A stretch of 64,000 bases of DNA from Ferruginibacter sp. (GTDB taxonomy: Bacteria; Bacteroidota; Bacteroidia; Chitinophagales; Chitinophagaceae). The stretch lies in the NCBI GenBank assembly GCA_013141115.1, contig JABFRP010000002.1, positions 2,530,647 to 2,594,646 on the forward strand, written 5' to 3'. The notes under the pieces are model-generated. The model had not been told where the DNA came from. It was given only the letters and a program-made list of their open reading frames with translations, and did no database searches. Positions 1 through 64,000 of this stretch are shown here, piece after piece. Every line of letters begins with the position of its first letter. The stretch's first letter is position 1. The position numbers were made by a program, and so were the translations under genes.

Positions 1-211
1 CGGCAATAACAAATTTGCCGCTGTACAATCCGTCGGCCATTACAATCTCATCACCGGCTTTTGCATTGGCCAATGCGGCTTTTAATTCAGTAGCCGTTTG
101 TACATTGATGATTTTACTTACGGGTAAAATGTTTTCAACCGGCGCAGTTTTTTTACTGCAGGCTAATAGCAATATTATTGCAACAATTTGTATAAGGTTT
201 ATTATTTTCAT
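1..211 (-). CDS. PL6-like (alginate lyase / chondroitinase B-like) lipoprotein, N-terminal part only, truncated by window edge
   Basis: Reverse complement from ATG at 211 reads MKIINLIQIVATILLLACSKKTAPVENILPVSKIINVQTATELKAALANAKAGDEIVMADGLYSGKFVIA; lipobox LLAC; ATELKAALANAKAGDEIVMADGLY resembles the PL6 start of the 4135..6405 protein (TELKKANATAKPGDIIILQNGEW). Confidence 0.65.
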   Translation of the reverse strand, partial: MKIINLIQIVAIILLLACSKKTAPVENILPVSKIINVQTATELKAALANAKAGDEIVMADGLYSGKFVIA

Positions 212-221
212 TGCCTGATTA

Positions 222-599
222 TTATTCCTTTACAGTAATAAAATCTTCTCTCATCGGGCTAAATACATCTATCAGCACACCTGCTTCAATACATACAGCG
301 CCGTGCCATACATTTGGGGGAATATAAAAAGCATCGCCGGCAGATAGTATTTTTTTCTTACCATCAATCTCTACCTCAAATACACCACTTTCCACATGGC
401 TGATCTGTGTGTGATGGTGCTGGTGTACAGTGCCAATTCCACCGGTTTCAAATTCTACTCTTACAAGCATCAGCCTGTCATCATAAGCCATAATTTTTCT
501 TCGCACACCTTCTGCCATTTGCTGCCAGGGCACATCAGTGTTTTCAATAAATACTTTTGCAGTTTCAGTTGTTTCCATGTTCATTAATTTAGTGGTCAA
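222..599 (-). CDS. Cupin domain protein, KdgF-like (unsaturated uronate linearisation)
   Basis: Cupin motif HQHHHTQISHVESGVFEVEIDGKKKILSAGDAFYIPPNVWHGAVCIEAGVLIDVFSPMREDF; lies among alginate lyase genes. Confidence 0.75.
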   Translation of the reverse strand: MTTKLMNMETTETAKVFIENTDVPWQQMAEGVRRKIMAYDDRLMLVRVEFETGGIGTVHQHHHTQISHVESGVFEVEIDGKKKILSAGDAFYIPPNVWHGAVCIEAGVLIDVFSPMREDFITVKE

Positions 600-605
600 A
601 TTATT

Positions 606-2791
606 TTATTGCAATCGGGTTTCGTTATACAAAACTGTATAAGGCCCTGTCCATGTTATATTTTTAAATGTATGTTTGCTTTGTGCCTTAAAGTCTTTGT
701 TGCATTGGGCAATAAGCAATTCTTTACCCGCAATAATTATTGCTGCAATAGTAATATCATCATCGTTGTGTAAAAGTTTTATACTTTGTACAGCAGTATA
801 AGCGTCAGAAGAGTATTCCATGATGGGATCAAAACTGCCATGTATCTCTACCACATTTATAAAAGATTGGCTCGTCCCTTTTTTACGGATGATATAAGCT
901 GGCTCACGGCGTAAATTAAAATTAGGATCGTTGGCGCCTGTACGGGTAAAAAATAGTTGCGCACTATCTTGTAGTAAAGAAGATACGGAGTAGTAAGTGC
1001 GATTATTTAAAAAGGTAAATTGTGCCAGGTTATTTTTTACCATAGCTTCAGCTTCTTTCCATAAAAATTGATAGCCGTTTTTTGTGCCTAAAGTTTCCTG
1101 TGCTTTTGTATGGGCAGCATACTTAAAGTTAGTGCTGATAAGGTTACCATTGTATTGAAACGGAAGATCGTACTGGTGTTCAGTAGCAGATACAGCATTA
1201 AAAATATCTGCAATAATTTTTCTGCCATCGGGCAATTGCAGCATGTATAGGGTGCGTTGCAGATGAACATTTTTATAGGCATTATCTTCTTTAGCGGCAA
1301 CAACTTGTACAGCATCACTGGTAATACTGCTGAATAATTTTTCGGCATGAAATTTTTCAGCAACTTTTTCATCGCCGTTAAACTGGCTGCTTTCATCTAC
1401 CACTATGGTATTATGAGCAATAGTTTGAGAAGCATACTCCTTATTTTCTGGTAAATACCTACCGCCATATTTTTGTTCTACGCCTATAAATCGGGCAGAA
1501 CCATAATCGGTAAGTATTTCATTGCCTTTATCAAATAAGTTAATGTTTAATTTATCAAAATGCCCGTGCGAAAGGCCGTGTGAAGTGTATTTGTAAATTA
1601 AGGTACTCAACTTATTTCCTGTACCATTACGTAACAAACTCACACCACCTTCATCACCTTTATTGCCATCTGTAAATTCAATGGTTTTGTATGGATACAA
1701 AGTGGGAATATTTTTTGCAGTTGCAATGGCTGCTGCAATAGAAGCGCCACCTTTACTCAATAAAACTTTATCCTGTTTTTTAGAAATGGTAAGCAATCCT
1801 TTATCGGCGCCATATACTTTCCACGCAATATCAATAGCAGTTACCAGTTCATTACTGGTATAATCCTTTTCTTTTAATGCATCATTGATGGGAAAGAACG
1901 TGCCATTGGTATTGGTTTGTTGCAGGCCGGCCAGCAATGCTTTTTGTAAAATACTGTTGCGGTGTTCAAATATTTTCAATTCGGGTTTTGCATGATCCAA
2001 TGCGTTGGCAAAAAGGTAATACGGTAAAATTGCATAACGTACATAATACGGGCCTTCAGTGTAATAACCATCAGGCGAAAACAATCCATCCATTTGGGCA
2101 ATAAAACCACCCTTGCCATTTTTTTCGGTACCATACAAAGCCATATCTACATAATGTTTATTATTGGTGGCAATGCCTGCAATGCCAACGCCTGCACAGG
2201 CCCATACGCCATGGTTATGTATCAGGTCGAACCAGCTTTTTAGATCTTTAGTAAAAAAATCTACCTCTGGTTTAAATGCGCCCTCTTCAATAGTTTTTCT
2301 TTCAGCTGCCGAAAAGGAATTATACACCAAATCGTAAGCCATGCCGGTGTACACAAGCCAGTTAGCATCGTTTAATGCCTGCCAAAAAATATGGCCGGGT
2401 GAGCTGCTGGTAGCCTGCGGATGTTTTTGTAATGTGGGATTAAGCGCTGCATATTTCAGTAAAATATTTTTTACCAGTGTTGCATATTTTTATCACCGGT
2501 AATATTATATAGTATGCCGCTGTTAAACATCAGCATGTAATTGGCTTTATGTTTTTCGTGGGTGTAGCCACCTGCGGGATCTTTTGGCAACGGAACATCT
2601 ACATCCTTATCCAGCCATTGATCAACCTGTAATTTTATTTCGTTGTAGGATTTGGTGAGTAACGGATATTTTGTGATGCCGGCTTTTAATTCAACAGCTT
2701 CAACTTTAGTAAAAAAAGTATTGGGATGCTGTGCAAGTGTGCAGGCAGGCAGAATGAGTAAGCATATTATTATTTTCAACAATCGTAGCAT
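606..2791 (-). pseudogene. Heparinase II/III-fold alginate lyase (PL17-like), interrupted by a frameshift near 2470-2480
   Basis: N-terminal ORF 2471..2791 (signal peptide, ends ..GDKNMQHW*) continues in another frame as ..VKNILLKYAALNPTLQKHPQATSSSPGHIFWQALNDANWLVYTGMAYDL.. into ORF 606..2354; SHGHFDKLNINLFDKGNEILTDYGSARF is typical of heparinase II/III / PL17. Confidence 0.75.
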
Positions 2792-3016
2792 TTGATCTTA
2801 TTGGTTTTAGGATAATGTACAGCAACCTATACTTGATGAACAGTAATTTTACAGACTGTCATTATTTTTTATACAGCAATTTGCAGATGTAATATTAAGT
2901 CCATTTTTGTAACGACCTGTTGATTTGCCATTTTTGAAATATCTATATTTTCATTCTGTTTGTTGATGAAATATTATCAAATGGAACAAAACCCTTGATG
3001 AGACTAAAATATTTTC

Positions 3017-3053
3017 GCCGAGAACGCTGCCGGGAACGCTGCCGGGATTCCCG
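3017..3053. promoter_or_regulatory. Tandem overlapping LacI-type operators upstream of the LacI gene
   Basis: cgccgagaacgctgccgggaacgctgccgggattcccg; two AACGCT-centred half-palindromes 12 bp apart. Confidence 0.6.
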
Positions 3054-3091
3054 TAAATTTCTTTGACTTAGATTTACAAAAAGTTTGCTGT

Positions 3092-4129
3092 ATGAACAGG
3101 CCAGCCACCATTAAAGACATTGCAAGAATGTTGAAAGTGTCCACTTCAACTGTATCAAGAGCATTGCGTGATGCTACTGATGTAAGTAAAGAAACAAAAA
3201 ATGCGGTAAAGGCATTATCCGAAGAACTGAATTATCAACCCAACAAATTTGCATTAAGCCTGCAGCAAAAACAAACGCATACCATTGGGGTAATTGTACC
3301 CAACCTGGATTATGTATTGGCCACCATGGTTAAAGGAATTGATGAAGTGGCATTGGAAGCCGGCTATACCGTTATGGTTTGCCAAAGCAATGAATCCTTT
3401 GGCAGAGAGATCGTTAACACCAGGCGATTGCTGGATAGTTTGGTGGATGGTTTTATTGTTTCTGTAAGCAGCGAAACAAAAGTGTTTGATCATTTTAAAA
3501 AGATACTGGATAAAAACATGCCGATGGTAATGTTCGATCGTCTTATAGCTGATGTGAATGTGCCCAGTGTAAGATTAGACAATAAAGACGGAGGATTGCA
3601 GGCAACAGAACATTTGCTGGAACAGGGTTATAAGCGCATTGCCATTTTAGCCGGCCCCAAAACTTTAGGCATTAGTAATGAAAGACTGGATGGTTACCTG
3701 GCAGCGTTAAAAAAATATAAAATAAAAGCAGATCCGGATCTCATCATACATTGCGATTTTAACCAGGAGTACGCCTACATAGCAACAAAGGAATTACTGA
3801 ATATGAAAAAAAGGCCTGATGCTATTTTTACCATCAGCGATAGGATGGCTATTGGCGCCATGTTGGCCATTAAAGAAAAAGGATTGAAAATGCCTAATGA
3901 TATTGGCCTGGTGGGTTTTAATAATGAGCCCGTAACCAGTTTGGTTAGTCCGGGTATAAGCAGTGTTGACCAGCCTGCGTTTGAGCTGGGGAAAATTGCT
4001 GCCAAACTTTTTATTGAAAGTATGCATAACGAAGAAGATATGGGCCATATAGAAGAAGTACTGAAACCCAAATTACACATCAGAGAATCTTCGCTAAGAA
4101 ATACCTCCCGTAACGGAAGAACAAAATAA
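3092..4129 (+). CDS. LacI family transcriptional regulator
   Basis: N-terminal HTH ATIKDIARMLKVSTSTVSRALRDATDVSKETKNAV plus periplasmic-binding-like domain (TIGVIVPNLDY..VGLVGFNNEPVTSLVSPGISSVDQPAFELG). Confidence 0.95.
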   Translation: MNRPATIKDIARMLKVSTSTVSRALRDATDVSKETKNAVKALSEELNYQPNKFALSLQQKQTHTIGVIVPNLDYVLATMVKGIDEVALEAGYTVMVCQSNESFGREIVNTRRLLDSLVDGFIVSVSSETKVFDHFKKILDKNMPMVMFDRLIADVNVPSVRLDNKDGGLQATEHLLEQGYKRIAILAGPKTLGISNERLDGYLAALKKYKIKADPDLIIHCDFNQEYAYIATKELLNMKKRPDAIFTISDRMAIGAMLAIKEKGLKMPNDIGLVGFNNEPVTSLVSPGISSVDQPAFELGKIAAKLFIESMHNEEDMGHIEEVLKPKLHIRESSLRNTSRNGRTK

Positions 4130-4134
4130 AAAAT

Positions 4135-6405
4135 ATGATACGATTGCTTTTTGTACAATGCTGCCTGTTACTAAGTATGGTAACAATGGGTAACACTATT
4201 ACCGTAAAAAATATTACTGAACTTAAAAAAGCCAATGCAACAGCAAAGCCCGGCGATATTATTATTTTACAGAATGGAGAATGGAAAGAAGTGGAAATTG
4301 AATTGAGCTGCACGGGCACTAAAGAACAACCGATAACTTTTAAAGCGCAAAATGCCGGTAAGGTTTTAATAACAGGCCATTCGCAATTAAAGTTGGGCGG
4401 CAATTTTATTGTAGTGGATGGATTTTATTTTGTTAATGGTTATGCCGGTAATGATGCGGTGATTGATTTTAAAATAAATAAAAAACAACTGGCCGGTAAT
4501 TGCAGGGTTACTAATACCGTTATCAACGATTTTAATAACCCTGAAAGAATGGATGAAAATTATTGGGTTGCCTTTTCAGGAAAAAATAATCGTATTGATC
4601 ATTGCAGCTTTCTCAATAAAAAAAATATGGGTGTGCTGATGGCGGTGATTCTGGAAGATGAAAGAAGCCGGGAAAATTTTCATTCGATCGATCATAATTA
4701 TTTTGGTATACGCCTGCCGCTGGCTTCAAACTCAGGCGAAATTATCCGTGTTGGGGTTTCGCAGCATTGCGAATTCAATTCTAATACCCAGATCACCGAT
4801 AATTTTTTTGAGCATTGTGATGGAGAAACAGAGATCGTTTCCATCAAATCCTGCAGCAATGTTGTACGCAATAATTTATTTAAAGAATGCCAGGGCAGTG
4901 TAGTGCTGCGCCACGGTAATTATAATACAGTGGAGAGTAATGTTTTTTTAGGCAATGATAAAGCAGGCACCGGCGGTGTAAGAATAATTAATAAAGGACA
5001 ATGGGTGGTTAATAATTTATTTTATAAATGTCGTGGCGTAGGTTTTCGGGCTCCGCTATCATTAATGAATGGCGTGCCTAACTCGCCTGCATTTCGCTAC
5101 GTAGCGGTAACCGAAGCAGTAATAATGAATAATAGTTTTTTTAATTGTACGCCTTTTAGTTTGTGCGAAGGAAGTGATACAGAAAGAACAGTAGCACCTG
5201 CCCATGTTGTGTTTGCTAAAAATATTTTTTATAACAACAGGGATAAAATTATTTACAATAGCTACGATGATATCAGTAAAATTGCTTTTAGCGATAATAT
5301 AGTTAGTAAATCTGTACCGCAAACCATGGCTGCAGGATTTATGAAATTTCCGATACAGGTGATTAAGTCGGCAACAGCGGAAATTCCGAAAACAACTTCG
5401 GCGCAAGTGAAAAAAATAAACGATTCACTGGTTGAATTAAGTAAAACAAAACTTGCAGGACATTTAGCAATTACTTCCGGCCTTTCTGATGAGAGGGTCA
5501 TAAAAAATATAGAAACCAGCAGTAAAAAGAATTCAGGAGCCAGATGGTTTGAACAACAGGATATGAAAATAATGTTGTACGCTGTTGAAGTAAATTGCAA
5601 AGATGGTAAAACACTTATTGAAACTTTGAATGCAGTAAATAGTAACCCTGTTCGTATCCACCTTACAGGAAATAATTATGCATTAGATCAGCCAATAAAT
5701 ATTGCAGGAAATATTAGTATTACATCCGATAAGCAACTGGTGAAATTTGTAACCACCAGCGATACGATCACTTATCTTTTTCAGGTAACAGGCGGCAGTA
5801 AATTTTTGATTACCGATTGTAAGTTGAATCTTTCCCAGGTTCATGCAACATATTTTATTACAGCCGATCTTAACGGCAGCAGCAATCACAGTAATTTTTC
5901 TGTTACAGGAAGTGTGTTTAGCAATCTGAATGGTATTTTATTTAATGCTACAAAATCAACAGTATTTGATAGCATCATTATTAAGAACAATGCCTTCAAT
6001 AGTAATAAAGGAATACTTTTTAATTTTAGTAATGAAACGGATAAGAAAGGGTATTATAATGTAGAGCAATTAAAAATCAGCAACAATACTTTTAGTGGAA
6101 ACAACGGGCAGTTATTAACTATGCTGCGGAGTGGCAATGATGAAAGTACAATGGGGCCATTATTATGGTTTAAAAATAATGTAGTGGATAATTGTAATAG
6201 CCGGCAACCGCTTATTCAATTGTATGGTACGCAAATATCTTCTATTGAAAAGAACAGGTTTATGTCTTGCAATATTGATGGCACTTTAATACAATACGAA
6301 GATGCTGTACGTGCAGTACACAGTATCAATAATAATTTGATTACAAAATCAGGAACGGTTGAAAAAAACAAATACGTAACTGATAAAAGCAATAACATTA
6401 AATAA
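4135..6405 (+). CDS. PL6-family polysaccharide lyase (alginate lyase-like, chondroitinase-B fold)
   Basis: Signal peptide then ITVKNITELKKANATAKPGDIIILQNGEWKEVEIEL, parallel beta-helix pattern, NNRIDHCSFLNKKNMG..SIDHNYFG. Confidence 0.85.
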   Translation: MIRLLFVQCCLLLSMVTMGNTITVKNITELKKANATAKPGDIIILQNGEWKEVEIELSCTGTKEQPITFKAQNAGKVLITGHSQLKLGGNFIVVDGFYFVNGYAGNDAVIDFKINKKQLAGNCRVTNTVINDFNNPERMDENYWVAFSGKNNRIDHCSFLNKKNMGVLMAVILEDERSRENFHSIDHNYFGIRLPLASNSGEIIRVGVSQHCEFNSNTQITDNFFEHCDGETEIVSIKSCSNVVRNNLFKECQGSVVLRHGNYNTVESNVFLGNDKAGTGGVRIINKGQWVVNNLFYKCRGVGFRAPLSLMNGVPNSPAFRYVAVTEAVIMNNSFFNCTPFSLCEGSDTERTVAPAHVVFAKNIFYNNRDKIIYNSYDDISKIAFSDNIVSKSVPQTMAAGFMKFPIQVIKSATAEIPKTTSAQVKKINDSLVELSKTKLAGHLAITSGLSDERVIKNIETSSKKNSGARWFEQQDMKIMLYAVEVNCKDGKTLIETLNAVNSNPVRIHLTGNNYALDQPINIAGNISITSDKQLVKFVTTSDTITYLFQVTGGSKFLITDCKLNLSQVHATYFITADLNGSSNHSNFSVTGSVFSNLNGILFNATKSTVFDSIIIKNNAFNSNKGILFNFSNETDKKGYYNVEQLKISNNTFSGNNGQLLTMLRSGNDESTMGPLLWFKNNVVDNCNSRQPLIQLYGTQISSIEKNRFMSCNIDGTLIQYEDAVRAVHSINNNLITKSGTVEKNKYVTDKSNNIK

Positions 6406-6413
6406 ATACGATC

Positions 6414-7244
6414 ATGAAAATTTATCACCAGGTACACCCTGAAGATTTTAGTAATTACAAAACAGCAGCGATTAGAGAAAAATTCCTCATGGAAAATTTA
6501 GTATCGCCTGATAAAGTGGAATGTGCTTATACCCATTACGACAGAATGGTGATCGGTGCAGCTTATCCTGTAACTACGGTATTAAAATTAGAAAGCTACG
6601 AACAATTAAAAGCAGATTATTTTTTAGCAAGAAGAGAAATTGGTATTATCAATATTGCGGGTGATGGAACTATAGTGGTGGATGGAGAAATATTTGCGTT
6701 ACAAAAAATGGATTGCCTGTATATTGGAATGGGTAAACAGGATATTGTATTCGACAGCAACGATGCAAACAGCCCTGCTAAATTTATTTTCTTCTCTTGC
6801 CCGGCACATCATACTTACTCCACAAGGTTAATGCGACCTACCGAAGCTATGCCTGCGGCAATGGGAAGTTTGGATAATAATAACGAACGTGTAATTAATA
6901 AATACATTCATAACGATGGGATAAAAAGTTGCCAGTTATTATTGGGTGTAACCAGTTTTAAAAAAGGGAGTATCTGGAATACCATGCCGCCCCATTTGCA
7001 CGATAGAAGAATGGAATCGTATTTTTATTTTGATCTGCCTGAAGACCAGCGCATCATTCATTTTATGGGCGAGGCTGATGAAACCCGCCATATCTTTTTA
7101 AATAATGAACAGGCTGTATTATCACCCAGCTGGAGCATACATAGTGGCGTTGCCACAGCAAGTTATTCTTTTATTTGGGCAATGGCCGGAGAGAATATGG
7201 CCTTTACAGATATGGATGCTGTGCCGCTTAAATCATTGCAATAA
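6414..7244 (+). CDS. kduI: 5-dehydro-4-deoxy-D-glucuronate isomerase
   Basis: MKIYHQVHPEDFSNYKTAAIREKFLMENLV..YTHYDRMVIGAAYPV.. and TMPPHLHDRRMESYFYFDLPEDQRIIHFMGE are KduI signatures. Confidence 0.95.
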   Translation: MKIYHQVHPEDFSNYKTAAIREKFLMENLVSPDKVECAYTHYDRMVIGAAYPVTTVLKLESYEQLKADYFLARREIGIINIAGDGTIVVDGEIFALQKMDCLYIGMGKQDIVFDSNDANSPAKFIFFSCPAHHTYSTRLMRPTEAMPAAMGSLDNNNERVINKYIHNDGIKSCQLLLGVTSFKKGSIWNTMPPHLHDRRMESYFYFDLPEDQRIIHFMGEADETRHIFLNNEQAVLSPSWSIHSGVATASYSFIWAMAGENMAFTDMDAVPLKSLQ

Positions 7245-7250
7245 AAAAGT

Positions 7251-7287
7251 AAGGGTCACTTTCAAAATGAAAACGACCCTTTTTTTC
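7251..7287. terminator. Hairpin terminator between convergent kduI and SDR genes
   Basis: AAGGGTC..TTTCaaaatGAAA..GACCCTT followed by T-run. Confidence 0.65.
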
Positions 7288-7300
7288 CTCATGCTTCCAG

Positions 7301-8053
7301 TTAGGAAAAATATGTTCCGCCGTTAATATCAATATTAGTGCCGGTGATAAAACTGCTTTCGTCACTTGCTAAGTACGCAACAAGATCAGCAACTTCAGTT
7401 GCCTGTCCTTCTCTTTTTAATGGTGTTGCATTGGCCACATTCATTCTCACTTCAGGCTTAGTAAATGTATCATGAAAAGCGGTAGCGATCATTCCCGGAT
7501 CAACTGCATTTACACGAATACCCTTGGGCCCCAGTTCTTTTGCCATAGCTCTGGTAAAAGTTGCCACGGCACCTTTGCCTGTTGCATAAGCTGAGGCGCC
7601 AAAGCCGCCGCCATCACGCCCGGCCTGCGAGGAAAAATTTACAATTGCCGAACCTGCAGGCATAAATGGAGCTGCATGTTTGGTCATTAAAAAAACCGAT
7701 TTTACATTTAGCATGATCACTTTATCCCAAAAATCTTCTTCCATATCTGCTAAAACTTTTCTTGCTACTAATCCTCCTGCAACGTTTACCAAAATGTGTA
7801 TGTCGTTGCCAAAAGCCTTTTGTGTTTGCGCAATAATATTGGCTGCATCTGTATTTTTAGTAACGTCACCTTGTACAATAATCGCTTCACCACCTGCAGC
7901 TTTTATCAGTTGCAGTGTTTCATTAGCCTGCTCTTCATTGCTTAAATAATTTACTGCCACACGGGCACCTTCTTTAGCCAGTTTTAATGCAACTGCTCTT
8001 CCGATATCTCTTGCACCACCGGTTACAATGGCTGTTTTTCCTTTAAATTTCAT
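7301..8053 (-). CDS. SDR family oxidoreductase (candidate 4-deoxy-L-erythro-5-hexoseulose uronate / KduD-type reductase)
   Basis: TGGARDIGRAVALKLAKEGARVAVNY, catalytic YATGKGA, INGGTYFS C-terminus; clustered with kduI and lyases. Confidence 0.85.
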   Translation of the reverse strand: MKFKGKTAIVTGGARDIGRAVALKLAKEGARVAVNYLSNEEQANETLQLIKAAGGEAIIVQGDVTKNTDAANIIAQTQKAFGNDIHILVNVAGGLVARKVLADMEEDFWDKVIMLNVKSVFLMTKHAAPFMPAGSAIVNFSSQAGRDGGGFGASAYATGKGAVATFTRAMAKELGPKGIRVNAVDPGMIATAFHDTFTKPEVRMNVANATPLKREGQATEVADLVAYLASDESSFITGTNIDINGGTYFS

Positions 8054-8219
8054 AACTTTTTTTTTAATTGAATTGCTGTTATTCTTTTCAATGTAATATT
8101 AAACTCATTTTACTACAAGCTATCTTTCAGGATGTTTTAAAATATCTATATTTTAAAACATCCTGTTAAACAAATGTCAACAAAACGAAACAATAGGTGC
8201 GATGATATAAATTTTTATA

Positions 8220-8250
8220 CCCGGCAACGCTGCCGGTAACGCTACCGGCA
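8220..8250. promoter_or_regulatory. Tandem overlapping LacI-type operators upstream of the SDR gene
   Basis: cccggcaacgctgccggtaacgctaccggca; same 12-bp phased double AACGCT pattern as at 3017-3053. Confidence 0.6.
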
Positions 8251-8332
8251 ATTCCATAAAATTTTACATTTCCATTCAAAAAAAGAGGAACATTTAATAG
8301 AGGATCAGTTCAGGAAAAAAATTATTTTAAAA

Positions 8333-8346
8333 ATGACAATGGTCAT
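8333..8346. promoter_or_regulatory. Candidate Crp/Fnr-type palindrome ATGAC-aatg-GTCAT
   Basis: Perfect inverted repeat upstream of 8478..9893; same architecture as other sites in the window. Confidence 0.5.
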
Positions 8347-8477
8347 TTTTGTATATGATAACTATCATCTGTAGCAGCATAAATGCAGGAACATTCAATT
8401 AAAACTTATCGGAATTTTGTACCTGTAAGTTGAGCCAGAATAACCTGCCACTAACTAAAACTAAAAGAACTTTATTT

Positions 8478-9893
8478 ATGAAAGTAGAACAGATTTATAC
8501 AGGCTGCATTGCTCATGCGGCATATTATATAGAGAGTAATGGCGAAGCAGCCATATTTGATCCATTGCGTGAAGTACAGCCGTATATTGACAGGGCAAGA
8601 AAAGACGGTGCTGTAATTAAATATGTTTTTGAAACACATTTTCATGCAGATTTTGTAAGCGGCCATTTAGACCTGATGAAAAAGACAGGGGCAAAGATTG
8701 TTTTTGGCCCCACAGCAAAACCGGCCTACGATGCTGTTATAGCAGAGGATAACCAGTTGTTTAAAATAGGTAATGTAACTGTTAAGTTATTGCATACACC
8801 CGGCCACACCATGGAAAGCAGTACCTATTTGTTAACTGATGAAGAAGGAAAAGAACACGGTATTATAACAGGCGATACCTTATTTATTGGAGATGTGGGA
8901 CGACCAGACCTGGCACAGCATGTGGTAGCAGAATTAACAGAAGAAAAATTAGCAGGCCATTTGTACGATTCGTTGCGCAATAAAATAATGCCATTGAATG
9001 ATTACCTGATCGTGTATCCCAATCATGGTGCCGGTAGTGCCTGTGGTAAGATGATGAGTAAAGAAATTACTGATACACTTGGCCATCAAAAAAAAGTAAA
9101 TTATGCATTAAACCCGGCTTTAACCAAAGCGGAGTTTATTAAAGTTTTACTCAATGGCTTAACCCCGCCACCCGTTTATTTTCCACAAAACGTATTGATG
9201 AATATTAAAGGATACGAAAGTTTAGATACTATTATGGAAAGGGGAAAAAAACCAATGTCCGTTGCCGAAATTGATGCAGCGGCTACTGAAACTAAGGCTT
9301 TAATATTAGATACCAGGCATGCAACAGAATTTGCAAAAGGATTTATACCACACAGCATTAATATTGGTATTGATGGAAATTTTGCACAATGGGTGGGAGA
9401 GATGGTGCCTGATGTAAAGCAAAAAATTATTTTAGTAACTGATCCGGACAGAGAAGAGGAATGTATCATTCGCCTGTCTCGTGTGGGATACGATTTTACA
9501 TTAGGCTATTTAAAAGATGGATTTGCAGCCTGGAAAAAAGCAGGCAAGGCATTTGAAACAGCCAGCCGGATAACTGCAACAGAGCTGGAGAAAAAATATG
9601 CCACAGAAAAACCATTGGTATTTGATATCAGAAAAAAAAGTGAATTTGATACCGAGCATATTGCAGATGCAGTGAATGTACCGCTTAACCAGATCAATAA
9701 AAATTTATCGGCATTTCCTATGGATAAACCTTTTGTATTGCATTGTGCAGGAGGTTATCGCAGTATGATTGCAACATCAATACTAAAACAAATGGGATGG
9801 AATAATTTTGTAGATGTTGTTGGCGGCTTTACAGAAATTGCAAAAACCAAAATACCCCGAACGGATTATGTGCAGCCAACTACTTTACTTTAA
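8478..9893 (+). CDS. MBL-fold persulfide dioxygenase (ETHE1-like) fused to two rhodanese domains
   Basis: MKVEQIYTGCIAHAAYYIES..THFHADFVSGH..HTPGHTMESS..GDTLFIGDVGRPDLAQ; C-terminal rhodanese with HCAGGYRS. ATG at 8478 preferred over ORF-track start 8430. Confidence 0.9.
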   Translation: MKVEQIYTGCIAHAAYYIESNGEAAIFDPLREVQPYIDRARKDGAVIKYVFETHFHADFVSGHLDLMKKTGAKIVFGPTAKPAYDAVIAEDNQLFKIGNVTVKLLHTPGHTMESSTYLLTDEEGKEHGIITGDTLFIGDVGRPDLAQHVVAELTEEKLAGHLYDSLRNKIMPLNDYLIVYPNHGAGSACGKMMSKEITDTLGHQKKVNYALNPALTKAEFIKVLLNGLTPPPVYFPQNVLMNIKGYESLDTIMERGKKPMSVAEIDAAATETKALILDTRHATEFAKGFIPHSINIGIDGNFAQWVGEMVPDVKQKIILVTDPDREEECIIRLSRVGYDFTLGYLKDGFAAWKKAGKAFETASRITATELEKKYATEKPLVFDIRKKSEFDTEHIADAVNVPLNQINKNLSAFPMDKPFVLHCAGGYRSMIATSILKQMGWNNFVDVVGGFTEIAKTKIPRTDYVQPTTLL

Positions 9894-9911
9894 AGATCAT
9901 GTTGTTTAATT

Positions 9912-9943
9912 AAAACAGCCCCGAAAATACGGGGCTGTTTTTT
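9912..9943. terminator. Hairpin terminator
   Basis: AAAACAGCCCCG-aaaata-CGGGGCTGTTTT perfect 12-bp arms then Ts. Confidence 0.85.
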
Positions 9944-9988
9944 GTATGATGAATTGGGTTAGTACTAAGTTTAGCTTTGCGATAATTT

Positions 9989-10492
9989 TTAAACTGCCCA
10001 AGCTAATATTTCTTTTTCCAATTTTTGCTCCTTTAGTTCTGCAATAAGATATTTTATTTTTTTGATGAGCAGAGGGATTGCTTTTGCTATTTCATCCGTC
10101 AGCTCAATTCCCTGCTGTTGTAAACTTTCAATGCTTACTACAAACAAATGTATAACGGGCATTTTGTCCATTAATTGCAGGGCACTTACCATATCTTTTA
10201 ATCCAATGTCATGTGTGCTCATTGCCGTAGGAAAATCCTGTGCAAAGCGTGGCTTGATCAATCGTATGGTGCCATTGGGATTATTATCTAATGTGGCATC
10301 AATTAAAATGATGGTTTTATACTTTTCAAAATATTCCAACAGGTGAAAACCACCGGTGCCACCATCTACAATATCAATATCTGAAGAAAGATTTTCGTTT
10401 TGTAATTGTAGTGCGGCATGCACACCAACGCCTTCATCTCCCATTAAGTAATTGCCAATACCAAGTACGAGTATTTTATTTAGTAGTAACAT
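9989..10492 (-). CDS. hyaD: [NiFe] hydrogenase maturation protease
   Basis: MLLLNKILVLGIGNYLMGDEGVGVHAALQL..DGGTGGFHLLEYFEKYKTIILIDATLDNN; internal ATG at 10492 preferred, overlapping the end of the cytochrome b gene. Confidence 0.9.
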   Translation of the reverse strand: MLLLNKILVLGIGNYLMGDEGVGVHAALQLQNENLSSDIDIVDGGTGGFHLLEYFEKYKTIILIDATLDNNPNGTIRLIKPRFAQDFPTAMSTHDIGLKDMVSALQLMDKMPVIHLFVVSIESLQQQGIELTDEIAKAIPLLIKKIKYLIAELKEQKLEKEILAWAV

Positions 10493-11270
10493 TTTCGGGC
10501 AAGGGTTTATCAGGGTTAGGAGTAATTGTTTCAGGGGTTGTTTTTTTAGGTTCGGGGTTAGGTGTTTGATGGTGGTTTCTTTCAAACACTTCTTCTTCAA
10601 TAAATTTCCAGCCACCACCCATGCTGCTCATTTCGCCACGGCCCTCTACATAATCATGGTAAAAAACCAGGTACACATGTATTACTGCAAATAAAATAAA
10701 GAACCACATGCTCCAGTGATGAATTTGTCTTGTTAAAATATCGCCGCCAAACATAGCAGGCACCCAGGCAAATAATTTAGGTAACCACCAGCTGCTCATA
10801 CCTGCATATAAACCAAAGCCGGTAAGGCATTGCACCAGGTAAGCTAAAAAAGTAAGAAAATAAATAAATCCTGCCATGGCATTGTGGCCAATGCTCATGT
10901 GCTCTTTTCCTTTAAGCATTAAAATATCCATGCGGAATACATACCACATCTCTTTAAAAAATTTTTTGGAGATAGGAATGAACTGCCGCCAGTTGGCATA
11001 CTTATTACCCACAAAGCCCCAGTAAATTCTAAATATAAAATTGAAGAAGAAAATATAAGCAGCTGCAAAATGAACATAGCGTACCCAGCCCATGGTAAAT
11101 TTATCTGTTGCTTCACGCTGGCTTTGTAAAGCTAATGGATCGGCAATATAAAAGCCGGTGGCTATCAGCGCTACAATTACTAAAGCATTTACCCAATGAT
11201 AAATTCTTACCGGCAGTTCCCAAACGTATACCCTGCGAAGCCTGTGAATATGCAACAATTTATTTGCCAT
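10476..11270 (-). CDS. hyaC: Ni/Fe-hydrogenase b-type cytochrome subunit
   Basis: RRVYVWELPVRIYHWVNALVIVALIATGFYI; HHWSMWFFILFAVIHVYLVFYHDYVEGRGEMSSMGGGWKFIEEEVFERN. Confidence 0.95.
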   Translation of the reverse strand: MANKLLHIHRLRRVYVWELPVRIYHWVNALVIVALIATGFYIADPLALQSQREATDKFTMGWVRYVHFAAAYIFFFNFIFRIYWGFVGNKYANWRQFIPISKKFFKEMWYVFRMDILMLKGKEHMSIGHNAMAGFIYFLTFLAYLVQCLTGFGLYAGMSSWWLPKLFAWVPAMFGGDILTRQIHHWSMWFFILFAVIHVYLVFYHDYVEGRGEMSSMGGGWKFIEEEVFERNHHQTPNPEPKKTTPETITPNPDKPLPENVTTK

Positions 11271-11288
11271 AACAAATAGTTTAAGCGG

Positions 11289-13013
11289 TTAATCTCCTAA
11301 GATGCTTATGCGGCTGATATGCTTTCCTTCTTCATCATAAATATGAACACTGCAGGCCATGCAGGGATCAAAGCTGTGTATCGTTCTTATAATTTCCAGC
11401 GGCTGTTTTTCATCTGCAACCGGTGTGCCTAATAAAGAAGATTCATAAGCAGATAGCTGGCCTTTATTATCTCTTGGCGATGCATTCCATGTGGTAGGCA
11501 CTACCAATTGATAATTAGCAATTTTTTCATCTTCAATATTTATCCAGTGTGCCAGTGCGCCACGTGGCGCTTCGGAATGGCCAACACCTTTGGCAATTTT
11601 TGGCCAGGTAGATGGATTGAATTTGCCCATCTCTGCCATACGGTTATCGCCATTTTTTATATTGGTAATTAGCTGATCAAAAAATTCTAGTCCCCATTGT
11701 GCCACCAATACGCTTTCTAATCCACGTGCAGCAGTTCTGCCTAATGTAGAAAATAAAGCCGTTACCGGAATGGCAAGGTCTGTTAAAGCTTTATCTACAA
11801 CTGCTTTAAAATCCTCTCTGCCTCTTGCATAACCCACTAACATACGTGCCAGCGGGCCTACTTCCATAGCATTGCCTTTCCAGCGTGGTGTTTTTAAATA
11901 ACTGTAATCTTTACTGGTATCTAAATGTTCAAACGGTGGTTTGGGGCCGGTATACTTTACTTTGCTTTCTCCTTTCCATGGGTGTAAACCTTTGTCTTTT
12001 CCTTCTTTATATTCGTACCACGAGTGCGAAACAAATTCCTGCACTTCTTCATCTTTACGCAGATCAACATCATACACTTTGCTGATATCTTTATTTAAAA
12101 TAGCACCTCCGGGAAATTTATACGAAGCCGTATCCCTGTAACCGTTAGTAGGCAGATCGCCATACGCCATATAATTGCCCAGCCCGCCGCCAATAGCGCC
12201 CCAGTCTTTATAAAAAGAGGCAATGGCCATCAGGTCGGGAATATACACCTGCTCTACAAATTCTTTTCCCTGTTGTAATAACTGGCCCACATACGCCAGC
12301 CTTTCTGCATTAATACCACTTACATCATCTATGCTAATGGCACAAGCCATACCACCCACTAAATAATTGGGGTGAGGATTTTTACCGCCAAAGATGGCGT
12401 GGATCTTTACAATTTCTTTTTGCCATTCTAATGCTTCAAGGTAATGTGCAAGGCCAATTAAGTTTACTTCTGCAGGAAGTTTATAGGCAGGGTGCCCCCA
12501 GTAACCATTGGCAAAAATGCCCAGCTGTCCGCTATCAACAAATTTTTTTATTCTTGTTTGAATATCGCTGAAATAGCCCGGCGAGCTTTTTGGCCACTTA
12601 GAAATACTTTGTGCCAGCTCCGATGTTTTTTTAGGATCGGCTTTTAATGCATTCACCACATCCACCCAATCCATAGCATGCAGGTGATAAAAATGTACCA
12701 CATGGTCGTGCAGGTATTGTGCACAAAACATAATGTTACGCACCATTTCTGCATTGGGCGGAATGGTAATATCCAATGCATCTTCCACTGCACGAACAGA
12801 AGTTAAGGAATGGATAGAAGTACATACACCACAAACCCTTCCTACAAATGCCCAGGCATCTTTAGGATCACGGCCTTTTAAAATTTCTTCCAGCAAACGC
12901 ACCATGGTGCCGCTGCTGTAGGCATCAGTTATTTTGCCGTTCTCAATATCCACTTCTACTCTTAAATGACCTTCAATTCTTGTAATGGGATCAACAACAA
13001 TTCTTGTAGACAT
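11289..13013 (-). CDS. hyaB: [NiFe] hydrogenase large subunit (group 1)
   Basis: RIEGHLRVEVDIENG, GRVCGVCTSIHSLTSVRAVEDAL and C-terminal SFDPCMACSVH + 17-residue cleavable tail. Confidence 0.97.
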   Translation of the reverse strand: MSTRIVVDPITRIEGHLRVEVDIENGKITDAYSSGTMVRLLEEILKGRDPKDAWAFVGRVCGVCTSIHSLTSVRAVEDALDITIPPNAEMVRNIMFCAQYLHDHVVHFYHLHAMDWVDVVNALKADPKKTSELAQSISKWPKSSPGYFSDIQTRIKKFVDSGQLGIFANGYWGHPAYKLPAEVNLIGLAHYLEALEWQKEIVKIHAIFGGKNPHPNYLVGGMACAISIDDVSGINAERLAYVGQLLQQGKEFVEQVYIPDLMAIASFYKDWGAIGGGLGNYMAYGDLPTNGYRDTASYKFPGGAILNKDISKVYDVDLRKDEEVQEFVSHSWYEYKEGKDKGLHPWKGESKVKYTGPKPPFEHLDTSKDYSYLKTPRWKGNAMEVGPLARMLVGYARGREDFKAVVDKALTDLAIPVTALFSTLGRTAARGLESVLVAQWGLEFFDQLITNIKNGDNRMAEMGKFNPSTWPKIAKGVGHSEAPRGALAHWINIEDEKIANYQLVVPTTWNASPRDNKGQLSAYESSLLGTPVADEKQPLEIIRTIHSFDPCMACSVHIYDEEGKHISRISILGD

Positions 13014-13060
13014 ATAATTAGTTTTGCTTTTTATTTATGAGCTGTTAAAAATTTTAATGC

Positions 13061-13094
13061 TCCAGAACCCCCTTCAGGGGGCAGGGGGTTTAAG
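13061..13094. repeat. Dispersed GC-rich imperfect palindrome (copy 1)
   Basis: ctccagaacccccttcagggggcagggggtttaag; reverse-complement relative at 61974-62007. Confidence 0.55.
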
Positions 13095-14223
13095 ATTCCA
13101 GTTCTTTTTCGCTTTGTTTGCCTTCTTTTTCAAGATTAAAAATGAGCTTGTGTTTGCGAACGTTAGTAGCAATAGCATGTGCAGCAATAGCAACACCGGT
13201 ACCAATTAAAGCAGCTTTACCCAAAGTGTCGGCATTGGCTTCTATACCAAAGCCTGCAAAGGCAGATGCCCTGTCGTACAAGCGGCCATTATCCCAGTAA
13301 TTTTCTTCGCTGCAACCAATGCAGGGATGGCCCGATTGTATGGGGTAGCTGGTACCGTTATTCCATTTCATTACACCACAGGCATTATAAGTTGACGGGC
13401 CTTTACACCCAACTTTGTATAAGCAATAACCTTTCTTCGCACTTTCATCATCAAATGTTTCTACAAACAAACCGGCATCGTAATAAGGCCTGCGGTAGCA
13501 ACTATCATGTACACGTTTGCTGTAAAATGCTTTTGGTCTTCCCAGCCTGTCAAGCTCAGGAATTTTTCCAAAGGTTACCAAATGCACAATTACACCCGCC
13601 ATCACTTCTCCAATTGGAGGGCAGCCAGGTACTTTAATTAATGGCACACTTGTTTTTAATAATTTATGAATGGGAGTAGCATTAGTAGGATTAGGTTTTG
13701 CCGATTGTACACAACCATTGCTGGCACAACTGCCCCATGCAATTATTGCTTTGGCACCGGCAGCAGCTTCTTCTAAAATTTGCATCGATGTTTTGCCGCC
13801 AATCATACAATACACGCCATCAGCACCAGTGGGTACGCTGCCTTCCACACAAAGAATATATTCTCCTTTGTATTTTTCCATGGTGTTTTTTAAAGAAGCT
13901 TCGGCCTGAAAGCCAGATGCTGCCATTAATGTTTCTGTATAATCCAATGATATTTTATCTAATAAAATATCCGCTACAATAGGGTGAGATGACCGGATAA
14001 AACTTTCGCTGCAACAAGTACATTCCTGAAAGTGCAACCATATAACAGGAATACGAGGCTTGGTTTCCATCGCTTTTACTACCTGGCCAATGGCTGATTT
14101 ATCTAAGCCCATAAAAGCGGCCATCATGGTAACAAAGCCGATAAAATCGCGGCGTGAATAACCTTTTCTTTCTACCTCCTGGTAATAAGTAGGTTGGGTG
14201 GTTGGAGCAGAATCGTTAGTCAT
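13090..14223 (-). CDS. hyaA: [NiFe] hydrogenase small subunit, O2-tolerant (group 1d-like), Tat-exported
   Basis: Tat motif SRRDFIGF; ECTCCSESFIRSSHP and GSCASNGCVQSAKPNPTNATPIHK carry the two extra cysteines of [4Fe-3S] proximal-cluster enzymes; C-terminal TM helix. Confidence 0.95.
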   Translation of the reverse strand: MTNDSAPTTQPTYYQEVERKGYSRRDFIGFVTMMAAFMGLDKSAIGQVVKAMETKPRIPVIWLHFQECTCCSESFIRSSHPIVADILLDKISLDYTETLMAASGFQAEASLKNTMEKYKGEYILCVEGSVPTGADGVYCMIGGKTSMQILEEAAAGAKAIIAWGSCASNGCVQSAKPNPTNATPIHKLLKTSVPLIKVPGCPPIGEVMAGVIVHLVTFGKIPELDRLGRPKAFYSKRVHDSCYRRPYYDAGLFVETFDDESAKKGYCLYKVGCKGPSTYNACGVMKWNNGTSYPIQSGHPCIGCSEENYWDNGRLYDRASAFAGFGIEANADTLGKAALIGTGVAIAAHAIATNVRKHKLIFNLEKEGKQSEKELES

Positions 14224-14315
14224 GCAAATCGTTTTAAAAGTGTGGAGTATGTAAAGAGCAGGGTAAATCTATTTTTCAAATCTGTTAAATTTTATGACTT
14301 TGTTCAGCACAATTA

Positions 14316-14329
14316 ATGACGTTAGTCAT
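14316..14329. promoter_or_regulatory. Candidate Crp/Fnr-type palindrome ATGAC-gtta-GTCAT in the hya/hyp divergent promoter
   Basis: Perfect inverted repeat between divergent hyaA and 14383. Confidence 0.5.
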
Positions 14330-14382
14330 AAATGCCGCTTCTGCTTAGTATTATTTTTAATGGATTATTTAAAATTTTTTGT

Positions 14383-14586
14383 ATGAAAAGAAATATCATT
14401 TCCCTGATTGTTTTTGTTTTGTGCATGCCTTTCATCAGCCTTGCACATCCCGGCCATGGCGAAACAGATGGTTTTACCATTACCCATTATTTTACTGAAC
14501 CGGTACATATTGTTGTTGCTTTAGTAGCATTAATTGCAGTGGTTGCCGGCGTTCGCTATTTCCGCAGTAATAAACAACAAAGTTAA
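14383..14586 (+). CDS. Small membrane protein of the hydrogenase locus, function unknown
   Basis: MKRNIISLIVFVLCMPFISLAHPGHGETDGFTITHYFTEPVHIVVALVALIAVVAGVRYFRSNKQQS; signal peptide plus one TM segment; first gene of the hyp operon. Confidence 0.65.
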   Translation: MKRNIISLIVFVLCMPFISLAHPGHGETDGFTITHYFTEPVHIVVALVALIAVVAGVRYFRSNKQQS

Positions 14587-14596
14587 AATCAGTGGT

Positions 14597-14944
14597 ATGC
14601 ACGAACTTTCTATTGTAATGAGCATAATTGATATTGCTCAGCAACAAGCTGCAAAAGCCAGTGCTACAATTGTTGAAGAAATTGAAATGGATATTGGTTG
14701 CTTAAGTACTGTAGAAATGAATGCATTTGAATTTGCCTGGCAGCAGGCAGTAAAGCAAACAGTACTTGAAAATACAGTTACAAGAATTAATCGTATAGCA
14801 GGAAAAGGAAAATGCTTAGACTGCGAAAACATATTTTCTTTGGAAAATTTATACGATGCCTGCCCCGATTGCAAAGGTTATTTAGTAGATGTTATTGAAG
14901 GCAAAGAATTGCGGGTAAAATCGCTTGTAGTAACCCGAAAATAA
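14597..14944 (+). CDS. hypA: Hydrogenase nickel incorporation protein HypA
   Basis: MHELSIVMSIIDIAQQQA; zinc site KCLDCENIF..CPDCKGY. Confidence 0.95.
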   Translation: MHELSIVMSIIDIAQQQAAKASATIVEEIEMDIGCLSTVEMNAFEFAWQQAVKQTVLENTVTRINRIAGKGKCLDCENIFSLENLYDACPDCKGYLVDVIEGKELRVKSLVVTRK

Positions 14945-14970
14945 ATTATTGAACAATAAATTTAAAAATT

Positions 14971-15732
14971 ATGTGCGCCACCTGCGGATGTGATGCTGAT
15001 GGAAATGTAACCATGCATGAACCCGGTCATCAACACCAACCTACTCACGAGCATACTTACGAACTGCATAAAAAAGTAGTACATGTAGAAAAAGATATTC
15101 TGCAGGAGAATGATCTGCTGGCCCAAAGAAACCGGGGCTACTTTGATGCTAAAAATATTCTGGCATTAAACTTAGTCAGCTCTCCCGGCTCGGGCAAAAC
15201 CTCTTTGTTAGAAAGAACATTAACCGATTTAAAAGGCCAGTTGGAATTTGCTGTGATAGAAGGCGATCAGCAAACTACCAATGATGCAGATCGCATTCAC
15301 GCCACCGGAACAAAAGTAGTGCAGATAAATACCGGTAAAGGTTGCCACTTAGATGCACACATGGTATTGCATGCTGTGCAGGGCATGAAGCCAAAAGCAG
15401 ATAGTGTGTTGTTTATAGAAAATGTAGGCAATTTGGTTTGCCCTGCTATGTTCGACCTGGGGGAAAAGGAAAGAGTGGTAATTATAAGTGTTACCGAAGG
15501 TGATGATAAACCATTGAAGTATCCCGACATGTTTCATTCATCTACACTTTGCATCATTAATAAAACCGACTTGTTGCCTTACGTTCCTTTTGATATGGAA
15601 AAAGTAAAAGCAAATGCCAAAAAGATAAATCATCGCTTAGAAATTATAGAGCTGAGTTGTACCAGCGGCCAGGGATTACAGCAATGGTACGATTGGCTTA
15701 AAGAAAAAGTATTGGCAGCAGAACCAGCTTGA
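14971..15732 (+). CDS. hypB: Hydrogenase nickel incorporation GTPase HypB
   Basis: MCATCGC N-terminus, His-rich stretch, LNLVSSPGSGKTSLLERTL P-loop, GKGCHLDAHMV. Confidence 0.97.
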   Translation: MCATCGCDADGNVTMHEPGHQHQPTHEHTYELHKKVVHVEKDILQENDLLAQRNRGYFDAKNILALNLVSSPGSGKTSLLERTLTDLKGQLEFAVIEGDQQTTNDADRIHATGTKVVQINTGKGCHLDAHMVLHAVQGMKPKADSVLFIENVGNLVCPAMFDLGEKERVVIISVTEGDDKPLKYPDMFHSSTLCIINKTDLLPYVPFDMEKVKANAKKINHRLEIIELSCTSGQGLQQWYDWLKEKVLAAEPA

Positions 15733-15795
15733 AAAAAATAGCAACATCCGTCTTTAGCTGAAAATAATAATAACTTATCAATTAAAATAAATGAT

Positions 15796-16062
15796 ATGTG
15801 CTTAGCAATTCCCGGTAAAATATTATCTGTCAGCAACCAATTGGATGAAACATTTCGTTTTGGTAAAGTGTCGTTTGGCGGCATAGTTAAAGAAGTAAAT
15901 TTATGTATGGTACCCGAGGCAGAAATTGGCAACTATGTGCTGGTACATGTAGGTGTTGCCATAAGTGTGGTGGATGAAGAAGAAGCTAATAAAGTATTCA
16001 GTTACCTGAAAGAAATGGGAGAAGTGGAAGAGTTGAAAGAAAAACAATTCAGTACACTGTAA
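15796..16062 (+). CDS. hypC: HypC/HybG/HupF family hydrogenase chaperone
   Basis: [13 protein letters not shown]-terminus; [18 protein letters not shown]. Confidence 0.95.
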
Positions 16063-16109
16063 AGTATTTTTATTTCAACTGGTGTCTTCTAGTAATAAAA
16101 AATAATGCC

Positions 16110-17213
16110 ATGAAATATTTATCAGAATACCGTGATCCCGAATTAGCGGAAGAATTTATTAAAGAAATTCACCGCATTACCACTAAACCGTGGACGCTGA
16201 TGGAAATTTGCGGCGGGCAAACACATAGCCTGGTAAAGAATGGTATTTTAGAAATGCTGCCCGATAAAATTACCATGGTGCATGGCCCCGGTTGCCCTGT
16301 TTGTGTAACCAGTGTTAGCGTAATTGATGAAGCTGTTTATTTAGCACAGCAACCCAATATTATTTTATGTTCCTTTGGCGATATGCTTCGTGTGCCGGGC
16401 AGCAATAAAAATTTATTGGAAATAAAAGCAGCAGGCGGCGATGTACGGATCTTATATTCTCCATTAGAAGCCTTAACTATAGCAAAAGAAAACCCGGATA
16501 AAGAAATAGTATTTTTTGCAGTAGGGTTTGAAACCACTGCACCTGCCAATGCATTAAGTGTGGTGCAGGCCAGTAAAATGGGGATTACCAATTACAGTAT
16601 TTTAGCATCGCATGTGTTGGTGCCGCCAGCCATGGAAGCTATTATAAGTGATACAGAAAATAAGATAGATGCATTTTTGGCTGCAGGCCATGTGTGTACT
16701 ATTATGGGTATGGAAGAATATTATCCCGTAGCCGAAAAATATAAAACCCCATTGGTAGTTACCGGTTTTGAACCGGTGGATCTGTTGCAGGGTATTTTAA
16801 TGGCGGTGCATCAACTGGAAAAAGGCGAATACAAAGTAGAAAATCAATATGCCAGGTATGTGCATCGTGAAGGCAACAAAATGGCACAGGAAACCATACA
16901 CCAGGTGTTTACAGTAAGCGATAGAATATGGCGGGGCATTGGTTTAATTCCGCAAAGCGGTTACGAAGTAAATGAAGCGTACAAAAATTATAATGCAAGA
17001 TTAAAATTTAAACTCGATCTGCCTGTTGCCGAAGAAAATGCGGCATGTATCAGCGGCGATATTATGAAGGGCTTAAAAAAACCAAGGCAATGCCCCAACT
17101 TCGGTAACATATGTAAGCCCGAGCATCCATTGGGTGCGCCCATGGTAAGTAGCGAAGGCGCTTGCGCTGCATACTATCACTATGCGCCTGTTAAAGAGTT
17201 AGTGCCGCTTTAA
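16110..17213 (+). CDS. hypD: Hydrogenase formation protein HypD
   Basis: [65 protein letters not shown]. Confidence 0.97.
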
Positions 17214-17288
17214 TTAAAATACACAACAGAAGGAACATGCTACTAAACCATAAAAAATTATTCTTTATCCATTAATCAATTATCCATT

Positions 17289-18326
17289 ATGCAGCTTTCC
17301 TGTCCCATGCCCAAATTCGATTTTGATGTGATCACGCTGGGCCATGGCAGCGGTGGATTATTAACGCATCGCTTATTACAAACTGGTGTGTTTGATGTTT
17401 TTAAAAATGATTTACTGGATCAGCAGCATGATGGTGCAAGTTTTGAATTGCATGGGCAAGTGGCATTTAGTACTGATAGTTATGTTATCTCTCCCATCTT
17501 TTTTCCCGGCGGCAATATTGGCGACCTTGCAGTAAATGGCACAGTGAATGATTTGGCCATGTGTGGTGCCGAAGCAAAATATTTATCGCTGGCATTTATT
17601 ATAGAAGAAGGGTTTACCATGGAAGAATTTTGGAAAGTACTGGTTAGTATTAAAGAAGCTGCCAATAAAGCCAATATTAAAATTGTAACCGGCGATACCA
17701 AAGTAGTGGAAAAAGGTAAAGGCGATAAAATATTTATCAATACTTCGGGCATTGGCATCATTCATCCCAAAGCAAAAATTCACCACAACAATATTGAAGC
17801 CGGTGATAGTATAATTGTAAGTGGTAATATTGCCACACATGGCATTGCCATCATGAGCTTGCGCAAAGGGCTGGAGTTTGAAACCAGTATCGAAAGTGAT
17901 ACCACTAACCTCAATCATACCATTATCGATCTTATTGAAAAATTTGGCAACAACATAAAATTTCTTCGTGATCCCACACGGGGCGGTGTAGCCTCTGTAC
18001 TTAACGAAATTGCCGAACTTACCCAACTCGGTTTTGCTATCGATCAAAAATTAATTCCTGTTGATGAGCAGGTGGATGGCGCCTGCGAAATGCTAGGCCT
18101 CGATCCTTTGTATGTGGCTAACGAAGGTTTGTTTATGGCCGTGGTAAAAAATGATATTGCTAATGATTTTTTATCTGCATTACAACAACAGCCCTGCGGC
18201 ACTAATGCAGCCATCATTGGTACCGTTACCAGCGATCATCCCGGAAAAGTAATTTTAAAAAGCCGTATTGGCGGCAAGCGGGTGGTTAATTATTTAACAG
18301 GTGAGCAGCTGCCGAGGATTTGCTGA
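17289..18326 (+). CDS. hypE: Hydrogenase expression/formation protein HypE
   Basis: TLGHGSGGLLTHRLL, FSTDSYVISPIFFPGGNIGDLAVNGTVNDLAMCGA, C-terminal LPRIC. Confidence 0.97.
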   Translation: MQLSCPMPKFDFDVITLGHGSGGLLTHRLLQTGVFDVFKNDLLDQQHDGASFELHGQVAFSTDSYVISPIFFPGGNIGDLAVNGTVNDLAMCGAEAKYLSLAFIIEEGFTMEEFWKVLVSIKEAANKANIKIVTGDTKVVEKGKGDKIFINTSGIGIIHPKAKIHHNNIEAGDSIIVSGNIATHGIAIMSLRKGLEFETSIESDTTNLNHTIIDLIEKFGNNIKFLRDPTRGGVASVLNEIAELTQLGFAIDQKLIPVDEQVDGACEMLGLDPLYVANEGLFMAVVKNDIANDFLSALQQQPCGTNAAIIGTVTSDHPGKVILKSRIGGKRVVNYLTGEQLPRIC

Positions 18327-18535
18327 AATGTTTTTTATTTTTTGTGAGCCAAGCTTTAGATTTTCTATTAAACTTCATTGGCGTCGTCCCGATACATTGG
18401 GATACTGTATATCATTAGTGAACTTTTATTGTAGCGGAGAATATGGTTGTACAAAATAATGGTAACAACGGTTTTTGGATGACAAGTTCTGTATATTTAT
18501 ATAATAGAGGTAGTATTTAACACACATCATTTACT

Positions 18536-19171
18536 ATGAAAGCAGTTTTAATAGCAACTATTTTTATTTTCATTTCCTGTATTTTATTTTCACAAGTTTT
18601 GGAGACAAACCCTGAGAATATAATTATTGAATACAAGGACGGTAAAAAGACGATCAGGAATAAGTACGACTTCAAGAAAAATAGTCCTGATTCATTTCAT
18701 TATTATTACCGGTCTGATTTTGAAAGAGAATTTACTATAAAGAATGACTCCGGGTATATCTGTACAAATATCATAGGAAAATGGAAATTTGCTGATGCAA
18801 TCAGAACTAATAATGAAAAGGAAAAATATTCTGAACCCAGGTATTACAATTTTAATGTTGACCGCTCCTTTGTTTCAATCATCTCTAAAGATACTATATA
18901 TGGTAAGTGGAGCTATTCAAACGATTTAAAAGGAACAATACGGGTTGATTATCAAAAGCCCAAACCAACGGGCATTCCTACGGAAGTAAAAAAGTATATG
19001 AATCCAGAAATTTTAAAGCAACTTGAAAATATTATGAGCGAAACTTTCACTTTAAATGATATTGCCAATGAAACATTGACCTTTTTTACAATTAACCCAA
19101 CTGAAAGAAAGAATTTCAATGACGAGTTGCATTTGCGAATTATTAAGATTATATACAACAAAATCCAATAA
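18536..19171 (+). CDS. Hypothetical secreted protein
   Basis: Signal peptide MKAVLIATIFIFISCILFSQVLE; no family recognised. Confidence 0.6.
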   Translation: MKAVLIATIFIFISCILFSQVLETNPENIIIEYKDGKKTIRNKYDFKKNSPDSFHYYYRSDFEREFTIKNDSGYICTNIIGKWKFADAIRTNNEKEKYSEPRYYNFNVDRSFVSIISKDTIYGKWSYSNDLKGTIRVDYQKPKPTGIPTEVKKYMNPEILKQLENIMSETFTLNDIANETLTFFTINPTERKNFNDELHLRIIKIIYNKIQ

Positions 19172-19224
19172 AAATTATTTACCGGTAACCGAATATTTAT
19201 TGATACCAAAGAGGCTCTTCGCCC

Positions 19225-19246
19225 CGGTTTGTGTCTTCACAAACCG
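19225..19246. repeat. Perfect inverted repeat CGGTTTGTG-tctt-CACAAACCG
   Basis: 9-bp arms, 4-nt loop, no T-run. Confidence 0.5.
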
Positions 19247-19398
19247 TTCTCTAAAGCCTTCGCTATAATCTTACTTAGTTGTTTATATTATTATACTACA
19301 AGCAAGTTCATTCTGCCAGTTGAAAAGTTGTTTTATCCCAAACCACCATTCATAAACTCATAAAAAAAAGGTACACTTGCATACCAATAAGTTTGTTT

Positions 19399-20016
19399 AT
19401 GAAAAGCATTAAAGAATACCTGCATTATTTACCACAAGAGTTTATTACCGAGCTGGAAGCATTTGGCATTGTAAAAAGCATTGCGGCCAATACCGAAATT
19501 TTAAGAGAAGGGCAATATGTAAAGTTAATACCGCTTGTATTGCAGGGCAGTATAAAAGTATTTACCCGCCACGAAGAAAAGGAATTGCTGCTGTACTATA
19601 TTGAGAATGGAGAAAGTTGTATCATGTCTTTTACGGCAGGATTAAAAAATAACCCCAGTAAAGTATTTGCCATTACCGAAGAAGATACCTTGCTGGTTTT
19701 ATTACCGGCAGACAAAATGAACCATTGGGTAAAAACATTTCCATCAGTGAACGACCTGTTTTATAATTTATACGATCAGCGCTATGCCTCGTTGTTAGAT
19801 ACCATCAATCACCTGCTGTATAACCGGCTGGATCAGCGCCTGTACAAATACCTGGAAGAACAAAGCCGGCAAAAAGGAAGTAGAATACTCGACATCCGCC
19901 ACAAACAAATTGCTGCCGAACTGGGCACTGTAAGGGAAGTAATAAGCCGTGTAATGAAAAAGCTGGAACAGGAAGGGAAAGTAAAGCAATTGCCCAACGC
20001 CATAGAAATTTTATAG
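19399..20016 (+). CDS. Crp/Fnr family transcriptional regulator
   Basis: cNMP-binding-like domain (EILREGQYVKLIPLVLQGSIKVFTRHEEKELLLYYIENGESCIMSF) and HTH (IAAELGTVREVISRVMKKLEQEGKV) with Fnr-like E..SR recognition residues. Confidence 0.92.
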   Translation: MKSIKEYLHYLPQEFITELEAFGIVKSIAANTEILREGQYVKLIPLVLQGSIKVFTRHEEKELLLYYIENGESCIMSFTAGLKNNPSKVFAITEEDTLLVLLPADKMNHWVKTFPSVNDLFYNLYDQRYASLLDTINHLLYNRLDQRLYKYLEEQSRQKGSRILDIRHKQIAAELGTVREVISRVMKKLEQEGKVKQLPNAIEIL

Positions 20017-20020
20017 GCTG

Positions 20021-20034
20021 GTAACTCAAGTCAC
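20021..20034. promoter_or_regulatory. Candidate Crp/Fnr-type palindrome GTAAC-tcaa-GTCAC
   Basis: 5 bp after the crp/fnr stop codon, upstream of 20090 and 20195. Confidence 0.45.
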
Positions 20035-20089
20035 CGGAATGCCCGGCAGGCGGGAGTAATTTTACATTATAACAATTAACCACATTGCC

Positions 20090-20185
20090 ATGCAACAAAA
20101 GCTACTGAAATTATTATTAGTGTGTTTGCTTTGTGTGGGTTTGGTTACCCTAATTGTATATACTATTAAATTATTCAACAACTAA
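20090..20185 (+). CDS. 31-aa single-TM miniprotein (putative)
   Basis: ATG..TAA reads MQQKLLKLLLVCLLCVGLVTLIVYTIKLFNN; absent from the supplied ORF track (below length cut-off). Confidence 0.4.
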   Translation: MQQKLLKLLLVCLLCVGLVTLIVYTIKLFNN

Positions 20186-20194
20186 AAACATTTT

Positions 20195-20404
20195 ATGAAA
20201 AAGAACATGGGCTCTGCCGACAAAATCATTCGCATCGTTTTAGCCGCAATTATGGCAGTACTGTATTTTACCAATGTTGTTACCGGTACATTTGGTATAG
20301 TATTACTGGTATTGGCTGCTGTATTTGTATTAACCAGTTTAATAAGTTTTTGTCCGTTATATGCTATTGTGGGGTTAAACACCTGCCCGGTTAAAAAAAG
20401 TTAA
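20195..20404 (+). CDS. DUF2892 / YgaP-like transmembrane protein
   Basis: MKKNMGSADKIIRIVLAAIMAVLYFTNVVTGTFGIVLLVLAAVFVLTSLISFCPLYAIVGLNTCP. Confidence 0.85.
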   Translation: MKKNMGSADKIIRIVLAAIMAVLYFTNVVTGTFGIVLLVLAAVFVLTSLISFCPLYAIVGLNTCPVKKS

Positions 20405-20426
20405 TACTGCCCTGTATAAAAATTTA

Positions 20427-20461
20427 ATGCAGCCTCCAAATTGTTGGAGGTTGCATTTTTT
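20427..20461. terminator. Hairpin terminator
   Basis: ATGCAgCCTCCAA-attg-TTGGAGGtTGCAT then T-run. Confidence 0.8.
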
Positions 20462-20487
20462 TGCGATGACGAGTATCATTGTTTTGT

Positions 20488-20501
20488 GTAACAAAAGTCA
20501 C
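20488..20501. promoter_or_regulatory. Candidate Crp/Fnr-type palindrome GTAAC-aaaa-GTCAC
   Basis: 50 bp upstream of the ArsR-family start at 20551. Confidence 0.5.
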
Positions 20502-20550
20502 GCTGGGCTAATTGCATTCATCGTTCATTTGCGATGAACAAAATGCAGTT

Positions 20551-20871
20551 ATGCAACGCACCAATACAGAGGTTAATTATACAGTAAAGGAAGAAGTGCT
20601 GGCAAAATATGCCAAAGCTTTATCGCACCCGGTGCGGATAAGAATACTTAACTTTTTAGAAAGCCAGGCCTGCTGCTTTACAGGAGAATTAACGGAAGAA
20701 ATACCCATGGCACAATCCACTATTTCGCAACACCTGAAAGAATTGAAAGATGCCGGGTTGATACAGGGCGATGTGATGCTGCCAAGAGTAAAATATTGCA
20801 TCAATCAAAAAGCATGGGCCGAAGCCCGGAAAATATTTATCAGTTTTTTTGAAGAAAGAAAAATACTATAA
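20551..20871 (+). CDS. ArsR-family (winged HTH) regulator
   Basis: KYAKALSHPVRIRILNFLESQACCFTGELTEEIPMAQSTISQHLKELKDAGLI; paired Cys CC in the helix region. Confidence 0.9.
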   Translation: MQRTNTEVNYTVKEEVLAKYAKALSHPVRIRILNFLESQACCFTGELTEEIPMAQSTISQHLKELKDAGLIQGDVMLPRVKYCINQKAWAEARKIFISFFEERKIL

Positions 20872-20872
20872 C

Positions 20873-21109
20873 ATGAAAGATATAAAAGTATTAGGCCCTG
20901 GTTGCCCCAAATGCAAAACCATGTACAATAATGTGCTGCAAGCAATGCAACAAACCGGTATTGAAGCAACAGTACAAAAGATAGAAGATATAGAAGTAAT
21001 GATGCAATACAATGTGCTTACCACTCCGGTGCTGATGGTTGACGGTGTGGCAAAAATAAAAGGCCGTGTAGCCGATGTAAATGAAATAAAACAATTATTA
21101 ACCACTTAA
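20873..21109 (+). CDS. Small thioredoxin-like redox-active disulfide protein
   Basis: MKDIKVLGPGCPKCKTMYNNVLQAM..VMMQYNVLTTPVLMVDG; CPKC active site. Confidence 0.9.
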   Translation: MKDIKVLGPGCPKCKTMYNNVLQAMQQTGIEATVQKIEDIEVMMQYNVLTTPVLMVDGVAKIKGRVADVNEIKQLLTT

Positions 21110-21117
21110 TATTTAAA

Positions 21118-21561
21118 ATGGAAACTCAACAAATTTTTGTAAATCAAATATGCCCAACCAGTACACAGGCCTGGATAAAAAAAGGAGCAATACTGGTGGA
21201 TATAAGAGAAACGGATGAAGTAAATGAACTGCAATTTAATGTGCCTTTGCTGCAGCATATTCCGCTATCTGAATTTGAGGAAAGATATACTGAATTACCG
21301 ATGGATAAGGAACTGGTAATAGTTTGCCAGGATGGTACAAGAAGTTTGCGTGCAACAGCTTTTTTAATTCATAAAGGATATGATGCGCAAAAAGTAGTGA
21401 ACATGAAACATGGTATGATACGTTGGGTGCAAAAGGGTTTTGCCACTTTTGGTGATACTTCTTTAATAGCGGTTAGTGAAAATAGTGGTTGTTGTGGAGG
21501 CGGCAAAAAACATACACAAGATCATGAACACAATCATGGTTCATGTTGTGGCGGGCATTAA
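21118..21561 (+). CDS. Rhodanese-like protein with Cys/His-rich C-terminal tail
   Basis: ILVDIRETDEVNE, VIVCQDGTRS active loop; tail SGCCGGGKKHTQDHEHNHGSCCGGH. Confidence 0.88.
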   Translation: METQQIFVNQICPTSTQAWIKKGAILVDIRETDEVNELQFNVPLLQHIPLSEFEERYTELPMDKELVIVCQDGTRSLRATAFLIHKGYDAQKVVNMKHGMIRWVQKGFATFGDTSLIAVSENSGCCGGGKKHTQDHEHNHGSCCGGH

Positions 21562-21594
21562 TTTTTTGTGAAGAAAAGAGTATAAAAATTTAAA

Positions 21595-22572
21595 ATGTTC
21601 AACTGGCTTCAATCATTTGCCGATTGGCTCATCTATTCGGTATTTGGCATAGCTGCCCACAGTAAATTGGGCGATGCACTTAATTTTTTTGTGTACGATA
21701 CCATCAAGATCTTCATCCTGCTGATGGCAGTTACCTTTTTAATGGGCATTATCAACTCCTATTTCCCCATTGATAAAGTACGATATTTTTTAACCAAACG
21801 TAAATGGTATGGCCTCGATTATTTTGTGGCATCTTTTTTTGGCACTATAACCCCATTCTGTTCCTGTTCCTCGGTGCCTTTATTTATTGGCTTTGTAAAA
21901 GGTGGCATTCCCCTTGGTGTAACACTGGCTTTTTTAATTTCTTCGCCACTGGTGGATGCGGTTACTGTGGCCATTTTTTTTGGCATGTTCGGTTTTAAAA
22001 CTACCATTATTTATGTGGTAAGCGGCATTGTTTTATCTATGATAGCGGGGTATATTTTGGGTAAAATGAAATTGGAATCGCTACTTACAGATTGGGTAAA
22101 ACAATTATTAAAAAATAAACCTGTCAACGATGATTTGCCCGACGGTACTTCATTAAAATTTGTGCAACGGGTGCCGGCTATAATTAAAGAAGCATTGGGA
22201 ATCGTTAAAGGAGTATCTCTTTATATTTTAGCAGGTATTGCCATCGGTGGTTTAATGCATGGTTTTATTCCCACTGGATTTTTTGAGGCATACATCAGTA
22301 AAAGCAATCCATTTGCAGTGCCTGTTGCGGTAATTATTGGCGTGCCAATGTATAGTAATACGGCGGGCATTTTGCCCATCATGCAGGTATTGGTGGAAAA
22401 GGGCATTCCGCTGGGTACAGTAATTGCTTTTTCGATGGCAGTGGTGGGTTTATCCATTCCAGAAGGCCTGCTGCTTAAAAAAGTAATGACCACTAAAATG
22501 CTGCTGATTTTTTTTGCAGTGGTAGCACTTTGTATAGTCATCTCTGGGTATTTATTCAATCTCATCTTTTAA
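21595..22572 (+). CDS. Permease (DUF318/ArsP-like, SO_0444 type)
   Basis: GTITPFCSCSSVPLFIGFVKGGIPLGVTLAFLISSPLVDAV and second repeat VPMYSNTAGILPIMQVLVEKGIPLGTVIAFSMA. Confidence 0.9.
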   Translation: MFNWLQSFADWLIYSVFGIAAHSKLGDALNFFVYDTIKIFILLMAVTFLMGIINSYFPIDKVRYFLTKRKWYGLDYFVASFFGTITPFCSCSSVPLFIGFVKGGIPLGVTLAFLISSPLVDAVTVAIFFGMFGFKTTIIYVVSGIVLSMIAGYILGKMKLESLLTDWVKQLLKNKPVNDDLPDGTSLKFVQRVPAIIKEALGIVKGVSLYILAGIAIGGLMHGFIPTGFFEAYISKSNPFAVPVAVIIGVPMYSNTAGILPIMQVLVEKGIPLGTVIAFSMAVVGLSIPEGLLLKKVMTTKMLLIFFAVVALCIVISGYLFNLIF

Positions 22573-22582
22573 AATAAATAGT

Positions 22583-22963
22583 ATGAAAAGATTCTTTATT
22601 AGTGGCCTGACTCTATTTTTCTTTTTGTTATCGCAGATAAGCAGTAATGCACAAACAAAAATAGAAGTGATTCAGTTTCACTCTGAACATCGCTGTGTAA
22701 CCTGCGTGAAAATTGAAAAATTAACAAGGGCAACCTTAACTAAAAATTATCCTGCTATTGCTTTTAGTTTGGTAAATGTGGATGATAAAAAGAATGCAAA
22801 AAAGGCGGAACAGTTTGAAGCAAGTGGTACAGCTTTGTTCTTATACGATCCTAAAACCGGAAAGAAAAAAGACCTGACTGAATTTGCTTTTTTAAAGGCA
22901 GGAAATGAAATAGCTTTTGACGCAGAGCTGAAAAAATATATTGCTGATTTTATAAAAGGTTAA
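22583..22963 (+). CDS. Secreted thioredoxin-like protein, ArsF family-like
   Basis: Signal peptide; EVIQFHSEHRCVTCVKIEKLTRATLTKNYPAIAFSLVNVDD; directly upstream of an ArsG/CcdA-like transporter. Confidence 0.75.
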   Translation: MKRFFISGLTLFFFLLSQISSNAQTKIEVIQFHSEHRCVTCVKIEKLTRATLTKNYPAIAFSLVNVDDKKNAKKAEQFEASGTALFLYDPKTGKKKDLTEFAFLKAGNEIAFDAELKKYIADFIKG

Positions 22964-22964
22964 T

Positions 22965-23675
22965 ATGGACTGGCTAACCAATCTTGCACAAAACCGGGAA
23001 ATTCCTTTACTGGCAGCATTTGCGTTGGGTTTGTTAACAGCCATTAGCCCTTGTCCGCTGGCAACAAATATTACAGCAACAGCTTACATTGCTAAAACAA
23101 TTACCAGTAAAAAGAAAGTGTTGTTAAGCGGCTTGTTATATACTTTTGGCCGAATGTTTTCTTATACTGCATTAGGCGCCTTAATTTATTTTGGTGCCAG
23201 TAAATTCCAGGTAGCAAAATTATTTCAGGGTAATGGCGAAAAATTTATTGGCCCGGTAATGATCATCATTGGATTGATCATGCTGGATATTATAAAACTT
23301 AATTTTTTATTTAAAGGAAATCTTACAGAAAAATTATCGGAGCAATTTAAAGATAAAGGGATGCTGGGCTCTTTTTTACTGGGACTGGTATTTGCATTGG
23401 CTTTTTGCCCTTACAGCGGCGCATTATTTTTTGCCATGCTTATACCAATGACCTTATCTGCTGCCGAAGGATTGGCATTGCCGGTGGTATTTGCTGTTGG
23501 CACAGGTTTGCCGGTAATTCTTTTTTCATTTGTTATTGCATTCAGCCTGCAAAAGTTGGGTATGTATTTCAGGGTTATTCAAAAAGTAGAAAAGGTAATG
23601 CGGATAATTGCAGGGGTTACTTTTTTATTAACCGGTTTGTATTATATCAATATTTATCTTAAGGTTATTACTTAA
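22965..23675 (+). CDS. ArsG/CcdA-like cytochrome c biogenesis-type membrane transporter
   Basis: LGLLTAISPCPLATNITATAYI and VFALAFCPYSGALFFAMLIPM; six TM segments. Confidence 0.8.
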   Translation: MDWLTNLAQNREIPLLAAFALGLLTAISPCPLATNITATAYIAKTITSKKKVLLSGLLYTFGRMFSYTALGALIYFGASKFQVAKLFQGNGEKFIGPVMIIIGLIMLDIIKLNFLFKGNLTEKLSEQFKDKGMLGSFLLGLVFALAFCPYSGALFFAMLIPMTLSAAEGLALPVVFAVGTGLPVILFSFVIAFSLQKLGMYFRVIQKVEKVMRIIAGVTFLLTGLYYINIYLKVIT

Positions 23676-23744
23676 TCAATATCTTTAGTAACAAATTATA
23701 TTTCGGAAAGAGAAGATAATCTGACTATTTTCTTAAAGTATACT

Positions 23745-23758
23745 GTAACATTTGTAAC
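23745..23758. promoter_or_regulatory. Candidate Crp/Fnr-type site GTAAC-attt-GTAAC (imperfect)
   Basis: 52 bp upstream of 23810. Confidence 0.4.
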
Positions 23759-23809
23759 CAATCCTTATTTTTACTAACAGCATCTTTGCAACTACTTTAG
23801 CAGAAACTT

Positions 23810-24616
23810 ATGGAAATAATAGGTTATTTACTGGCAGCGTTGGTAGGTATTTCGTTAGGCTTAATTGGCGGTGGCGGTTCTATATTAACGGTTCCTATTT
23901 TAGTATATGCCATGGGTGTAAATCCTGTACTGGCTACTTCTTATTCATTATTTATTGTGGGTACTACTTCGCTTGTGGGAGCATTTAATAATTACCGCAA
24001 AGGATTGGTGAGCATTAAAACGGCATTGCTTTTTGGATTATCCTCAATTACCACAGTATTTATAACCAGAAAAATAATAATGCCAGAGATACCATCTGTG
24101 CTTATCAGTACTAAAAATTTTCATCTTACCCAATCCATGGCAACAATGATTTTATTTGCCGTATTAATGCTTTTTGCATCAATAGCCATGATTAGAGAGA
24201 AGGATGATGCTACAGAAACAAGCGATGATGCAGCGCAAAAAGATACGCCTGTTACAAAGCTTTTGCTCTATGGTGTTTTAATAGGTCTGGCAACGGGTTT
24301 CTTAGGCGCAGGCGGTGGATTTTTATTAATTCCTGCATTGGTACTTATTCTTAAAATGCCCATGAAAAAAGCAATTGGTACTTCTTTATTAATTATAGCA
24401 CTCAACTCCCTCATTGGCTTTACCGGGGATATTGGTCATTTCAACATCGACTGGAAATTTTTAACCATCATCACCCTTATTGCAGTAACAGGAATATTTA
24501 TCGGCGGATTTTTAGCAAAAAAAATTGAAGGCGAAAAATTAAAAAAAGCATTTGGCTGGTTTGTACTGGTAATGGGTATTTACATACTGGTAACAGAAAT
24601 CGCATCAATTATTTAA
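23810..24616 (+). CDS. TauE/SafE family sulfite/sulfur-compound exporter
   Basis: LVGISLGLIGGGGSILTVPILVYAMGVNP and LIGLATGFLGAGGGFLLIPALVLILKMPMKKAIGTSLLIIALNSLIGF. Confidence 0.93.
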   Translation: MEIIGYLLAALVGISLGLIGGGGSILTVPILVYAMGVNPVLATSYSLFIVGTTSLVGAFNNYRKGLVSIKTALLFGLSSITTVFITRKIIMPEIPSVLISTKNFHLTQSMATMILFAVLMLFASIAMIREKDDATETSDDAAQKDTPVTKLLLYGVLIGLATGFLGAGGGFLLIPALVLILKMPMKKAIGTSLLIIALNSLIGFTGDIGHFNIDWKFLTIITLIAVTGIFIGGFLAKKIEGEKLKKAFGWFVLVMGIYILVTEIASII

Positions 24617-24713
24617 TTTACCAGTTTATTAATTTTCACTTAGCGAAAAAAAATGTAAGGGAGCTTATCCCGGTAATTTGGTGGCGATTAACAGTTAGTA
24701 AGTATTTATAAAT

Positions 24714-24727
24714 GCAACAAATGTTAC
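24714..24727. promoter_or_regulatory. Candidate Crp/Fnr-type site GCAAC-aaat-GTTAC
   Basis: 57 bp upstream of 24784. Confidence 0.4.
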
Positions 24728-24783
24728 CAAACTGGTTAAAAAATGTAAGCATATTTGTGTAACAAAAATTTAAAACAGAAACT

Positions 24784-26199
24784 ATGACTATAGAACAAAT
24801 TTATACAGGTTGCCTTGCACAAGGTGCTTATTACATCACTTCTAATGGCGAAGCTGCTATTATTGATCCGTTAAGAGAAACAGCGCCTTATATTGATAGA
24901 TTGCAAAAAGACGGCGTTAAACTAAAGTATGTTTTTGAAACACATTTTCATGCCGATTTTGTAAGCGGCCATGTTGACCTGAGTAAAAAAACAGGAGCTC
25001 CAATTGTGTACGGGCCAAACGCCGCCTGTGAGTTTGATTGTATTGCTGCAAAGGATGGAGAAGAATTTAAAGTGGGTGATATAATTATTAAGGTATTACA
25101 TACCCCCGGGCATACAATGGAAAGCACTACTTTTCTTTTAAAAGATGAGAGCGGAAAAGACCACTGCATATTTAGTGGCGATACTTTGTTTTTAGGTGAT
25201 GTTGGCCGCCCCGATCTTGCGCAAAAAGCAGCACACATGACGCAGGAAGAACTCGCCGGTTTGTTGTATGAAAGTTTGATGACCAAAATAATGCCCCTGG
25301 CTGATGATGTAATTGTTTATCCTGCACACGGTGCCGGTAGCGCCTGCGGAAAAAATATGATGAAGGAAACAGTGGATACATTGGGTAATCAAAAAAGAAT
25401 GAACTATGCATTGAACCAACCCGATAAAGCTTCATTTATAAAAGCAGTAACAGATGGATTATTGCCACCTCCGGCTTATTTTGGTTTAAACGTAGCAATG
25501 AATAAACAAGGCTACGAAAGTTTTGAATCGGTATTAACGCATGGCATGAAGGCATTGACGCCTGACGAATTTGAAGCAGCAGCAGAAAACACAGAAGCAT
25601 TGATATTAGATGCAAGAGCATCGGCTGATTTTGCAAAAGGGTTTATTCCTCAATCGGTAAATATTGGATTGAATGGAGATTTTGCGCCCTGGGTTGGTGC
25701 CATGATAGTTGATGTAAAACAAGCTTTGTTATTAGTTACCGATGAAGGTAAGGAAGAAGAAACTGTAACCCGTTTAAGCCGTGTAGGATTTGATAATGTG
25801 ATAGGGCATTTAAAAGGTGGCTTTGCAGCATGGTTAGCTGCGGGTAAAGAGGCCGATGTGGTGGACAGAATATCTGCGGAACAATTTGCCACCGAAGTTG
25901 ATATTGCAAAAGATAAAATTATTGATATCAGAAAGGAAACTGAATATGCTGCTGAGCATATTGAAGAAGCTTACAACAGGCCATTAGCGGCCATCAACGA
26001 ATGGATAAAAGATATAAATCCCGAAGAACATTTTTACATGCATTGTGCCAGTGGTTACCGCAGTATGGTGGCTGCATCAATTTTGCAGGCAAGAGGGTAC
26101 AGGAATTTTACCGAAGTTGGCGGTGGTTTTAAAGCCATCAGCGCAACTGCCGTACCTAAAACAAATTATGTATGCCAGAGCAAAGTAATGAAAGCATAA
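24784..26199 (+). CDS. MBL-fold persulfide dioxygenase (ETHE1-like) fused to two rhodanese domains (second copy)
   Basis: MTIEQIYTGCLAQGAYYIT..THFHADFVSGH..HTPGHTMESTTFLL..HCASGYRS; clear paralogue of 8478..9893. Confidence 0.92.
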   Translation: MTIEQIYTGCLAQGAYYITSNGEAAIIDPLRETAPYIDRLQKDGVKLKYVFETHFHADFVSGHVDLSKKTGAPIVYGPNAACEFDCIAAKDGEEFKVGDIIIKVLHTPGHTMESTTFLLKDESGKDHCIFSGDTLFLGDVGRPDLAQKAAHMTQEELAGLLYESLMTKIMPLADDVIVYPAHGAGSACGKNMMKETVDTLGNQKRMNYALNQPDKASFIKAVTDGLLPPPAYFGLNVAMNKQGYESFESVLTHGMKALTPDEFEAAAENTEALILDARASADFAKGFIPQSVNIGLNGDFAPWVGAMIVDVKQALLLVTDEGKEEETVTRLSRVGFDNVIGHLKGGFAAWLAAGKEADVVDRISAEQFATEVDIAKDKIIDIRKETEYAAEHIEEAYNRPLAAINEWIKDINPEEHFYMHCASGYRSMVAASILQARGYRNFTEVGGGFKAISATAVPKTNYVCQSKVMKA

Positions 26200-26297
26200 A
26201 ATAAGTTGAAAGGTTGATTGATTAGGTTTTAAAATTGAGAGCAAAGGCAGCCGGAAGGTTGCCTTTGTATTTATGCTTATGTTTAAGCACTATTAAT

Positions 26298-26311
26298 GTA
26301 ACAATAGTAAC
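26298..26311. promoter_or_regulatory. Candidate Crp/Fnr-type site GTAAC-aata-GTAAC (imperfect)
   Basis: Upstream of cydA. Confidence 0.4.
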
Positions 26312-26408
26312 CTTACAGCAATTAAATAAAAAATACTTTTACATTCTTGTAGTAGTTTTGCAATTGCCCAAATATTTCTCTCCGGCAAATTATTTTTAAA
26401 CAGAACTT

Positions 26409-27782
26409 ATGGATGTAGAAACGCTCAGCAGAATCCAGTTTGCATTTACTATCAGCTTTCATTATATCTATCCGCCATTAAGTATTGGTCTTGGGGTAAT
26501 GCTGGTTTTTATGGAAGGCATGTATTTAAAAACGGGTAAAAAAATCTACGAAACTCTGACCCGTTTCTGGATAAAAATTTTTGCACTCATTTTTGGTATT
26601 GGCGTGGCTACCGGTATAGTAATGGAATTTGAGTTTGGTACCAACTGGGCTACTTATTCAAGATATGTGGGAGATATTTTTGGAAGTGCGTTAGCAGCAG
26701 AAGGCATTTTTGCTTTTGCGTTAGAGAGTGGTTTTTTGGGATTGCTACTTTTTGGGTGGAACAGGATCTCACCAAAAATGCATTTTTTCTCTACCATAAT
26801 GGTGGCATTGGGTTCTATGTTTTCTGCAATATGGATCGTGGTAGCCAACTCGTGGCAGCAAACGCCGGCAGGCTTTCATATTGTTGGCGAAGGTGTAAAG
26901 GCAAGAGCCGAGGTTACCGATTTTTGGGCTATGGTTTTTAATCCTTCTTCGGTAGAAAGGTTGTCGCATGTGATAGTAGCAGCTTTTTTAGCAGGTTCGT
27001 TTTTGGTGCTGAGTGTACATGCTTACTATCTTTTAAAAAACAGGCATGTAGAGATTTCAAAAAAAGCTTTTAAGATGGCGTTGATAGTGGCATCTGTTTC
27101 AGGATTGCTGCAATTGATAACAGGCCATAAATCTGCCAATGGCGTTGCTGTAAACCAACCAGCAAAGCTGGCTGCTTTTGAAGGGCATTATGATAGTTTA
27201 AATGCAGGAGATATGTACCTCTTTGGGTATGTTGACCAAGATAAACAAAAAGTAAATGGGCTTAAAATTCCGGGCGGACTTTCCTTTTTATTACACAATA
27301 ATTTTACAACACCCGTTAAAGGATTAAATGCATTTGCTGTAAGTGACAGACCAAAACATGTGAATGCCATTTTTCAGGTATACCATATTATGATTGCCAT
27401 CGGAATGATCATTATTGGATTAACGTTGTTTGCAGTGTTTCTTTGGTGGCGGGGTAAATTGTTTAACTATAAATGGTTGATGGTAGTATTTTCTTTTTCG
27501 GTTTTGTTACCGCAGATAGGCAATCAGGTAGGCTGGTTTTCTGCAGAAATGGGCAGACAGCCCTGGGTGGTGTATGGGTTATTAAGAACAAGCGATGCCT
27601 TATCAAAATCGGTAAGTGCCAACCAGGTAATGTTCTCTCTGATATTATTTACTTTTATTTATACGGTACTGTTTATTTTATTTATCTACCTGTTAAATAA
27701 AAAAATACAGCATGGTTTTGATGAGAATTCTGTAGATGAAATTCCCGGACACTCTAAACGCAATAACCCTATACTAAAATAA
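26409..27782 (+). CDS. cydA: Cytochrome bd ubiquinol oxidase subunit I
   Basis: DVETLSRIQFAFTISFHYIYPPLSIGLG, FEFGTNWATYSRYVGDIFGSALAAEGIFAFALES, GWFSAEMGRQPWVVYGLLRTSDALS. Confidence 0.96.
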   Translation: MDVETLSRIQFAFTISFHYIYPPLSIGLGVMLVFMEGMYLKTGKKIYETLTRFWIKIFALIFGIGVATGIVMEFEFGTNWATYSRYVGDIFGSALAAEGIFAFALESGFLGLLLFGWNRISPKMHFFSTIMVALGSMFSAIWIVVANSWQQTPAGFHIVGEGVKARAEVTDFWAMVFNPSSVERLSHVIVAAFLAGSFLVLSVHAYYLLKNRHVEISKKAFKMALIVASVSGLLQLITGHKSANGVAVNQPAKLAAFEGHYDSLNAGDMYLFGYVDQDKQKVNGLKIPGGLSFLLHNNFTTPVKGLNAFAVSDRPKHVNAIFQVYHIMIAIGMIIIGLTLFAVFLWWRGKLFNYKWLMVVFSFSVLLPQIGNQVGWFSAEMGRQPWVVYGLLRTSDALSKSVSANQVMFSLILFTFIYTVLFILFIYLLNKKIQHGFDENSVDEIPGHSKRNNPILK

Positions 27783-27783
27783 T

Positions 27784-28818
27784 ATGGAAACATTTTTAGG
27801 CATCGATTATCCCACCTGGTGGTTTTTAGTAGTAGGCGCCGTGTTTACCGGCTATGCTATTTTAGATGGTTTTGACCTTGGTGCCGGAGCACTGCATTTA
27901 TTTTTTAATAAAGAAGAAAGCAGGCGTACTGCATTAAATGCCATTGGCCCTGTATGGGATGGCAACGAAGTGTGGCTGGTAATTGGTGGCGGTGCTTTGT
28001 TTGCCGGATTCCCCGAAGTGTATGCAACAATATTCTCAGCATTCTATATTCCTTTTATGTTGTTTTTAACGGTGCTAATACTAAGGGCTATCGCTATTGA
28101 ATTCAGAAGCAAAGAACCAATGCTGTGGTGGAGAAAAACATGGGATATTATTTACTCAGTAGCCAGTATTTTAATTGCGGTGCTATTAGGTATTGTATTA
28201 GGTAATGTAATGCAGGGTATTCCTATCAATAAAGATTTTGAGTACGAAGGAGGCTTTTTAAATTTGCTAAACCCTTATGCTTTAATTACCGGAGTAACGG
28301 TGCTGGCTTTATTTATGATGCATGGCGCCACATACCTGATAATGAAAACAGAGAACAGGTTGCATACCAAACTAAGAGTGCTGGCAAAAAATACGAGCCG
28401 TTTTTTTGTCATTTCCTATGTTACCCTTACTATGGCAACATTAATTTACCTGCCTCAAACAGCGGATAAGTTCCGGGCAAACCCATGGTTGTTTATAGTG
28501 CCGGTACTTACTGTTTTAACTATTATTAATACAAGAAGATTATTAGAAAAAGGCGTTTTTTTTAAAGCGTTTCTTTCTTCTGCATTAACTTCTGCATTGC
28601 TGCTGATAACGGTCACCATCAATCTTTTTCCAAATATTGTTATTTCTACCATTGATCCGGCATTTAATATCACTGTTTACAATGGAGCCTCTTCGCAAAA
28701 ATCTTTAGGCATTATGTTAACCATTGCTGCAATTGGCGTACCCATTGTTGCAGCCTATACTATTTTTGTATTCTGGACATTCAGGGGCAAAGTAAAAATG
28801 GATGAAACCAGTTATTGA
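27784..28818 (+). CDS. cydB: Cytochrome bd ubiquinol oxidase subunit II
   Basis: YAILDGFDLGAGALHLFF, IGPVWDGNEVWLVIGGGALFAGFPEVYATIFSAFY. Confidence 0.96.
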   Translation: METFLGIDYPTWWFLVVGAVFTGYAILDGFDLGAGALHLFFNKEESRRTALNAIGPVWDGNEVWLVIGGGALFAGFPEVYATIFSAFYIPFMLFLTVLILRAIAIEFRSKEPMLWWRKTWDIIYSVASILIAVLLGIVLGNVMQGIPINKDFEYEGGFLNLLNPYALITGVTVLALFMMHGATYLIMKTENRLHTKLRVLAKNTSRFFVISYVTLTMATLIYLPQTADKFRANPWLFIVPVLTVLTIINTRRLLEKGVFFKAFLSSALTSALLLITVTINLFPNIVISTIDPAFNITVYNGASSQKSLGIMLTIAAIGVPIVAAYTIFVFWTFRGKVKMDETSY

Positions 28819-28836
28819 TTGTTAAAATTATTTAGA

Positions 28837-29433
28837 ATGAGTGATTTTTGGAACGAACGCTACAGCGAAAAGGAATATGTTTATGGCGAAGCACCGAATG
28901 TGTTTTTTGCAACACAACTTAATACTTTGCCACAAGGTACTATAATTTTACCCTGCGAAGGCGAAGGCAGAAATGCAGTTTACGCCGCAGCAGAAGGATG
29001 GAAGGTAAATGCATTTGATAGTAGTGAAGCCGGCAAAATAAAAGCAGTGCAATTGGCGGATAAAAGAAAGCTGGTTATTGATTATGTTATTGATGACGCC
29101 ACTGCGATAAACTATCCGGAAAATAGTGTTGATGTTGTAGCATTTATTTATGCTCACTTTCCAGTTTCAATAAGAACACAAATACATCGCAAAGCCATAC
29201 AATGGTTAAAGCCTGGGGGTAAAATCATCATCGAAGCATTTAATCCTGATCAGTTAAAAAATAATTCCGGTGGACCAAAAGAATTGTCTATGTTGTATAC
29301 AGAAGAAATTTTAAAAGAAGATTTTCAGGAATTACAAATTGAATGCTTACAAACATTGCAAACAATATTAAGCGAAGGGGAATATCACCAGGGTGTAGCG
29401 GATATTATACGATTTGTTGCTGTTAAAAAATAA
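28837..29433 (+). CDS. Class I SAM-dependent methyltransferase
   Basis: FWNERYSEKEYVYGEAPN..ILPCEGEGRNAVYAAAEGWKVNAFDSS..WLKPGGKIIIEAF. Confidence 0.88.
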   Translation: MSDFWNERYSEKEYVYGEAPNVFFATQLNTLPQGTIILPCEGEGRNAVYAAAEGWKVNAFDSSEAGKIKAVQLADKRKLVIDYVIDDATAINYPENSVDVVAFIYAHFPVSIRTQIHRKAIQWLKPGGKIIIEAFNPDQLKNNSGGPKELSMLYTEEILKEDFQELQIECLQTLQTILSEGEYHQGVADIIRFVAVKK

Positions 29434-29436
29434 AGA

Positions 29437-30030
29437 CTATTTTTCATCCACCATTGGTTTAGTAAAAACAATATGCCACATGCCCCTTAGTTCACCGGCT
29501 TTGTATCCTTTGGCTTTATCTGCCGGGTATAAAGAATCTATTACCGGTAACAGTTCTTTTGCAATATCTTTTTCTGTTGTACCATGACAACTTAAACACA
29601 TAGGTTGCATAATAATAGGCTTGTAATAATGTACTTCATTATTGTTGTAAACTATTGCAGCACGCAGAGAATCTTTATTTGCTATTTGCTTTATATATTT
29701 TGCCCATTCAATTTTATCCATTTCTGTAAGTGCGTTCTTAGCGTTCCTGTTTTTGTCAGAAACCCTGCTTACTGTAATTCCTGCTGATGCATACACTGCT
29801 GTAATGGGCAATGCCTCCACATTGCAAAATGTTACTGCACCGGCAAGTCCCTTACTGGCAATTGTTTTTAGTAAAGTATTACGCAGTGTATCAAAAGTGA
29901 TTTTTACAATACTATCGCCTTGTTTTATATAAGTAGCAGATGTATCAGTAGTTTCTTTATAATTAGCGTCGTTATTATTACAGGCAACAGCAATTATAAT
30001 AAAGAATGTAAAAAATATTGTCTTTTTCAT
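29437..30030 (-). CDS. DUF3365 (Tll0287-like) lipoprotein with a CxxCH heme c motif
   Basis: Lipobox IAVACNN; KPIIMQPMCLSCHGTTEKD; RVSDKNRNAKNAL. Confidence 0.8.
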   Translation of the reverse strand: MKKTIFFTFFIIIAVACNNNDANYKETTDTSATYIKQGDSIVKITFDTLRNTLLKTIASKGLAGAVTFCNVEALPITAVYASAGITVSRVSDKNRNAKNALTEMDKIEWAKYIKQIANKDSLRAAIVYNNNEVHYYKPIIMQPMCLSCHGTTEKDIAKELLPVIDSLYPADKAKGYKAGELRGMWHIVFTKPMVDEK

Positions 30031-30079
30031 AAGTGAGTTTTTAATGTAATAAAATTAAAGCCTGAACGCTGCCGAAACA

Positions 30080-30093
30080 GTAACAAAAGTTAC
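30080..30093. promoter_or_regulatory. Candidate Crp/Fnr-type palindrome GTAAC-aaaa-GTTAC
   Basis: Perfect inverted repeat 50 bp upstream of 30143. Confidence 0.55.
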
Positions 30094-30142
30094 TGATAAA
30101 TTTTGACGGACAGTTTATTTTTACAAAAAATATAGCTTTATT

Positions 30143-30517
30143 ATGGCAACCATACAATTAACCACTGCCGGGTTTAAAGAAAAGGTATTTAACTACGAAA
30201 CAGAAAAAGACTGGAAGTACCAGGGAACCTTGCCTGCTATTATTGATTTTTATGCCGACTGGTGCGGCCCATGTAAAATGGTAGCACCGGTGCTGGAAGA
30301 ACTATCCAATGAGTACGAAGGCAAAATACTTATTTATAAAGTTAACACGGATATAGAACAGGAATTGTCATCTGTATTTGGTATCCAAAGCATACCCACC
30401 ATTCTTTTTATTGGTGCCGATGGCGAACCCATGATGCAGCCCGGCGCTTTCCCCAAGCATGTTTTTAAAAAAATAATTGAAGAAAATTTATTGACTACGG
30501 CAAAATCGGAAGAGTAA
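30143..30517 (+). CDS. Thioredoxin family protein
   Basis: AIIDFYADWCGPCKMVAPVLEELSNEYEGKI; IQSIPTILFIG. Confidence 0.95.
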   Translation: MATIQLTTAGFKEKVFNYETEKDWKYQGTLPAIIDFYADWCGPCKMVAPVLEELSNEYEGKILIYKVNTDIEQELSSVFGIQSIPTILFIGADGEPMMQPGAFPKHVFKKIIEENLLTTAKSEE

Positions 30518-30544
30518 ATTAAAGCATAGCAACATTAATAGTGG

Positions 30545-30570
30545 CCGGCAGTTAATCTGCCGGTTTTTTA
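30545..30570. terminator. Hairpin terminator
   Basis: CCGGCAG-ttaat-CTGCCGG + T-run. Confidence 0.85.
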
Positions 30571-30620
30571 TTTTAATACCGCGGCATAAAACAGCCCGCT
30601 GACTACAATCATACCCCTGG

Positions 30621-30634
30621 GTAACAAACGTTAC
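30621..30634. promoter_or_regulatory. Candidate Crp/Fnr-type palindrome GTAAC-aaac-GTTAC
   Basis: Perfect arms, about 100 bp upstream of 30734. Confidence 0.5.
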
Positions 30635-30733
30635 ACAGTACCGGAAATAAGCCTTCTATTTTTATTGCTACTTATTGGCCTGCCAAACACAGGCCATGAG
30701 CTGGGCTTTTCTTTTTATAAAATAAAAACGTAA

Positions 30734-32353
30734 ATGAAATTAAAATTTTTACTGGCACTTATTGTATTGATAAATTCAATTACTGCAGAAGCACAAAATA
30801 ATACCTTTAAAATAATGCTTGAGCCAGTAAGTATTCCCGGCCTGATTGGGGTGCAGGCTTTTGCCTACGGGCAACATGAGGGTAAATGGCTGATTGTTGG
30901 AGGCCGCCTGGATGGTTTACACCGGAGGCAACCTTTTGCATCTTTTGCTGCAAAGGGTAATAACCTGCAGCTTATCGTTATCGATCCCGTTAACTTACAA
31001 AAATGGTATGCACCAACTACTGCTCTTTCTGTTGCATTGCAGGAGCAGTTAAGTGCTACCAATATGCAGTATCACCAGGATGGAAGATACCTGTACATTA
31101 CCGGTGGTTATGGCTTCAGCGGTACACTGGATGATCATACCACTTATGCAAACCTTACGGCCATTGATGTACCCAATACCATTAATGCCATTATAAATGC
31201 AGCGCCATTGGCTGCATATTTCAGGCAAATTTCCGATACTGCTTTTGCCGTTACCGGCGGCCATCTTAAAAAAATAAACAACACATATTATTTAGTTGGC
31301 GGGCAAAAATTCACAGGCAGGTATAATCCCATGGGCCCCGATCATGGGCCGGGATTTTTTCAGCAATATACCAACCAAATAAGAAAATTTACGATAGAGG
31401 ATGATGGGGTGAATATCAGTGTTAAAAATTACCAGGCCATTACAGATGCGCCTGCATTTCACCGGAGAGATTATAATGTAGTAGCCCAAATATTACCCGA
31501 TGGTGCAGAAGGGGTATCACTTTTTTCAGGAGTTTTTCAGCCAACTGCCAATATCCCTTTTTTAAATAGTGTAACTATTGATAGTAACAGTTATGCCATC
31601 AATCCTTCTTTTGCACAATACTATAATCATTATCATTGCGCCACACTGCCTTTATACAGTAAGCTTAATAATGAAATGCATACCATCTTCTTTGGAGGCA
31701 TTGCACAATATTATGATAGCGCAGCGGTGCTGGTGCAAAACAGCGACGTACCTTTTGTAAAAACAATTGCCGCAGTTACAAGAGACAAGGCAGGTAATTT
31801 ATCGGAATATAAATTGCCGGTTGAAATGCCGGGGTTTTTAGGCGCTGGTGCAGAGCTGATATTACAACCAACGGCTCCGCAATATTTAAATGAAGTAATT
31901 AAGTTAGACAACATAGTAGCCGATACTACATTGGTGGGCCACATCTATGGCGGAATAACCAGTACCGCACCCAATATTTTTTGGATAAATACTGGCGAAG
32001 AAAGCCATGCAAGCAACCAGTTGTTTAAAGTAATGCTGGTAAAAAATGCTAAGGAAGCCTTTGGAATATTGAATCCGCAGAGCAATAATGGTTTGCAACT
32101 ACAGGTATATGCCGATGTGGAAGCAAGTACTTTAACCCTTGATTTCTTTTTAGCAAAAAATGAATCCGTGGAATTACAAATTACTGATGCCAACGGCAAA
32201 GTTTTAAAAAGGGAAATACTAAAAGAACTGATCATTGGAAAGAACAGCATTGATAAAAGCATAAAGAAATTAAAAGCCGGTAATACCTATTGGATTACTT
32301 TAAAAACACAAAATATTCAGGCTACGCAGCAATTAATGATAGAGCCGGACTAA
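30734..32353 (+). CDS. Secreted kelch-like/beta-propeller protein with possible T9SS-type C-terminal sorting domain
   Basis: Signal peptide; repeated YLYITGGYGF, YYLVGGQKFTGR, TIFFGGIAQYY; C-terminus LQITDANGKVLKREILKELIIGKNSIDKSIKKLKAGNTYWITLKTQ. Confidence 0.65.
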   Translation: MKLKFLLALIVLINSITAEAQNNTFKIMLEPVSIPGLIGVQAFAYGQHEGKWLIVGGRLDGLHRRQPFASFAAKGNNLQLIVIDPVNLQKWYAPTTALSVALQEQLSATNMQYHQDGRYLYITGGYGFSGTLDDHTTYANLTAIDVPNTINAIINAAPLAAYFRQISDTAFAVTGGHLKKINNTYYLVGGQKFTGRYNPMGPDHGPGFFQQYTNQIRKFTIEDDGVNISVKNYQAITDAPAFHRRDYNVVAQILPDGAEGVSLFSGVFQPTANIPFLNSVTIDSNSYAINPSFAQYYNHYHCATLPLYSKLNNEMHTIFFGGIAQYYDSAAVLVQNSDVPFVKTIAAVTRDKAGNLSEYKLPVEMPGFLGAGAELILQPTAPQYLNEVIKLDNIVADTTLVGHIYGGITSTAPNIFWINTGEESHASNQLFKVMLVKNAKEAFGILNPQSNNGLQLQVYADVEASTLTLDFFLAKNESVELQITDANGKVLKREILKELIIGKNSIDKSIKKLKAGNTYWITLKTQNIQATQQLMIEPD

Positions 32354-32420
32354 ACACACTCAAATGCGGGGTATCTAACATTCTATTTCGAGTTATCACT
32401 GACGAAAATCATTGGTTACT

Positions 32421-32434
32421 GTAACATAAGTTAC
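32421..32434. promoter_or_regulatory. Candidate Crp/Fnr-type palindrome GTAAC-ataa-GTTAC
   Basis: Perfect arms, 70 bp upstream of 32504. Confidence 0.5.
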
Positions 32435-32503
32435 ACTTATAACTAAAGAATTAGACCAGTTTTGTGAGTGAACATTCACATACTTATTTCAAAATAAAAA
32501 ATC

Positions 32504-32917
32504 ATGAACGGAAAAAACAACATCGCCATCGGGTTTCTTACCATGGGAGCTTTTATGGCTTACGGATTCCTCTTAATCTATTTAAGGGATTTTGCGCCGG
32601 GCAAAGAGGAATGGGTAAACTCGTACAGTATCGGAAAGCATTTTGAAAGCCGGTTGGCCCATGTTCATGGAAACCTGTTTGCCTTTCTGAATATTCTTAT
32701 CGGGTATTTATTACTTCACTTCAGAGATAAACTTAAAAGTGTAAAAGCCATTTCGTGGCTTGCTTTAACGGGCTTGCTGATGCCAATTGGCATTTTATCA
32801 GAAGTATACTTTGGCCTGCCTCCTGCTTTGGTGTTAATAGGTGCTATTGCCATGGCAACTTCTGTAATATGGTTAGGTATTTCTTTCTTTAATATGAAAA
32901 TGCAAAATGGAAATTAA
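32504..32917 (+). CDS. Hypothetical multi-TM membrane protein
   Basis: Four hydrophobic segments; reads into the TetR gene with an 11-bp overlap. Confidence 0.7.
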   Translation: MNGKNNIAIGFLTMGAFMAYGFLLIYLRDFAPGKEEWVNSYSIGKHFESRLAHVHGNLFAFLNILIGYLLLHFRDKLKSVKAISWLALTGLLMPIGILSEVYFGLPPALVLIGAIAMATSVIWLGISFFNMKMQNGN

Positions 32918-33488
32918 AAAACGTCAGTTAGAAATTATTGAAGCGGCTGGTGAAATCCTTACAGAATCCGGGCTTGCAGGACTTACTACAAAAAAACTTG
33001 CAGCAAAAATGGGCTTTGGTGAGAGTGCTCTTTACCGCCATTTTAAGGGTAAGGAGGAAATAATTATTACCATGCTTCAATACCTTAATGCCGATATGGA
33101 TAAAAGGCTTACTGCCTGTGTCGAAAACATAAATGATCCGGTTAAAAAACTGGATGCTGTATTTAATAATCAATTTGATTTTTTTCAGCAGCATCCTCAA
33201 TTCCTGGTTGCAGTTTTTTCAGAAGGTCTGATGGAAGAGAGCAAATCCATTAATGCTGCTATTCTGCAACTTATGGCAACCAAAAGAAAACATCTTTTAC
33301 CAATTATCAACCAAGGGCAACTGCAGGGAATCATAGAAACTACCGCACCCGCAGAAGATATCATGCATATCATTATGGGAAGTTTCCGGCTGCACATGCT
33401 GCAATGGCGAATGTCAGATTTTGCATTTGATGTAAAGAAAAAAGGGAATAAACTGATGGAAAGTATTTTGACTTTAATAAAAGTTTAA
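32907..33488 (+). CDS. TetR/AcrR family regulator
   Basis: RQLEIIEAAGEILTESGLAGLTTKKLAAKMGFGESALYRHFKGKEEIIITML. Confidence 0.95.
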   Translation: MEIKKRQLEIIEAAGEILTESGLAGLTTKKLAAKMGFGESALYRHFKGKEEIIITMLQYLNADMDKRLTACVENINDPVKKLDAVFNNQFDFFQQHPQFLVAVFSEGLMEESKSINAAILQLMATKRKHLLPIINQGQLQGIIETTAPAEDIMHIIMGSFRLHMLQWRMSDFAFDVKKKGNKLMESILTLIKV

Positions 33489-33499
33489 AATTAATAATT

Positions 33500-33907
33500 A
33501 TGAAAGAACGCATGTTGAAAATATTATCCTTTACCCTATTACTATTCGCTTTGCTCACCCTATTTCTCAGCGGCTCAGTAATTTTTGACCTCTTTGGTAT
33601 CAGGGCAAAAGAAGGCAACTATGTACTTCTTGTTGTGTGGGCAAATTTTATCAGTAGTATTTTATACCTGGCTGCAGCGTATGGGTTACTTAAAATGAAA
33701 AAATGGCCGGTTTCGTTATTGGCTTTATCTGCGGTTCTTCTTGTGGCAGCTTTTATCGGGTTAAAGATACATATTAGCGATGGAGGATTGTATGAAGCTA
33801 AAACCGTAAACGCAATGATATTTCGTATTGGCTTAACCATACTGTTAGCTGTTGCATCCTATTTTTTATTAAAAAACAAACAACTATCTAAAAATGAAAA
33901 AGTTTAA
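33500..33907 (+). CDS. Hypothetical membrane protein
   Basis: Four hydrophobic segments; same operon as TetR. Confidence 0.65.
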   Translation: MKERMLKILSFTLLLFALLTLFLSGSVIFDLFGIRAKEGNYVLLVVWANFISSILYLAAAYGLLKMKKWPVSLLALSAVLLVAAFIGLKIHISDGGLYEAKTVNAMIFRIGLTILLAVASYFLLKNKQLSKNEKV

Positions 33908-34367
33908 ATTTTTATTGCCTGTTATGCTTCTTGTATTTGTTGCCTGTAATACTCAGGAAAGTAACAAAGAAGAAAATCATGATAGCCATCAACAGTCAGA
34001 AATGAAGCATGAGCAAAAGAACAACAAAGAGAGCCATGAAGAAACTGCCGGCAAAGTGCAGTTAGATAATGGAAAAAAATGGAAGGCTAATGCCGAAACC
34101 ATTACCGGTATCAGCAATATGGCATCCCTTGTTCAAAACGGTATTGCCGGTAAAATGGAAGCTGTAAAACTTAATGATTCGTTACAGATAGAATTTAAAA
34201 CAATTTTTGACAAGTGTACCATGAAAGGTGAATCTCATAATCAGTTGCATAATTTTTTGATTCCGATAAAAGGCCAACTGGAGAAATTAAAAGCTGGTAA
34301 CACTGAAGCGGAAATCCTGAAAGAAATGCAGGAATATCTCTTAACCTTTAAAAACTATTTTGAATGA
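33894..34367 (+). CDS. Hypothetical lipoprotein
   Basis: MKKFKFLLPVMLLVFVACNTQESNKEENHDSHQQSEMKHEQ; lipobox VFVAC; His/Glu-rich linker. Confidence 0.7.
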   Translation: MKKFKFLLPVMLLVFVACNTQESNKEENHDSHQQSEMKHEQKNNKESHEETAGKVQLDNGKKWKANAETITGISNMASLVQNGIAGKMEAVKLNDSLQIEFKTIFDKCTMKGESHNQLHNFLIPIKGQLEKLKAGNTEAEILKEMQEYLLTFKNYFE

Positions 34368-34651
34368 ACATAAAAGATTTGCATACAAAACTAAAACCCG
34401 TTTCTGCTATCCCTCATTTTAAGGCAGCGGAAGGAAATGTAACGGCTATTCAAATTTTGAATAACCAATTATTAAAAGAACATACAACAAAAATACCTGC
34501 CCTTTTAGTTTGTGTAACAGGAGAAGTAGTTTTTGAAAATGAAAAAGGAATAAAAGAAATTTTATTACCCGGCGACTATGTAAATATTGAACCGATGATA
34601 AAACATTCAGTAAAAGGAATAGCTGATAGCCAGCTATTGCTCATCAAATAA
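34364..34651 (+). CDS. Cupin-like small protein
   Basis: PALLVCVTGEVVFENEKGIKEILLPGDYVNIEPMIKHSVKGIADSQLLLIK. Confidence 0.75.
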   Translation: MNIKDLHTKLKPVSAIPHFKAAEGNVTAIQILNNQLLKEHTTKIPALLVCVTGEVVFENEKGIKEILLPGDYVNIEPMIKHSVKGIADSQLLLIK

Positions 34652-34663
34652 AAAACATCACCA

Positions 34664-35989
34664 ATGAACTTAGTGAACATTCGTAAACAATTGTTAGTTC
34701 TTCTGCTTACTGTAACAGGATTTAGCGCTGTGCAGGCGCAAGTATGGACACTGCAACAGTGCATTGATACAGCACAGGTTTACAACAAGGCTTTGCAAAT
34801 GAGCAGAAACAATACTTCGATAAGCCAACAAAAAAGAAAGGAAGCCATCGCAAACCTGATCCCTAAAATAACAGCTAATGCAGATTATAAATACTTTACC
34901 GATCTGCCAACGCAGCTAATGCCTGCTGCTATTTTTGGCGGACCGGCAGGAACTTTTAAGGAGACTCAGTTTGGCGTGCCGCACAATATCAATGCTAATT
35001 TGCAGCTAACAATGCCCCTGTATAATCCACAGGTGTTTGGCGCTATACAAACTACTAAAATAGCAACAGAGCTAAGCGACTTACAATTGCAAAAAACAGA
35101 AGAGCAAATTTATTTTGATATTTCTAATCTCTATTACAACGGGCAACTTTTACTGAGGCAATTATCCTTTATTGACAGCAACATCGTAAATACATCAAGG
35201 CTTTTAAAAAATATGCAGTTGCTTAAAGAGCAACTTATGGCAAAGGGAACGGATGTTGGCAAAGTGCAATTACAAAAAGAACAATTAGAGACTCAAAGAG
35301 AATTAGTGAACAGCAGGTATGAGCAGGTTATGAATGCCTTGAAATTTGCAATGGGCATCTCATTGGAACAAAATATAAATATCGTAAAGGATATTCAATA
35401 TAAACTAAGTGGTGAATATACGAGTACTACAGCAATTGATATTCGATTAGCAAATATGCAATCTAAATTTTTACAGAGTGAGTTAAGCACATTGAAAAGG
35501 TCTAAGCTTCCTTCTCTTTCTCTTTTTGGCTCTTATGGCAAAACAGGATTTGGCTATGATAAACAGCCCAATGATTTTTTAAAATTTTATCCAATCGGTT
35601 TTGCGGGCATCCAGATTTCTTATCCATTGTTTAACGGAACTGTTACACAAAGAAAGCTTAATCAAAAAAGGTTGGAGATAAAAAATAGTGAATTACAGGT
35701 GCAGTTAGTTACCGAACAAAATACGATGCAAATAGAAAATGTAAAAAGACAACTGTCAGTTGCCCAAAAATCTATTACTACATCCATATCCCAAATTGAA
35801 CTTGCTAAAACATTGTATGTGCAAATCTTTCTGCAGCAGAAGCAAGGCTTAGCTTCTTTAACAGATGTTTTACTGGCAGATAGTGCTTTGCGGGAAGCCC
35901 AGCAAAATTACCTGTCCGCAGTGGTAGATTATTTAAAAGCTGATTTGGAATTGAAAAGACTAACTAATCAAATAAAAAACGGGAATTAA
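34664..35989 (+). CDS. TolC family outer membrane efflux protein
   Basis: WTLQQCIDTAQVYNKALQMSRNN..LLRQLSFIDSNIVNTSRLL..ISYPLFNGTVTQRKLNQKRLEIKNSELQ. Confidence 0.92.
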   Translation: MNLVNIRKQLLVLLLTVTGFSAVQAQVWTLQQCIDTAQVYNKALQMSRNNTSISQQKRKEAIANLIPKITANADYKYFTDLPTQLMPAAIFGGPAGTFKETQFGVPHNINANLQLTMPLYNPQVFGAIQTTKIATELSDLQLQKTEEQIYFDISNLYYNGQLLLRQLSFIDSNIVNTSRLLKNMQLLKEQLMAKGTDVGKVQLQKEQLETQRELVNSRYEQVMNALKFAMGISLEQNINIVKDIQYKLSGEYTSTTAIDIRLANMQSKFLQSELSTLKRSKLPSLSLFGSYGKTGFGYDKQPNDFLKFYPIGFAGIQISYPLFNGTVTQRKLNQKRLEIKNSELQVQLVTEQNTMQIENVKRQLSVAQKSITTSISQIELAKTLYVQIFLQQKQGLASLTDVLLADSALREAQQNYLSAVVDYLKADLELKRLTNQIKNGN

Positions 35990-36014
35990 AAATTACAAAC
36001 TAATTATCACCGAC

Positions 36015-37187
36015 ATGAAAAAAAAGTCAATCAATTGGAGAAAGGTTTTATACATTTTAATCCCTCTGTTGCTGGTAGCAATTGTTGCTATTCGTCTTAA
36101 AACAAATAAGGCTACAACTCAACAAAAAGTTTATCAATATAATAAAGAGCAGGCAATTAATGTGCAATCCCAAATAATCAAATTAGAAAACATTGATGCC
36201 CCATATTTTTATACAGGCACATTTGAACCAAATAAAGAAACAAAACTGAGCGCCGAAGTACAGGGTAAAATAAATGCGATGTATGCAGATGCCGGTAGCA
36301 TGGTGAGCAAAGGACAGACGCTCATTAAATTGGATGATGCCCTGCTGAACCAGCAATTAAACACGGTAAACGTACAGATACAAAATATCACCACAGAAGT
36401 TGACATACAATTACAGGCAAACCAAATACAAATAAATGGCTTGGAGGACGATGTAAGGCGATATAAAATTCTTGTTGCGGCAGATGCAATACAGGGCATT
36501 CAATTAGAAAAAGCCGAACTGCAATTACAAACTGCAAAAACTCAACGCAGCACTATTATGCAGCAATCATCGCTGAAAAATGCACAAGCTTTACGGGCAA
36601 GTATTATAGCACAATTAAATAAAACCACTGTTTATGCACCTTTCAATGGTGTGGTAACTGCCAAGCTAAGTGAGGTTGGCGCTTTTGCATCGCCGGGTAT
36701 TCCTTTGCTGCAGGTTACAGATATAAGACAATTAAAATTTACAATAAATGTTCCTGAAAGTGATTTAAGCCTGTTTAATTATAAGAATTCTTATGAAATC
36801 ATAGCCGATGCAGTCCCTGAAATTAAGCTTCTGGGAAAAACATCTTTAATAGGAAGCAAAGCCAACACAGGCAATTCATTTCCTGTTCAGTTTACCGTGA
36901 GCAATGTTTCAAACCTGGCCATTAAATCGGGCATGTTTGGCAAATTGAATTTAAGAAATGATACACCTGAACAAGGCATCGTAATTCCTGCCGCTGTTAT
37001 TGTGGGCTCAGAAAATCAACCCAAGGTTTATTTGGTAAATAAAGGCAAGGCTGTTTTGCAGAATATCACTATATCTAAAAAGTTTGCAAACAAAGTGGTT
37101 GTTGCAAGTGGATTAAAGCCGGGGGATGTAATAATAACAAATGGTTTTATAAATCTTTTTATTGGAGCCAATGTTACCAATAAATAA
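36015..37187 (+). CDS. RND efflux periplasmic adaptor subunit
   Basis: GTFEPNKETKLSAEVQGKINAMYADAGSMVSKGQTLIKLDD..VYAPFNGVVTAKLSEVGAFASPGIPLLQVTD. Confidence 0.93.
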   Translation: MKKKSINWRKVLYILIPLLLVAIVAIRLKTNKATTQQKVYQYNKEQAINVQSQIIKLENIDAPYFYTGTFEPNKETKLSAEVQGKINAMYADAGSMVSKGQTLIKLDDALLNQQLNTVNVQIQNITTEVDIQLQANQIQINGLEDDVRRYKILVAADAIQGIQLEKAELQLQTAKTQRSTIMQQSSLKNAQALRASIIAQLNKTTVYAPFNGVVTAKLSEVGAFASPGIPLLQVTDIRQLKFTINVPESDLSLFNYKNSYEIIADAVPEIKLLGKTSLIGSKANTGNSFPVQFTVSNVSNLAIKSGMFGKLNLRNDTPEQGIVIPAAVIVGSENQPKVYLVNKGKAVLQNITISKKFANKVVVASGLKPGDVIITNGFINLFIGANVTNK

Positions 37188-37199
37188 AATCCGTGCATT

Positions 37200-40100
37200 A
37201 TGAATCTTACAGAAATATCAATCAAACGTCCATCGCTGATAATCGTACTTTTTAGTGTGCTTACTTTATTAGGTGTTATTGGATATAAAAATCTTAGTTA
37301 CGAACTGATGCCCGATTTTAATCAGCCGGTCGTAGTTATTAAAACAGCCTACCCCGGAGCCGAACCCGGTGAAGTGGAAACATCTGTTTCAAGAAAAATT
37401 GAAGACGCTTTATCTAATATGGAAGGCGTAGATTATCTGGTTACAAAATCTTTACCCAATGCCTCTATTATTATTGCCAACTTAAAATACGGTACCAACC
37501 TGGATAAAGCAATGCAGGATGCCCAACGCTACATTGATAATATCCGCAAAGATTTACCGGTAGATATTTTAAGCCCGGTAATGAGTAAGGTGTCGCCGAA
37601 TGATTTGCCGATAATGTCTGTCAGTGCCACAAGTAATTTGCCTGCCACTGCATTTTATCAAAAAATGAAAGATGAATACTTGCCGCAAATACAACAGTTG
37701 AAAGGAGTGGCGGAGATTACTATTTTAGGTGGCGAAGAAAGAGAAGTACAGGTAAAAGTGAACCAGGATAAATTGAAACTGTTTAAACTATCGCTTTCGC
37801 AGGTGGTAGATGCGGTTAACCGCTCAGGGCTTGATTTACCAGCAGGTAAAATACAAACAGACAAAGAAAATAGTTCGGTGAGGCTTAGCGGAAAATTTAT
37901 AACAATACAAGATATAAAAAATGTGCAGGTAGCGATGCCTGTTGCCGGCAGCCCGGTGTATTTAAAAGATGTGGCAATTGTAAGCGATGGAGTTAAAGAA
38001 ACAACTTCCATCAGCCGTTACAATGGCAAAAACGGTATTGGACTAATGTTGAAAAAGCAGGGCGATGCCAACGCTGTTGATGTTTCAAAATTGGTTCGCA
38101 ATAAATTCAAAACTATTGAAGCACAAAATGCAGTTGCAGGAGTTAAGTTTATTATTGCAGATGATAGCACTGATAATACTATTGCCGCAGTTAATTCAGT
38201 AGTGTTCGATCTGATTTTGGCAGTGCTACTGGTTTCGCTGGTAATGCTTTTATTTCTGCGGAGTTTTAGAAACTCATTAATTGTAATTGTTGCCATTCCA
38301 ACATCTTTGGTTACCGCTTTTGCGGTGATGTGGTTGTTGGGTTATACACTTAATTTAATGACCTTGCTTGCCATGTCATTAATCATCGGTATCCTGGTAG
38401 ATGATGCCGTGGTGGTATTAGAAAATATTCAGAAGCATTTAGACAAAGGAAAAGAGAAAAGGGTTGCTGCAATGGATGGCCGTATGGAAATTGGTTTTGC
38501 AGCATTGTCTATCACCTTAGTGGATGTTGTAGTGTTTTTACCAATCCTTTTTTTACAGGTTTTTGTGGCTGATATGCTTAAACAATTTTCGGTGGTGGTG
38601 GTTACTTCTACGCTCACCAGTTTACTGGTAGGCTTTACATTGACACCCTGGTTAGCTTCACGAATTGGCAAGAAAGAAGATTTACAACCCACTAACTTTT
38701 TCAATCGCTTCCTGCTTTGGTTCGAACTTCAGTTGGATCAATTCATCAACTGGTATGGCAAACAACTGGAATGGGTTTTAAGCCATAAACTAATTTTTAC
38801 AGGAATCGTATTGCTGCTTTTTGCAATTACTTTAGGGATAATGAAGCAAGGGATCATTGGCAAAGAATTAATTTCTACCGGTGATCAGGGTAAGTTTCGT
38901 ATGGCTTTAGAATTTGATAAAACTACATCTATCCAACAAAATAATTTAATAGCGCAACAGGTAGAAACTTATATTCTGCAACAAAAAGAAGTGGCAACTG
39001 TATTTAGCAATGTTGGAGGACCGAGCACAGGTATTGGAAGTTTAGGTGTAGGCTCTGCAAATAAAACTGAATTTACCATCCAGCTAAAATCTAAAAAAGA
39101 ACTCAATAATTTGCCTACAGAGTCCTTTATGAAAACATTACGGGAAGATTTAAAATTAAGATATCCTTCAATAAATTATTCCATGGCAGCACTGGGATTA
39201 ATTCCACGTTCAGCTCCCATTGAAATTACTTTAAGTAGCAACAATCTGGATTTGGTAATGGCATCGGGTAATGAATTAAAATCAATTGTAGAAAAGATCC
39301 CCGGTGCCGACAATGTTCGTTTATCAGTAGAAGCAGGAAGCCCTGAATACAAGATAATTCCCGACAAAGATAAGATGCAGCGTTTAGGATTAACAACTGC
39401 TTATGTAGGTTTAAATTTAAGAACAGCCTTTACAGGAAATGATGATGCAACACTTACAGAAAACGGAACAGAGTATCCTGTAAGAATTTGGCTGGATGAA
39501 TTTGAACGAAAAAATTATGATGATGTAAAACGATTATCTATTGTAAATCCGATGGGTTTGCCAATAGAAGTTTCGCAGTTTGCAAATGTAGAGAGAGATA
39601 ATTCGCCTTCGCTGTTAGAAAGAAAAGACCGCCAGCCTGCTATAACACTTACTGCCGATGCTTTGGGCCGTCCATCCGGAACGGTTGCAGATGAAGTAGT
39701 AGCGTATCTCAAAAAAAATCCTTTGGCAGAAGGAATAGACATGACATGGGGAAGCGATATAAAAAGGCAGAACGATAGTTTTGGTGCATTGGGTTCTGTT
39801 TTAATGATTTCATTTTTGCTGATTTATTTAATTATGGTGGCATTGTACGACAATTTTGTGTATCCCTTTGTTGCTTTGTTTTCCATTTTGGTGGCAACCA
39901 TTGGTGCTTTTCTTGCATTGAATTTGGCGTTAAGTAATTTAAGTTTATTTGCCCTGCTTGGTTTAATAATGCTGATGGGCTTAGTAGTTAAGAATGCCAT
40001 TTTAATTGTTGATTTTACCAATCAGTTAAAAGCACAGGGCATGTATTATAAAGAGGCTTTAATAAAAGCAGGCAAAGAACGTATGCGTCCGATATTAATG

Positions 40101-40343
40101 ACCACATTGGCAATGGTGTTCGGTATGCTACCTATTGCATTGGCAAAAGGAACTGCCAGCGAATGGAAAAATGGATTGGCCTGGGTAATTATTGGTGGGC
40201 TTCTGTCATCATTGATATTGACAGTTTATTTAGTACCGATGGTTTATTATGTGGTGGATAGATTGAAAGAGAAATTTGGGAAAAACAAAACTGTGCCATT
40301 ACCGCAAACCAATTTGCAGGAGCCGGTAGCAGTAAGAGGATAA
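37200..40343 (+). CDS. RND efflux transporter, inner-membrane permease
   Basis: 1047 aa; LTEISIKRPSLIIVLFSVLTLLGVIGYKNLSYELMPDFNQPVVVIKTAYPGAEPGEVE; AcrB-type repeats. Confidence 0.96.
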   Translation: MNLTEISIKRPSLIIVLFSVLTLLGVIGYKNLSYELMPDFNQPVVVIKTAYPGAEPGEVETSVSRKIEDALSNMEGVDYLVTKSLPNASIIIANLKYGTNLDKAMQDAQRYIDNIRKDLPVDILSPVMSKVSPNDLPIMSVSATSNLPATAFYQKMKDEYLPQIQQLKGVAEITILGGEEREVQVKVNQDKLKLFKLSLSQVVDAVNRSGLDLPAGKIQTDKENSSVRLSGKFITIQDIKNVQVAMPVAGSPVYLKDVAIVSDGVKETTSISRYNGKNGIGLMLKKQGDANAVDVSKLVRNKFKTIEAQNAVAGVKFIIADDSTDNTIAAVNSVVFDLILAVLLVSLVMLLFLRSFRNSLIVIVAIPTSLVTAFAVMWLLGYTLNLMTLLAMSLIIGILVDDAVVVLENIQKHLDKGKEKRVAAMDGRMEIGFAALSITLVDVVVFLPILFLQVFVADMLKQFSVVVVTSTLTSLLVGFTLTPWLASRIGKKEDLQPTNFFNRFLLWFELQLDQFINWYGKQLEWVLSHKLIFTGIVLLLFAITLGIMKQGIIGKELISTGDQGKFRMALEFDKTTSIQQNNLIAQQVETYILQQKEVATVFSNVGGPSTGIGSLGVGSANKTEFTIQLKSKKELNNLPTESFMKTLREDLKLRYPSINYSMAALGLIPRSAPIEITLSSNNLDLVMASGNELKSIVEKIPGADNVRLSVEAGSPEYKIIPDKDKMQRLGLTTAYVGLNLRTAFTGNDDATLTENGTEYPVRIWLDEFERKNYDDVKRLSIVNPMGLPIEVSQFANVERDNSPSLLERKDRQPAITLTADALGRPSGTVADEVVAYLKKNPLAEGIDMTWGSDIKRQNDSFGALGSVLMISFLLIYLIMVALYDNFVYPFVALFSILVATIGAFLALNLALSNLSLFALLGLIMLMGLVVKNAILIVDFTNQLKAQGMYYKEALIKAGKERMRPILMTTLAMVFGMLPIALAKGTASEWKNGLAWVIIGGLLSSLILTVYLVPMVYYVVDRLKEKFGKNKTVPLPQTNLQEPVAVRG

Positions 40344-40408
40344 TTTTATTTAGCTGCCATAGGATTGCCAAACAATCTGCTGTCTAAACATATACAACCG
40401 CAAGGCGC

Positions 40409-40957
40409 ATGGATGAAGTTGAATTAATACATAGCATTCTGGAGGGTGACCAGCAGAATTATACGATATTGATAAAACAATACCAGTCTAGTGTATTTCG
40501 TACAGCTATGGGACTGCTGCATAATAAGGAAGATGCAGAAGAAATTGCGCAGGATGTTTTTGTAAAAGTTTATCAGTCACTCTCTTCCTATAATGGTAAG
40601 GCGGCCTTTTCTACATGGCTTTACCGCATTACCGTAAATACCAGTTTAAATTTTCTAAGAAAGAAAAAACGCAAAACTTTCTGGGCCGGATTGGCAGATA
40701 TGTTGCAGGTTGCGTCAAAAGACAAATCTGCGGAAGCCTTATTAACAGAGCGTTCAGACCATGCTGTTATTCAGCAAGCTCTGGATGCATTGCCCGAAAA
40801 ACAGCGGCTGGCATTTGTATTTACCAAATATGAAGAACTTCCCCAAAGGCAAGCAGCCGAAATTATGAACATCAGCGAAGGTGCTGTTGAACAACTGGTC
40901 ATCCGTGCAAAAAACAATCTGAAAAAAATATTAGAAAAAGAAGGGTATGGGGCATAG
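40409..40957 (+). CDS. ECF-type RNA polymerase sigma factor
   Basis: YQSSVFRTAMGLLHNKEDAEEIAQDVFVKVYQSLSSYNGKAAFSTWLYRITVNTSLNFLRK; LPEKQRLAFVFTKYEELPQRQAAEIMNISEGAVEQLVIRAKNNL. Confidence 0.95.
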   Translation: MDEVELIHSILEGDQQNYTILIKQYQSSVFRTAMGLLHNKEDAEEIAQDVFVKVYQSLSSYNGKAAFSTWLYRITVNTSLNFLRKKKRKTFWAGLADMLQVASKDKSAEALLTERSDHAVIQQALDALPEKQRLAFVFTKYEELPQRQAAEIMNISEGAVEQLVIRAKNNLKKILEKEGYGA

Positions 40958-41000
40958 GATTTTTTAAACATTAATTGTCTAACTATTAAACAGCGATACA

Positions 41001-41309
41001 ATGAGCAGTAAAAAAGATATTGATCAACTGATTAACAACTTTGTTGCAGCGGAAAAAGATACAGCATTCAATCCGTTTTTATCTACCCGTGTAATGGCGG
41101 CAATAGATAAACAACGGACTGAAAAATTGTTTGTTTTTTCACCCGTATGGAGAACAGCAGTGATGGCAGTAAGTCTTTTTATTGCAGTGTTTGCGGGTAT
41201 TGCAGCAGGCAGCCTTTATCAATCAAAAAATGATGTTGCTGATATGGTGCTGATGAATGATGCCAGCATGGAAAATTTTGCCTTGTACAATCAAATGAGT
41301 AATGAGTAA
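41001..41309 (+). CDS. Small single-TM protein, possible anti-sigma factor
   Basis: Directly downstream of ECF sigma; cytoplasmic N-terminus then TM VWRTAVMAVSLFIAVFAGIAAG. Confidence 0.6.
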   Translation: MSSKKDIDQLINNFVAAEKDTAFNPFLSTRVMAAIDKQRTEKLFVFSPVWRTAVMAVSLFIAVFAGIAAGSLYQSKNDVADMVLMNDASMENFALYNQMSNE

Positions 41310-41314
41310 ATGCA

Positions 41315-41839
41315 GTGATGATGAAAAGGAATCAATTATTAAAATGGGCGGTGGTTTTGCTGGTAATAACCAATGTGGTTACAATAGCAACTATTCTTTA
41401 TCATAACTACAAAGAAAGTGTCGTGGCGGATAGTGTTGCCATCAATACCGGGGCTGGTGTAAACATGCTCAACGGCAGATTTTTCCGGCAAACACTTGGT
41501 TTTAGTGAGGTGCAGATGGATTCGTTTCGGGATATAAACCAGGATTTTCGTCCTTATGCAATGGATTTAACTTTTGGAATAGATTCTTTAAAAACAGCCA
41601 TGTTTACTGAATTACAAAAAGCTGCACCGGATACCGTAGTACTAAGCAACCTGTCTGAGCAGATTGGCCAGATGCATGGTAAATTGAAATACGGAACCTT
41701 TCATTTTTATTTAAACGTAAAAAAAATATGTTCACCTGCACAGAGCGTTGAGTTGGAAAAAGCCTTTCTGCCATTGTTTAAAACCGAAAACATAACTACA
41801 CCTAATCAGCACCGGCGAAGAGGCCGGGACAACAACTAA
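41315..41839 (+). CDS. Spy/CpxP-like periplasmic stress/heavy-metal sensor protein
   Basis: N-terminal TM; NGRFFRQTLGFSEVQMDSFRDINQDFRPYAMDLTFGIDSLKTAMFTEL. Confidence 0.7.
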   Translation: MMMKRNQLLKWAVVLLVITNVVTIATILYHNYKESVVADSVAINTGAGVNMLNGRFFRQTLGFSEVQMDSFRDINQDFRPYAMDLTFGIDSLKTAMFTELQKAAPDTVVLSNLSEQIGQMHGKLKYGTFHFYLNVKKICSPAQSVELEKAFLPLFKTENITTPNQHRRRGRDNN

Positions 41840-41867
41840 TAATTTTATAACAACTAAATATTAAAAC

Positions 41868-42161
41868 ATGAAAAAGTTTATGATTGCAGCAATCTTAATG
41901 ATTGCTACCAGCGGAGTATTGTCTGCCCAAAATACAAGACCAGGCAACGGTAAACCCGGAACAAATAAAGACATGCCCACTTTTGTTGATGCAAATAAAA
42001 ACGGTGTTTGTGATACCTATGAGAGCGGCAACCGGCTGGCAGTAAAAGGAGCGGGCCAGGGACAGCGACTGAACAGGGGACAGGGAGCAGGTAATGGTAA
42101 AGGTAATGGCAGGTGTGGTGCAGGCAGGGGAAACTGTAATGGCAGAAGAAGAGCAATTTAA
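41868..42161 (+). CDS. Small secreted protein with EF-hand-like loop and Gly/Asn/Arg-rich tail
   Basis: Signal peptide; FVDANKNGVCDTYE; GAGQGQRLNRGQGAGNGKGNGRCGAGRGNCNGRRRAI. Confidence 0.6.
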   Translation: MKKFMIAAILMIATSGVLSAQNTRPGNGKPGTNKDMPTFVDANKNGVCDTYESGNRLAVKGAGQGQRLNRGQGAGNGKGNGRCGAGRGNCNGRRRAI

Positions 42162-42310
42162 AATGGCAGGTTTCATTCAACCCCCGGCGGCGGCTTCGGC
42201 CCCTGTCGGTAGGGTAACTGCACAGAACATAATTAACCGCCCTGGGGCTATGAACCACCGCAGCAGCAAAAGCTCCAATACAAAAAACGCAATAGCTTAA
42301 TATTTTTCAA

Positions 42311-42814
42311 ATGCTAATAGCTATAAGAAACTGGAAATACGAGGATTTAAACTCACTGGTATTGCATGCAAACAATATTAAAATTTGGAATAATCTCCGC
42401 AATTATTTTCCCCATCCATATACAGAAGAAGATGGCAAAGCGTGGCTGAAAAAAGTAGTGGATGCGTTGCCTGCAGTAAACATGGCGATTGATGTAAATG
42501 GACAGGCCGTGGGAGGAATAGGTTTGATATTGAATGGAGATGTGTACATCAAATCTGCAGAGATTGGTTATTGGCTAGGGGAGGAATATTGGGGGCAGGG
42601 TATTACTACCGAGGCAGTAAGGTTAATGACCGAATATGCGTTTTACTATTTTGACCTGTTGCGTTTGTATGCAGAAGTGTTTGAAAATAATAAAGCATCC
42701 ATGCGTGTGCTGGAAAAAAATGGTTACTACCTGGAAGGTGTGCGTCGCAAAGCAGTTTTTAAAAATGAAATTTTAATGGATGATTATATCTGGGTAAAAC
42801 TGAGGGCATGGTAG
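42311..42814 (+). CDS. GNAT family N-acetyltransferase (RimJ-like)
   Basis: EIGYWLGEEYWGQGITTEAVRLMTEYAFYYFDLLRLYAEVFENNKASMRVLEKNGYYLEGVRRKAV. Confidence 0.93.
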   Translation: MLIAIRNWKYEDLNSLVLHANNIKIWNNLRNYFPHPYTEEDGKAWLKKVVDALPAVNMAIDVNGQAVGGIGLILNGDVYIKSAEIGYWLGEEYWGQGITTEAVRLMTEYAFYYFDLLRLYAEVFENNKASMRVLEKNGYYLEGVRRKAVFKNEILMDDYIWVKLRAW

Positions 42815-42907
42815 CCATTGTATCAAATAAATTTATCTGGGATTTTAAAAATATATGCAGGCAACATTCAATCGTTGCCGGCTTTTACCTTCTTTAAAAT
42901 AAAGTAT

Positions 42908-43150
42908 ATGTACCTCAAAAAAAATATTGCAACCAGCGAGTCTGGTTTCATCTTCAATCCCTCCTCCGGCGACTCTTATAATGTAAATCCTGTTGCGGCA
43001 GAAATATTACAACAGTTAAAACAGGGAACAGCCCTTGCTGCAATAAAAGAAAACATCCTGAAGGATTACGAAGTAGAACCAATGCGGCTTGAACAGGACC
43101 TGGAAGATTTTATGAATCAATTGAAAGAAGCCAATCTCCTGGAGAATTAA
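42908..43150 (+). CDS. PqqD-like peptide-binding (RRE) protein
   Basis: MYLKKNIATSESGFIFNPSSGDSYNVNPVAAEILQQLKQGTALAAIKENILKDYEVEPMRLEQDLEDFMNQLKEANLLEN; internal ATG 42908 preferred. Confidence 0.75.
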   Translation: MYLKKNIATSESGFIFNPSSGDSYNVNPVAAEILQQLKQGTALAAIKENILKDYEVEPMRLEQDLEDFMNQLKEANLLEN

Positions 43151-43171
43151 AAAAAATAATAAAAATGCTTT

Positions 43172-44224
43172 ATGGAAAAGTCTGATAACCTCACAACGAT
43201 AGCCGTAACAGGATTAAATGCTATTGATAGTCCGGGACCCGGCATTGCAGTAATCAGGGCGCTGAGAGATGGGCTGGCAAAACCTTTGCGGATTATTGGC
43301 CTGTCTTATGAAACATTGGAGCCGGGTATTTACATGCATGATGTGGTGGATAAAACCTACCAAATTCCTTACCCCGCAGCGGGTTCAGATGCCTTGCTCA
43401 GGAGATTGCAGTATATACATGAAAAAGAAAACCTGCAACTCATCATTCCCAATTTTGATGCAGAACTGCACAACTTTATAAAACTCGGCCCGGTATTGCA
43501 AACTATGGGTATTGCCACATTTCTCCCAACACAGGAGCAGTTTGATGTGAGGGATAAAATCAACTTATTCAGGTTTGGACAACAACAGGGGTTAACAGTT
43601 CCAAAAGATAAAATCATCAACAGCATTGCTGAATTAAATTCCTGCGAAGAATCACTGGGCTTTCCGTTGGTTGTAAAAGGAAAATTTTATGATGCGATTG
43701 TGGCCTATACAATGGAGCAGGCACAAAAGGCTTTTTATAAACTTTCTGCAAAATGGGGCTTCCCCATTATTGTACAGGAATTTATTGATGGTACAGAAAT
43801 AAATATTGCAGTACTGGGCGATGGAAAAGGCAATGCGGTGAGCATTATTCCCATGCGAAAACTGTACATCACCGACAAAGGAAAAGCATGGGCAGGAATT
43901 ACACTGGAGGATGATAAGTTGATAAAAGTGGCCAGTGATTTTGTGAATGCCACTAACTGGAAAGGTGGCTGTGAGCTGGAAATTATGAGAACTAAAAAAG
44001 ATGAATTGTATATCATGGAAATCAATCCACGTTTTCCGGCATGGATATATTTATCGGCTGCCGCAGGGCAAAACCAGCCCGCAGCGCTTGCTAAGATGGC
44101 CATGGGAGAAGCCGTACCGGTTTTTACCGGATATGAAGTGGGCAAGATTTTTATCCGTTACTCCTGGGATCATATCACAGATATCAAAGAGTTTCACCAG
44201 GTAAGCGGGATGGGTGAATTGTAA
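43172..44224 (+). CDS. ATP-grasp domain protein
   Basis: LGFPLVVKGKFYDAIVAYTMEQAQKAF..GFPIIVQEFIDGTEINIAVLGD..GGCELEIMRTKKDELYIMEINPRFPAWIYLSAAAGQN. Confidence 0.88.
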   Translation: MEKSDNLTTIAVTGLNAIDSPGPGIAVIRALRDGLAKPLRIIGLSYETLEPGIYMHDVVDKTYQIPYPAAGSDALLRRLQYIHEKENLQLIIPNFDAELHNFIKLGPVLQTMGIATFLPTQEQFDVRDKINLFRFGQQQGLTVPKDKIINSIAELNSCEESLGFPLVVKGKFYDAIVAYTMEQAQKAFYKLSAKWGFPIIVQEFIDGTEINIAVLGDGKGNAVSIIPMRKLYITDKGKAWAGITLEDDKLIKVASDFVNATNWKGGCELEIMRTKKDELYIMEINPRFPAWIYLSAAAGQNQPAALAKMAMGEAVPVFTGYEVGKIFIRYSWDHITDIKEFHQVSGMGEL

Positions 44225-44264
44225 ATAAATATTTAGCAGGAGATCAATTTAAAAAAATTGCAGC

Positions 44265-45623
44265 ATGAAAAAAATGCTTTACGAAAGTCCTTCCATCCAA
44301 AAATTGAATGGAGGAATGATGAATAAGTTTGGAACGAGGACAGAGTATGAACCCGTAAAACAAATTGATGGTGTGGCGGTGCAAACAATGATGGCGCAGT
44401 ATGGCTCGCCTTTATTTGTTTTAAGTGAGCGAACCATACGACGCAATTATCAAAATGCCGTGAGGGCATTTAAAACACGTTATCCAAAAGTGCAGTTTGC
44501 CTGGAGTTATAAAACCAATTACCTCAATGCTGTTTGCAAAATATTTCACCAGGAGGGGAGCTGGGCAGAAGTGGTGAGCGGATTTGAATACCGCAAAGCG
44601 ATTGGCAACGGGGTGCCAGGCAATAAAATTATTTTTAATGGCCCCGAAAAAACAAATGAAGAACTGGAATTGGCAGTTAATAATGGATCATTAATTCACA
44701 TTGATCATTTTGATGAATTGTACCAGTTGATAATATTGAGTGACCAACTGAACAAAAAGCCCAGGGTAGCAATCCGTGTAAATATGGATACGGGAATTTA
44801 TCCCATGTGGGATCGTTTTGGTTTTAATTATGAAAATGGCCAGGCCTTTAGTGCACTCAGCAAAATTGTAGCATCCGGTAAAATGGAACTCATCGGTTTG
44901 CATTGTCATATCGGAACATTTATGTTATCAACCGATGCCTATGCCACTGCCGTAAAAAAATTGGGAGACCTTGCATGGAAATGCAAAACACAACTCAATA
45001 CAAGCATACAATATATTGACCTGGGTGGAGGTTTTCCATCAGCCAATACTTTAAGAGGTTCCTTTCTTCCGGGTACAGATAATGTACCATCTGTAGATGA
45101 ATTTGCTGAGGCCATTACAAATGGTTTGCTGCAACTCGGTTTTGGAGCAGATGAATTGCCCCTGCTAATTTTAGAAAGCGGCCGGGTATTAATAGATGAT
45201 GCAGGCTACCTCCTTGCATCTGTTATTGCCAACAAAAGATTAAGCGATGGCCGCCGTGCAACCATACTGGATGCGGGTGTAAACCTGTTATTCACTTCCT
45301 TTTGGTACGATCATAAAATAAGCCCGGCACAGGATTTTACACAACATTCCGAAGACATGGTATTGTATGGGCCATTGTGTATGAATATTGATGTGATAAG
45401 GCAAAGCATCAACCTGCCAATATTAAACCGTGGCGATAAAGTGGTAGTGCATAAAGTGGGTGCCTATAATATGACACAGTGGATGCAGTTTATACAAATG
45501 CGTCCCAATGTGATATTGATTGATGAACAAGGGCAAACACACCTGGTGAGAGCTGCAGAAAACCTGCAGTATGTAGAGCAACCCGAACGCATGCCCGAAC
45601 ATTTGAAACCAATTGATTTATGA
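44265..45623 (+). CDS. PLP-dependent (fold III) decarboxylase, DAP/ornithine-decarboxylase-like, with leader-like N-terminus
   Basis: FAWSYKTNYLNAVCKIFHQEGSWAEVVSGFEY..HCHIGTF..YIDLGGGFPSA; N-terminus MKKMLYESPSIQKLNGGMMNKFG. Confidence 0.88.
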   Translation: MKKMLYESPSIQKLNGGMMNKFGTRTEYEPVKQIDGVAVQTMMAQYGSPLFVLSERTIRRNYQNAVRAFKTRYPKVQFAWSYKTNYLNAVCKIFHQEGSWAEVVSGFEYRKAIGNGVPGNKIIFNGPEKTNEELELAVNNGSLIHIDHFDELYQLIILSDQLNKKPRVAIRVNMDTGIYPMWDRFGFNYENGQAFSALSKIVASGKMELIGLHCHIGTFMLSTDAYATAVKKLGDLAWKCKTQLNTSIQYIDLGGGFPSANTLRGSFLPGTDNVPSVDEFAEAITNGLLQLGFGADELPLLILESGRVLIDDAGYLLASVIANKRLSDGRRATILDAGVNLLFTSFWYDHKISPAQDFTQHSEDMVLYGPLCMNIDVIRQSINLPILNRGDKVVVHKVGAYNMTQWMQFIQMRPNVILIDEQGQTHLVRAAENLQYVEQPERMPEHLKPIDL

Positions 45624-45632
45624 TAAAAGGCG

Positions 45633-47837
45633 TTGCCTGTTAAATTGAAAAATACGACTGCTATATCATTTCTTAAGTATTTCACTGCTACGGTATTGAA
45701 CAGTTACTCCATGTTGTTCTTTAGCAACAAAAAGTTTTTTGCAATAATGGTATTGCTGGCTTCTTTCTTTAATCCTTACACAGGCTTTGCTGGTTTGGTT
45801 GCTACAATAACAGCAGCTATAGTGGCCTATTTTATTGGCTTTAGCAGGGAGCAGGTAAAGAGTGGCCTATATACTTACAGTGCTACATTGGTAGGATTGG
45901 GTATGGGTACTTTTTATGAGTTTAGTATGGGGTTTTGGATATTGCTGGTTTTGGCAACAGTATTGGCGGTATTATTATCTGCAGCCTTTATTGCCCAACT
46001 GGGTAAAAGCAATCTGCCGGCATTGTCGTTGGCGTTTATTTTTACGTTGTGGGTGGTCATTCTTTCATCCAAAGAATTTGCGGTGATTGGCCTTACTCAG
46101 CGTAATATTTATTGGCTCAATGAAATGTATGCTGCAGGAGGAACGGGATTAATCAACTTTGTGCAACGGGTAGAAACGATTGCCATGCCGGATATGTTGT
46201 CAGGTTTTTTGCGCTCATTAAGTGCCATCCTGTTTCAAAGTAATATTGCTGCAGGTATTTTGCTCAGTATTGGATTACTCTTTTTTTCACGGATTGCCTT
46301 AACCCTGATGGTGGCAGGTTATACCATTGCCATTCTATTTATTCAACTGATGGATGGTTATGCAGGAAGCGTAAATTATTATAACCTTGGTACCAATTTC
46401 ATGCTGGTGTCCGTGGCACTCGGTGGCTTTTACATTATTCCTTCTGTGCGATCTTTTTTCTGGTCGTTGATAACGGTGCCTATTTCATATATACTTGTAA
46501 TAGCACTTTGGAAGATTACCTACACCTGGGGATTACCTGTTTTTTCATTGCCATTTTGTATTACGGTTATTCTTTTTCTTTTTGTTTTGCAGTTGCGCAA
46601 AGCAGGGGGTAAAATGGTTCTTACTCCCATCCAGTATTACAGCCCCGAAGAAAATCTTTACAGGTTTACCAATAATAAAGAACGGGTGCTGAGTGATTTT
46701 TATTACTATCACCTGTCGCTTCCATTTATGGGCGACTGGACGGTAAGCCAGGGATATGATGGCACTATAACACATAAAGGAGATTGGGGAAAGGCACTTG
46801 ATTTTGTAATTACTGATAAAGAAAATAAAACCTACCAGGGCACAGGTACTGAGCCGGAACAGTATTATTGTTATAACAAACCCGTGCTGAGCCCGGCAGA
46901 TGGCATTGTAGAAGAAATAATTGATTATGTGGAAGACAATGCCATTGGAGGAAATAACACTCAACAAAACTGGGGTAATACGATTATAATAAAACACGCC
47001 GCCACACTTTATACAAAACTATCTCATTTAAAACGGGGATCATTTAAAGTGGCAAAAGGCGCTTTTGTAAAAAAAGGAGATATCCTTGCTACCTGCGGCA
47101 GTTCCGGCCGATCTCCCGAACCGCACCTGCATTTCCAGGTGCAGGCTACACCTTATATAGATTCTAAAACCCTCGCCTATCCTTTGGCTTATTTTTTACA
47201 ACAGCAAAATGGCAACAGCATAATAAAAACCTATTCAGTGCCGCTTGAAAATAATATTGTTGGCAACATAATTCCCAATGCACAATTGCAGCAGGCCTTT
47301 GATTTTAAACCGGGTTATATCATGAAAGTCACCGCAGCCGGTTATGAAGAGGAGGCATGGGAAGTGATGGTGAGTACCTATAATGAAACTTATTTTTATT
47401 GCAGCCGGCATCATGCGTATGCTTATTTCATCAACAATGGCAGCATGTTTTACTTCACCCATTATTTTGGCAACCAGCATACATTGCTTTACCTGTTTTA
47501 CCAGGCAGCTTACAAAATAGTACTCAGCACCAATAAAAAAATAACAATTACCGATAGCTTTTCACAAAACATATTTGCAACACATCCGCTAAAGTGGTTT
47601 CAGGATCTGCTGGCCCCGTTTTTTATATTCATGAAAATGAAATATACCAGTATGGTAATAAAGGATGATGATATGCTGGGTGGCGGAAACATAGTGTTGA
47701 AAAGCTATTCACAGCAATACATGCCCGGTTCTGTAAAACAAAAAATGCTGGCCGGTATAGAAATACAGCAGGGCAAACTCCATGGTTTTAATGTAGCATT
47801 TAATAATAATAAAATTGAAGCCTCATGCAAAAATTAA
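45633..47837 (+). CDS. Urea transporter-like membrane domain fused to M23 (LytM) metallopeptidase domain
   Basis: N-terminal SYSMLFFSNKKFFAIMVLLASFFNPYTGFAGLVATITAAIVAYFIGFSREQVKSGLYTYSATLVGLGMG (UT-like, repeated); C-terminal THKGDWGKALDFVI..NWGNTIIIKHAATLYTKLSHLKRGSFKVAKGAFVKKGDILATCGSSGRSPEPHLHFQV (M23 H..D and HxH). TTG start in the track; ATG at 45711 alternative. Confidence 0.8.
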   Translation: MPVKLKNTTAISFLKYFTATVLNSYSMLFFSNKKFFAIMVLLASFFNPYTGFAGLVATITAAIVAYFIGFSREQVKSGLYTYSATLVGLGMGTFYEFSMGFWILLVLATVLAVLLSAAFIAQLGKSNLPALSLAFIFTLWVVILSSKEFAVIGLTQRNIYWLNEMYAAGGTGLINFVQRVETIAMPDMLSGFLRSLSAILFQSNIAAGILLSIGLLFFSRIALTLMVAGYTIAILFIQLMDGYAGSVNYYNLGTNFMLVSVALGGFYIIPSVRSFFWSLITVPISYILVIALWKITYTWGLPVFSLPFCITVILFLFVLQLRKAGGKMVLTPIQYYSPEENLYRFTNNKERVLSDFYYYHLSLPFMGDWTVSQGYDGTITHKGDWGKALDFVITDKENKTYQGTGTEPEQYYCYNKPVLSPADGIVEEIIDYVEDNAIGGNNTQQNWGNTIIIKHAATLYTKLSHLKRGSFKVAKGAFVKKGDILATCGSSGRSPEPHLHFQVQATPYIDSKTLAYPLAYFLQQQNGNSIIKTYSVPLENNIVGNIIPNAQLQQAFDFKPGYIMKVTAAGYEEEAWEVMVSTYNETYFYCSRHHAYAYFINNGSMFYFTHYFGNQHTLLYLFYQAAYKIVLSTNKKITITDSFSQNIFATHPLKWFQDLLAPFFIFMKMKYTSMVIKDDDMLGGGNIVLKSYSQQYMPGSVKQKMLAGIEIQQGKLHGFNVAFNNNKIEASCKN

Positions 47838-49003
47838 TCATAGTAACACTGCTGGTTTTCCTGTTGGCTACAACTGCTACAAAGGCACAAACAAATATTT
47901 CTTTTGCTGCTGCCGACAGTCAATCCTATGCTTTATATGAAAAAGCACAATGGAAAACATTATTGCTATTTGGAAAAGAAGCCATTGCCAATGGGCAGGA
48001 TTTTGTTTTATTAAGAATGCGGATGGGGTATGCAGCTTTTATGCTGGGTAACTATAGCGAATCAATCAAACATTACGAAACAGTATTGAAGGAAGATACC
48101 TACAATAGCACGGCGCATTATTATATTTACTGGAGCCGGGTAAACCTTAACCAGCCGGAAATGGCAATGGCTGAAGTCAAATTTTTAACCCCCGGAATGA
48201 TTGCTGATAAAAATAGCAGGGCTGCTGCTTTTACCAATGCCGCAGTAGAGTTGAGCTTCAAGCAGGCTTCCGTAAAATCAAGAGGTAATTCCATGTATAC
48301 AAGGGTGGGCCTGGGTAACCGTTTTAGTCACGGTTTTCATATACAGCAATCAATAGCCACTTACCAGCAAAAAATCAGTGAGCCCTTACTTACAGCGGTT
48401 ACAAAAAACACTAATATAAATATCAACCAGGTAGAATATTATAACAGGGTCATGTTTAACCTTAATCGAAACTGGCAACTGAAAACTGCCTATCATTATA
48501 TTTATACGCCTTTTAATAATTTCAGGTATCACAATCACCTGTTGCTGGCAGGGATTAAATACAATGGAACCTATTTAAACATACAGGCCGATGCTATCAT
48601 TGGTAGAATTACAGACACATCCACGCAGCAATACAACCTGCAGTTGGATTTATACCCCCTTGGTAATCTTAACCTGTATAGTTTTTCCACTGCAAGTTTT
48701 CGGCAGCAAAAGGAATCAGCCTTTAATTTCAGGCAAGTGATTGGTGTAAAATTGCTGAAGCAATTATGGCTGGAAGGAAATATTACAATTGGCGAATTTA
48801 AAAACTATGCAGAAAATGATGCACTGTACGTTTACAATGCCATAGACGTTAATAAACAAAAAACAGGTATAACAGGTTACATTTTGTTAAACGAAAAATT
48901 ATCTGCCCAAATCGGTTATACTTACGAGCAACGCCAGTTATTTGGTACCACATCTACTTTTAATCAACATTCAATTACAGGAGGCCTATCATGGAAATTT
49001 TAA
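47825..49003 (+). CDS. TPR plus outer-membrane beta-barrel protein (YaiO-like)
   Basis: Signal peptide; TPR-like YAAFMLGNYSESIKHYETVLKEDTYNSTAHYYIYWSRVNL; barrel-like C-terminus ending ..GGLSWKF. Confidence 0.65.
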   Translation: MQKLIIVTLLVFLLATTATKAQTNISFAAADSQSYALYEKAQWKTLLLFGKEAIANGQDFVLLRMRMGYAAFMLGNYSESIKHYETVLKEDTYNSTAHYYIYWSRVNLNQPEMAMAEVKFLTPGMIADKNSRAAAFTNAAVELSFKQASVKSRGNSMYTRVGLGNRFSHGFHIQQSIATYQQKISEPLLTAVTKNTNININQVEYYNRVMFNLNRNWQLKTAYHYIYTPFNNFRYHNHLLLAGIKYNGTYLNIQADAIIGRITDTSTQQYNLQLDLYPLGNLNLYSFSTASFRQQKESAFNFRQVIGVKLLKQLWLEGNITIGEFKNYAENDALYVYNAIDVNKQKTGITGYILLNEKLSAQIGYTYEQRQLFGTTSTFNQHSITGGLSWKF

Positions 49004-49611
49004 AAAAATCAATGCTTGCAATGTTATCAATGTTATTGCTAAATTTTGCAACAGCACAACAAGAATCAAAGCTGCAGAGTGCTTTTTTAGAAAGCTATAC
49101 ACAGGAGTACAATAAACAATATGCAATAGCCATCACTACACTCAGCAAAGTATATGATGAGCATAGTTATGAACTTAACCTGAGGTTAGGCTGGTTAACT
49201 TATTTGAATAAAGATTACCCGAAATCGCAATTGTATTATCAAAAAGCAGTGTACCTGAAGCCTTATGCTGTAGAAGCTAAATTGGGATTGGTGCAGCCCC
49301 TGGCCGCTTTGCAAAATATAGACAAACTCCTGCAGGTATACGATGAAATATTAAAAATTGACCCACAAAATACAAAGGCCAATTACTGGGCAGGCGTAAT
49401 TTATTATAACCGCAAAAAGTATGAGCAGGCCGCAAGGTTTTTTGAGAAGCTGGTGAATCTTTACCCTTTTGATTTTGACGGTAACCATATGCTGGCATGG
49501 ACTTATTTAAACCTTGGCAGGAATGCTGATGCTAAAATTTTATTCAACAAGGCGCTGCTGATAAAACCGGGTGATGTTTCCTGTAAGGAAGGCCTGGTAA
49601 AAACAGGGTAG
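48991..49611 (+). CDS. Secreted TPR protein
   Basis: Signal peptide; repeats LGWLTYLNKDYPKSQLYYQKAVYLKPYAVEAKLGL, AGVIYYNRKKYEQAARFFEKLVNLYPFDFDGNHMLAWTYLNLGRNADAKILFNKALLIKPGD. Confidence 0.85.
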   Translation: MEILKKSMLAMLSMLLLNFATAQQESKLQSAFLESYTQEYNKQYAIAITTLSKVYDEHSYELNLRLGWLTYLNKDYPKSQLYYQKAVYLKPYAVEAKLGLVQPLAALQNIDKLLQVYDEILKIDPQNTKANYWAGVIYYNRKKYEQAARFFEKLVNLYPFDFDGNHMLAWTYLNLGRNADAKILFNKALLIKPGDVSCKEGLVKTG

Positions 49612-49721
49612 TTAAAAGCTGTAAGAAAAATGGCAAAGCCCATAGGATTATTTAATAAAGTCTTGTCTAACTTTTAAACAGTATTTAATTAATCAAAATT
49701 TTATCATCAAAAAAAATAACC

Positions 49722-50402
49722 ATGAAAACATTAATAAAAAAATCAGGCTTTGCCTTTTTGTTAGCTGCATTTATTTTTACTGCGGCTTCCTGCACCAAAG
49801 ATGCCAACGTTGATAGCAGCAATAACAACAATAGTATGAATACTGCAAATCTTCAGGCACAAATCAGCATGCTGCCAATCGAATCTTTAAGCACCGCTGA
49901 ATTAAATACACTGTCATTAATGCGGGAAGAAGAAAAACTGGCAAGAGATGTTTACATAACCTTGTACAATAAATGGGGCGTAAATATTTTTACCAATATC
50001 AGCAAAAGCGAACAAACCCACATGGATGCTATACTAATGCTGTTAAATAAATATGGCCTGCCAGATCCTGTTGGTTCAAATGCTATCGGCGTATTTAGTA
50101 ATGCAACATTGCAGAATCTGTACACGCAATTGGTGGAGCAGGGCAGCATCAGCTTACTGGATGCTTACAAAGTAGGCGCTACCATTGAAGACCTTGATAT
50201 TTTTGATCTTAATTCAGCCCTTACAACTATCGATAACCAGGATATTCGTCTCGTGTATGATAATCTTACAAAGGGAAGCCGTAATCACATGAGGTCTTTT
50301 TATAAAAATATTTTAAGCCTTGGCAGTACCTATACCCCTCAATACATTTCCCAGGCTGCATTTGATGCCATCATCAGCAGTGCAATGGAAACCGGATTTT
50401 AA
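49722..50402 (+). CDS. DUF2202 (ferritin-like) lipoprotein
   Basis: Lipobox TAASCTKD; LSLMREEEKLARDVYITLYNKWGVNIFTNISKSEQTHMDAI..SRNHMRSF. Confidence 0.88.
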   Translation: MKTLIKKSGFAFLLAAFIFTAASCTKDANVDSSNNNNSMNTANLQAQISMLPIESLSTAELNTLSLMREEEKLARDVYITLYNKWGVNIFTNISKSEQTHMDAILMLLNKYGLPDPVGSNAIGVFSNATLQNLYTQLVEQGSISLLDAYKVGATIEDLDIFDLNSALTTIDNQDIRLVYDNLTKGSRNHMRSFYKNILSLGSTYTPQYISQAAFDAIISSAMETGF

Positions 50403-50419
50403 ATCTTAAAAAATGTAAA

Positions 50420-51031
50420 ATGAAAAATGTTTTGTTCTTTACAGTGATTATGTTGCAATCGTTAATTGGGTTTGCACAGCAAAATACTTTATTAACCAAA
50501 AATGAAAATGAAGCCATTCTTTATATGAGAGAAGAAGAAAAATTAGCAAGGGATGTGTATGATTCGATGTACGTAAAATGGGGAGGTAATCCATTTGGTA
50601 ATATTCGCTATAGCGAACAGGTACACATGGATAAAATGAAAATGCTGATTACTACTTACAGTTTGCAGGATCCGGTTGTAACAACCAAGAACAGTCATGG
50701 AATGTTTATAAACCCAACACTGCAAAAATATTACAACGAGCTTGCAGCAACAGGTAGTCAGTCTTTAACAGCCGCATTAAAAGTGGGTGCCAAAATAGAA
50801 GAGCTGGACATTGTCGATCTGGAAGAAAGAATTAAACAAACGCAAAATGAAAATGTCATCAACTCTTTTGAGTTTTTAAAAAGGGCATCTCATAATCACT
50901 TGCGGGCATTTGTGCGCAGGCTTAAAATGGAGGGTGTAAATTATGAACCAGTGATACTGAATAAAGTATCCTTCAATAAAATAATTAAAGCAGAAAAGGC
51001 CAAAGGCAGATGTAAACAAAAATGTGATTGA
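50420..51031 (+). CDS. DUF2202 (ferritin-like) secreted protein, tandem paralogue
   Basis: LYMREEEKLARDVYDSMYVKWGGNPFGNIRYSEQVHMDKM..SHNHLRAFVRRL. Confidence 0.88.
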   Translation: MKNVLFFTVIMLQSLIGFAQQNTLLTKNENEAILYMREEEKLARDVYDSMYVKWGGNPFGNIRYSEQVHMDKMKMLITTYSLQDPVVTTKNSHGMFINPTLQKYYNELAATGSQSLTAALKVGAKIEELDIVDLEERIKQTQNENVINSFEFLKRASHNHLRAFVRRLKMEGVNYEPVILNKVSFNKIIKAEKAKGRCKQKCD

Positions 51032-51053
51032 GGTTTGATTAGTGTACTAGCAA

Positions 51054-51093
51054 ATTAAATCACCCGGCAAATAATATTGCCGGGTGATTTAAT
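51054..51093. terminator. Perfect hairpin terminator
   Basis: ATTAAATCACCCGGCAA-ataata-TTGCCGGGTGATTTAAT, 17-bp arms. Confidence 0.8.
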
Positions 51094-51141
51094 TATAAGG
51101 CATACAAACTATTGGGGGCATTTTTAAAAGAAACTCAAAAT

Positions 51142-51155
51142 GTAACAAAAGTCAC
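51142..51155. promoter_or_regulatory. Candidate Crp/Fnr-type palindrome GTAAC-aaaa-GTCAC
   Basis: 59 bp upstream of the SQR-like start at 51214. Confidence 0.5.
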
Positions 51156-51213
51156 CAAACAATGTATTTACAAAAAATACATTTACAGGGAACAAATTTT
51201 AAACAGAAACGAT

Positions 51214-52416
51214 ATGCCTGCTAAAAAAATCATCATTGTCGGGGGCGGCAATGCCGGACTTTCCGTTGCTTCCCAACTTTTGCGTAAAGACAAAAGTCTT
51301 GACATAAGTATCATTGATCCATCCGAAAACCATTACTATCAACCTGCATGGACATTGGTAGGAGCTGGTGTTTTCGACATCAATAAAACAGTTCGTGCCG
51401 AGGCGGATTATATTCCTCATGGAGCAGCATGGATTAGAGATGCTGTTGAAAAATTTCTTCCTGAAGAGAATAAAGTAGTATGTAAAACCGGTGATGTTTA
51501 CCAATACGATGCATTGGTAGTATGCCCCGGCATACAATTAGACTGGCAAAAAATAAAAGGCTTTAAAGAAACACTGGGGAAAAACAGTGTAACCTGCAAC
51601 TACTCATTTGATGTAGCGCCTTACACCTGGGAGCTGATTAAAAATTTTAAAGGCGGAACAGCAGTTTTTACAAACCCTGTTGGGCCGGTTAAATGTGGCG
51701 GAGCGCCACATAAAATAATGTACCTGGCTTGCGATTACTGGCGCAAGCAGGGGATTTTGGATAAATGTAAGGTGCATTTTTTATCAGGTGCCGGAGTAAT
51801 TTTTGATGTAAAGGAATATGCAGCCACGCTTACAGAAATAATAAAGAATAATAATATACAGCCACATTTTACTGTTAACGTAACTGAAATTGATGGGGTT
51901 GGTAAAACAGTTTATTACGAAGAAAAAGATGCCGCCGGTATTGCAATGCGAAAGGAAATGAAATTTGATATGTGTCATGCCGTACCCCCGCAATCTGCAC
52001 CGGATTTTATAAAAAACAGCCCGCTTTCCGATCCAAATAATCCTTTCGGTTTTGTTGAAGTTAACAAAGCCACCATGCAGCATAGCCGCTTTGCAAATGT
52101 ATTTGCCCTGGGTGATTGTACCAATGCCCCTGCAAAGAAAACCGGCGCTGCCATTCGCAAACAAGCACCGGTTGTTGTTACCAATCTTTTGGCCGTATTG
52201 GCCAATCAGCCGGTTATTGCACAATATGATGGTTACAGTGCCTGCCCCATTCCTACACAATACGGTAAGCTGATGCTGGCTGAATTTGATTACAGCAACA
52301 CCCCAAAAATGACTTTCCCTTTTGACCAGGTAAAACCAAGATGGACGATGTGGATCTTAAAGACTAAAATATTACCGTGGTTGTATTGGAATAAAATTTT
52401 AAAAGGCACCGCCTGA
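51214..52416 (+). CDS. Sulfide:quinone oxidoreductase-like FAD protein
   Basis: MPAKKIIIVGGGNAGLSVASQLLRKDKSLDISIIDPSENHYYQPAWTLVGAG; PVGPVKCGGAPHKIMYL; ALGDCTNAPAKKTGAAIRKQ. Confidence 0.88.
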   Translation: MPAKKIIIVGGGNAGLSVASQLLRKDKSLDISIIDPSENHYYQPAWTLVGAGVFDINKTVRAEADYIPHGAAWIRDAVEKFLPEENKVVCKTGDVYQYDALVVCPGIQLDWQKIKGFKETLGKNSVTCNYSFDVAPYTWELIKNFKGGTAVFTNPVGPVKCGGAPHKIMYLACDYWRKQGILDKCKVHFLSGAGVIFDVKEYAATLTEIIKNNNIQPHFTVNVTEIDGVGKTVYYEEKDAAGIAMRKEMKFDMCHAVPPQSAPDFIKNSPLSDPNNPFGFVEVNKATMQHSRFANVFALGDCTNAPAKKTGAAIRKQAPVVVTNLLAVLANQPVIAQYDGYSACPIPTQYGKLMLAEFDYSNTPKMTFPFDQVKPRWTMWILKTKILPWLYWNKILKGTA

Positions 52417-52425
52417 AAATATAAA

Positions 52426-52478
52426 CCTGTTAAAATAAAAAAGCGCAATCAATAATTGCGCTTTTTTATTTTAACAGG
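52426..52478. terminator. Bidirectional terminator, 24-bp perfect stem
   Basis: CCTGTTAAAATAAAAAAGCGCAAT-caata-ATTGCGCTTTTTTATTTTAACAGG between convergent genes. Confidence 0.9.
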
Positions 52479-52482
52479 GAAC

Positions 52483-54195
52483 TTATACTGCTGCAGTTTG
52501 TAAGTTGGTTACTTTAATTGCTGGAATTTTATTTGCAGATAAACTCATTTCATCCGTGCTTATTTTCCAGGTATGATATCCGCCGGAAAGATTAACTACA
52601 TTGTTGAACCCATTTTGCCTGAGTATTCTTTGTGCCAGGTAACCTCTTAATCCTGCCTCGCAATAAATAAAAATATTTTTACCCTTAGGTATTTCGTCCA
52701 AACGTTTCCTGATTTCATCAACAGGAATATTTATGGCATCAGCAATTTTACCTGCATCATATTCATCTTTTCTTCTCACATCAATCAGCAGGTCATTTGC
52801 TTGTATATTTTCAATTTCATTCCAGTAAAATATTTTCAACCGTTCCAGCAAAATATTTTCGGCAACAAAGCCAGCCATGTTCACCGGGTCTTTTGCAGAT
52901 GAGTAAGGTGGAGCATACGCATGTTCAAATTCAATAAGGTCGTAAATGGTTTTGTTTTGTTTGATGTAAGATGATAAAATATCCAGTCGTTTGTCCACAC
53001 CATCAAAGCCTGCAATTTGTGCGCTTAACAAGCGGCCGTTATCAGGTGCAAAGGCAATTTGAATAGCCATTTGTTTTGATCCGGGATAATAACCGGCATG
53101 AGAACCATTATGTGTGGTAGAAACAATATGTTTGATACCTGCTGCTTTTAAATGTTTGGATGCTGTACCTGCTGTGCCCAACGTCATGTCGAAAACTTTT
53201 ACAATAGCAGTATTTATGGAGCCATGATATGCCTGCACATTACCCAGCACAATATTGTTAGCACAAATGCGGCCTTGCTTATTAGCTGGTCCTGCCAAAT
53301 AAGTGATCATCGATTGGCCGGTGATGGGATTTTCAAATTCAATAGCATCGCCTACGGCATAAATATCCGGGTTACTGGTTTGTAAAAATTCGTTTACCCA
53401 AATACCTCTTGCAGTACCAATTTTTAAACCAGCTTGTACGGCCAGTCTTGTATCGGGTCTTACGCCAATGGAAAGTATCACCATATCAGCAGTAATTACT
53501 TCGCCATTGTTTAAGGCCACTTCAATCTGATGATCAATTTTATTAAAGCCGGTAACAGCGGTGTTTAAATGAAGGTCAACTCCCTTTGAGCGTATATGTT
53601 GCTGTGCAATTGCTGCAATAGGAAAATCAACAGGAGCTAAAATTTGATTGCCCATTTCAATAACTGTAACATGTAACCCCAGGTCGTGAAAATTCTCTGC
53701 CATTTCCAGGCCAATAAATCCTGCACCAATTACTACCGCCTTTTTTATATTTTTTTGTTGTACATAACTTTTGATGTAATCAGTGTCTTTTACATTTCTT
53801 AAAGTGAAAATCCCTTCACTGTTAATACCAGGTAAAGGTGGCCGCAATGGTTCTGCACCTGGCGATAATACTAATTTATCGTAATCCTCTTCATAGGTTT
53901 TGCCAGTAGTTTGATTAAATGCTGTTACTGTTTTCTTTACAGGATCAATAGCCGTTACTTCGGTCATTACTCTTACGTCAATATTAAAACGCTGATTAAA
54001 AGATGCAGCGGTTTGTACAAATAATTTATTGCGGTCTTTAATTACGTCGCCAATATAGTAAGGTAGCCCGCAATTGGCATAAGAGATATATTCCCCTTTT
54101 TCAAAAATTACAATTTCTGCATGTTCATCCAGCCTTCTTAATCTTGCTGCTGTGCTGGCTCCACCTGCTACGGCACCTACAATAATGTATTTCAT
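52483..54195 (-). CDS. CoA-disulfide reductase-like FAD oxidoreductase fused to C-terminal rhodanese
   Basis: MKYIIVGAVAGGASTAARLRRLDEHAEIVIFEKGEYISYANCGLPYYIG; C-terminal DVRRKDEYDAGKIADAINIPVDEI..IFIYCEAGLRGYLAQRIL. Confidence 0.93.
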   Translation of the reverse strand: MKYIIVGAVAGGASTAARLRRLDEHAEIVIFEKGEYISYANCGLPYYIGDVIKDRNKLFVQTAASFNQRFNIDVRVMTEVTAIDPVKKTVTAFNQTTGKTYEEDYDKLVLSPGAEPLRPPLPGINSEGIFTLRNVKDTDYIKSYVQQKNIKKAVVIGAGFIGLEMAENFHDLGLHVTVIEMGNQILAPVDFPIAAIAQQHIRSKGVDLHLNTAVTGFNKIDHQIEVALNNGEVITADMVILSIGVRPDTRLAVQAGLKIGTARGIWVNEFLQTSNPDIYAVGDAIEFENPITGQSMITYLAGPANKQGRICANNIVLGNVQAYHGSINTAIVKVFDMTLGTAGTASKHLKAAGIKHIVSTTHNGSHAGYYPGSKQMAIQIAFAPDNGRLLSAQIAGFDGVDKRLDILSSYIKQNKTIYDLIEFEHAYAPPYSSAKDPVNMAGFVAENILLERLKIFYWNEIENIQANDLLIDVRRKDEYDAGKIADAINIPVDEIRKRLDEIPKGKNIFIYCEAGLRGYLAQRILRQNGFNNVVNLSGGYHTWKISTDEMSLSANKIPAIKVTNLQTAAV

Positions 54196-54263
54196 GATCT
54201 TTTATTTCGTTTTTATTTATTTGAATGTTGTCACAAAACTAGGCTTTAGTAAAACTTTCTATT

Positions 54264-54277
54264 GTGACTTTAGTCAC
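54264..54277. promoter_or_regulatory. Candidate Crp/Fnr-type palindrome GTGAC-ttta-GTCAC
   Basis: Perfect arms, 68 bp upstream of the CoADR-rhodanese start (minus strand). Confidence 0.55.
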
Positions 54278-54351
54278 TTTTCTACCTGTGGTAAAATGAA
54301 GAAAGGCTGCTAAAAATGCCATGAAAATAGAAAAGGAATAATGTGGTTTTG

Positions 54352-54365
54352 GTAACATTTATTAC
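54352..54365. promoter_or_regulatory. Candidate Crp/Fnr-type site GTAAC-attt-ATTAC (imperfect)
   Basis: Upstream of 54510. Confidence 0.35.
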
Positions 54366-54411
54366 ATTTCTGCAACAGCCTTGCCGTTTCGGGCAACAAT
54401 CATATTTTATG

Positions 54412-54425
54412 ATGACGATAGTCAT
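54412..54425. promoter_or_regulatory. Candidate Crp/Fnr-type palindrome ATGAC-gata-GTCAT
   Basis: Perfect arms, 84 bp upstream of 54510. Confidence 0.5.
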
Positions 54426-54509
54426 AAAAAAAATATAATGGGCATCATTAAGCGCTACCATTATCAGTTAGACTTTTACAGTATAAACAATCAAACAAAA
54501 AATAAACAA

Positions 54510-55757
54510 ATGAAAAATCTTGTTATACTCGGAGCCGGCACCGCAGGCACAATGATGGCAAATCATTTGCATCATCAGTTAAAGCAACCCGATTGGCAGA
54601 TCACTATTATTGATGAACGGGTGGAGCATCATTATCAACCCGGATATCTGTTTCTGCCCTTTGATATTTATTCCCCAACAGATATTATAAAAACCATTGA
54701 GGAGTTTATACCCAAAGATGTAAAGCTGCTGAAACAGCAGATCAATAAAATTCTACCAAAAGATAATATTATTGAATTAGGTAGTGGTGATGCTTTATAC
54801 TACGATGTATTGATCATTGCTACCGGCGCCAAAATTGCCCCCGAAGAAACGGAAGGGATGAAGGGAAGCGAATGGCAAAAGTCAGTTTTTGATTTTTATA
54901 CTTTTGAAGGAGCGTTGGCGCTGCGTAATAAATTAAGAGATTGGCAAGGCGGTAAACTGGTGGTGCATATTACTGAGATGCCCATTAAATGCCCTGTTGC
55001 ACCTTTAGAGTTTGCATTTTTAGCCGACTCGTTCTTTAAACATAAACATTTACGCGACAAAGTAGAGATCACTTACGTTACTCCATTAAGTGGTGCTTTT
55101 ACAAAACCAAAAGCCACCGAAGCACTGGAACATTTGCTGGATGAAAAAGGTATTATGATAGAAAGTGATTTTGCCATTGAACAGGTAGATAATGAGAACA
55201 AAAAAATAATTGATTATGGTGGAAGAGAAATTCCATTTGATATTTTAGTTACCGTGCCTACCAACAAAGGCGATGCATTAATAGAACGTTCGGGCATGGG
55301 CGACGATCTGAACTATGTACCTACACATAAAGCCACATTGCAATCAAAAGAGTATGCCAATATTTTTGTATTGGGAGATGCCAGTAATATTCCTGCCTCT
55401 AAAGCAGGTTCGGTAGCACACTTTGAGGCAGAGATATTGACCGATAATATTTTACGCTTTGTAAAGGGCGAACCGTTAAAAGAAGAATTTGATGGCCATG
55501 CCAACTGCTTTATTGAAACCGGTGGCGGCAAAGCATTACTTATTGATTTTAATTATACCCATGAACCCGTGGAAGGAAGTTTTCCTTTTGCAGGTATTGG
55601 TCCATTGCGTTTGCTAAAAGAAAGCAGGATGAACCATATGGGCAAACTGGCATTTAGATGGATATACTGGAATGTATTGCTAAAGGGAACACATATACCA
55701 TTTGTATCAGCTACTATGTCAGAAAAAGGAAAACATTACGAAACCGTTCAACATTAA
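54510..55757 (+). CDS. Sulfide:quinone oxidoreductase-like FAD protein (second copy)
   Basis: MKNLVILGAGTAGTMMANHLHHQLKQPDWQITIIDERVEHHYQPGYLFLPF; MPIKCPVAPLEFAFLADSFF. ATG 54510 preferred over 54381. Confidence 0.88.
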   Translation: MKNLVILGAGTAGTMMANHLHHQLKQPDWQITIIDERVEHHYQPGYLFLPFDIYSPTDIIKTIEEFIPKDVKLLKQQINKILPKDNIIELGSGDALYYDVLIIATGAKIAPEETEGMKGSEWQKSVFDFYTFEGALALRNKLRDWQGGKLVVHITEMPIKCPVAPLEFAFLADSFFKHKHLRDKVEITYVTPLSGAFTKPKATEALEHLLDEKGIMIESDFAIEQVDNENKKIIDYGGREIPFDILVTVPTNKGDALIERSGMGDDLNYVPTHKATLQSKEYANIFVLGDASNIPASKAGSVAHFEAEILTDNILRFVKGEPLKEEFDGHANCFIETGGGKALLIDFNYTHEPVEGSFPFAGIGPLRLLKESRMNHMGKLAFRWIYWNVLLKGTHIPFVSATMSEKGKHYETVQH

Positions 55758-55771
55758 AAAATAAACACATC

Positions 55772-56080
55772 ATGGAAAAAACAATAGCAGGTAAAACCAT
55801 TACCGTAAACGAAGAAGGGTACTTGACCGATTTTAATCAATGGGATGAAAAAATTGGCGAAGCATTGGCAACCGAAGCAAACATTACTTTATCTCCCCGT
55901 CATTGGGAAGTAGTAAAGTATTTGCAAAATGAACAGAAAAACCAAGTGGCATTAAGCATCAGGCGTATTGGTAAAAGTGGGTTGGTAGATATTAAAGAGT
56001 TCTACCAGTTATTCCCCAACGCACCACTTAAAACAGCCACTAAAATTGCTGGTATCCCTAAACCCGCCAGTTGTATTTAA
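55772..56080 (+). CDS. TusE/DsrC/DsvC family sulfur relay protein
   Basis: GYLTDFNQWDEKIGEALATEANITLSPRHWEVVKYLQNEQ..IKEFYQLFPNAPLKTATKIAGIPKPASCI; penultimate Cys. Confidence 0.92.
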   Translation: MEKTIAGKTITVNEEGYLTDFNQWDEKIGEALATEANITLSPRHWEVVKYLQNEQKNQVALSIRRIGKSGLVDIKEFYQLFPNAPLKTATKIAGIPKPASCI

Positions 56081-56097
56081 ACTTAAAAGTTAAAGTT

Positions 56098-56580
56098 ATG
56101 AATGAGAATAAAGGAGCTATAAAAAAGATGATGATCATCTTATCTAAAGCTACATTAGAAAATGTGTACGCTGCATTTGTACTGGCCAATGGTGCCAGGA
56201 TGGAGGGCATTGAAGCAGAAATGTTCTTTACATTTTTTGGCCTGGAAGCGGTGCATAAAAAAAAGCTGGAGCATTTGCATGTGGCTACAGTAGGTAATCC
56301 GGCCATGCATATTCCTACCATGCTTGGCGGCCTACCCGGTATGGAAGCATTTGCCACATCCATGATGAAAAAAGAAATGGAAAAAATTGATATGCCCGAA
56401 GTGCCGGAGTTTTTAGAAATACTCAGTGCATCAGGTGTAAAAATGTGGGCTTGCCGCTTAGCGATGGATATGTTTCATTATAAAAAGGAAGACCTGTACG
56501 AAGGTGTGGATGAAGTGATTACCGTAGGTGATTTTTATAAAAAAAGTGAAGGAGAAGGTGTACACATGTTGTTTATATAA
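56098..56580 (+). CDS. DsrE/DsrF/DrsH-like family protein
   Basis: MMIILSKATLENVYAAFVLANGARMEGIEAEMFFTFFGLEAVHKKKLEHL..VKMWACRLAMDMFHYKKEDLYEGVDEVITVGDFY. Confidence 0.9.
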   Translation: MNENKGAIKKMMIILSKATLENVYAAFVLANGARMEGIEAEMFFTFFGLEAVHKKKLEHLHVATVGNPAMHIPTMLGGLPGMEAFATSMMKKEMEKIDMPEVPEFLEILSASGVKMWACRLAMDMFHYKKEDLYEGVDEVITVGDFYKKSEGEGVHMLFI

Positions 56581-56780
56581 AACAGCTATTTAATTTTTTA
56601 GACGCAAAAATTATTGCCTGACCGGTAGTAAATACAGTTATAAAGAATACTATTTGAAGGTTGGCAACCTTTACCGCTTTTCTGGTATACCTGCTGCAAT
56701 AGTTACTATTGAATAGATCAGTATCAAACAATTTTTATCAAAACAGGTGCTGCATAAATAGCAGCATAAAAATTATGATT

Positions 56781-58070
56781 ATGAAAAAATTAGTAGTAAC
56801 ATCAGTATTGGGTTTGTTGCCTTTTATTTTATTAGCACAGGCAGGTCATATTATGCAGGGCATTGGTGCCACTAATATGTCGATGGGTGGTGCAGCTACT
56901 GCACAACCAATCGACATAAACGGTGCATTGCAATGGAATCCTGCAGCCATATCGGCTTTTGATAAAAAAATACTTTCTGTTAATGCAGGATTGTTTTTTT
57001 CTTCGCCGGAGTTATCATCCACAGTGCCCACCACTGATGGGCCGTTTAGCGGAGTAACCAAAGATGATCGTGGTGTTTCTGTAATGCCTGCACTGGCAAT
57101 GGTATGGGGTAAAAAAGATAGTAAACATACCTTTGGTGCATCAGCATTTGGCATAAGTGGTTTTGGGGTAACCTTTCCTGAAAGTAATACCAATGCTATC
57201 AATATGCCGCAAAGCGTAGGAGGCTTTGGCCGCATTCAATCCGATTATCAATTGATGCAGGTAGGCTTTACTTATGCTTACAAAGTTTCCAGCCAGTTTG
57301 CTATTGGCCTTGCACCAACTTTTAATTATTCATCATTAAAGTTGGCGCCTAACCCTTTGGCTTCGCCTAGCCAAACTTTAGGATATCCTGTAAGTAACAA
57401 AGCAACTGCCTTAGGTTTTGGCGCACAGCTTGGTATATTTTACAATTCCGGTAAAGGCATTAAGTTAGGGGCTTCTTACAAAACTGCACAAAAATTCGGC
57501 AGCTTTAATTTTAAAAATACTTACCTGGACGGCAGCAGCGCACCCAATGTAAAATTTGAAATGGATTATCCTGCTATTGCATCAGTGGGGATAGGCTATT
57601 CAAAAAATAAAATTGATGCAGCGCTTGATTACAGGTGGGTGAATTACAAAAATACTACCGGCTTTAAAGCAAAGGGCTGGACGAATACGGCATCGGTAGC
57701 TGGCTTTGGTTGGGAAAATATTTCCATCATTTCTGCAGGGTTGCAATATAAAGGCGTGAATAAATTTCCAATAAGAGTTGGGTATACTTATAGCAGCAAT
57801 CCAATAAAAAGTGAACTGGCATTTTTCTCCACACCGGCAACAGCCATCATAAAAAATGGTTTGCAGTTGGGTTGCGGATACGAATTCAACAGCAAGTTTA
57901 CATTAAATGCCACTTATCATCATGGTACAAGCAGCGGTTCCACCAGCGGCCCGTTATTAAATCCGATGATGATCACTGCATCCAGTCCTTATGGTGCAAT
58001 ACCCAACAGTAATGTTTCTTATAAAATGACCACCGATCTTGTGATGATAGGAGTGAATTATTGTTTTTGA
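56781..58070 (+). CDS. OmpP1/FadL/TodX-type outer membrane transport protein
   Basis: AGHIMQGIGATNMSMGGAATAQPIDINGALQWNPAAISAF; barrel ending VMIGVNYCF. Confidence 0.9.
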   Translation: MKKLVVTSVLGLLPFILLAQAGHIMQGIGATNMSMGGAATAQPIDINGALQWNPAAISAFDKKILSVNAGLFFSSPELSSTVPTTDGPFSGVTKDDRGVSVMPALAMVWGKKDSKHTFGASAFGISGFGVTFPESNTNAINMPQSVGGFGRIQSDYQLMQVGFTYAYKVSSQFAIGLAPTFNYSSLKLAPNPLASPSQTLGYPVSNKATALGFGAQLGIFYNSGKGIKLGASYKTAQKFGSFNFKNTYLDGSSAPNVKFEMDYPAIASVGIGYSKNKIDAALDYRWVNYKNTTGFKAKGWTNTASVAGFGWENISIISAGLQYKGVNKFPIRVGYTYSSNPIKSELAFFSTPATAIIKNGLQLGCGYEFNSKFTLNATYHHGTSSGSTSGPLLNPMMITASSPYGAIPNSNVSYKMTTDLVMIGVNYCF

Positions 58071-58089
58071 TTGTAGAATGATAAGTTGA

Positions 58090-58119
58090 AAAATGCCGGG
58101 CTTGTTCCGGCATTTTTTT
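58090..58119. terminator. Hairpin terminator
   Basis: AAAATGCCGG-gcttgtt-CCGGCATTTT + Ts. Confidence 0.85.
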
Positions 58120-58148
58120 TAACCTGCTTTGTTACTATTTATATAATT

Positions 58149-58162
58149 GTAACCTTTGTTAC
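58149..58162. promoter_or_regulatory. Candidate Crp/Fnr-type palindrome GTAAC-cttt-GTTAC
   Basis: Perfect arms, 56 bp upstream of 58219. Confidence 0.55.
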
Positions 58163-58218
58163 CAAGTACACCGGATATTGCCTTTAATTTTACAGTATAA
58201 AATAATTAAACGGCTTTT

Positions 58219-58458
58219 ATGAAACAGACATTATTGAGCAATTGGAATTTTATGAGGGTGATCAGGCTGGTACTGGGCATTTTTATTATAGTGCAGGCGG
58301 CAATGGTTAAAGACTGGACGATGGGCTTACTTGGCGTATTTTTTACCGCATTACCGGTATTGAATATTGGTTGCTGCGGTGTCGGCGGATGCGCTACCCC
58401 ACCTAAAAAAAATGTGGAAACCAATACAAAAGATATTACTTATGAAGAAGTGGTTTAA
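58219..58458 (+). CDS. DUF2892-like small membrane protein with Cys-rich segment
   Basis: NWNFMRVIRLVLGIFIIVQAAMVKDWTMGLLGVFFTALPVLNIGCCGVGGCATPP. Confidence 0.8.
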   Translation: MKQTLLSNWNFMRVIRLVLGIFIIVQAAMVKDWTMGLLGVFFTALPVLNIGCCGVGGCATPPKKNVETNTKDITYEEVV

Positions 58459-58663
58459 CAATAATAAACTTTACCTGGTTGGTGCAGTAATTGGAGCTGT
58501 TGCAGGTTATTTTTACTGGCAACAGGTAGGCTGTTCATCCGGCACCTGTATGATCACTTCAAAACCAGTTAACAGTACTTTATATGGTGCATTAATGGGT
58601 GCATTGTTATTAGGTATGTTTAAAAAAGAAAATAAAAAACAATCTTTAAAAGAAGAGGAATAA
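58442..58663 (+). CDS. DUF6132-like small membrane protein
   Basis: MKKWFNNNKLYLVGAVIGAVAGYFYWQQVGCSSGTCMITSKPVNSTLYGALMGALLLGMF. Confidence 0.75.
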   Translation: MKKWFNNNKLYLVGAVIGAVAGYFYWQQVGCSSGTCMITSKPVNSTLYGALMGALLLGMFKKENKKQSLKEEE

Positions 58664-58674
58664 AATTTTTTATC

Positions 58675-58971
58675 ATGACATCTAACGAAATCATAAGTTC
58701 TGATAAACCGGTGCTGGTAGATTTTACCGCATCCTGGTGCGGCCCCTGCAAAATGATGGCACCTATTTTAAAAGAAGTGAAGCTTGAGGTAGGAGAGACC
58801 GCAAAAATTGTAAAAATTGATGTGGATCAAAATCCCAAAACAGCACAGGATTTTCAGGTGCAGGGCGTACCTACTTTAATATTATTTAAAGATGGTAAAC
58901 CGGTATGGCGGCAAAGTGGTGTGGTGCCTAAAAAAGGATTGGTTGATGTAATAAAAAAATTCACCGTATAA
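58675..58971 (+). CDS. Thioredoxin
   Basis: VLVDFTASWCGPCKMMAPILKEVKLE; VQGVPTLILFKDG. Confidence 0.95.
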   Translation: MTSNEIISSDKPVLVDFTASWCGPCKMMAPILKEVKLEVGETAKIVKIDVDQNPKTAQDFQVQGVPTLILFKDGKPVWRQSGVVPKKGLVDVIKKFTV

Positions 58972-58984
58972 AAACAAAATAACT

Positions 58985-59296
58985 ATGAACATTTTTAACC
59001 AGGTATTTGGCGCAACTGCCACAACAGATCTCAAAGACATTATTAATGAGGGCGCTTTTTTAGTGGATGTAAGAACACCCGGAGAATTTGCCGAAGGCCA
59101 TGTAAAAGGCTCGGTAAATATTCCATTAGACAGAGTGCTGAATGAACTGGTACAATTTAAAGACAAGAAAAATATAATAGTTTTCTGCCGCAGTGGTGGC
59201 AGAAGCAGCCAGGCAAAAGCTATCCTGGAGCAAAACAGGATCAGCAATGTAATTAATGGTGGCACCTGGGATTATGTTAGCCAGTTTGTAAAATAG
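58985..59296 (+). CDS. Rhodanese-like domain protein
   Basis: FLVDVRTPGEFAEGHVKGSVNIPLDRV; IIVFCRSGGRSSQAKAIL. Confidence 0.94.
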   Translation: MNIFNQVFGATATTDLKDIINEGAFLVDVRTPGEFAEGHVKGSVNIPLDRVLNELVQFKDKKNIIVFCRSGGRSSQAKAILEQNRISNVINGGTWDYVSQFVK

Positions 59297-59318
59297 TTTA
59301 CGCACGGGAATTTTCAGT

Positions 59319-59360
59319 AAAGTACTGTTTAATGCAACGCATTTTAAACAGTACTTTTTT
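59319..59360. terminator. Hairpin terminator
   Basis: AAAGTACTGTTT..AAACAGTACTTT then Ts. Confidence 0.75.
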
Positions 59361-59443
59361 TATGCTGTAAACTTTAGCGTGGTTGATAAAATAGCTTCTT
59401 TTTAAAACTTTGAAAGATAAGTTTTTACAATTGCTTGCTGTAA

Positions 59444-59457
59444 GTGACAAATGTTAC
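59444..59457. promoter_or_regulatory. Candidate Crp/Fnr-type palindrome GTGAC-aaat-GTTAC
   Basis: 47 bp upstream of the TolC-like start at 59505. Confidence 0.5.
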
Positions 59458-59504
59458 CATGCAAAGATTTCGCTGTGGTTAGTTTTGCTGCAAATAAAAA
59501 ATTA

Positions 59505-60846
59505 ATGAACAGTAGAAAATATTTTATCGGGATTGTTGCTGCGCTGGTTGTTTCTTTGGCCGCCAACCCATTAACCATTTTGGCGCAGGACAGTACAAAA
59601 AGATTAATACTTACCGAAGCTATTACAGCAGCGGTAAATAATAATAAAGCCATTCAATTATCAAAATTGGATGAAAGTATTGCAGCAGCTAACTATAAAC
59701 AAACGGATGCTATTTATTTTACCACAAGTTGGTTTTTCTTACACCGCAATGAGCACTAATAATCCATTGAATGCTTTTGGATTTAAGTTGCAGCAAAAAT
59801 CAATTACCGCAAATGATTTTAATCCGGCGCTATTAAATGATCCGGGTGCTACACCCGATTTTACTACAAAGCTGGAATTGCAGCAACCAATTATTAATAT
59901 GGATCTGTTTTATAAAAGAAAAGCGGCTGCCAAACAAACAGAACTGTATCAGTACAAAACACAGCGCACCAAAGAGTATTTAACTTTTGAAGTGCAAAAA
60001 GCTTACCTGCAATTGCAATTAGCTTATGATGCAGTAAAGGTTTTAGAAGAAGGATTACAAACCACAAAATCGGTTTATACTTTTACGGATAATCATTTTA
60101 AACAAGGCCTGGTTCAAAAGTCAGATGTGCTGAATGCACAGGTACATGTTAGCAGTGTGGAAAGTAATTTGGCAAAAGCAAGATCTAATATCCGCAACGC
60201 ATCCGATTATTTAAGTTTATTAATGGGGCAGCCCGATGGCATTGTTTATACCACAGAAAATACCTTAGCTGCAACAGCAACAAATGAAACCAATACAAAA
60301 ATTGCTGCCACACGATCCGATTTTTTAGCCATGCAAAAAGCTATCGAAGCAACCGACCTGATGATACTGTCCGGTAAAAAAAGTTACCTGCCAAAATTAA
60401 ATGCCTTTGGTACTTACCAGTTAAACGATAGCCGCATGTTAGGCTTTGGTGCCAACGCTTATATGGCTGGTGTGCAATTAAGCTGGGATATTTTTAAAGG
60501 TAACCGCACAAAGAATGCTATTGCCACGCAAACATTAGAACGTAATAAACTGGCCGAACAATTAACGCAGCAAAAAGAACAAAGTCAGTTGGAGCTTAAC
60601 AAAGCCTACCGTGATCTTGACGACGCACAGTTTGAGATTAAACAACAAAATACTGCTGTTGAACAATCATCGGAATCGCTACGCATTTTGCAAAACCGTT
60701 ACCAGCAGGGTTTGGTAAATACTACCGATGTGCTAACTGCACAAACACAGGTACTGCAACAAAAATTTACATTGGCACAAGCAGTATATAATACCAATGT
60801 TACTAAAGCACAGATACAATTTTTAACCGCAACCACCAATAAATAA
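59505..60846 (+). pseudogene. TolC family outer membrane protein, split by a 1-nt frameshift near 59714-59722
   Basis: Frame 1 ends ..AANYKQTDAIYFTTSWFFLHRNEH*; frame 2 reads ..LPQVGFSYTAMSTNNPLNAFGFKLQQK.. to 60846; removing one T from tatttattttacc restores DAIYLPQVGFSY. Confidence 0.75.
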
Positions 60847-60865
60847 ATTTCTTAAAAATATAAGC

Positions 60866-61972
60866 ATGACAATGAATACCAGAAAAGCGATACCATTATT
60901 TGCCCTTGCAGGATTATTATTTTTAGCGGCCTGCTCTTCCGATAAAAAAAATGAAGCTGCCAAAACTGAAATAGCAGATGCAGTAACGGTAACGGTTGCC
61001 ACACCTGCATCTGATGATCTGCAGGCCATAAATGTAAGCGGGCAAATTGAAGCCGGCCAATCGGCAAATATCAGTGCCAGGGTGATGGGATATATCACTA
61101 TGCTTAAAGTAAAAGTGGGCGATCGTGTAAGCCAGGGGCAATTGCTGGCCACCATCAGCAACCAGGATATGATGGCTAAAAGAGCGCAAACCGATGCCAT
61201 GATAGCTGAAGCACAGGCCGCATTAAAAAGCGCACAAAAAGACCAGGAACGTTTTACTGTTTTATACAATCAACAAAGTGCAACAGCAAAAGAGTTGGAT
61301 AATGTAACGCTGCAATACAGTGCTGCAAAAGCAAGAGTGGAAGGTGCCAAACAAATGCGTAACGAAGTAAGTGCTATGATAGGTTACACCAGTTTAACAG
61401 CACCCTTCTCCGGCATCGTTACACAAAAATTAGCTGATGCAGGAAGTATGGCCAATCCTGGTATGCCTATATTAACTATTGAGCAGGGCGGCAGTTACCA
61501 GGTAAGTGCCTCGGTGCCTGAAAATATGATCAATCAAATTAAACAGGGAGCAGAAGCGATAGTAACTATTAAAGCAACGGATAAAACTTTTAAAGGAAAA
61601 GTTACCCAGATCAACCAATCATCACAATTTACCGGCGGGCAATACATTATTAAAGTTGCCATTCCGGCCAATGAAAAAACGGGTTTGTATTCGGGCATGT
61701 ATGCTAATGTTTCTATTCCTGTACAACAAAAAGATACTATTAAAACCAACAGTAATATAGTGATGGTGCCGCTTTCCAGCATCGAACGTAAAGACCAGTT
61801 AACGGGCCTGTATACTATTGGCAGCAGCAACACCGCCTTATTGCGCTGGGTACGTTTAGGAAAAACCTATGGCGATAAAGTGGAAGTGCTTACCGGTTTA
61901 ACAAAAGACGAAAAATTTGTATTAAGTGCAGATGGTAAGTTATATAATGGCGTACCGGTGAAAATAAAATAG
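60866..61972 (+). CDS. RND efflux periplasmic adaptor subunit (lipoprotein)
   Basis: Lipobox LLFLAACSSDKK; GQIEAGQSANISARVMGYITMLKVKVGDRVSQGQLLATISNQDM. Confidence 0.93.
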   Translation: MTMNTRKAIPLFALAGLLFLAACSSDKKNEAAKTEIADAVTVTVATPASDDLQAINVSGQIEAGQSANISARVMGYITMLKVKVGDRVSQGQLLATISNQDMMAKRAQTDAMIAEAQAALKSAQKDQERFTVLYNQQSATAKELDNVTLQYSAAKARVEGAKQMRNEVSAMIGYTSLTAPFSGIVTQKLADAGSMANPGMPILTIEQGGSYQVSASVPENMINQIKQGAEAIVTIKATDKTFKGKVTQINQSSQFTGGQYIIKVAIPANEKTGLYSGMYANVSIPVQQKDTIKTNSNIVMVPLSSIERKDQLTGLYTIGSSNTALLRWVRLGKTYGDKVEVLTGLTKDEKFVLSADGKLYNGVPVKIK

Positions 61973-61973
61973 A

Positions 61974-62007
61974 AAAGCCCCTGCCCCTGAAAGGGGGTTG
62001 GAGTATT
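61974..62007. repeat. Dispersed GC-rich imperfect palindrome (copy 2, inverted)
   Basis: aaaagcccctgcccctgaaagggggttggagtat; reverse complement resembles 13061-13094. Confidence 0.55.
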
Positions 62008-62170
62008 GCTGTTTAGGCTTGTATTTATTTAGGTAGAGCAACATACTGTTTTATGTTACATAAATAAAGTTCAATGACGATATGCCGCACAAGTGAGTGA
62101 CACAACGATGTTTAATAGAATTACAAATGCCCGTCCCAAAAAAATATTTTAAACGAATTAATATCAAAAA

Positions 62171-64000
62171 ATGAAAAATGGTTTTTCAGGAAATATAGCC
62201 AAGGCTTTTTTGCAGTCGAAATTAACGATACTGCTGATGATCGCCTTTTTACTGATTGGCGGCTACAGTACATTTTTAATTCCACGGGAAGAAGAACCGC
62301 AGATAAAAGTGCCGATGGCCGATATTTTTATTGGCTACCCCGGTGCCGAACCAAAAGATGTGGAAACCAAAGTGGCAGCACCGTTGGAAAAAATGATCTC
62401 CAATGTAAAAGGGGTGGAGTATGTATATTCCACTTCTATGAAAGGGCAGGCCATGCTGATAGTACAGTTTTATGTAGGCGAAGATGTGGAGCGTTCGCTG
62501 GTAAAATTGTATAGCGAGCTGATGAAGAATATGGATAAGATGCCGCAGGGTGTTACGCTGCCATTGATAAAAACAAGGGCCATTGATGATGTGCCCGTTT
62601 TGGGCTTAACCTTGTGGAGCGAAAATTATGATGATTACAGACTGAAACAAATTGGCCAGGCTTTAACCAACGAAATAAAAAAGATACCGGATGTATCCGA
62701 TATTAATATTTTAGGCGGCCGCAGCCGTGAAGTAAAAGTATTACTGGATAAAAATAAAATGGCAGAAAATCATTTAGACTTTTTATCTATCAGTAAACAG
62801 ATACAGGGCAGCAATATGCAAATGCCCGGCGGTAATTTATTGCAAAGCGACACTGCTTTTTCGGTAGAGACTGGAAATTTTTTAACTACTGCAGATGATG
62901 TTGCCAACCTTGTTGTTGGTATTAATGCGCAACAACCGGTGTACTTAAAACAAATTGCTAAGGTAGAAGACGGGCCGGAAACTTCTAATCAATATGTATT
63001 GTTTGGGTATGGTAAAGCAGATACTTCAAAAGCCAATGCCTTTAAATCAAATTATCCTGCGGTTACTTTAAGTGTGGCAAAAAAGAAAGGGGCTGATGCC
63101 ATGAAATTGTCGGAGCAGATCATCGCTAAAGTAGAACATCTTAAAAAAGAATTATTACCCAACGAAGTGCAGTTAACGGTTAGCCGCAATTATGGCGAAA
63201 CCGCTTCGGATAAAGTATCAGAATTATTATTTCATTTATTCATTTCTATTTTAGTGGTTACCGCATTTGTAATGCTGGCGATGGGCTGGCGTGGAGGCCT
63301 GGTGGTGTTTTTATCGGTACCCGTAACCTTTGCATTAACCTTGTTCAGTTATTATTTTATGGATTATACACTGAACAGGATCACACTTTTTGCATTGGTA
63401 TTTATTACCGGTATTGTGGTGGATGATTCTATCATTATTGCAGAGAATATGCACCGGCATTTTAAAATGAAAAAGCTGCCGCCGCTGCAGGCTGCTATTT
63501 ATGCCATAAATGAAGTAGGTAATCCAACAATCTTAGCAACATTCACTGTTGTTGCTGCTGTGTTGCCCATGGCATTTGTATCGGGTATGATGGGGCCTTA
63601 CATGAGCCCGATGCCCATTGGTGCATCTATTGCCATGATGTTATCATTAATTGTTGCATTAACACTTACACCTTATCTCGGTTATATTTTTCTTAGAGAA
63701 AAAGAAAAGAAGGGAGGTACACATAAAGAAAGCAAACCATTATCGCTGGAAGAAAGCGGTATCTATAAAATTTACCGTGCCTTCATCAGGCCATTATTAG
63801 AAACAAGATGGAAGCGCTGGACGTTTATGATAAGCATTGTAGTGATATTGCTTGCTTCTCTATCTATGTTTTATACCAAAGCGGTAGCCGTAAAAATGCT
63901 GCCCTTCGATAATAAAAACGAATTCCAGGTAGTGATTGATATGCCCGAAGGCACCACGCTGGAAAAAACGCAGGCGGTTGCAAAAGATATTGCCAGTTAT
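62171..64000 (+). CDS. RND efflux permease, 3' truncated by window end
   Basis: Open from ATG 62171 to window end: MKNGFSGNIAKAFLQSKLTILLMIAFLLIGGYSTFLIPREEEPQIKVPMADIFIGYPGAEPKDVETKVAAPLEKMI..; missing from the ORF track because it has no stop inside the window. Confidence 0.95.
   Translation, partial: MKNGFSGNIAKAFLQSKLTILLMIAFLLIGGYSTFLIPREEEPQIKVPMADIFIGYPGAEPKDVETKVAAPLEKMISNVKGVEYVYSTSMKGQAMLIVQFYVGEDVERSLVKLYSELMKNMDKMPQGVTLPLIKTRAIDDVPVLGLTLWSENYDDYRLKQIGQALTNEIKKIPDVSDINILGGRSREVKVLLDKNKMAENHLDFLSISKQIQGSNMQMPGGNLLQSDTAFSVETGNFLTTADDVANLVVGINAQQPVYLKQIAKVEDGPETSNQYVLFGYGKADTSKANAFKSNYPAVTLSVAKKKGADAMKLSEQIIAKVEHLKKELLPNEVQLTVSRNYGETASDKVSELLFHLFISILVVTAFVMLAMGWRGGLVVFLSVPVTFALTLFSYYFMDYTLNRITLFALVFITGIVVDDSIIIAENMHRHFKMKKLPPLQAAIYAINEVGNPTILATFTVVAAVLPMAFVSGMMGPYMSPMPIGASIAMMLSLIVALTLTPYLGYIFLREKEKKGGTHKESKPLSLEESGIYKIYRAFIRPLLETRWKRWTFMISIVVILLASLSMFYTKAVAVKMLPFDNKNEFQVVIDMPEGTTLEKTQAVAKDIASY

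Follow-up and report, generated by a model that had tools for sequence, protein, structure and literature searches.

A conserved six-gene cassette of Bacteroidota in which a lasso-type RRE probably recognises a leader-mimic tail on a PLP decarboxylase

Organisation of the locus

The window, a stretch of 64,000 nucleotides from Ferruginibacter sp., contains six co-directional genes that begin with a PqqD-like protein and end with a TPR protein. The ORFs are separated by gaps of 21, 40 and 9 nt followed by two overlaps of 13 nt, and both the arrangement and the junction lengths given in the initial annotation match the ORF coordinates exactly. The features are as follows (domain limits are in residues).

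42311 to 42814, + strand: GNAT N-acetyltransferase, clade-specific accessory gene directly upstream (Acetyltransf_3, 7.9e-27)
42908 to 43150, + strand: PqqD-fold RRE, 80 aa (PF05402, 6e-14; lasso-RRE matches in the PDB; conservation and covariation)
42986 to 42988 and 43097 to 43099: codons of N27 and D64 of the PqqD protein, predicted leader contacts
43172 to 44224, + strand: ATP-grasp carboxylate-amine ligase, 350 aa (ATPgrasp_Ter, 1.4e-11; ATP-grasp_3, 1.3e-8)
44265 to 45623, + strand: fold-III (alanine-racemase fold) PLP decarboxylase, 452 aa, with a leader-mimic N-terminal tail (Orn_Arg_deC_N, 2.2e-29)
44280 to 44333, + strand: leader-mimic motif YESPSIQKLNGGMMNKFG, decarboxylase residues 6-23 (consensus [Y/F]E[R/S/K]Px[I/L]xxxxxGxxxKxG)
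45633 to 47837, + strand: UT/M23 protein (UT, 2e-48; Peptidase_M23, 2.7e-16), with a UT-fold domain (about 6-320), an M23/LytM domain (about 364-504) and a C-terminal beta-rich domain (about 510-734)
47825 to 49003, + strand: secreted weak-TPR protein, probable outer-membrane beta-barrel, 392 aa (signal peptide, C-terminal ...GLSWKF)
48991 to 49611, + strand: secreted TPR protein, 206 aa (TPR_2, 1e-14; signal peptide read from the sequence)

The start of the decarboxylase at 44265 is supported because its homologues start equally far from the conserved tail.

Conservation of the six genes

A scan with one genome per species gave at least 580 candidate stretches, of which at least 571 encode relatives. 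Gene order was compared in the 80 best of these at least 571 Bacteroidota loci; nearly all that are sufficiently long keep the order PqqD, ATP-grasp, decarboxylase, UT/M23, outer-membrane protein (OMP) and TPR, and the 80 are spread over Chitinophagaceae, Sphingobacteriaceae, Hymenobacteraceae, Bacteroidales-like and Flavobacteriia-labelled records. The PqqD, ATP-grasp and decarboxylase genes stay together in close relatives that have the ATP-grasp gene. Clustering of the ORFs around 89 loci yields exactly six core families, each present at 65-89 loci; the next commonest are a family that contains an upstream His_kinase/LytTR pair (39 loci) and, directly upstream at 30 of the 89 loci, the GNAT gene, which is confined to a Chitinophagaceae-like clade that includes the window's own locus.

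Across 247 genomes sampled from the whole phylum, relatives of the ATP-grasp and decarboxylase proteins occur in exactly the same 23, and the cassette is found in classes of Bacteroidota other than that of the window. All 20 distant loci inspected in this sample carry the PqqD, ATP-grasp, decarboxylase and UT/M23 genes. The TPR gene is retained at most of these loci; the OMP gene, by contrast, has been lost or can no longer be recognised in several distant classes. Gene order and joint occurrence thus mark the six-gene operon as a strongly conserved cassette whose recurrence is not due to chance. The initial annotation had read the genes as a co-functional operon, which the conserved cassette and the joint occurrence in 23 of 247 genomes bear out. 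It had also proposed a neighbourhood search, with conservation at the level of chance as the result that would speak against it; conservation over about 80 loci plus the 20 phylum-wide loci lies far beyond that.

The PqqD protein is a lasso-type RRE

The PqqD-fold assignment made at the outset holds: the protein scores 52.6 bits against PF05402 (cut-off 23.4, E 6e-14), and the top PDB matches of its profile are the lasso RREs TbiB1 (1.8e-11) and TfuB1 (2.9e-8). Discrete lasso RREs recognise a [Y/W]xxPx[L/V/I/F/A] motif in the leader (PMC13381572, PMC12710340). In the LppB-LppA complex, the Tyr of the leader is hydrogen-bonded to Asp70 of the RRE, and Asn33 holds the backbone in place at the Pro kink (PMC13381572). 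HMM alignment places D70 and N33 of LppB on D64 and N27 of the PqqD protein. The residue equivalent to D64 is Asp in TbiB1, TfuB1 and LppB, and Gln in PbaB1, whose leader has WxxP. Across the first set of 109 PqqD sequences N27 is present in 109 and D64 in 106, and the full set of leader contacts, which includes the hydrophobic pockets, is conserved (N27; L72, F68, Y54 and I33; and D64 wherever the tail has Tyr). Profile matches and residue conservation together identify the PqqD protein as a lasso-type RRE.

NCBI names this protein HPr-rel-A, and it scores 38.5 against TIGR04353 (cut-off 35). No HPr-kinase-related partner genes adjoin it; we reject the name because its neighbours are those of the six-gene cassette.

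The decarboxylase and its N-terminal tail

The closest PDB match of the decarboxylase is the N-citrylornithine decarboxylase 7kh2 (1.3e-79, 271 bits), as against 1.1e-57 and 199 bits for diaminopimelate (DAP) decarboxylase; a GP.CM..D loop is common to the decarboxylase and FslC (an N-citrylornithine decarboxylase), and BtrK is detectable as a relative (7ru7/2j66). In DAP decarboxylase an Arg and a Glu point towards the far end of the substrate. Here these substrate-site residues are replaced by Thr344 and Met373, which are invariant in 44 of 44 sequences. The score against TIGR01048 (LysA) is 214 bits with a cut-off of 297.9, and a separate true LysA is encoded in 14 of 16 cassette genomes tested, including the genome of the window (G000:C1:300056, 377 bits). 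With a score below the cut-off, the DAP-binding residues lost and separate LysA genes present, LysA identity was discarded. The initial assignment to the fold-III PLP decarboxylases therefore stands; that to a generic amino-acid or DAP decarboxylase does not, since the citrylornithine enzyme is nearest and the Arg and Glu are lost. Membership of the N-citryl-amino-acid decarboxylases (FslC/FigC) was likewise rejected, the FslC model giving 211.5 bits against a cut-off of 500 and the 89 clustered loci containing no conserved siderophore synthetase family.

The catalytic residues are in place: K83 (the PLP lysine), R184, H215, G254-256, R307 and C372 are invariant, and the PLP lysine and other catalytic residues named in PMC7857480 are among the invariant positions. 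Citrylornithine decarboxylase and BtrK (which acts on carrier-bound glutamate) share a clade whose members act on conjugated or carrier-bound substrates, and for FigC/FslC and BtrK the conjugate is made first by a partner enzyme (PMC7857480).

The decarboxylase body is preceded by a tail of 23 residues with the consensus M..K..YERPxIxKMNxGLMNKFG. Its Y..P.[ILV] core is present at 91 of 91 loci, in the form [YF]..P.[ILV] at 20 of 20 distant loci, and the tail motif occurs at all 139 loci of an enlarged comparison. Pro9 and Lys21 (both 116/116) are invariant, Gly23 (114/116) and Gly17 (112/116) nearly so, and the segment past G23 varies among loci. Such a tail is absent from the eight true LysA proteins that could be read in the cassette genomes. 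In the AlphaFold2 model of the decarboxylase residues 1-26 have pLDDT below 50, compared with about 95 for the body, so that the tail is predicted to be disordered; a segment that is conserved yet disordered is what is expected of a docking peptide.

The tail matches the [Y/W]xxPx[L/V/I/F/A] motif of the discrete lasso RREs, and as a near-invariant [Y/F]xxPx[I/L] element it imitates, at the level of sequence, a lasso leader peptide. Gly17, Lys21 and Gly23 lie beyond the RRE-binding part, so docking to the RRE does not by itself explain them; these residues may form a docking site for the ATP-grasp enzyme, or they may be what it acts on.

A motif scan of about 90 loci, with a spacing that is too strict for this type of leader, found no stand-alone YxxP precursor ORF. 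In the genome of the window the pattern Y-E-x-P has 68 matches compared with 122 in a reversed control, and none of those inspected is a plausible start-proximal leader. This agrees with the earlier remark that no stand-alone precursor gene is visible. The peptide-guided logic suggested there is upheld, with the difference that the guided peptide appears to be the decarboxylase's own N-terminal tail and not a missing precursor.

Covariation of the tail and the RRE

In solved RRE-leader complexes the pair equivalent to tail Tyr6 and PqqD Asp64 is in contact; if the tail binds in this way, Asp64 should track the tail Tyr. Among the first 109 sequences, the three exceptions at D64 are exactly the three loci that have FERP in place of YERP. 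Enlarged sampling gave 139 loci: a Tyr tail goes with Asp64 at 124 of 124, and a Phe tail goes with Tyr (9), Ser (5) or His (1) at residue 64 at 15 of 15, with no mixed cases. As a control for clade effects, columns that are at least 95% conserved in the Tyr loci were checked for change in the Phe loci. D64 is the sole one of eight such columns in the RRE to change between Tyr and Phe loci, and Tyr6 the sole one of 145 in the decarboxylase; the ATP-grasp protein has one mild change plus one column that is disjoint but variable.

In a tree of the ATP-grasp protein and the decarboxylase body, all Phe loci fall into a single clade (SH-aLRT 96). An independent-pairs test finds just one pair of lineages, and the larger set still contains one Tyr-to-Phe switch; since the switch occurs once on the tree, the covariation counts as one evolutionary event. 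After the switch residue 64 took three states. The position of this single switch is exactly the residue pair predicted by the solved RRE-leader complexes. Taken with the conservation of the contact residues, we strongly infer that the RRE binds the decarboxylase tail directly.

ATP-grasp, UT/M23 and secreted proteins

In the ATP-grasp protein the C-terminal E.NPRFPAW motif (E283, N285) is invariant. Its PDB relatives are the CPSase large chain and 2pn1, and the nearest families are PRK12767/CPSase-like. A graspetide synthetase was considered and set aside, as the enzyme is nearest to these families and a precursor with a leader and a modifiable core was not found.

The predicted structure of the UT/M23 protein is of good quality (pLDDT 86.5). 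In model comparisons the UT part matches dvUT (3k3g) with E=3e-14 and a TM-score of 0.84 on the target, and the M23 part matches the LytM domain of DipM (1.5e-7). The zinc-site residues of the H...D and HxH type (H381, D390, H465, H498 and H500) are present in 35 of 35 sequences, so that the M23 zinc-site motifs are complete and the domain is a putative peptidase. The positions equivalent to Gln24 and Glu187, the urea-slot residues of dvUT, hold M/V/I/Q/A and A/S, respectively. With this Gln and Glu lost the substrate is probably not urea, and 'urea transporter' is best read as the name of a fold; of the fusion described in the initial annotation the UT fold and the M23 domain are retained and urea transport is not. 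In UT-fold proteins the two termini lie on the same side of the membrane, in characterised members the cytoplasmic one. Charge counts on the UT/M23 protein under the positive-inside rule assign no side to the M23 domain, and the periplasmic peptidase of the initial annotation is a candidate assignment.

The last two genes had been described as a TPR/outer-membrane pair. The TPR assignment of the 206-aa protein is secure; in the 392-aa protein the TPR matches are weak, a Pfam profile search finds no barrel domain, and 'outer membrane' derives from the signal peptide and the C-terminal aromatic residue. The six-gene set is conserved with the TPR gene last.

Discussion

We consider it probable that the six genes form a conserved pathway whose stand-alone RRE recognises, in place of a precursor peptide, a leader mimic at the N-terminal end of a fold-III PLP decarboxylase. 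As a clamp, the RRE would hold the decarboxylase close to the ATP-grasp ligase; an amino acid would be converted to an amide by the ligase, after which the decarboxylase would strip the alpha-carboxylate from the conjugate by analogy with citrylornithine decarboxylase and BtrK, which have conjugated substrates. The product would be a decarboxylated amide or amine; the fold does not point to a single substrate. More tentatively, the product could be moved by the modified UT-fold/M23 protein and the secreted OMP and TPR proteins, with a putative export route and membrane topology; in the clade of the window the GNAT may acetylate the amine.

Other readings of the tail are possible. It could itself be the substrate, presented by the RRE so that the ATP-grasp enzyme adds an amino acid to Lys21 and the attached decarboxylase acts on the tethered group, as on a built-in carrier arm. 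The conservation of K21 (116/116) and G23 (114/116) outside the RRE-contact part, the disorder of a tail tethered to its enzyme, and the action of the relative BtrK on a carrier-bound glutamate, glutamyl-BtrI (PMC7857480), all favour this, but Lys21 could instead serve in docking to the ATP-grasp enzyme, and we regard the reading as fairly unlikely. Its wider form, in which RiPP recognition parts make up a phylum-wide carrier-peptide assembly line, with Lys21 loaded by the ATP-grasp enzyme and the decarboxylase serving as its own carrier, is doubtful. That the tail is a true RiPP precursor fused to the enzyme, released after modification (possibly through cleavage by the M23 domain) and then exported as a product, is improbable: a hypervariable core bearing conserved residues fit for modification is absent, the body of the enzyme ranks with the best-conserved regions and a classical RiPP exporter is missing, even though the leader-like part is conserved while the segment past G23 varies, the M23 zinc-site residues are invariant and the UT, OMP and TPR proteins could export a product.

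RREs normally bind stand-alone precursors (PMC7470986, PMC12710340), as they would in a conventional RiPP pathway with its precursor gene elsewhere in the genome and a tail that is leader-like by descent only. The covariation, which ties the PqqD RRE to the decarboxylase tail, makes this very improbable, as do the lack of motif-bearing small ORFs at about 90 loci (by an imperfect pattern) and of a start-proximal leader among the Y-E-x-P matches inspected in the window's own genome. A plain lysine-pathway (DAP) decarboxylase operon is scarcely credible; the 214 bits against TIGR01048 that speak for it fall below the cut-off of 297.9, 14 of 16 genomes have a separate LysA, and Thr344 and Met373 stand in place of Arg and Glu.

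Recognition of a leader mimic on the decarboxylase, the reading that we prefer, has parallels in several known systems. The lasso RREs and their leaders (TbiB1/TbiA, TfuB1/TfuA) and the LPP pair LppB/LppA belong to the same RRE sequence family and use the same YxxPx[L/I/V] motif, and their Asp-Tyr and Asn-backbone contacts fall at equivalent positions (PMC13381572). Unlike in those systems, the leader of the cassette forms one polypeptide with a metabolic enzyme of 450 aa, and there is no B2 protease, cyclase C, kinase or stand-alone precursor; the cassette also has a Phe/non-Asp variant, of which we found no prior description. FigC/FslC N-citrylornithine decarboxylase (rhizoferrin) and BtrK (butirosin, BtrI-S-Glu) are closest to the decarboxylase in solved fold and sequence, whereas the cassette lacks a siderophore synthetase or acyl-carrier protein and has the leader-mimic tail and the RRE. 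Graspetides and other ATP-grasp RiPP clusters of Bacteroidota also place an ATP-grasp enzyme in a peptide-guided setting (PMC8939145), but the enzyme of the cassette is CPSase/PRK12767-like and has no precursor gene; the text of PMC8939145 on these RiPPs makes no mention of decarboxylase, urea transporter or M23 genes. The RRE-like domain of BmdC in an NRPS pathway is, as here, an RRE fold outside a RiPP pathway (PMC8795117). It is a relic according to its authors, whereas the RRE of the cassette keeps its leader-binding residues, which covary with the ligand (PMC8795117 for BmdC). No description of the six-gene combination was found in the open-access literature, in line with the initial annotation, which had matched it to no characterised pathway. 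RRE-leader recognition as such is known; an RRE with a leader mimic on a metabolic enzyme and no precursor was not found described in the same literature.

The presence of an RRE is taken as a hallmark of a RiPP cluster, and genome mining looks for a short precursor beside it. If the reading is true, many 'orphan' RREs may have enzymes as ligands, and RRE-based mining must check enzyme termini. The natural Phe/non-Asp specificity class would be useful for engineering orthogonal RRE-leader pairs. For the Bacteroidota, a widespread uncharacterised pathway, present at more than 570 loci in sequenced species, gains a first testable molecular hypothesis.

Genes flanking the cassette

Genes on either side of the six-gene cassette include the following (window coordinates).

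37200-40343: RND efflux gene (sequence reading)
40409-42161: downstream of the RND gene, genes for an ECF-like sigma factor, a short membrane protein, a periplasmic protein (174 aa) and a small protein (named by sequence reading)
49722-50402 and 50420-51031: two secreted DUF2202 proteins, side by side directly downstream of the cassette (domain search)
51112-54195: sulfide:quinone-oxidoreductase-like gene and convergent disulfide-reductase-plus-rhodanese-like gene (sequence reading only)

The small protein of the sigma-factor group carries an EF-hand-like motif, DANKNGVCD, as read from its sequence, and the group is conserved in part upstream of the cassette at two loci in other Bacteroidota records (L048 and L091). 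DUF2202 relatives likewise lie close to the cassette in L048 and L061. The two genes at 51112-54195 are a probable sulfur-handling pair.

Variation among cassette loci

The TPR gene is tandemly duplicated downstream of the outer-membrane protein gene in L073, L075, L079, L083 and L086, a group labelled Flavobacteriia. Contig C1 of genome G220 gives equal-scoring cassette matches near 3928 and 3735344, close to both contig ends, which represent either duplicate copies or assembly overlap. A Bacteroidota-type cassette (L117) occurs in a MAG record labelled 'Bifidobacterium breve', probably a mislabelled or contaminated bin.

In one clade (L217, L218, L219, L270-L272, L276-L278, L280 and L308-L312) the leader-mimic tail of the PLP decarboxylase has FxxP, and residue 64 of the PqqD protein (RRE), Asp64 in the window and the predicted contact of tail residue 6, is Tyr, Ser or His. 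The clade is a putative alternative RRE-leader specificity class that occurs naturally.

Follow-up and report, generated by a model that had tools for sequence, protein, structure and literature searches.

A lasso-leader-like N-terminal tail on a PLP decarboxylase of Bacteroidota, probably a docking tag for a PqqD-like RRE protein

Docking of leader peptides on RRE proteins, and its use in RiPP scaffolds, has already been described (RRE-Finder, PMC7470986; PMC12710340). The leaders of lasso peptides and of linear polyphosphorylated peptides (LPPs) carry the motif [Y/W]xxPx[L/V/I/F/A]. In the structure of LppB with LppA, Asp70 of the RRE forms a hydrogen bond with the leader Tyr, and a kink at the leader Pro is held in place by Asn33; mutation N33A nearly abolishes binding of the YxxP leader and D70A weakens it, and PbaB1, an RRE with a Trp leader, has Gly and Gln at these two positions (PMC13381572). 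The authors of the LppA study also suggested that contact with modifying enzymes depends on the part of the leader lying off the RRE (PMC13381572).

Related enzyme systems have been described as well. FslC decarboxylates N-acylated ornithine, and has neither a PqqD or ATP-grasp partner nor the N-terminal tail considered below (alignment to it starts at residue ~30). In the butirosin system the ATP-grasp ligase BtrJ charges the carrier protein BtrI, and BtrK, a fold-III PLP enzyme, carries out the decarboxylation. In borosins the precursor is fused to its own N-methyltransferase, with a C-terminal core that is modified by this same enzyme without a discrete RRE.

The window analysed here is a stretch of 64,000 nucleotides from Ferruginibacter sp. 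(contig JABFRP010000002.1; all positions are those of the whole stretch), belonging to a genome of 5.4 Mb. It contains a fold-III PLP decarboxylase (ORF 44265–45623, + strand, ATG start) with the N-terminus MKKMLYESPSIQKLNGGMMNKFGT, exactly as an earlier note on this DNA had read it. That note had proposed that the N-terminus is a fused leader docking on a PqqD-like partner, the gene for which does lie two genes upstream, with an ATP-grasp gene in between (Table 1). The operon runs in the order PqqD, ATP-grasp, decarboxylase, urea-transporter/M23, TPR and TPR, and this order is constant in nearly all untruncated loci. An ATP-grasp ligase is thus paired with a fold-III PLP decarboxylase as in BtrJ/BtrK, but an RRE and a tailed decarboxylase stand in the place of the acyl carrier protein; none was found among the scanned operon products, so the locus is not of the BtrI/J/K type. 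Nor is it a lasso locus, as the operon contains no B2 protease, C cyclase, LPP enzymes or short precursor. Lasso and LPP systems have a short precursor as the ligand, whereas the putative ligand here is the N-terminal end of a metabolic enzyme of 452 aa. The fusion of leader-like sequence and enzyme recalls the borosins, but here the putative tag is N-terminal and sits on a PLP decarboxylase; a core at the C-terminus of an N-methyltransferase is not what was found.

Table 1. Features of the decarboxylase operon and its surroundings in the window.
Feature	Position	Strand	Support
GNAT acetyltransferase, peripheral	42311..42814	+	PF13302 7.9e-27
PqqD-like discrete RRE, 80 aa	42908..43150	+	PF05402 6e-14; AF2 pLDDT 90.6
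PqqD-like Asn27 codon	42986-42988	+	
PqqD-like Asp64 codon	43097-43099	+	
ATP-grasp ligase (D-Ala-D-Ala-ligase/carbamoyl-phosphate-synthase-like), presumed partner enzyme	43172..44224	+	PF15632 1.4e-11, PF02655
Decarboxylase N-terminal tail (residues 1-24), leader-like putative docking tag	44265..44336	+	conserved in all full-length orthologues; pLDDT ~38 for residues 1-20
Residues 6-11, YESPSI, [Y/F]xxPx[I/L/V] putative RRE-binding motif	44280..44297	+	lasso/LPP leader likeness; co-variation of residue 6 with residue 64 of PqqD
Residues 17-23, GMMNKFG, second conserved motif GxxNKxG	44313..44333	+	K21 162/162, G23 161/162, G17 156/162
Invariant Lys21 codon of decarboxylase	44325-44327	+	
Fold-III PLP decarboxylase barrel and C-terminal sheet domain, FslC/LysA/BtrK-like	44364..45620	+	Pfam PF02784 2.2e-29, PF00278
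Urea-transporter domain fused to M23 (LytM) peptidase domain	45633..47837	+	PF03253 2e-48, PF01551 2.7e-16
TPR protein, probable outer-membrane C-terminal part, conserved operon member	47825..49003	+	
Second TPR protein, conserved operon member	48991..49611	+	

The urea-transporter/M23 gene directly follows the decarboxylase in essentially all untruncated loci, and its presence there suggests an envelope step or export. The two TPR genes (47825–49611) overlap and are found in the operon across Bacteroidota. The GNAT gene adjoins the operon in only a subset of loci (Chitinophagaceae-like). Two adjacent DUF2202 (PF09968) proteins are encoded at 49722–51031 (3.5e-63 and 5.9e-50), and DUF2202 genes also occur upstream of the operon at loci L045 and L104. 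An ECF-type sigma factor, a short putative anti-sigma protein and a small secreted Gly/Asn/Arg-rich protein lie upstream of the GNAT gene (40409–42161), with sigma-factor homologues upstream of the operon also at L045, L056 and L114. Defence-system models gave no match.

The best match of the decarboxylase in the PDB, both by sequence and by fold, is the N-citrylornithine decarboxylase FslC (7kh2), and BtrK is among its nearest solved relatives; the nearest named relative is from Flavihumibacter stibioxidans (Chitinophagaceae; 88%). Specific profiles scored below their thresholds (214.5 against a trusted cut-off of 297.9 for the LysA profile TIGR01048; 211.5 against a cut-off of 500 for the FslC NCBIfam profile), and a profile scan of the operon products revealed no siderophore or rhizoferrin genes. 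In LysA the Arg of the RPA(L/M)Y motif contacts the distal carboxylate. This residue is Thr in the decarboxylase (alignment to 1twi), as it is in FslC, which makes free DAP an unlikely substrate as far as the sequence tells. The comparison hints faintly at a small, probably amide-linked amino acid.

Alignments of the PDB homologues to the decarboxylase start only at residue ~30–34, indicating that the tail was added to an enzyme family that otherwise lacks it, and the matches of relatives with 28–29% identity likewise begin at residues 31–37. All full-length orthologues, by comparison, carry the tail, which occurs in 162 distinct versions built of two modules, [Y/F]xxPx[I/L/V] (residues 6–11) followed by GxxNKxG (residues 17–23), the second being conserved to the same degree as the first. 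The agreement among the tails greatly exceeds chance: Pro9 and Lys21 are found in all 162 versions, Gly23 in 161 and Gly17 in 156, residue 11 is always I, L or V, and residue 6 is either Tyr (152) or Phe (10). The likeness to lasso leaders pointed out in the earlier note therefore stands for the first module, which resembles the [Y/W]xxPx[L/V/I] motif of lasso and LppA leaders, where Asn and Asp of the RRE hold the Pro and the Tyr (PMC13381572). It does not extend to the Gly of 'LNG' (residue 16), which had been matched to the lasso pattern YxxPxLxxxG and is kept in only 2 of the 162 tails; it is the next residue, Gly17 (Y+11), that is conserved.

Every orthologue without a contig break aligns from residue 1–6, and third codon positions in the tail diverge ~2–4 times more than first and second positions, so that the tail must be translated and under purifying selection. 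A true start further downstream is ruled out by this codon pattern together with the conservation of the tail. An apparent 645-aa fusion in genome G823 was also rejected, as the same frame is merely open upstream of the start. In the AlphaFold2 monomer residues 1–20 have a pLDDT of ~38 and the segment 1–26 stays below 50, with the barrel above 90 from residue ~31, consistent with disorder of the tail, which could nevertheless become ordered in the dimer.

The PqqD-like protein is an RRE by its PqqD/RRE profile, its winged-helix fold and its YxxP-binding residues. PF05402 was matched by all 41 family members examined, and the six best Foldseek hits of the model are structures of two lasso RREs, TbiB1 and TfuB1, in complex with leader peptides (TM 0.82–0.90). 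The RRE fold is shared with the lasso systems (TbiB1/TbiA, TfuB1=FusB1, PbaB1) and with LppB/LppA. The core aligns without gaps to LppB, with Asn27 corresponding to N33, Asp64 to D70 and Phe68 to F74, and TfuB1 also has Asn and Asp at the first two of these positions. All 183 aligned PqqDs have Asn27, and every locus with a Tyr tag has Asp64; residue 68, the aromatic position between the pockets, is F, Y or W in most and L in nine. The protein also scores 38.5 with TIGR04353 (HPr-rel-A; cut-off 35), but no HprK-like or nucleotidyltransferase gene occurs in the operon and it does not belong to an HPr-rel-A system; automatic annotation may thus mislabel this family.

Decarboxylase orthologues (46–100% identity) were detected in 34 of 396 sampled Bacteroidota genomes, the next scores being those of tail-less proteins with ~29% identity, and the ATP-grasp was present in exactly the same 34 genomes. 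A further sample, drawn from one class, gave an orthologue in 75 of 396 genomes and another sample in 32 of 197, and a database scan for the decarboxylase returned more than 586 stretches. PqqD lies upstream of the decarboxylase in 223 of 235 loci. The other 12 comprise seven loci cut by a contig end, three from genome G447, one with masked sequence and a short flank (L162) and one at which the decarboxylase stands alone at a contig end beside a dnaA-like ORF (L068). Loss of PqqD in G447 was rejected, as the gene is found one position further upstream, with Asn27 and Asp64, and the tail has Tyr. Each of the genomes checked encodes one tag protein and one PqqD. One contig titled Candidatus Kuenenia (Planctomycetota; L098) carries the operon, and its decarboxylase groups inside Bacteroidota; a mis-binned MAG and a recent transfer are the alternatives. 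Conserved, paired with an adjacent PqqD and absent from the ~29% relatives, the tail behaves as would be expected of a fused leader docking on the PqqD-like partner.

A sharper test of the proposed docking is offered by tail residue 6 and PqqD residue 64, a contact pair in solved complexes, which have switched together. The 187 unique tail/PqqD pairs divide into 177 with Tyr6, every one of which has Asp64, and ten with Phe6, in which residue 64 is Tyr (five), Ser (four) or His (one), a departure from the lasso and LPP systems. Two apparent exceptions, 'M' (L230) and 'I' (L107), proved to be pattern artefacts: the tail of L230 reads YVKPSI, that of L107 also has Tyr, and both PqqDs have Asp64. 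Over the 882 columns compared in the three proteins, residues 6 and 64 alone separate the Tyr from the Phe group cleanly (one of 452 columns in the decarboxylase, one of 80 in PqqD and none of 350 in the ATP-grasp). In a set of 91 sequences this pair has the highest normalised mutual information of 36,160 pairs, but drops to rank 25 once the APC correction is applied. On a barrel-only tree the Phe tags occupy three separate positions, as they do in every one of the 200 bootstrap trees, and residue 64 differs between the three. At least two of the switches lie on strongly supported branches; L230 (Tyr, Asp), for example, is sister to L022 (Phe, His).

A phylogenetic sign test on the two supported switch pairs gave p = 0.5, a test that with only two such pairs is incapable of significance by itself. 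The weight of the coupling comes instead from the fact that solved YxxP-leader/RRE complexes had named this pair beforehand, and residue 64 changes in the direction these structures predict, since Phe has no hydroxyl with which to bond Asp. The clean separation at residues 6 and 64 and the repeated switching make it very likely that the tail is bound directly by the PqqD-like RRE.

These results also bear on the idea that the tail is a structural element which, in the dimer, covers the active site of the other subunit as a lid or substrate gate, its leader likeness being incidental. Two strictly conserved motifs would suit such a role, and the AlphaFold2 model is a monomer in which the loops 179–182, 264–270 and 370–377, all in dimer-dependent active-site regions, are also of low confidence. 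A structural tail gives no reason, however, why residue 6 should change in step with PqqD residue 64 alone among all columns, or why an RRE with YxxP-specific residues should always be present, and we regard it as improbable; residues 17–24 could still have a structural function in addition.

Could the RRE serve a separate precursor instead? No small ORF with the tail motif was detected near any locus, no unannotated small ORF was conserved across 80 loci (the largest cluster comprised six lineage-specific loci), and searches of seven genomes yielded no other tag-like protein below E 0.07. The tail-like sequence is unique in the genome carrying the window (next best match E 2.4), and the decarboxylase tail is the sole RRE ligand found. 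An ordinary RiPP cluster, with the true precursor a missed small ORF and the decarboxylase tail a mere mimic, might be suspected from the RiPP-like pairing of PqqD with ATP-grasp and from the formal TIGR04353 match, but against the outcome of these searches and intergenic gaps of just 9–40 bp within the window's operon it is barely conceivable.

We propose that the first ~24 residues of the decarboxylase are disordered and serve as a docking tag resembling lasso leaders, in which the [Y/F]xxPx[I/L/V] portion would be bound by the dedicated PqqD-like RRE. Tyr6 would occupy a hydrophobic pocket with a hydrogen bond to Asp64, and Asn27 would fix the kink at Pro9. The tag-bound RRE would bring the decarboxylase to the ATP-grasp encoded between the two genes, giving a ligase/decarboxylase unit in which both enzymes would act on a single small amino-acid substrate, one by ligation and the other by decarboxylation. 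GxxNKxG, lying off the RRE by analogy with LppA, would contact the ATP-grasp. We lean towards the decarboxylase and the ligase being joined in one complex, the ATP-grasp being tied computationally to the RRE and tag by gene co-occurrence. The reading as a whole, a docking tag of this kind with a dedicated RRE and a ligase/decarboxylase complex, seems probable, and of the two arrangements envisaged in the earlier note, trans-recruitment is favoured over a precursor/enzyme fusion.

The second module leaves room for another proposal, as Lys21 and Gly23 are more strictly conserved than RRE docking requires. Contact with the ATP-grasp, a modification site and an active-site lid are all candidate roles for GxxNKxG, the mutual information of which with the ATP-grasp, PqqD or the barrel showed nothing above phylogeny. 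In the usual RiPP logic an RRE and an ATP-grasp modify residues after the leader motif, and the tail might accordingly be leader and core in one, presented by the RRE to the ATP-grasp, which would join an amino acid or another carboxylate to Lys21 or elsewhere in residues 12–30. This modification would be either the final product, a modified enzyme, or a tethered substrate later decarboxylated by the barrel. The strict conservation of Lys21 and Gly23 within a predicted disordered tail fits this proposal, as does the want of any other candidate precursor near the operon or in the genome, and the substrate decarboxylated by BtrK is an amino acid on a carrier. If the decarboxylase itself is the acceptor, the obvious candidate site is Lys21. 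Its invariance is, however, equally explained by binding to the ATP-grasp or the barrel, and an enzyme that is its own stoichiometric carrier would require some means of release, for which the operon has no obvious protease, its M23 domain being probably periplasmic. Self-modification is unlikely in our view. So, a little more, is the specific case in which the decarboxylase is its own carrier, its tail combining a leader with a swinging attachment site, the RRE handing the tail to the ATP-grasp, the substrate being loaded on Lys21 and the barrel decarboxylating it while tethered. Such small-molecule synthesis on a peptide would recall the pearlins, in which amino acids are built on a ribosomal carrier peptide, but there the scaffold peptide is a separate one and the ligases depend on tRNA (PMC9303977). 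If true, it would amount to carrier-bound catalysis without a carrier protein, made of RiPP parts, and Lys21 as an attachment site would define a new kind of system.

In the open-licence literature we found no paper describing the PqqD/ATP-grasp/decarboxylase operon, nor any that reports a leader tagging the N-terminus of a metabolic enzyme where a precursor peptide is lacking; the reuse of a RiPP leader as an enzyme docking tag thus appears to be undescribed. RREs count as hallmarks of ribosomally made peptide products, and in genome mining a precursor is sought beside every PqqD-like gene. Yet this operon, which occurs in as many as about a fifth of the genomes sampled from one class of Bacteroidota, yielded no RRE ligand other than the N-terminal end of a metabolic enzyme. 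A docking system of peptide antibiotics appears here to have taken on a second task, that of assembling ordinary enzymes. If docking on the tail is true, leader/RRE pairs would be a general enzyme docking system, some orphan PqqD genes would be explained, and the natural matched pairs of tag and RRE (Tyr with Asp; Phe with Tyr, Ser or His) would be available for orthogonal protein tethering.
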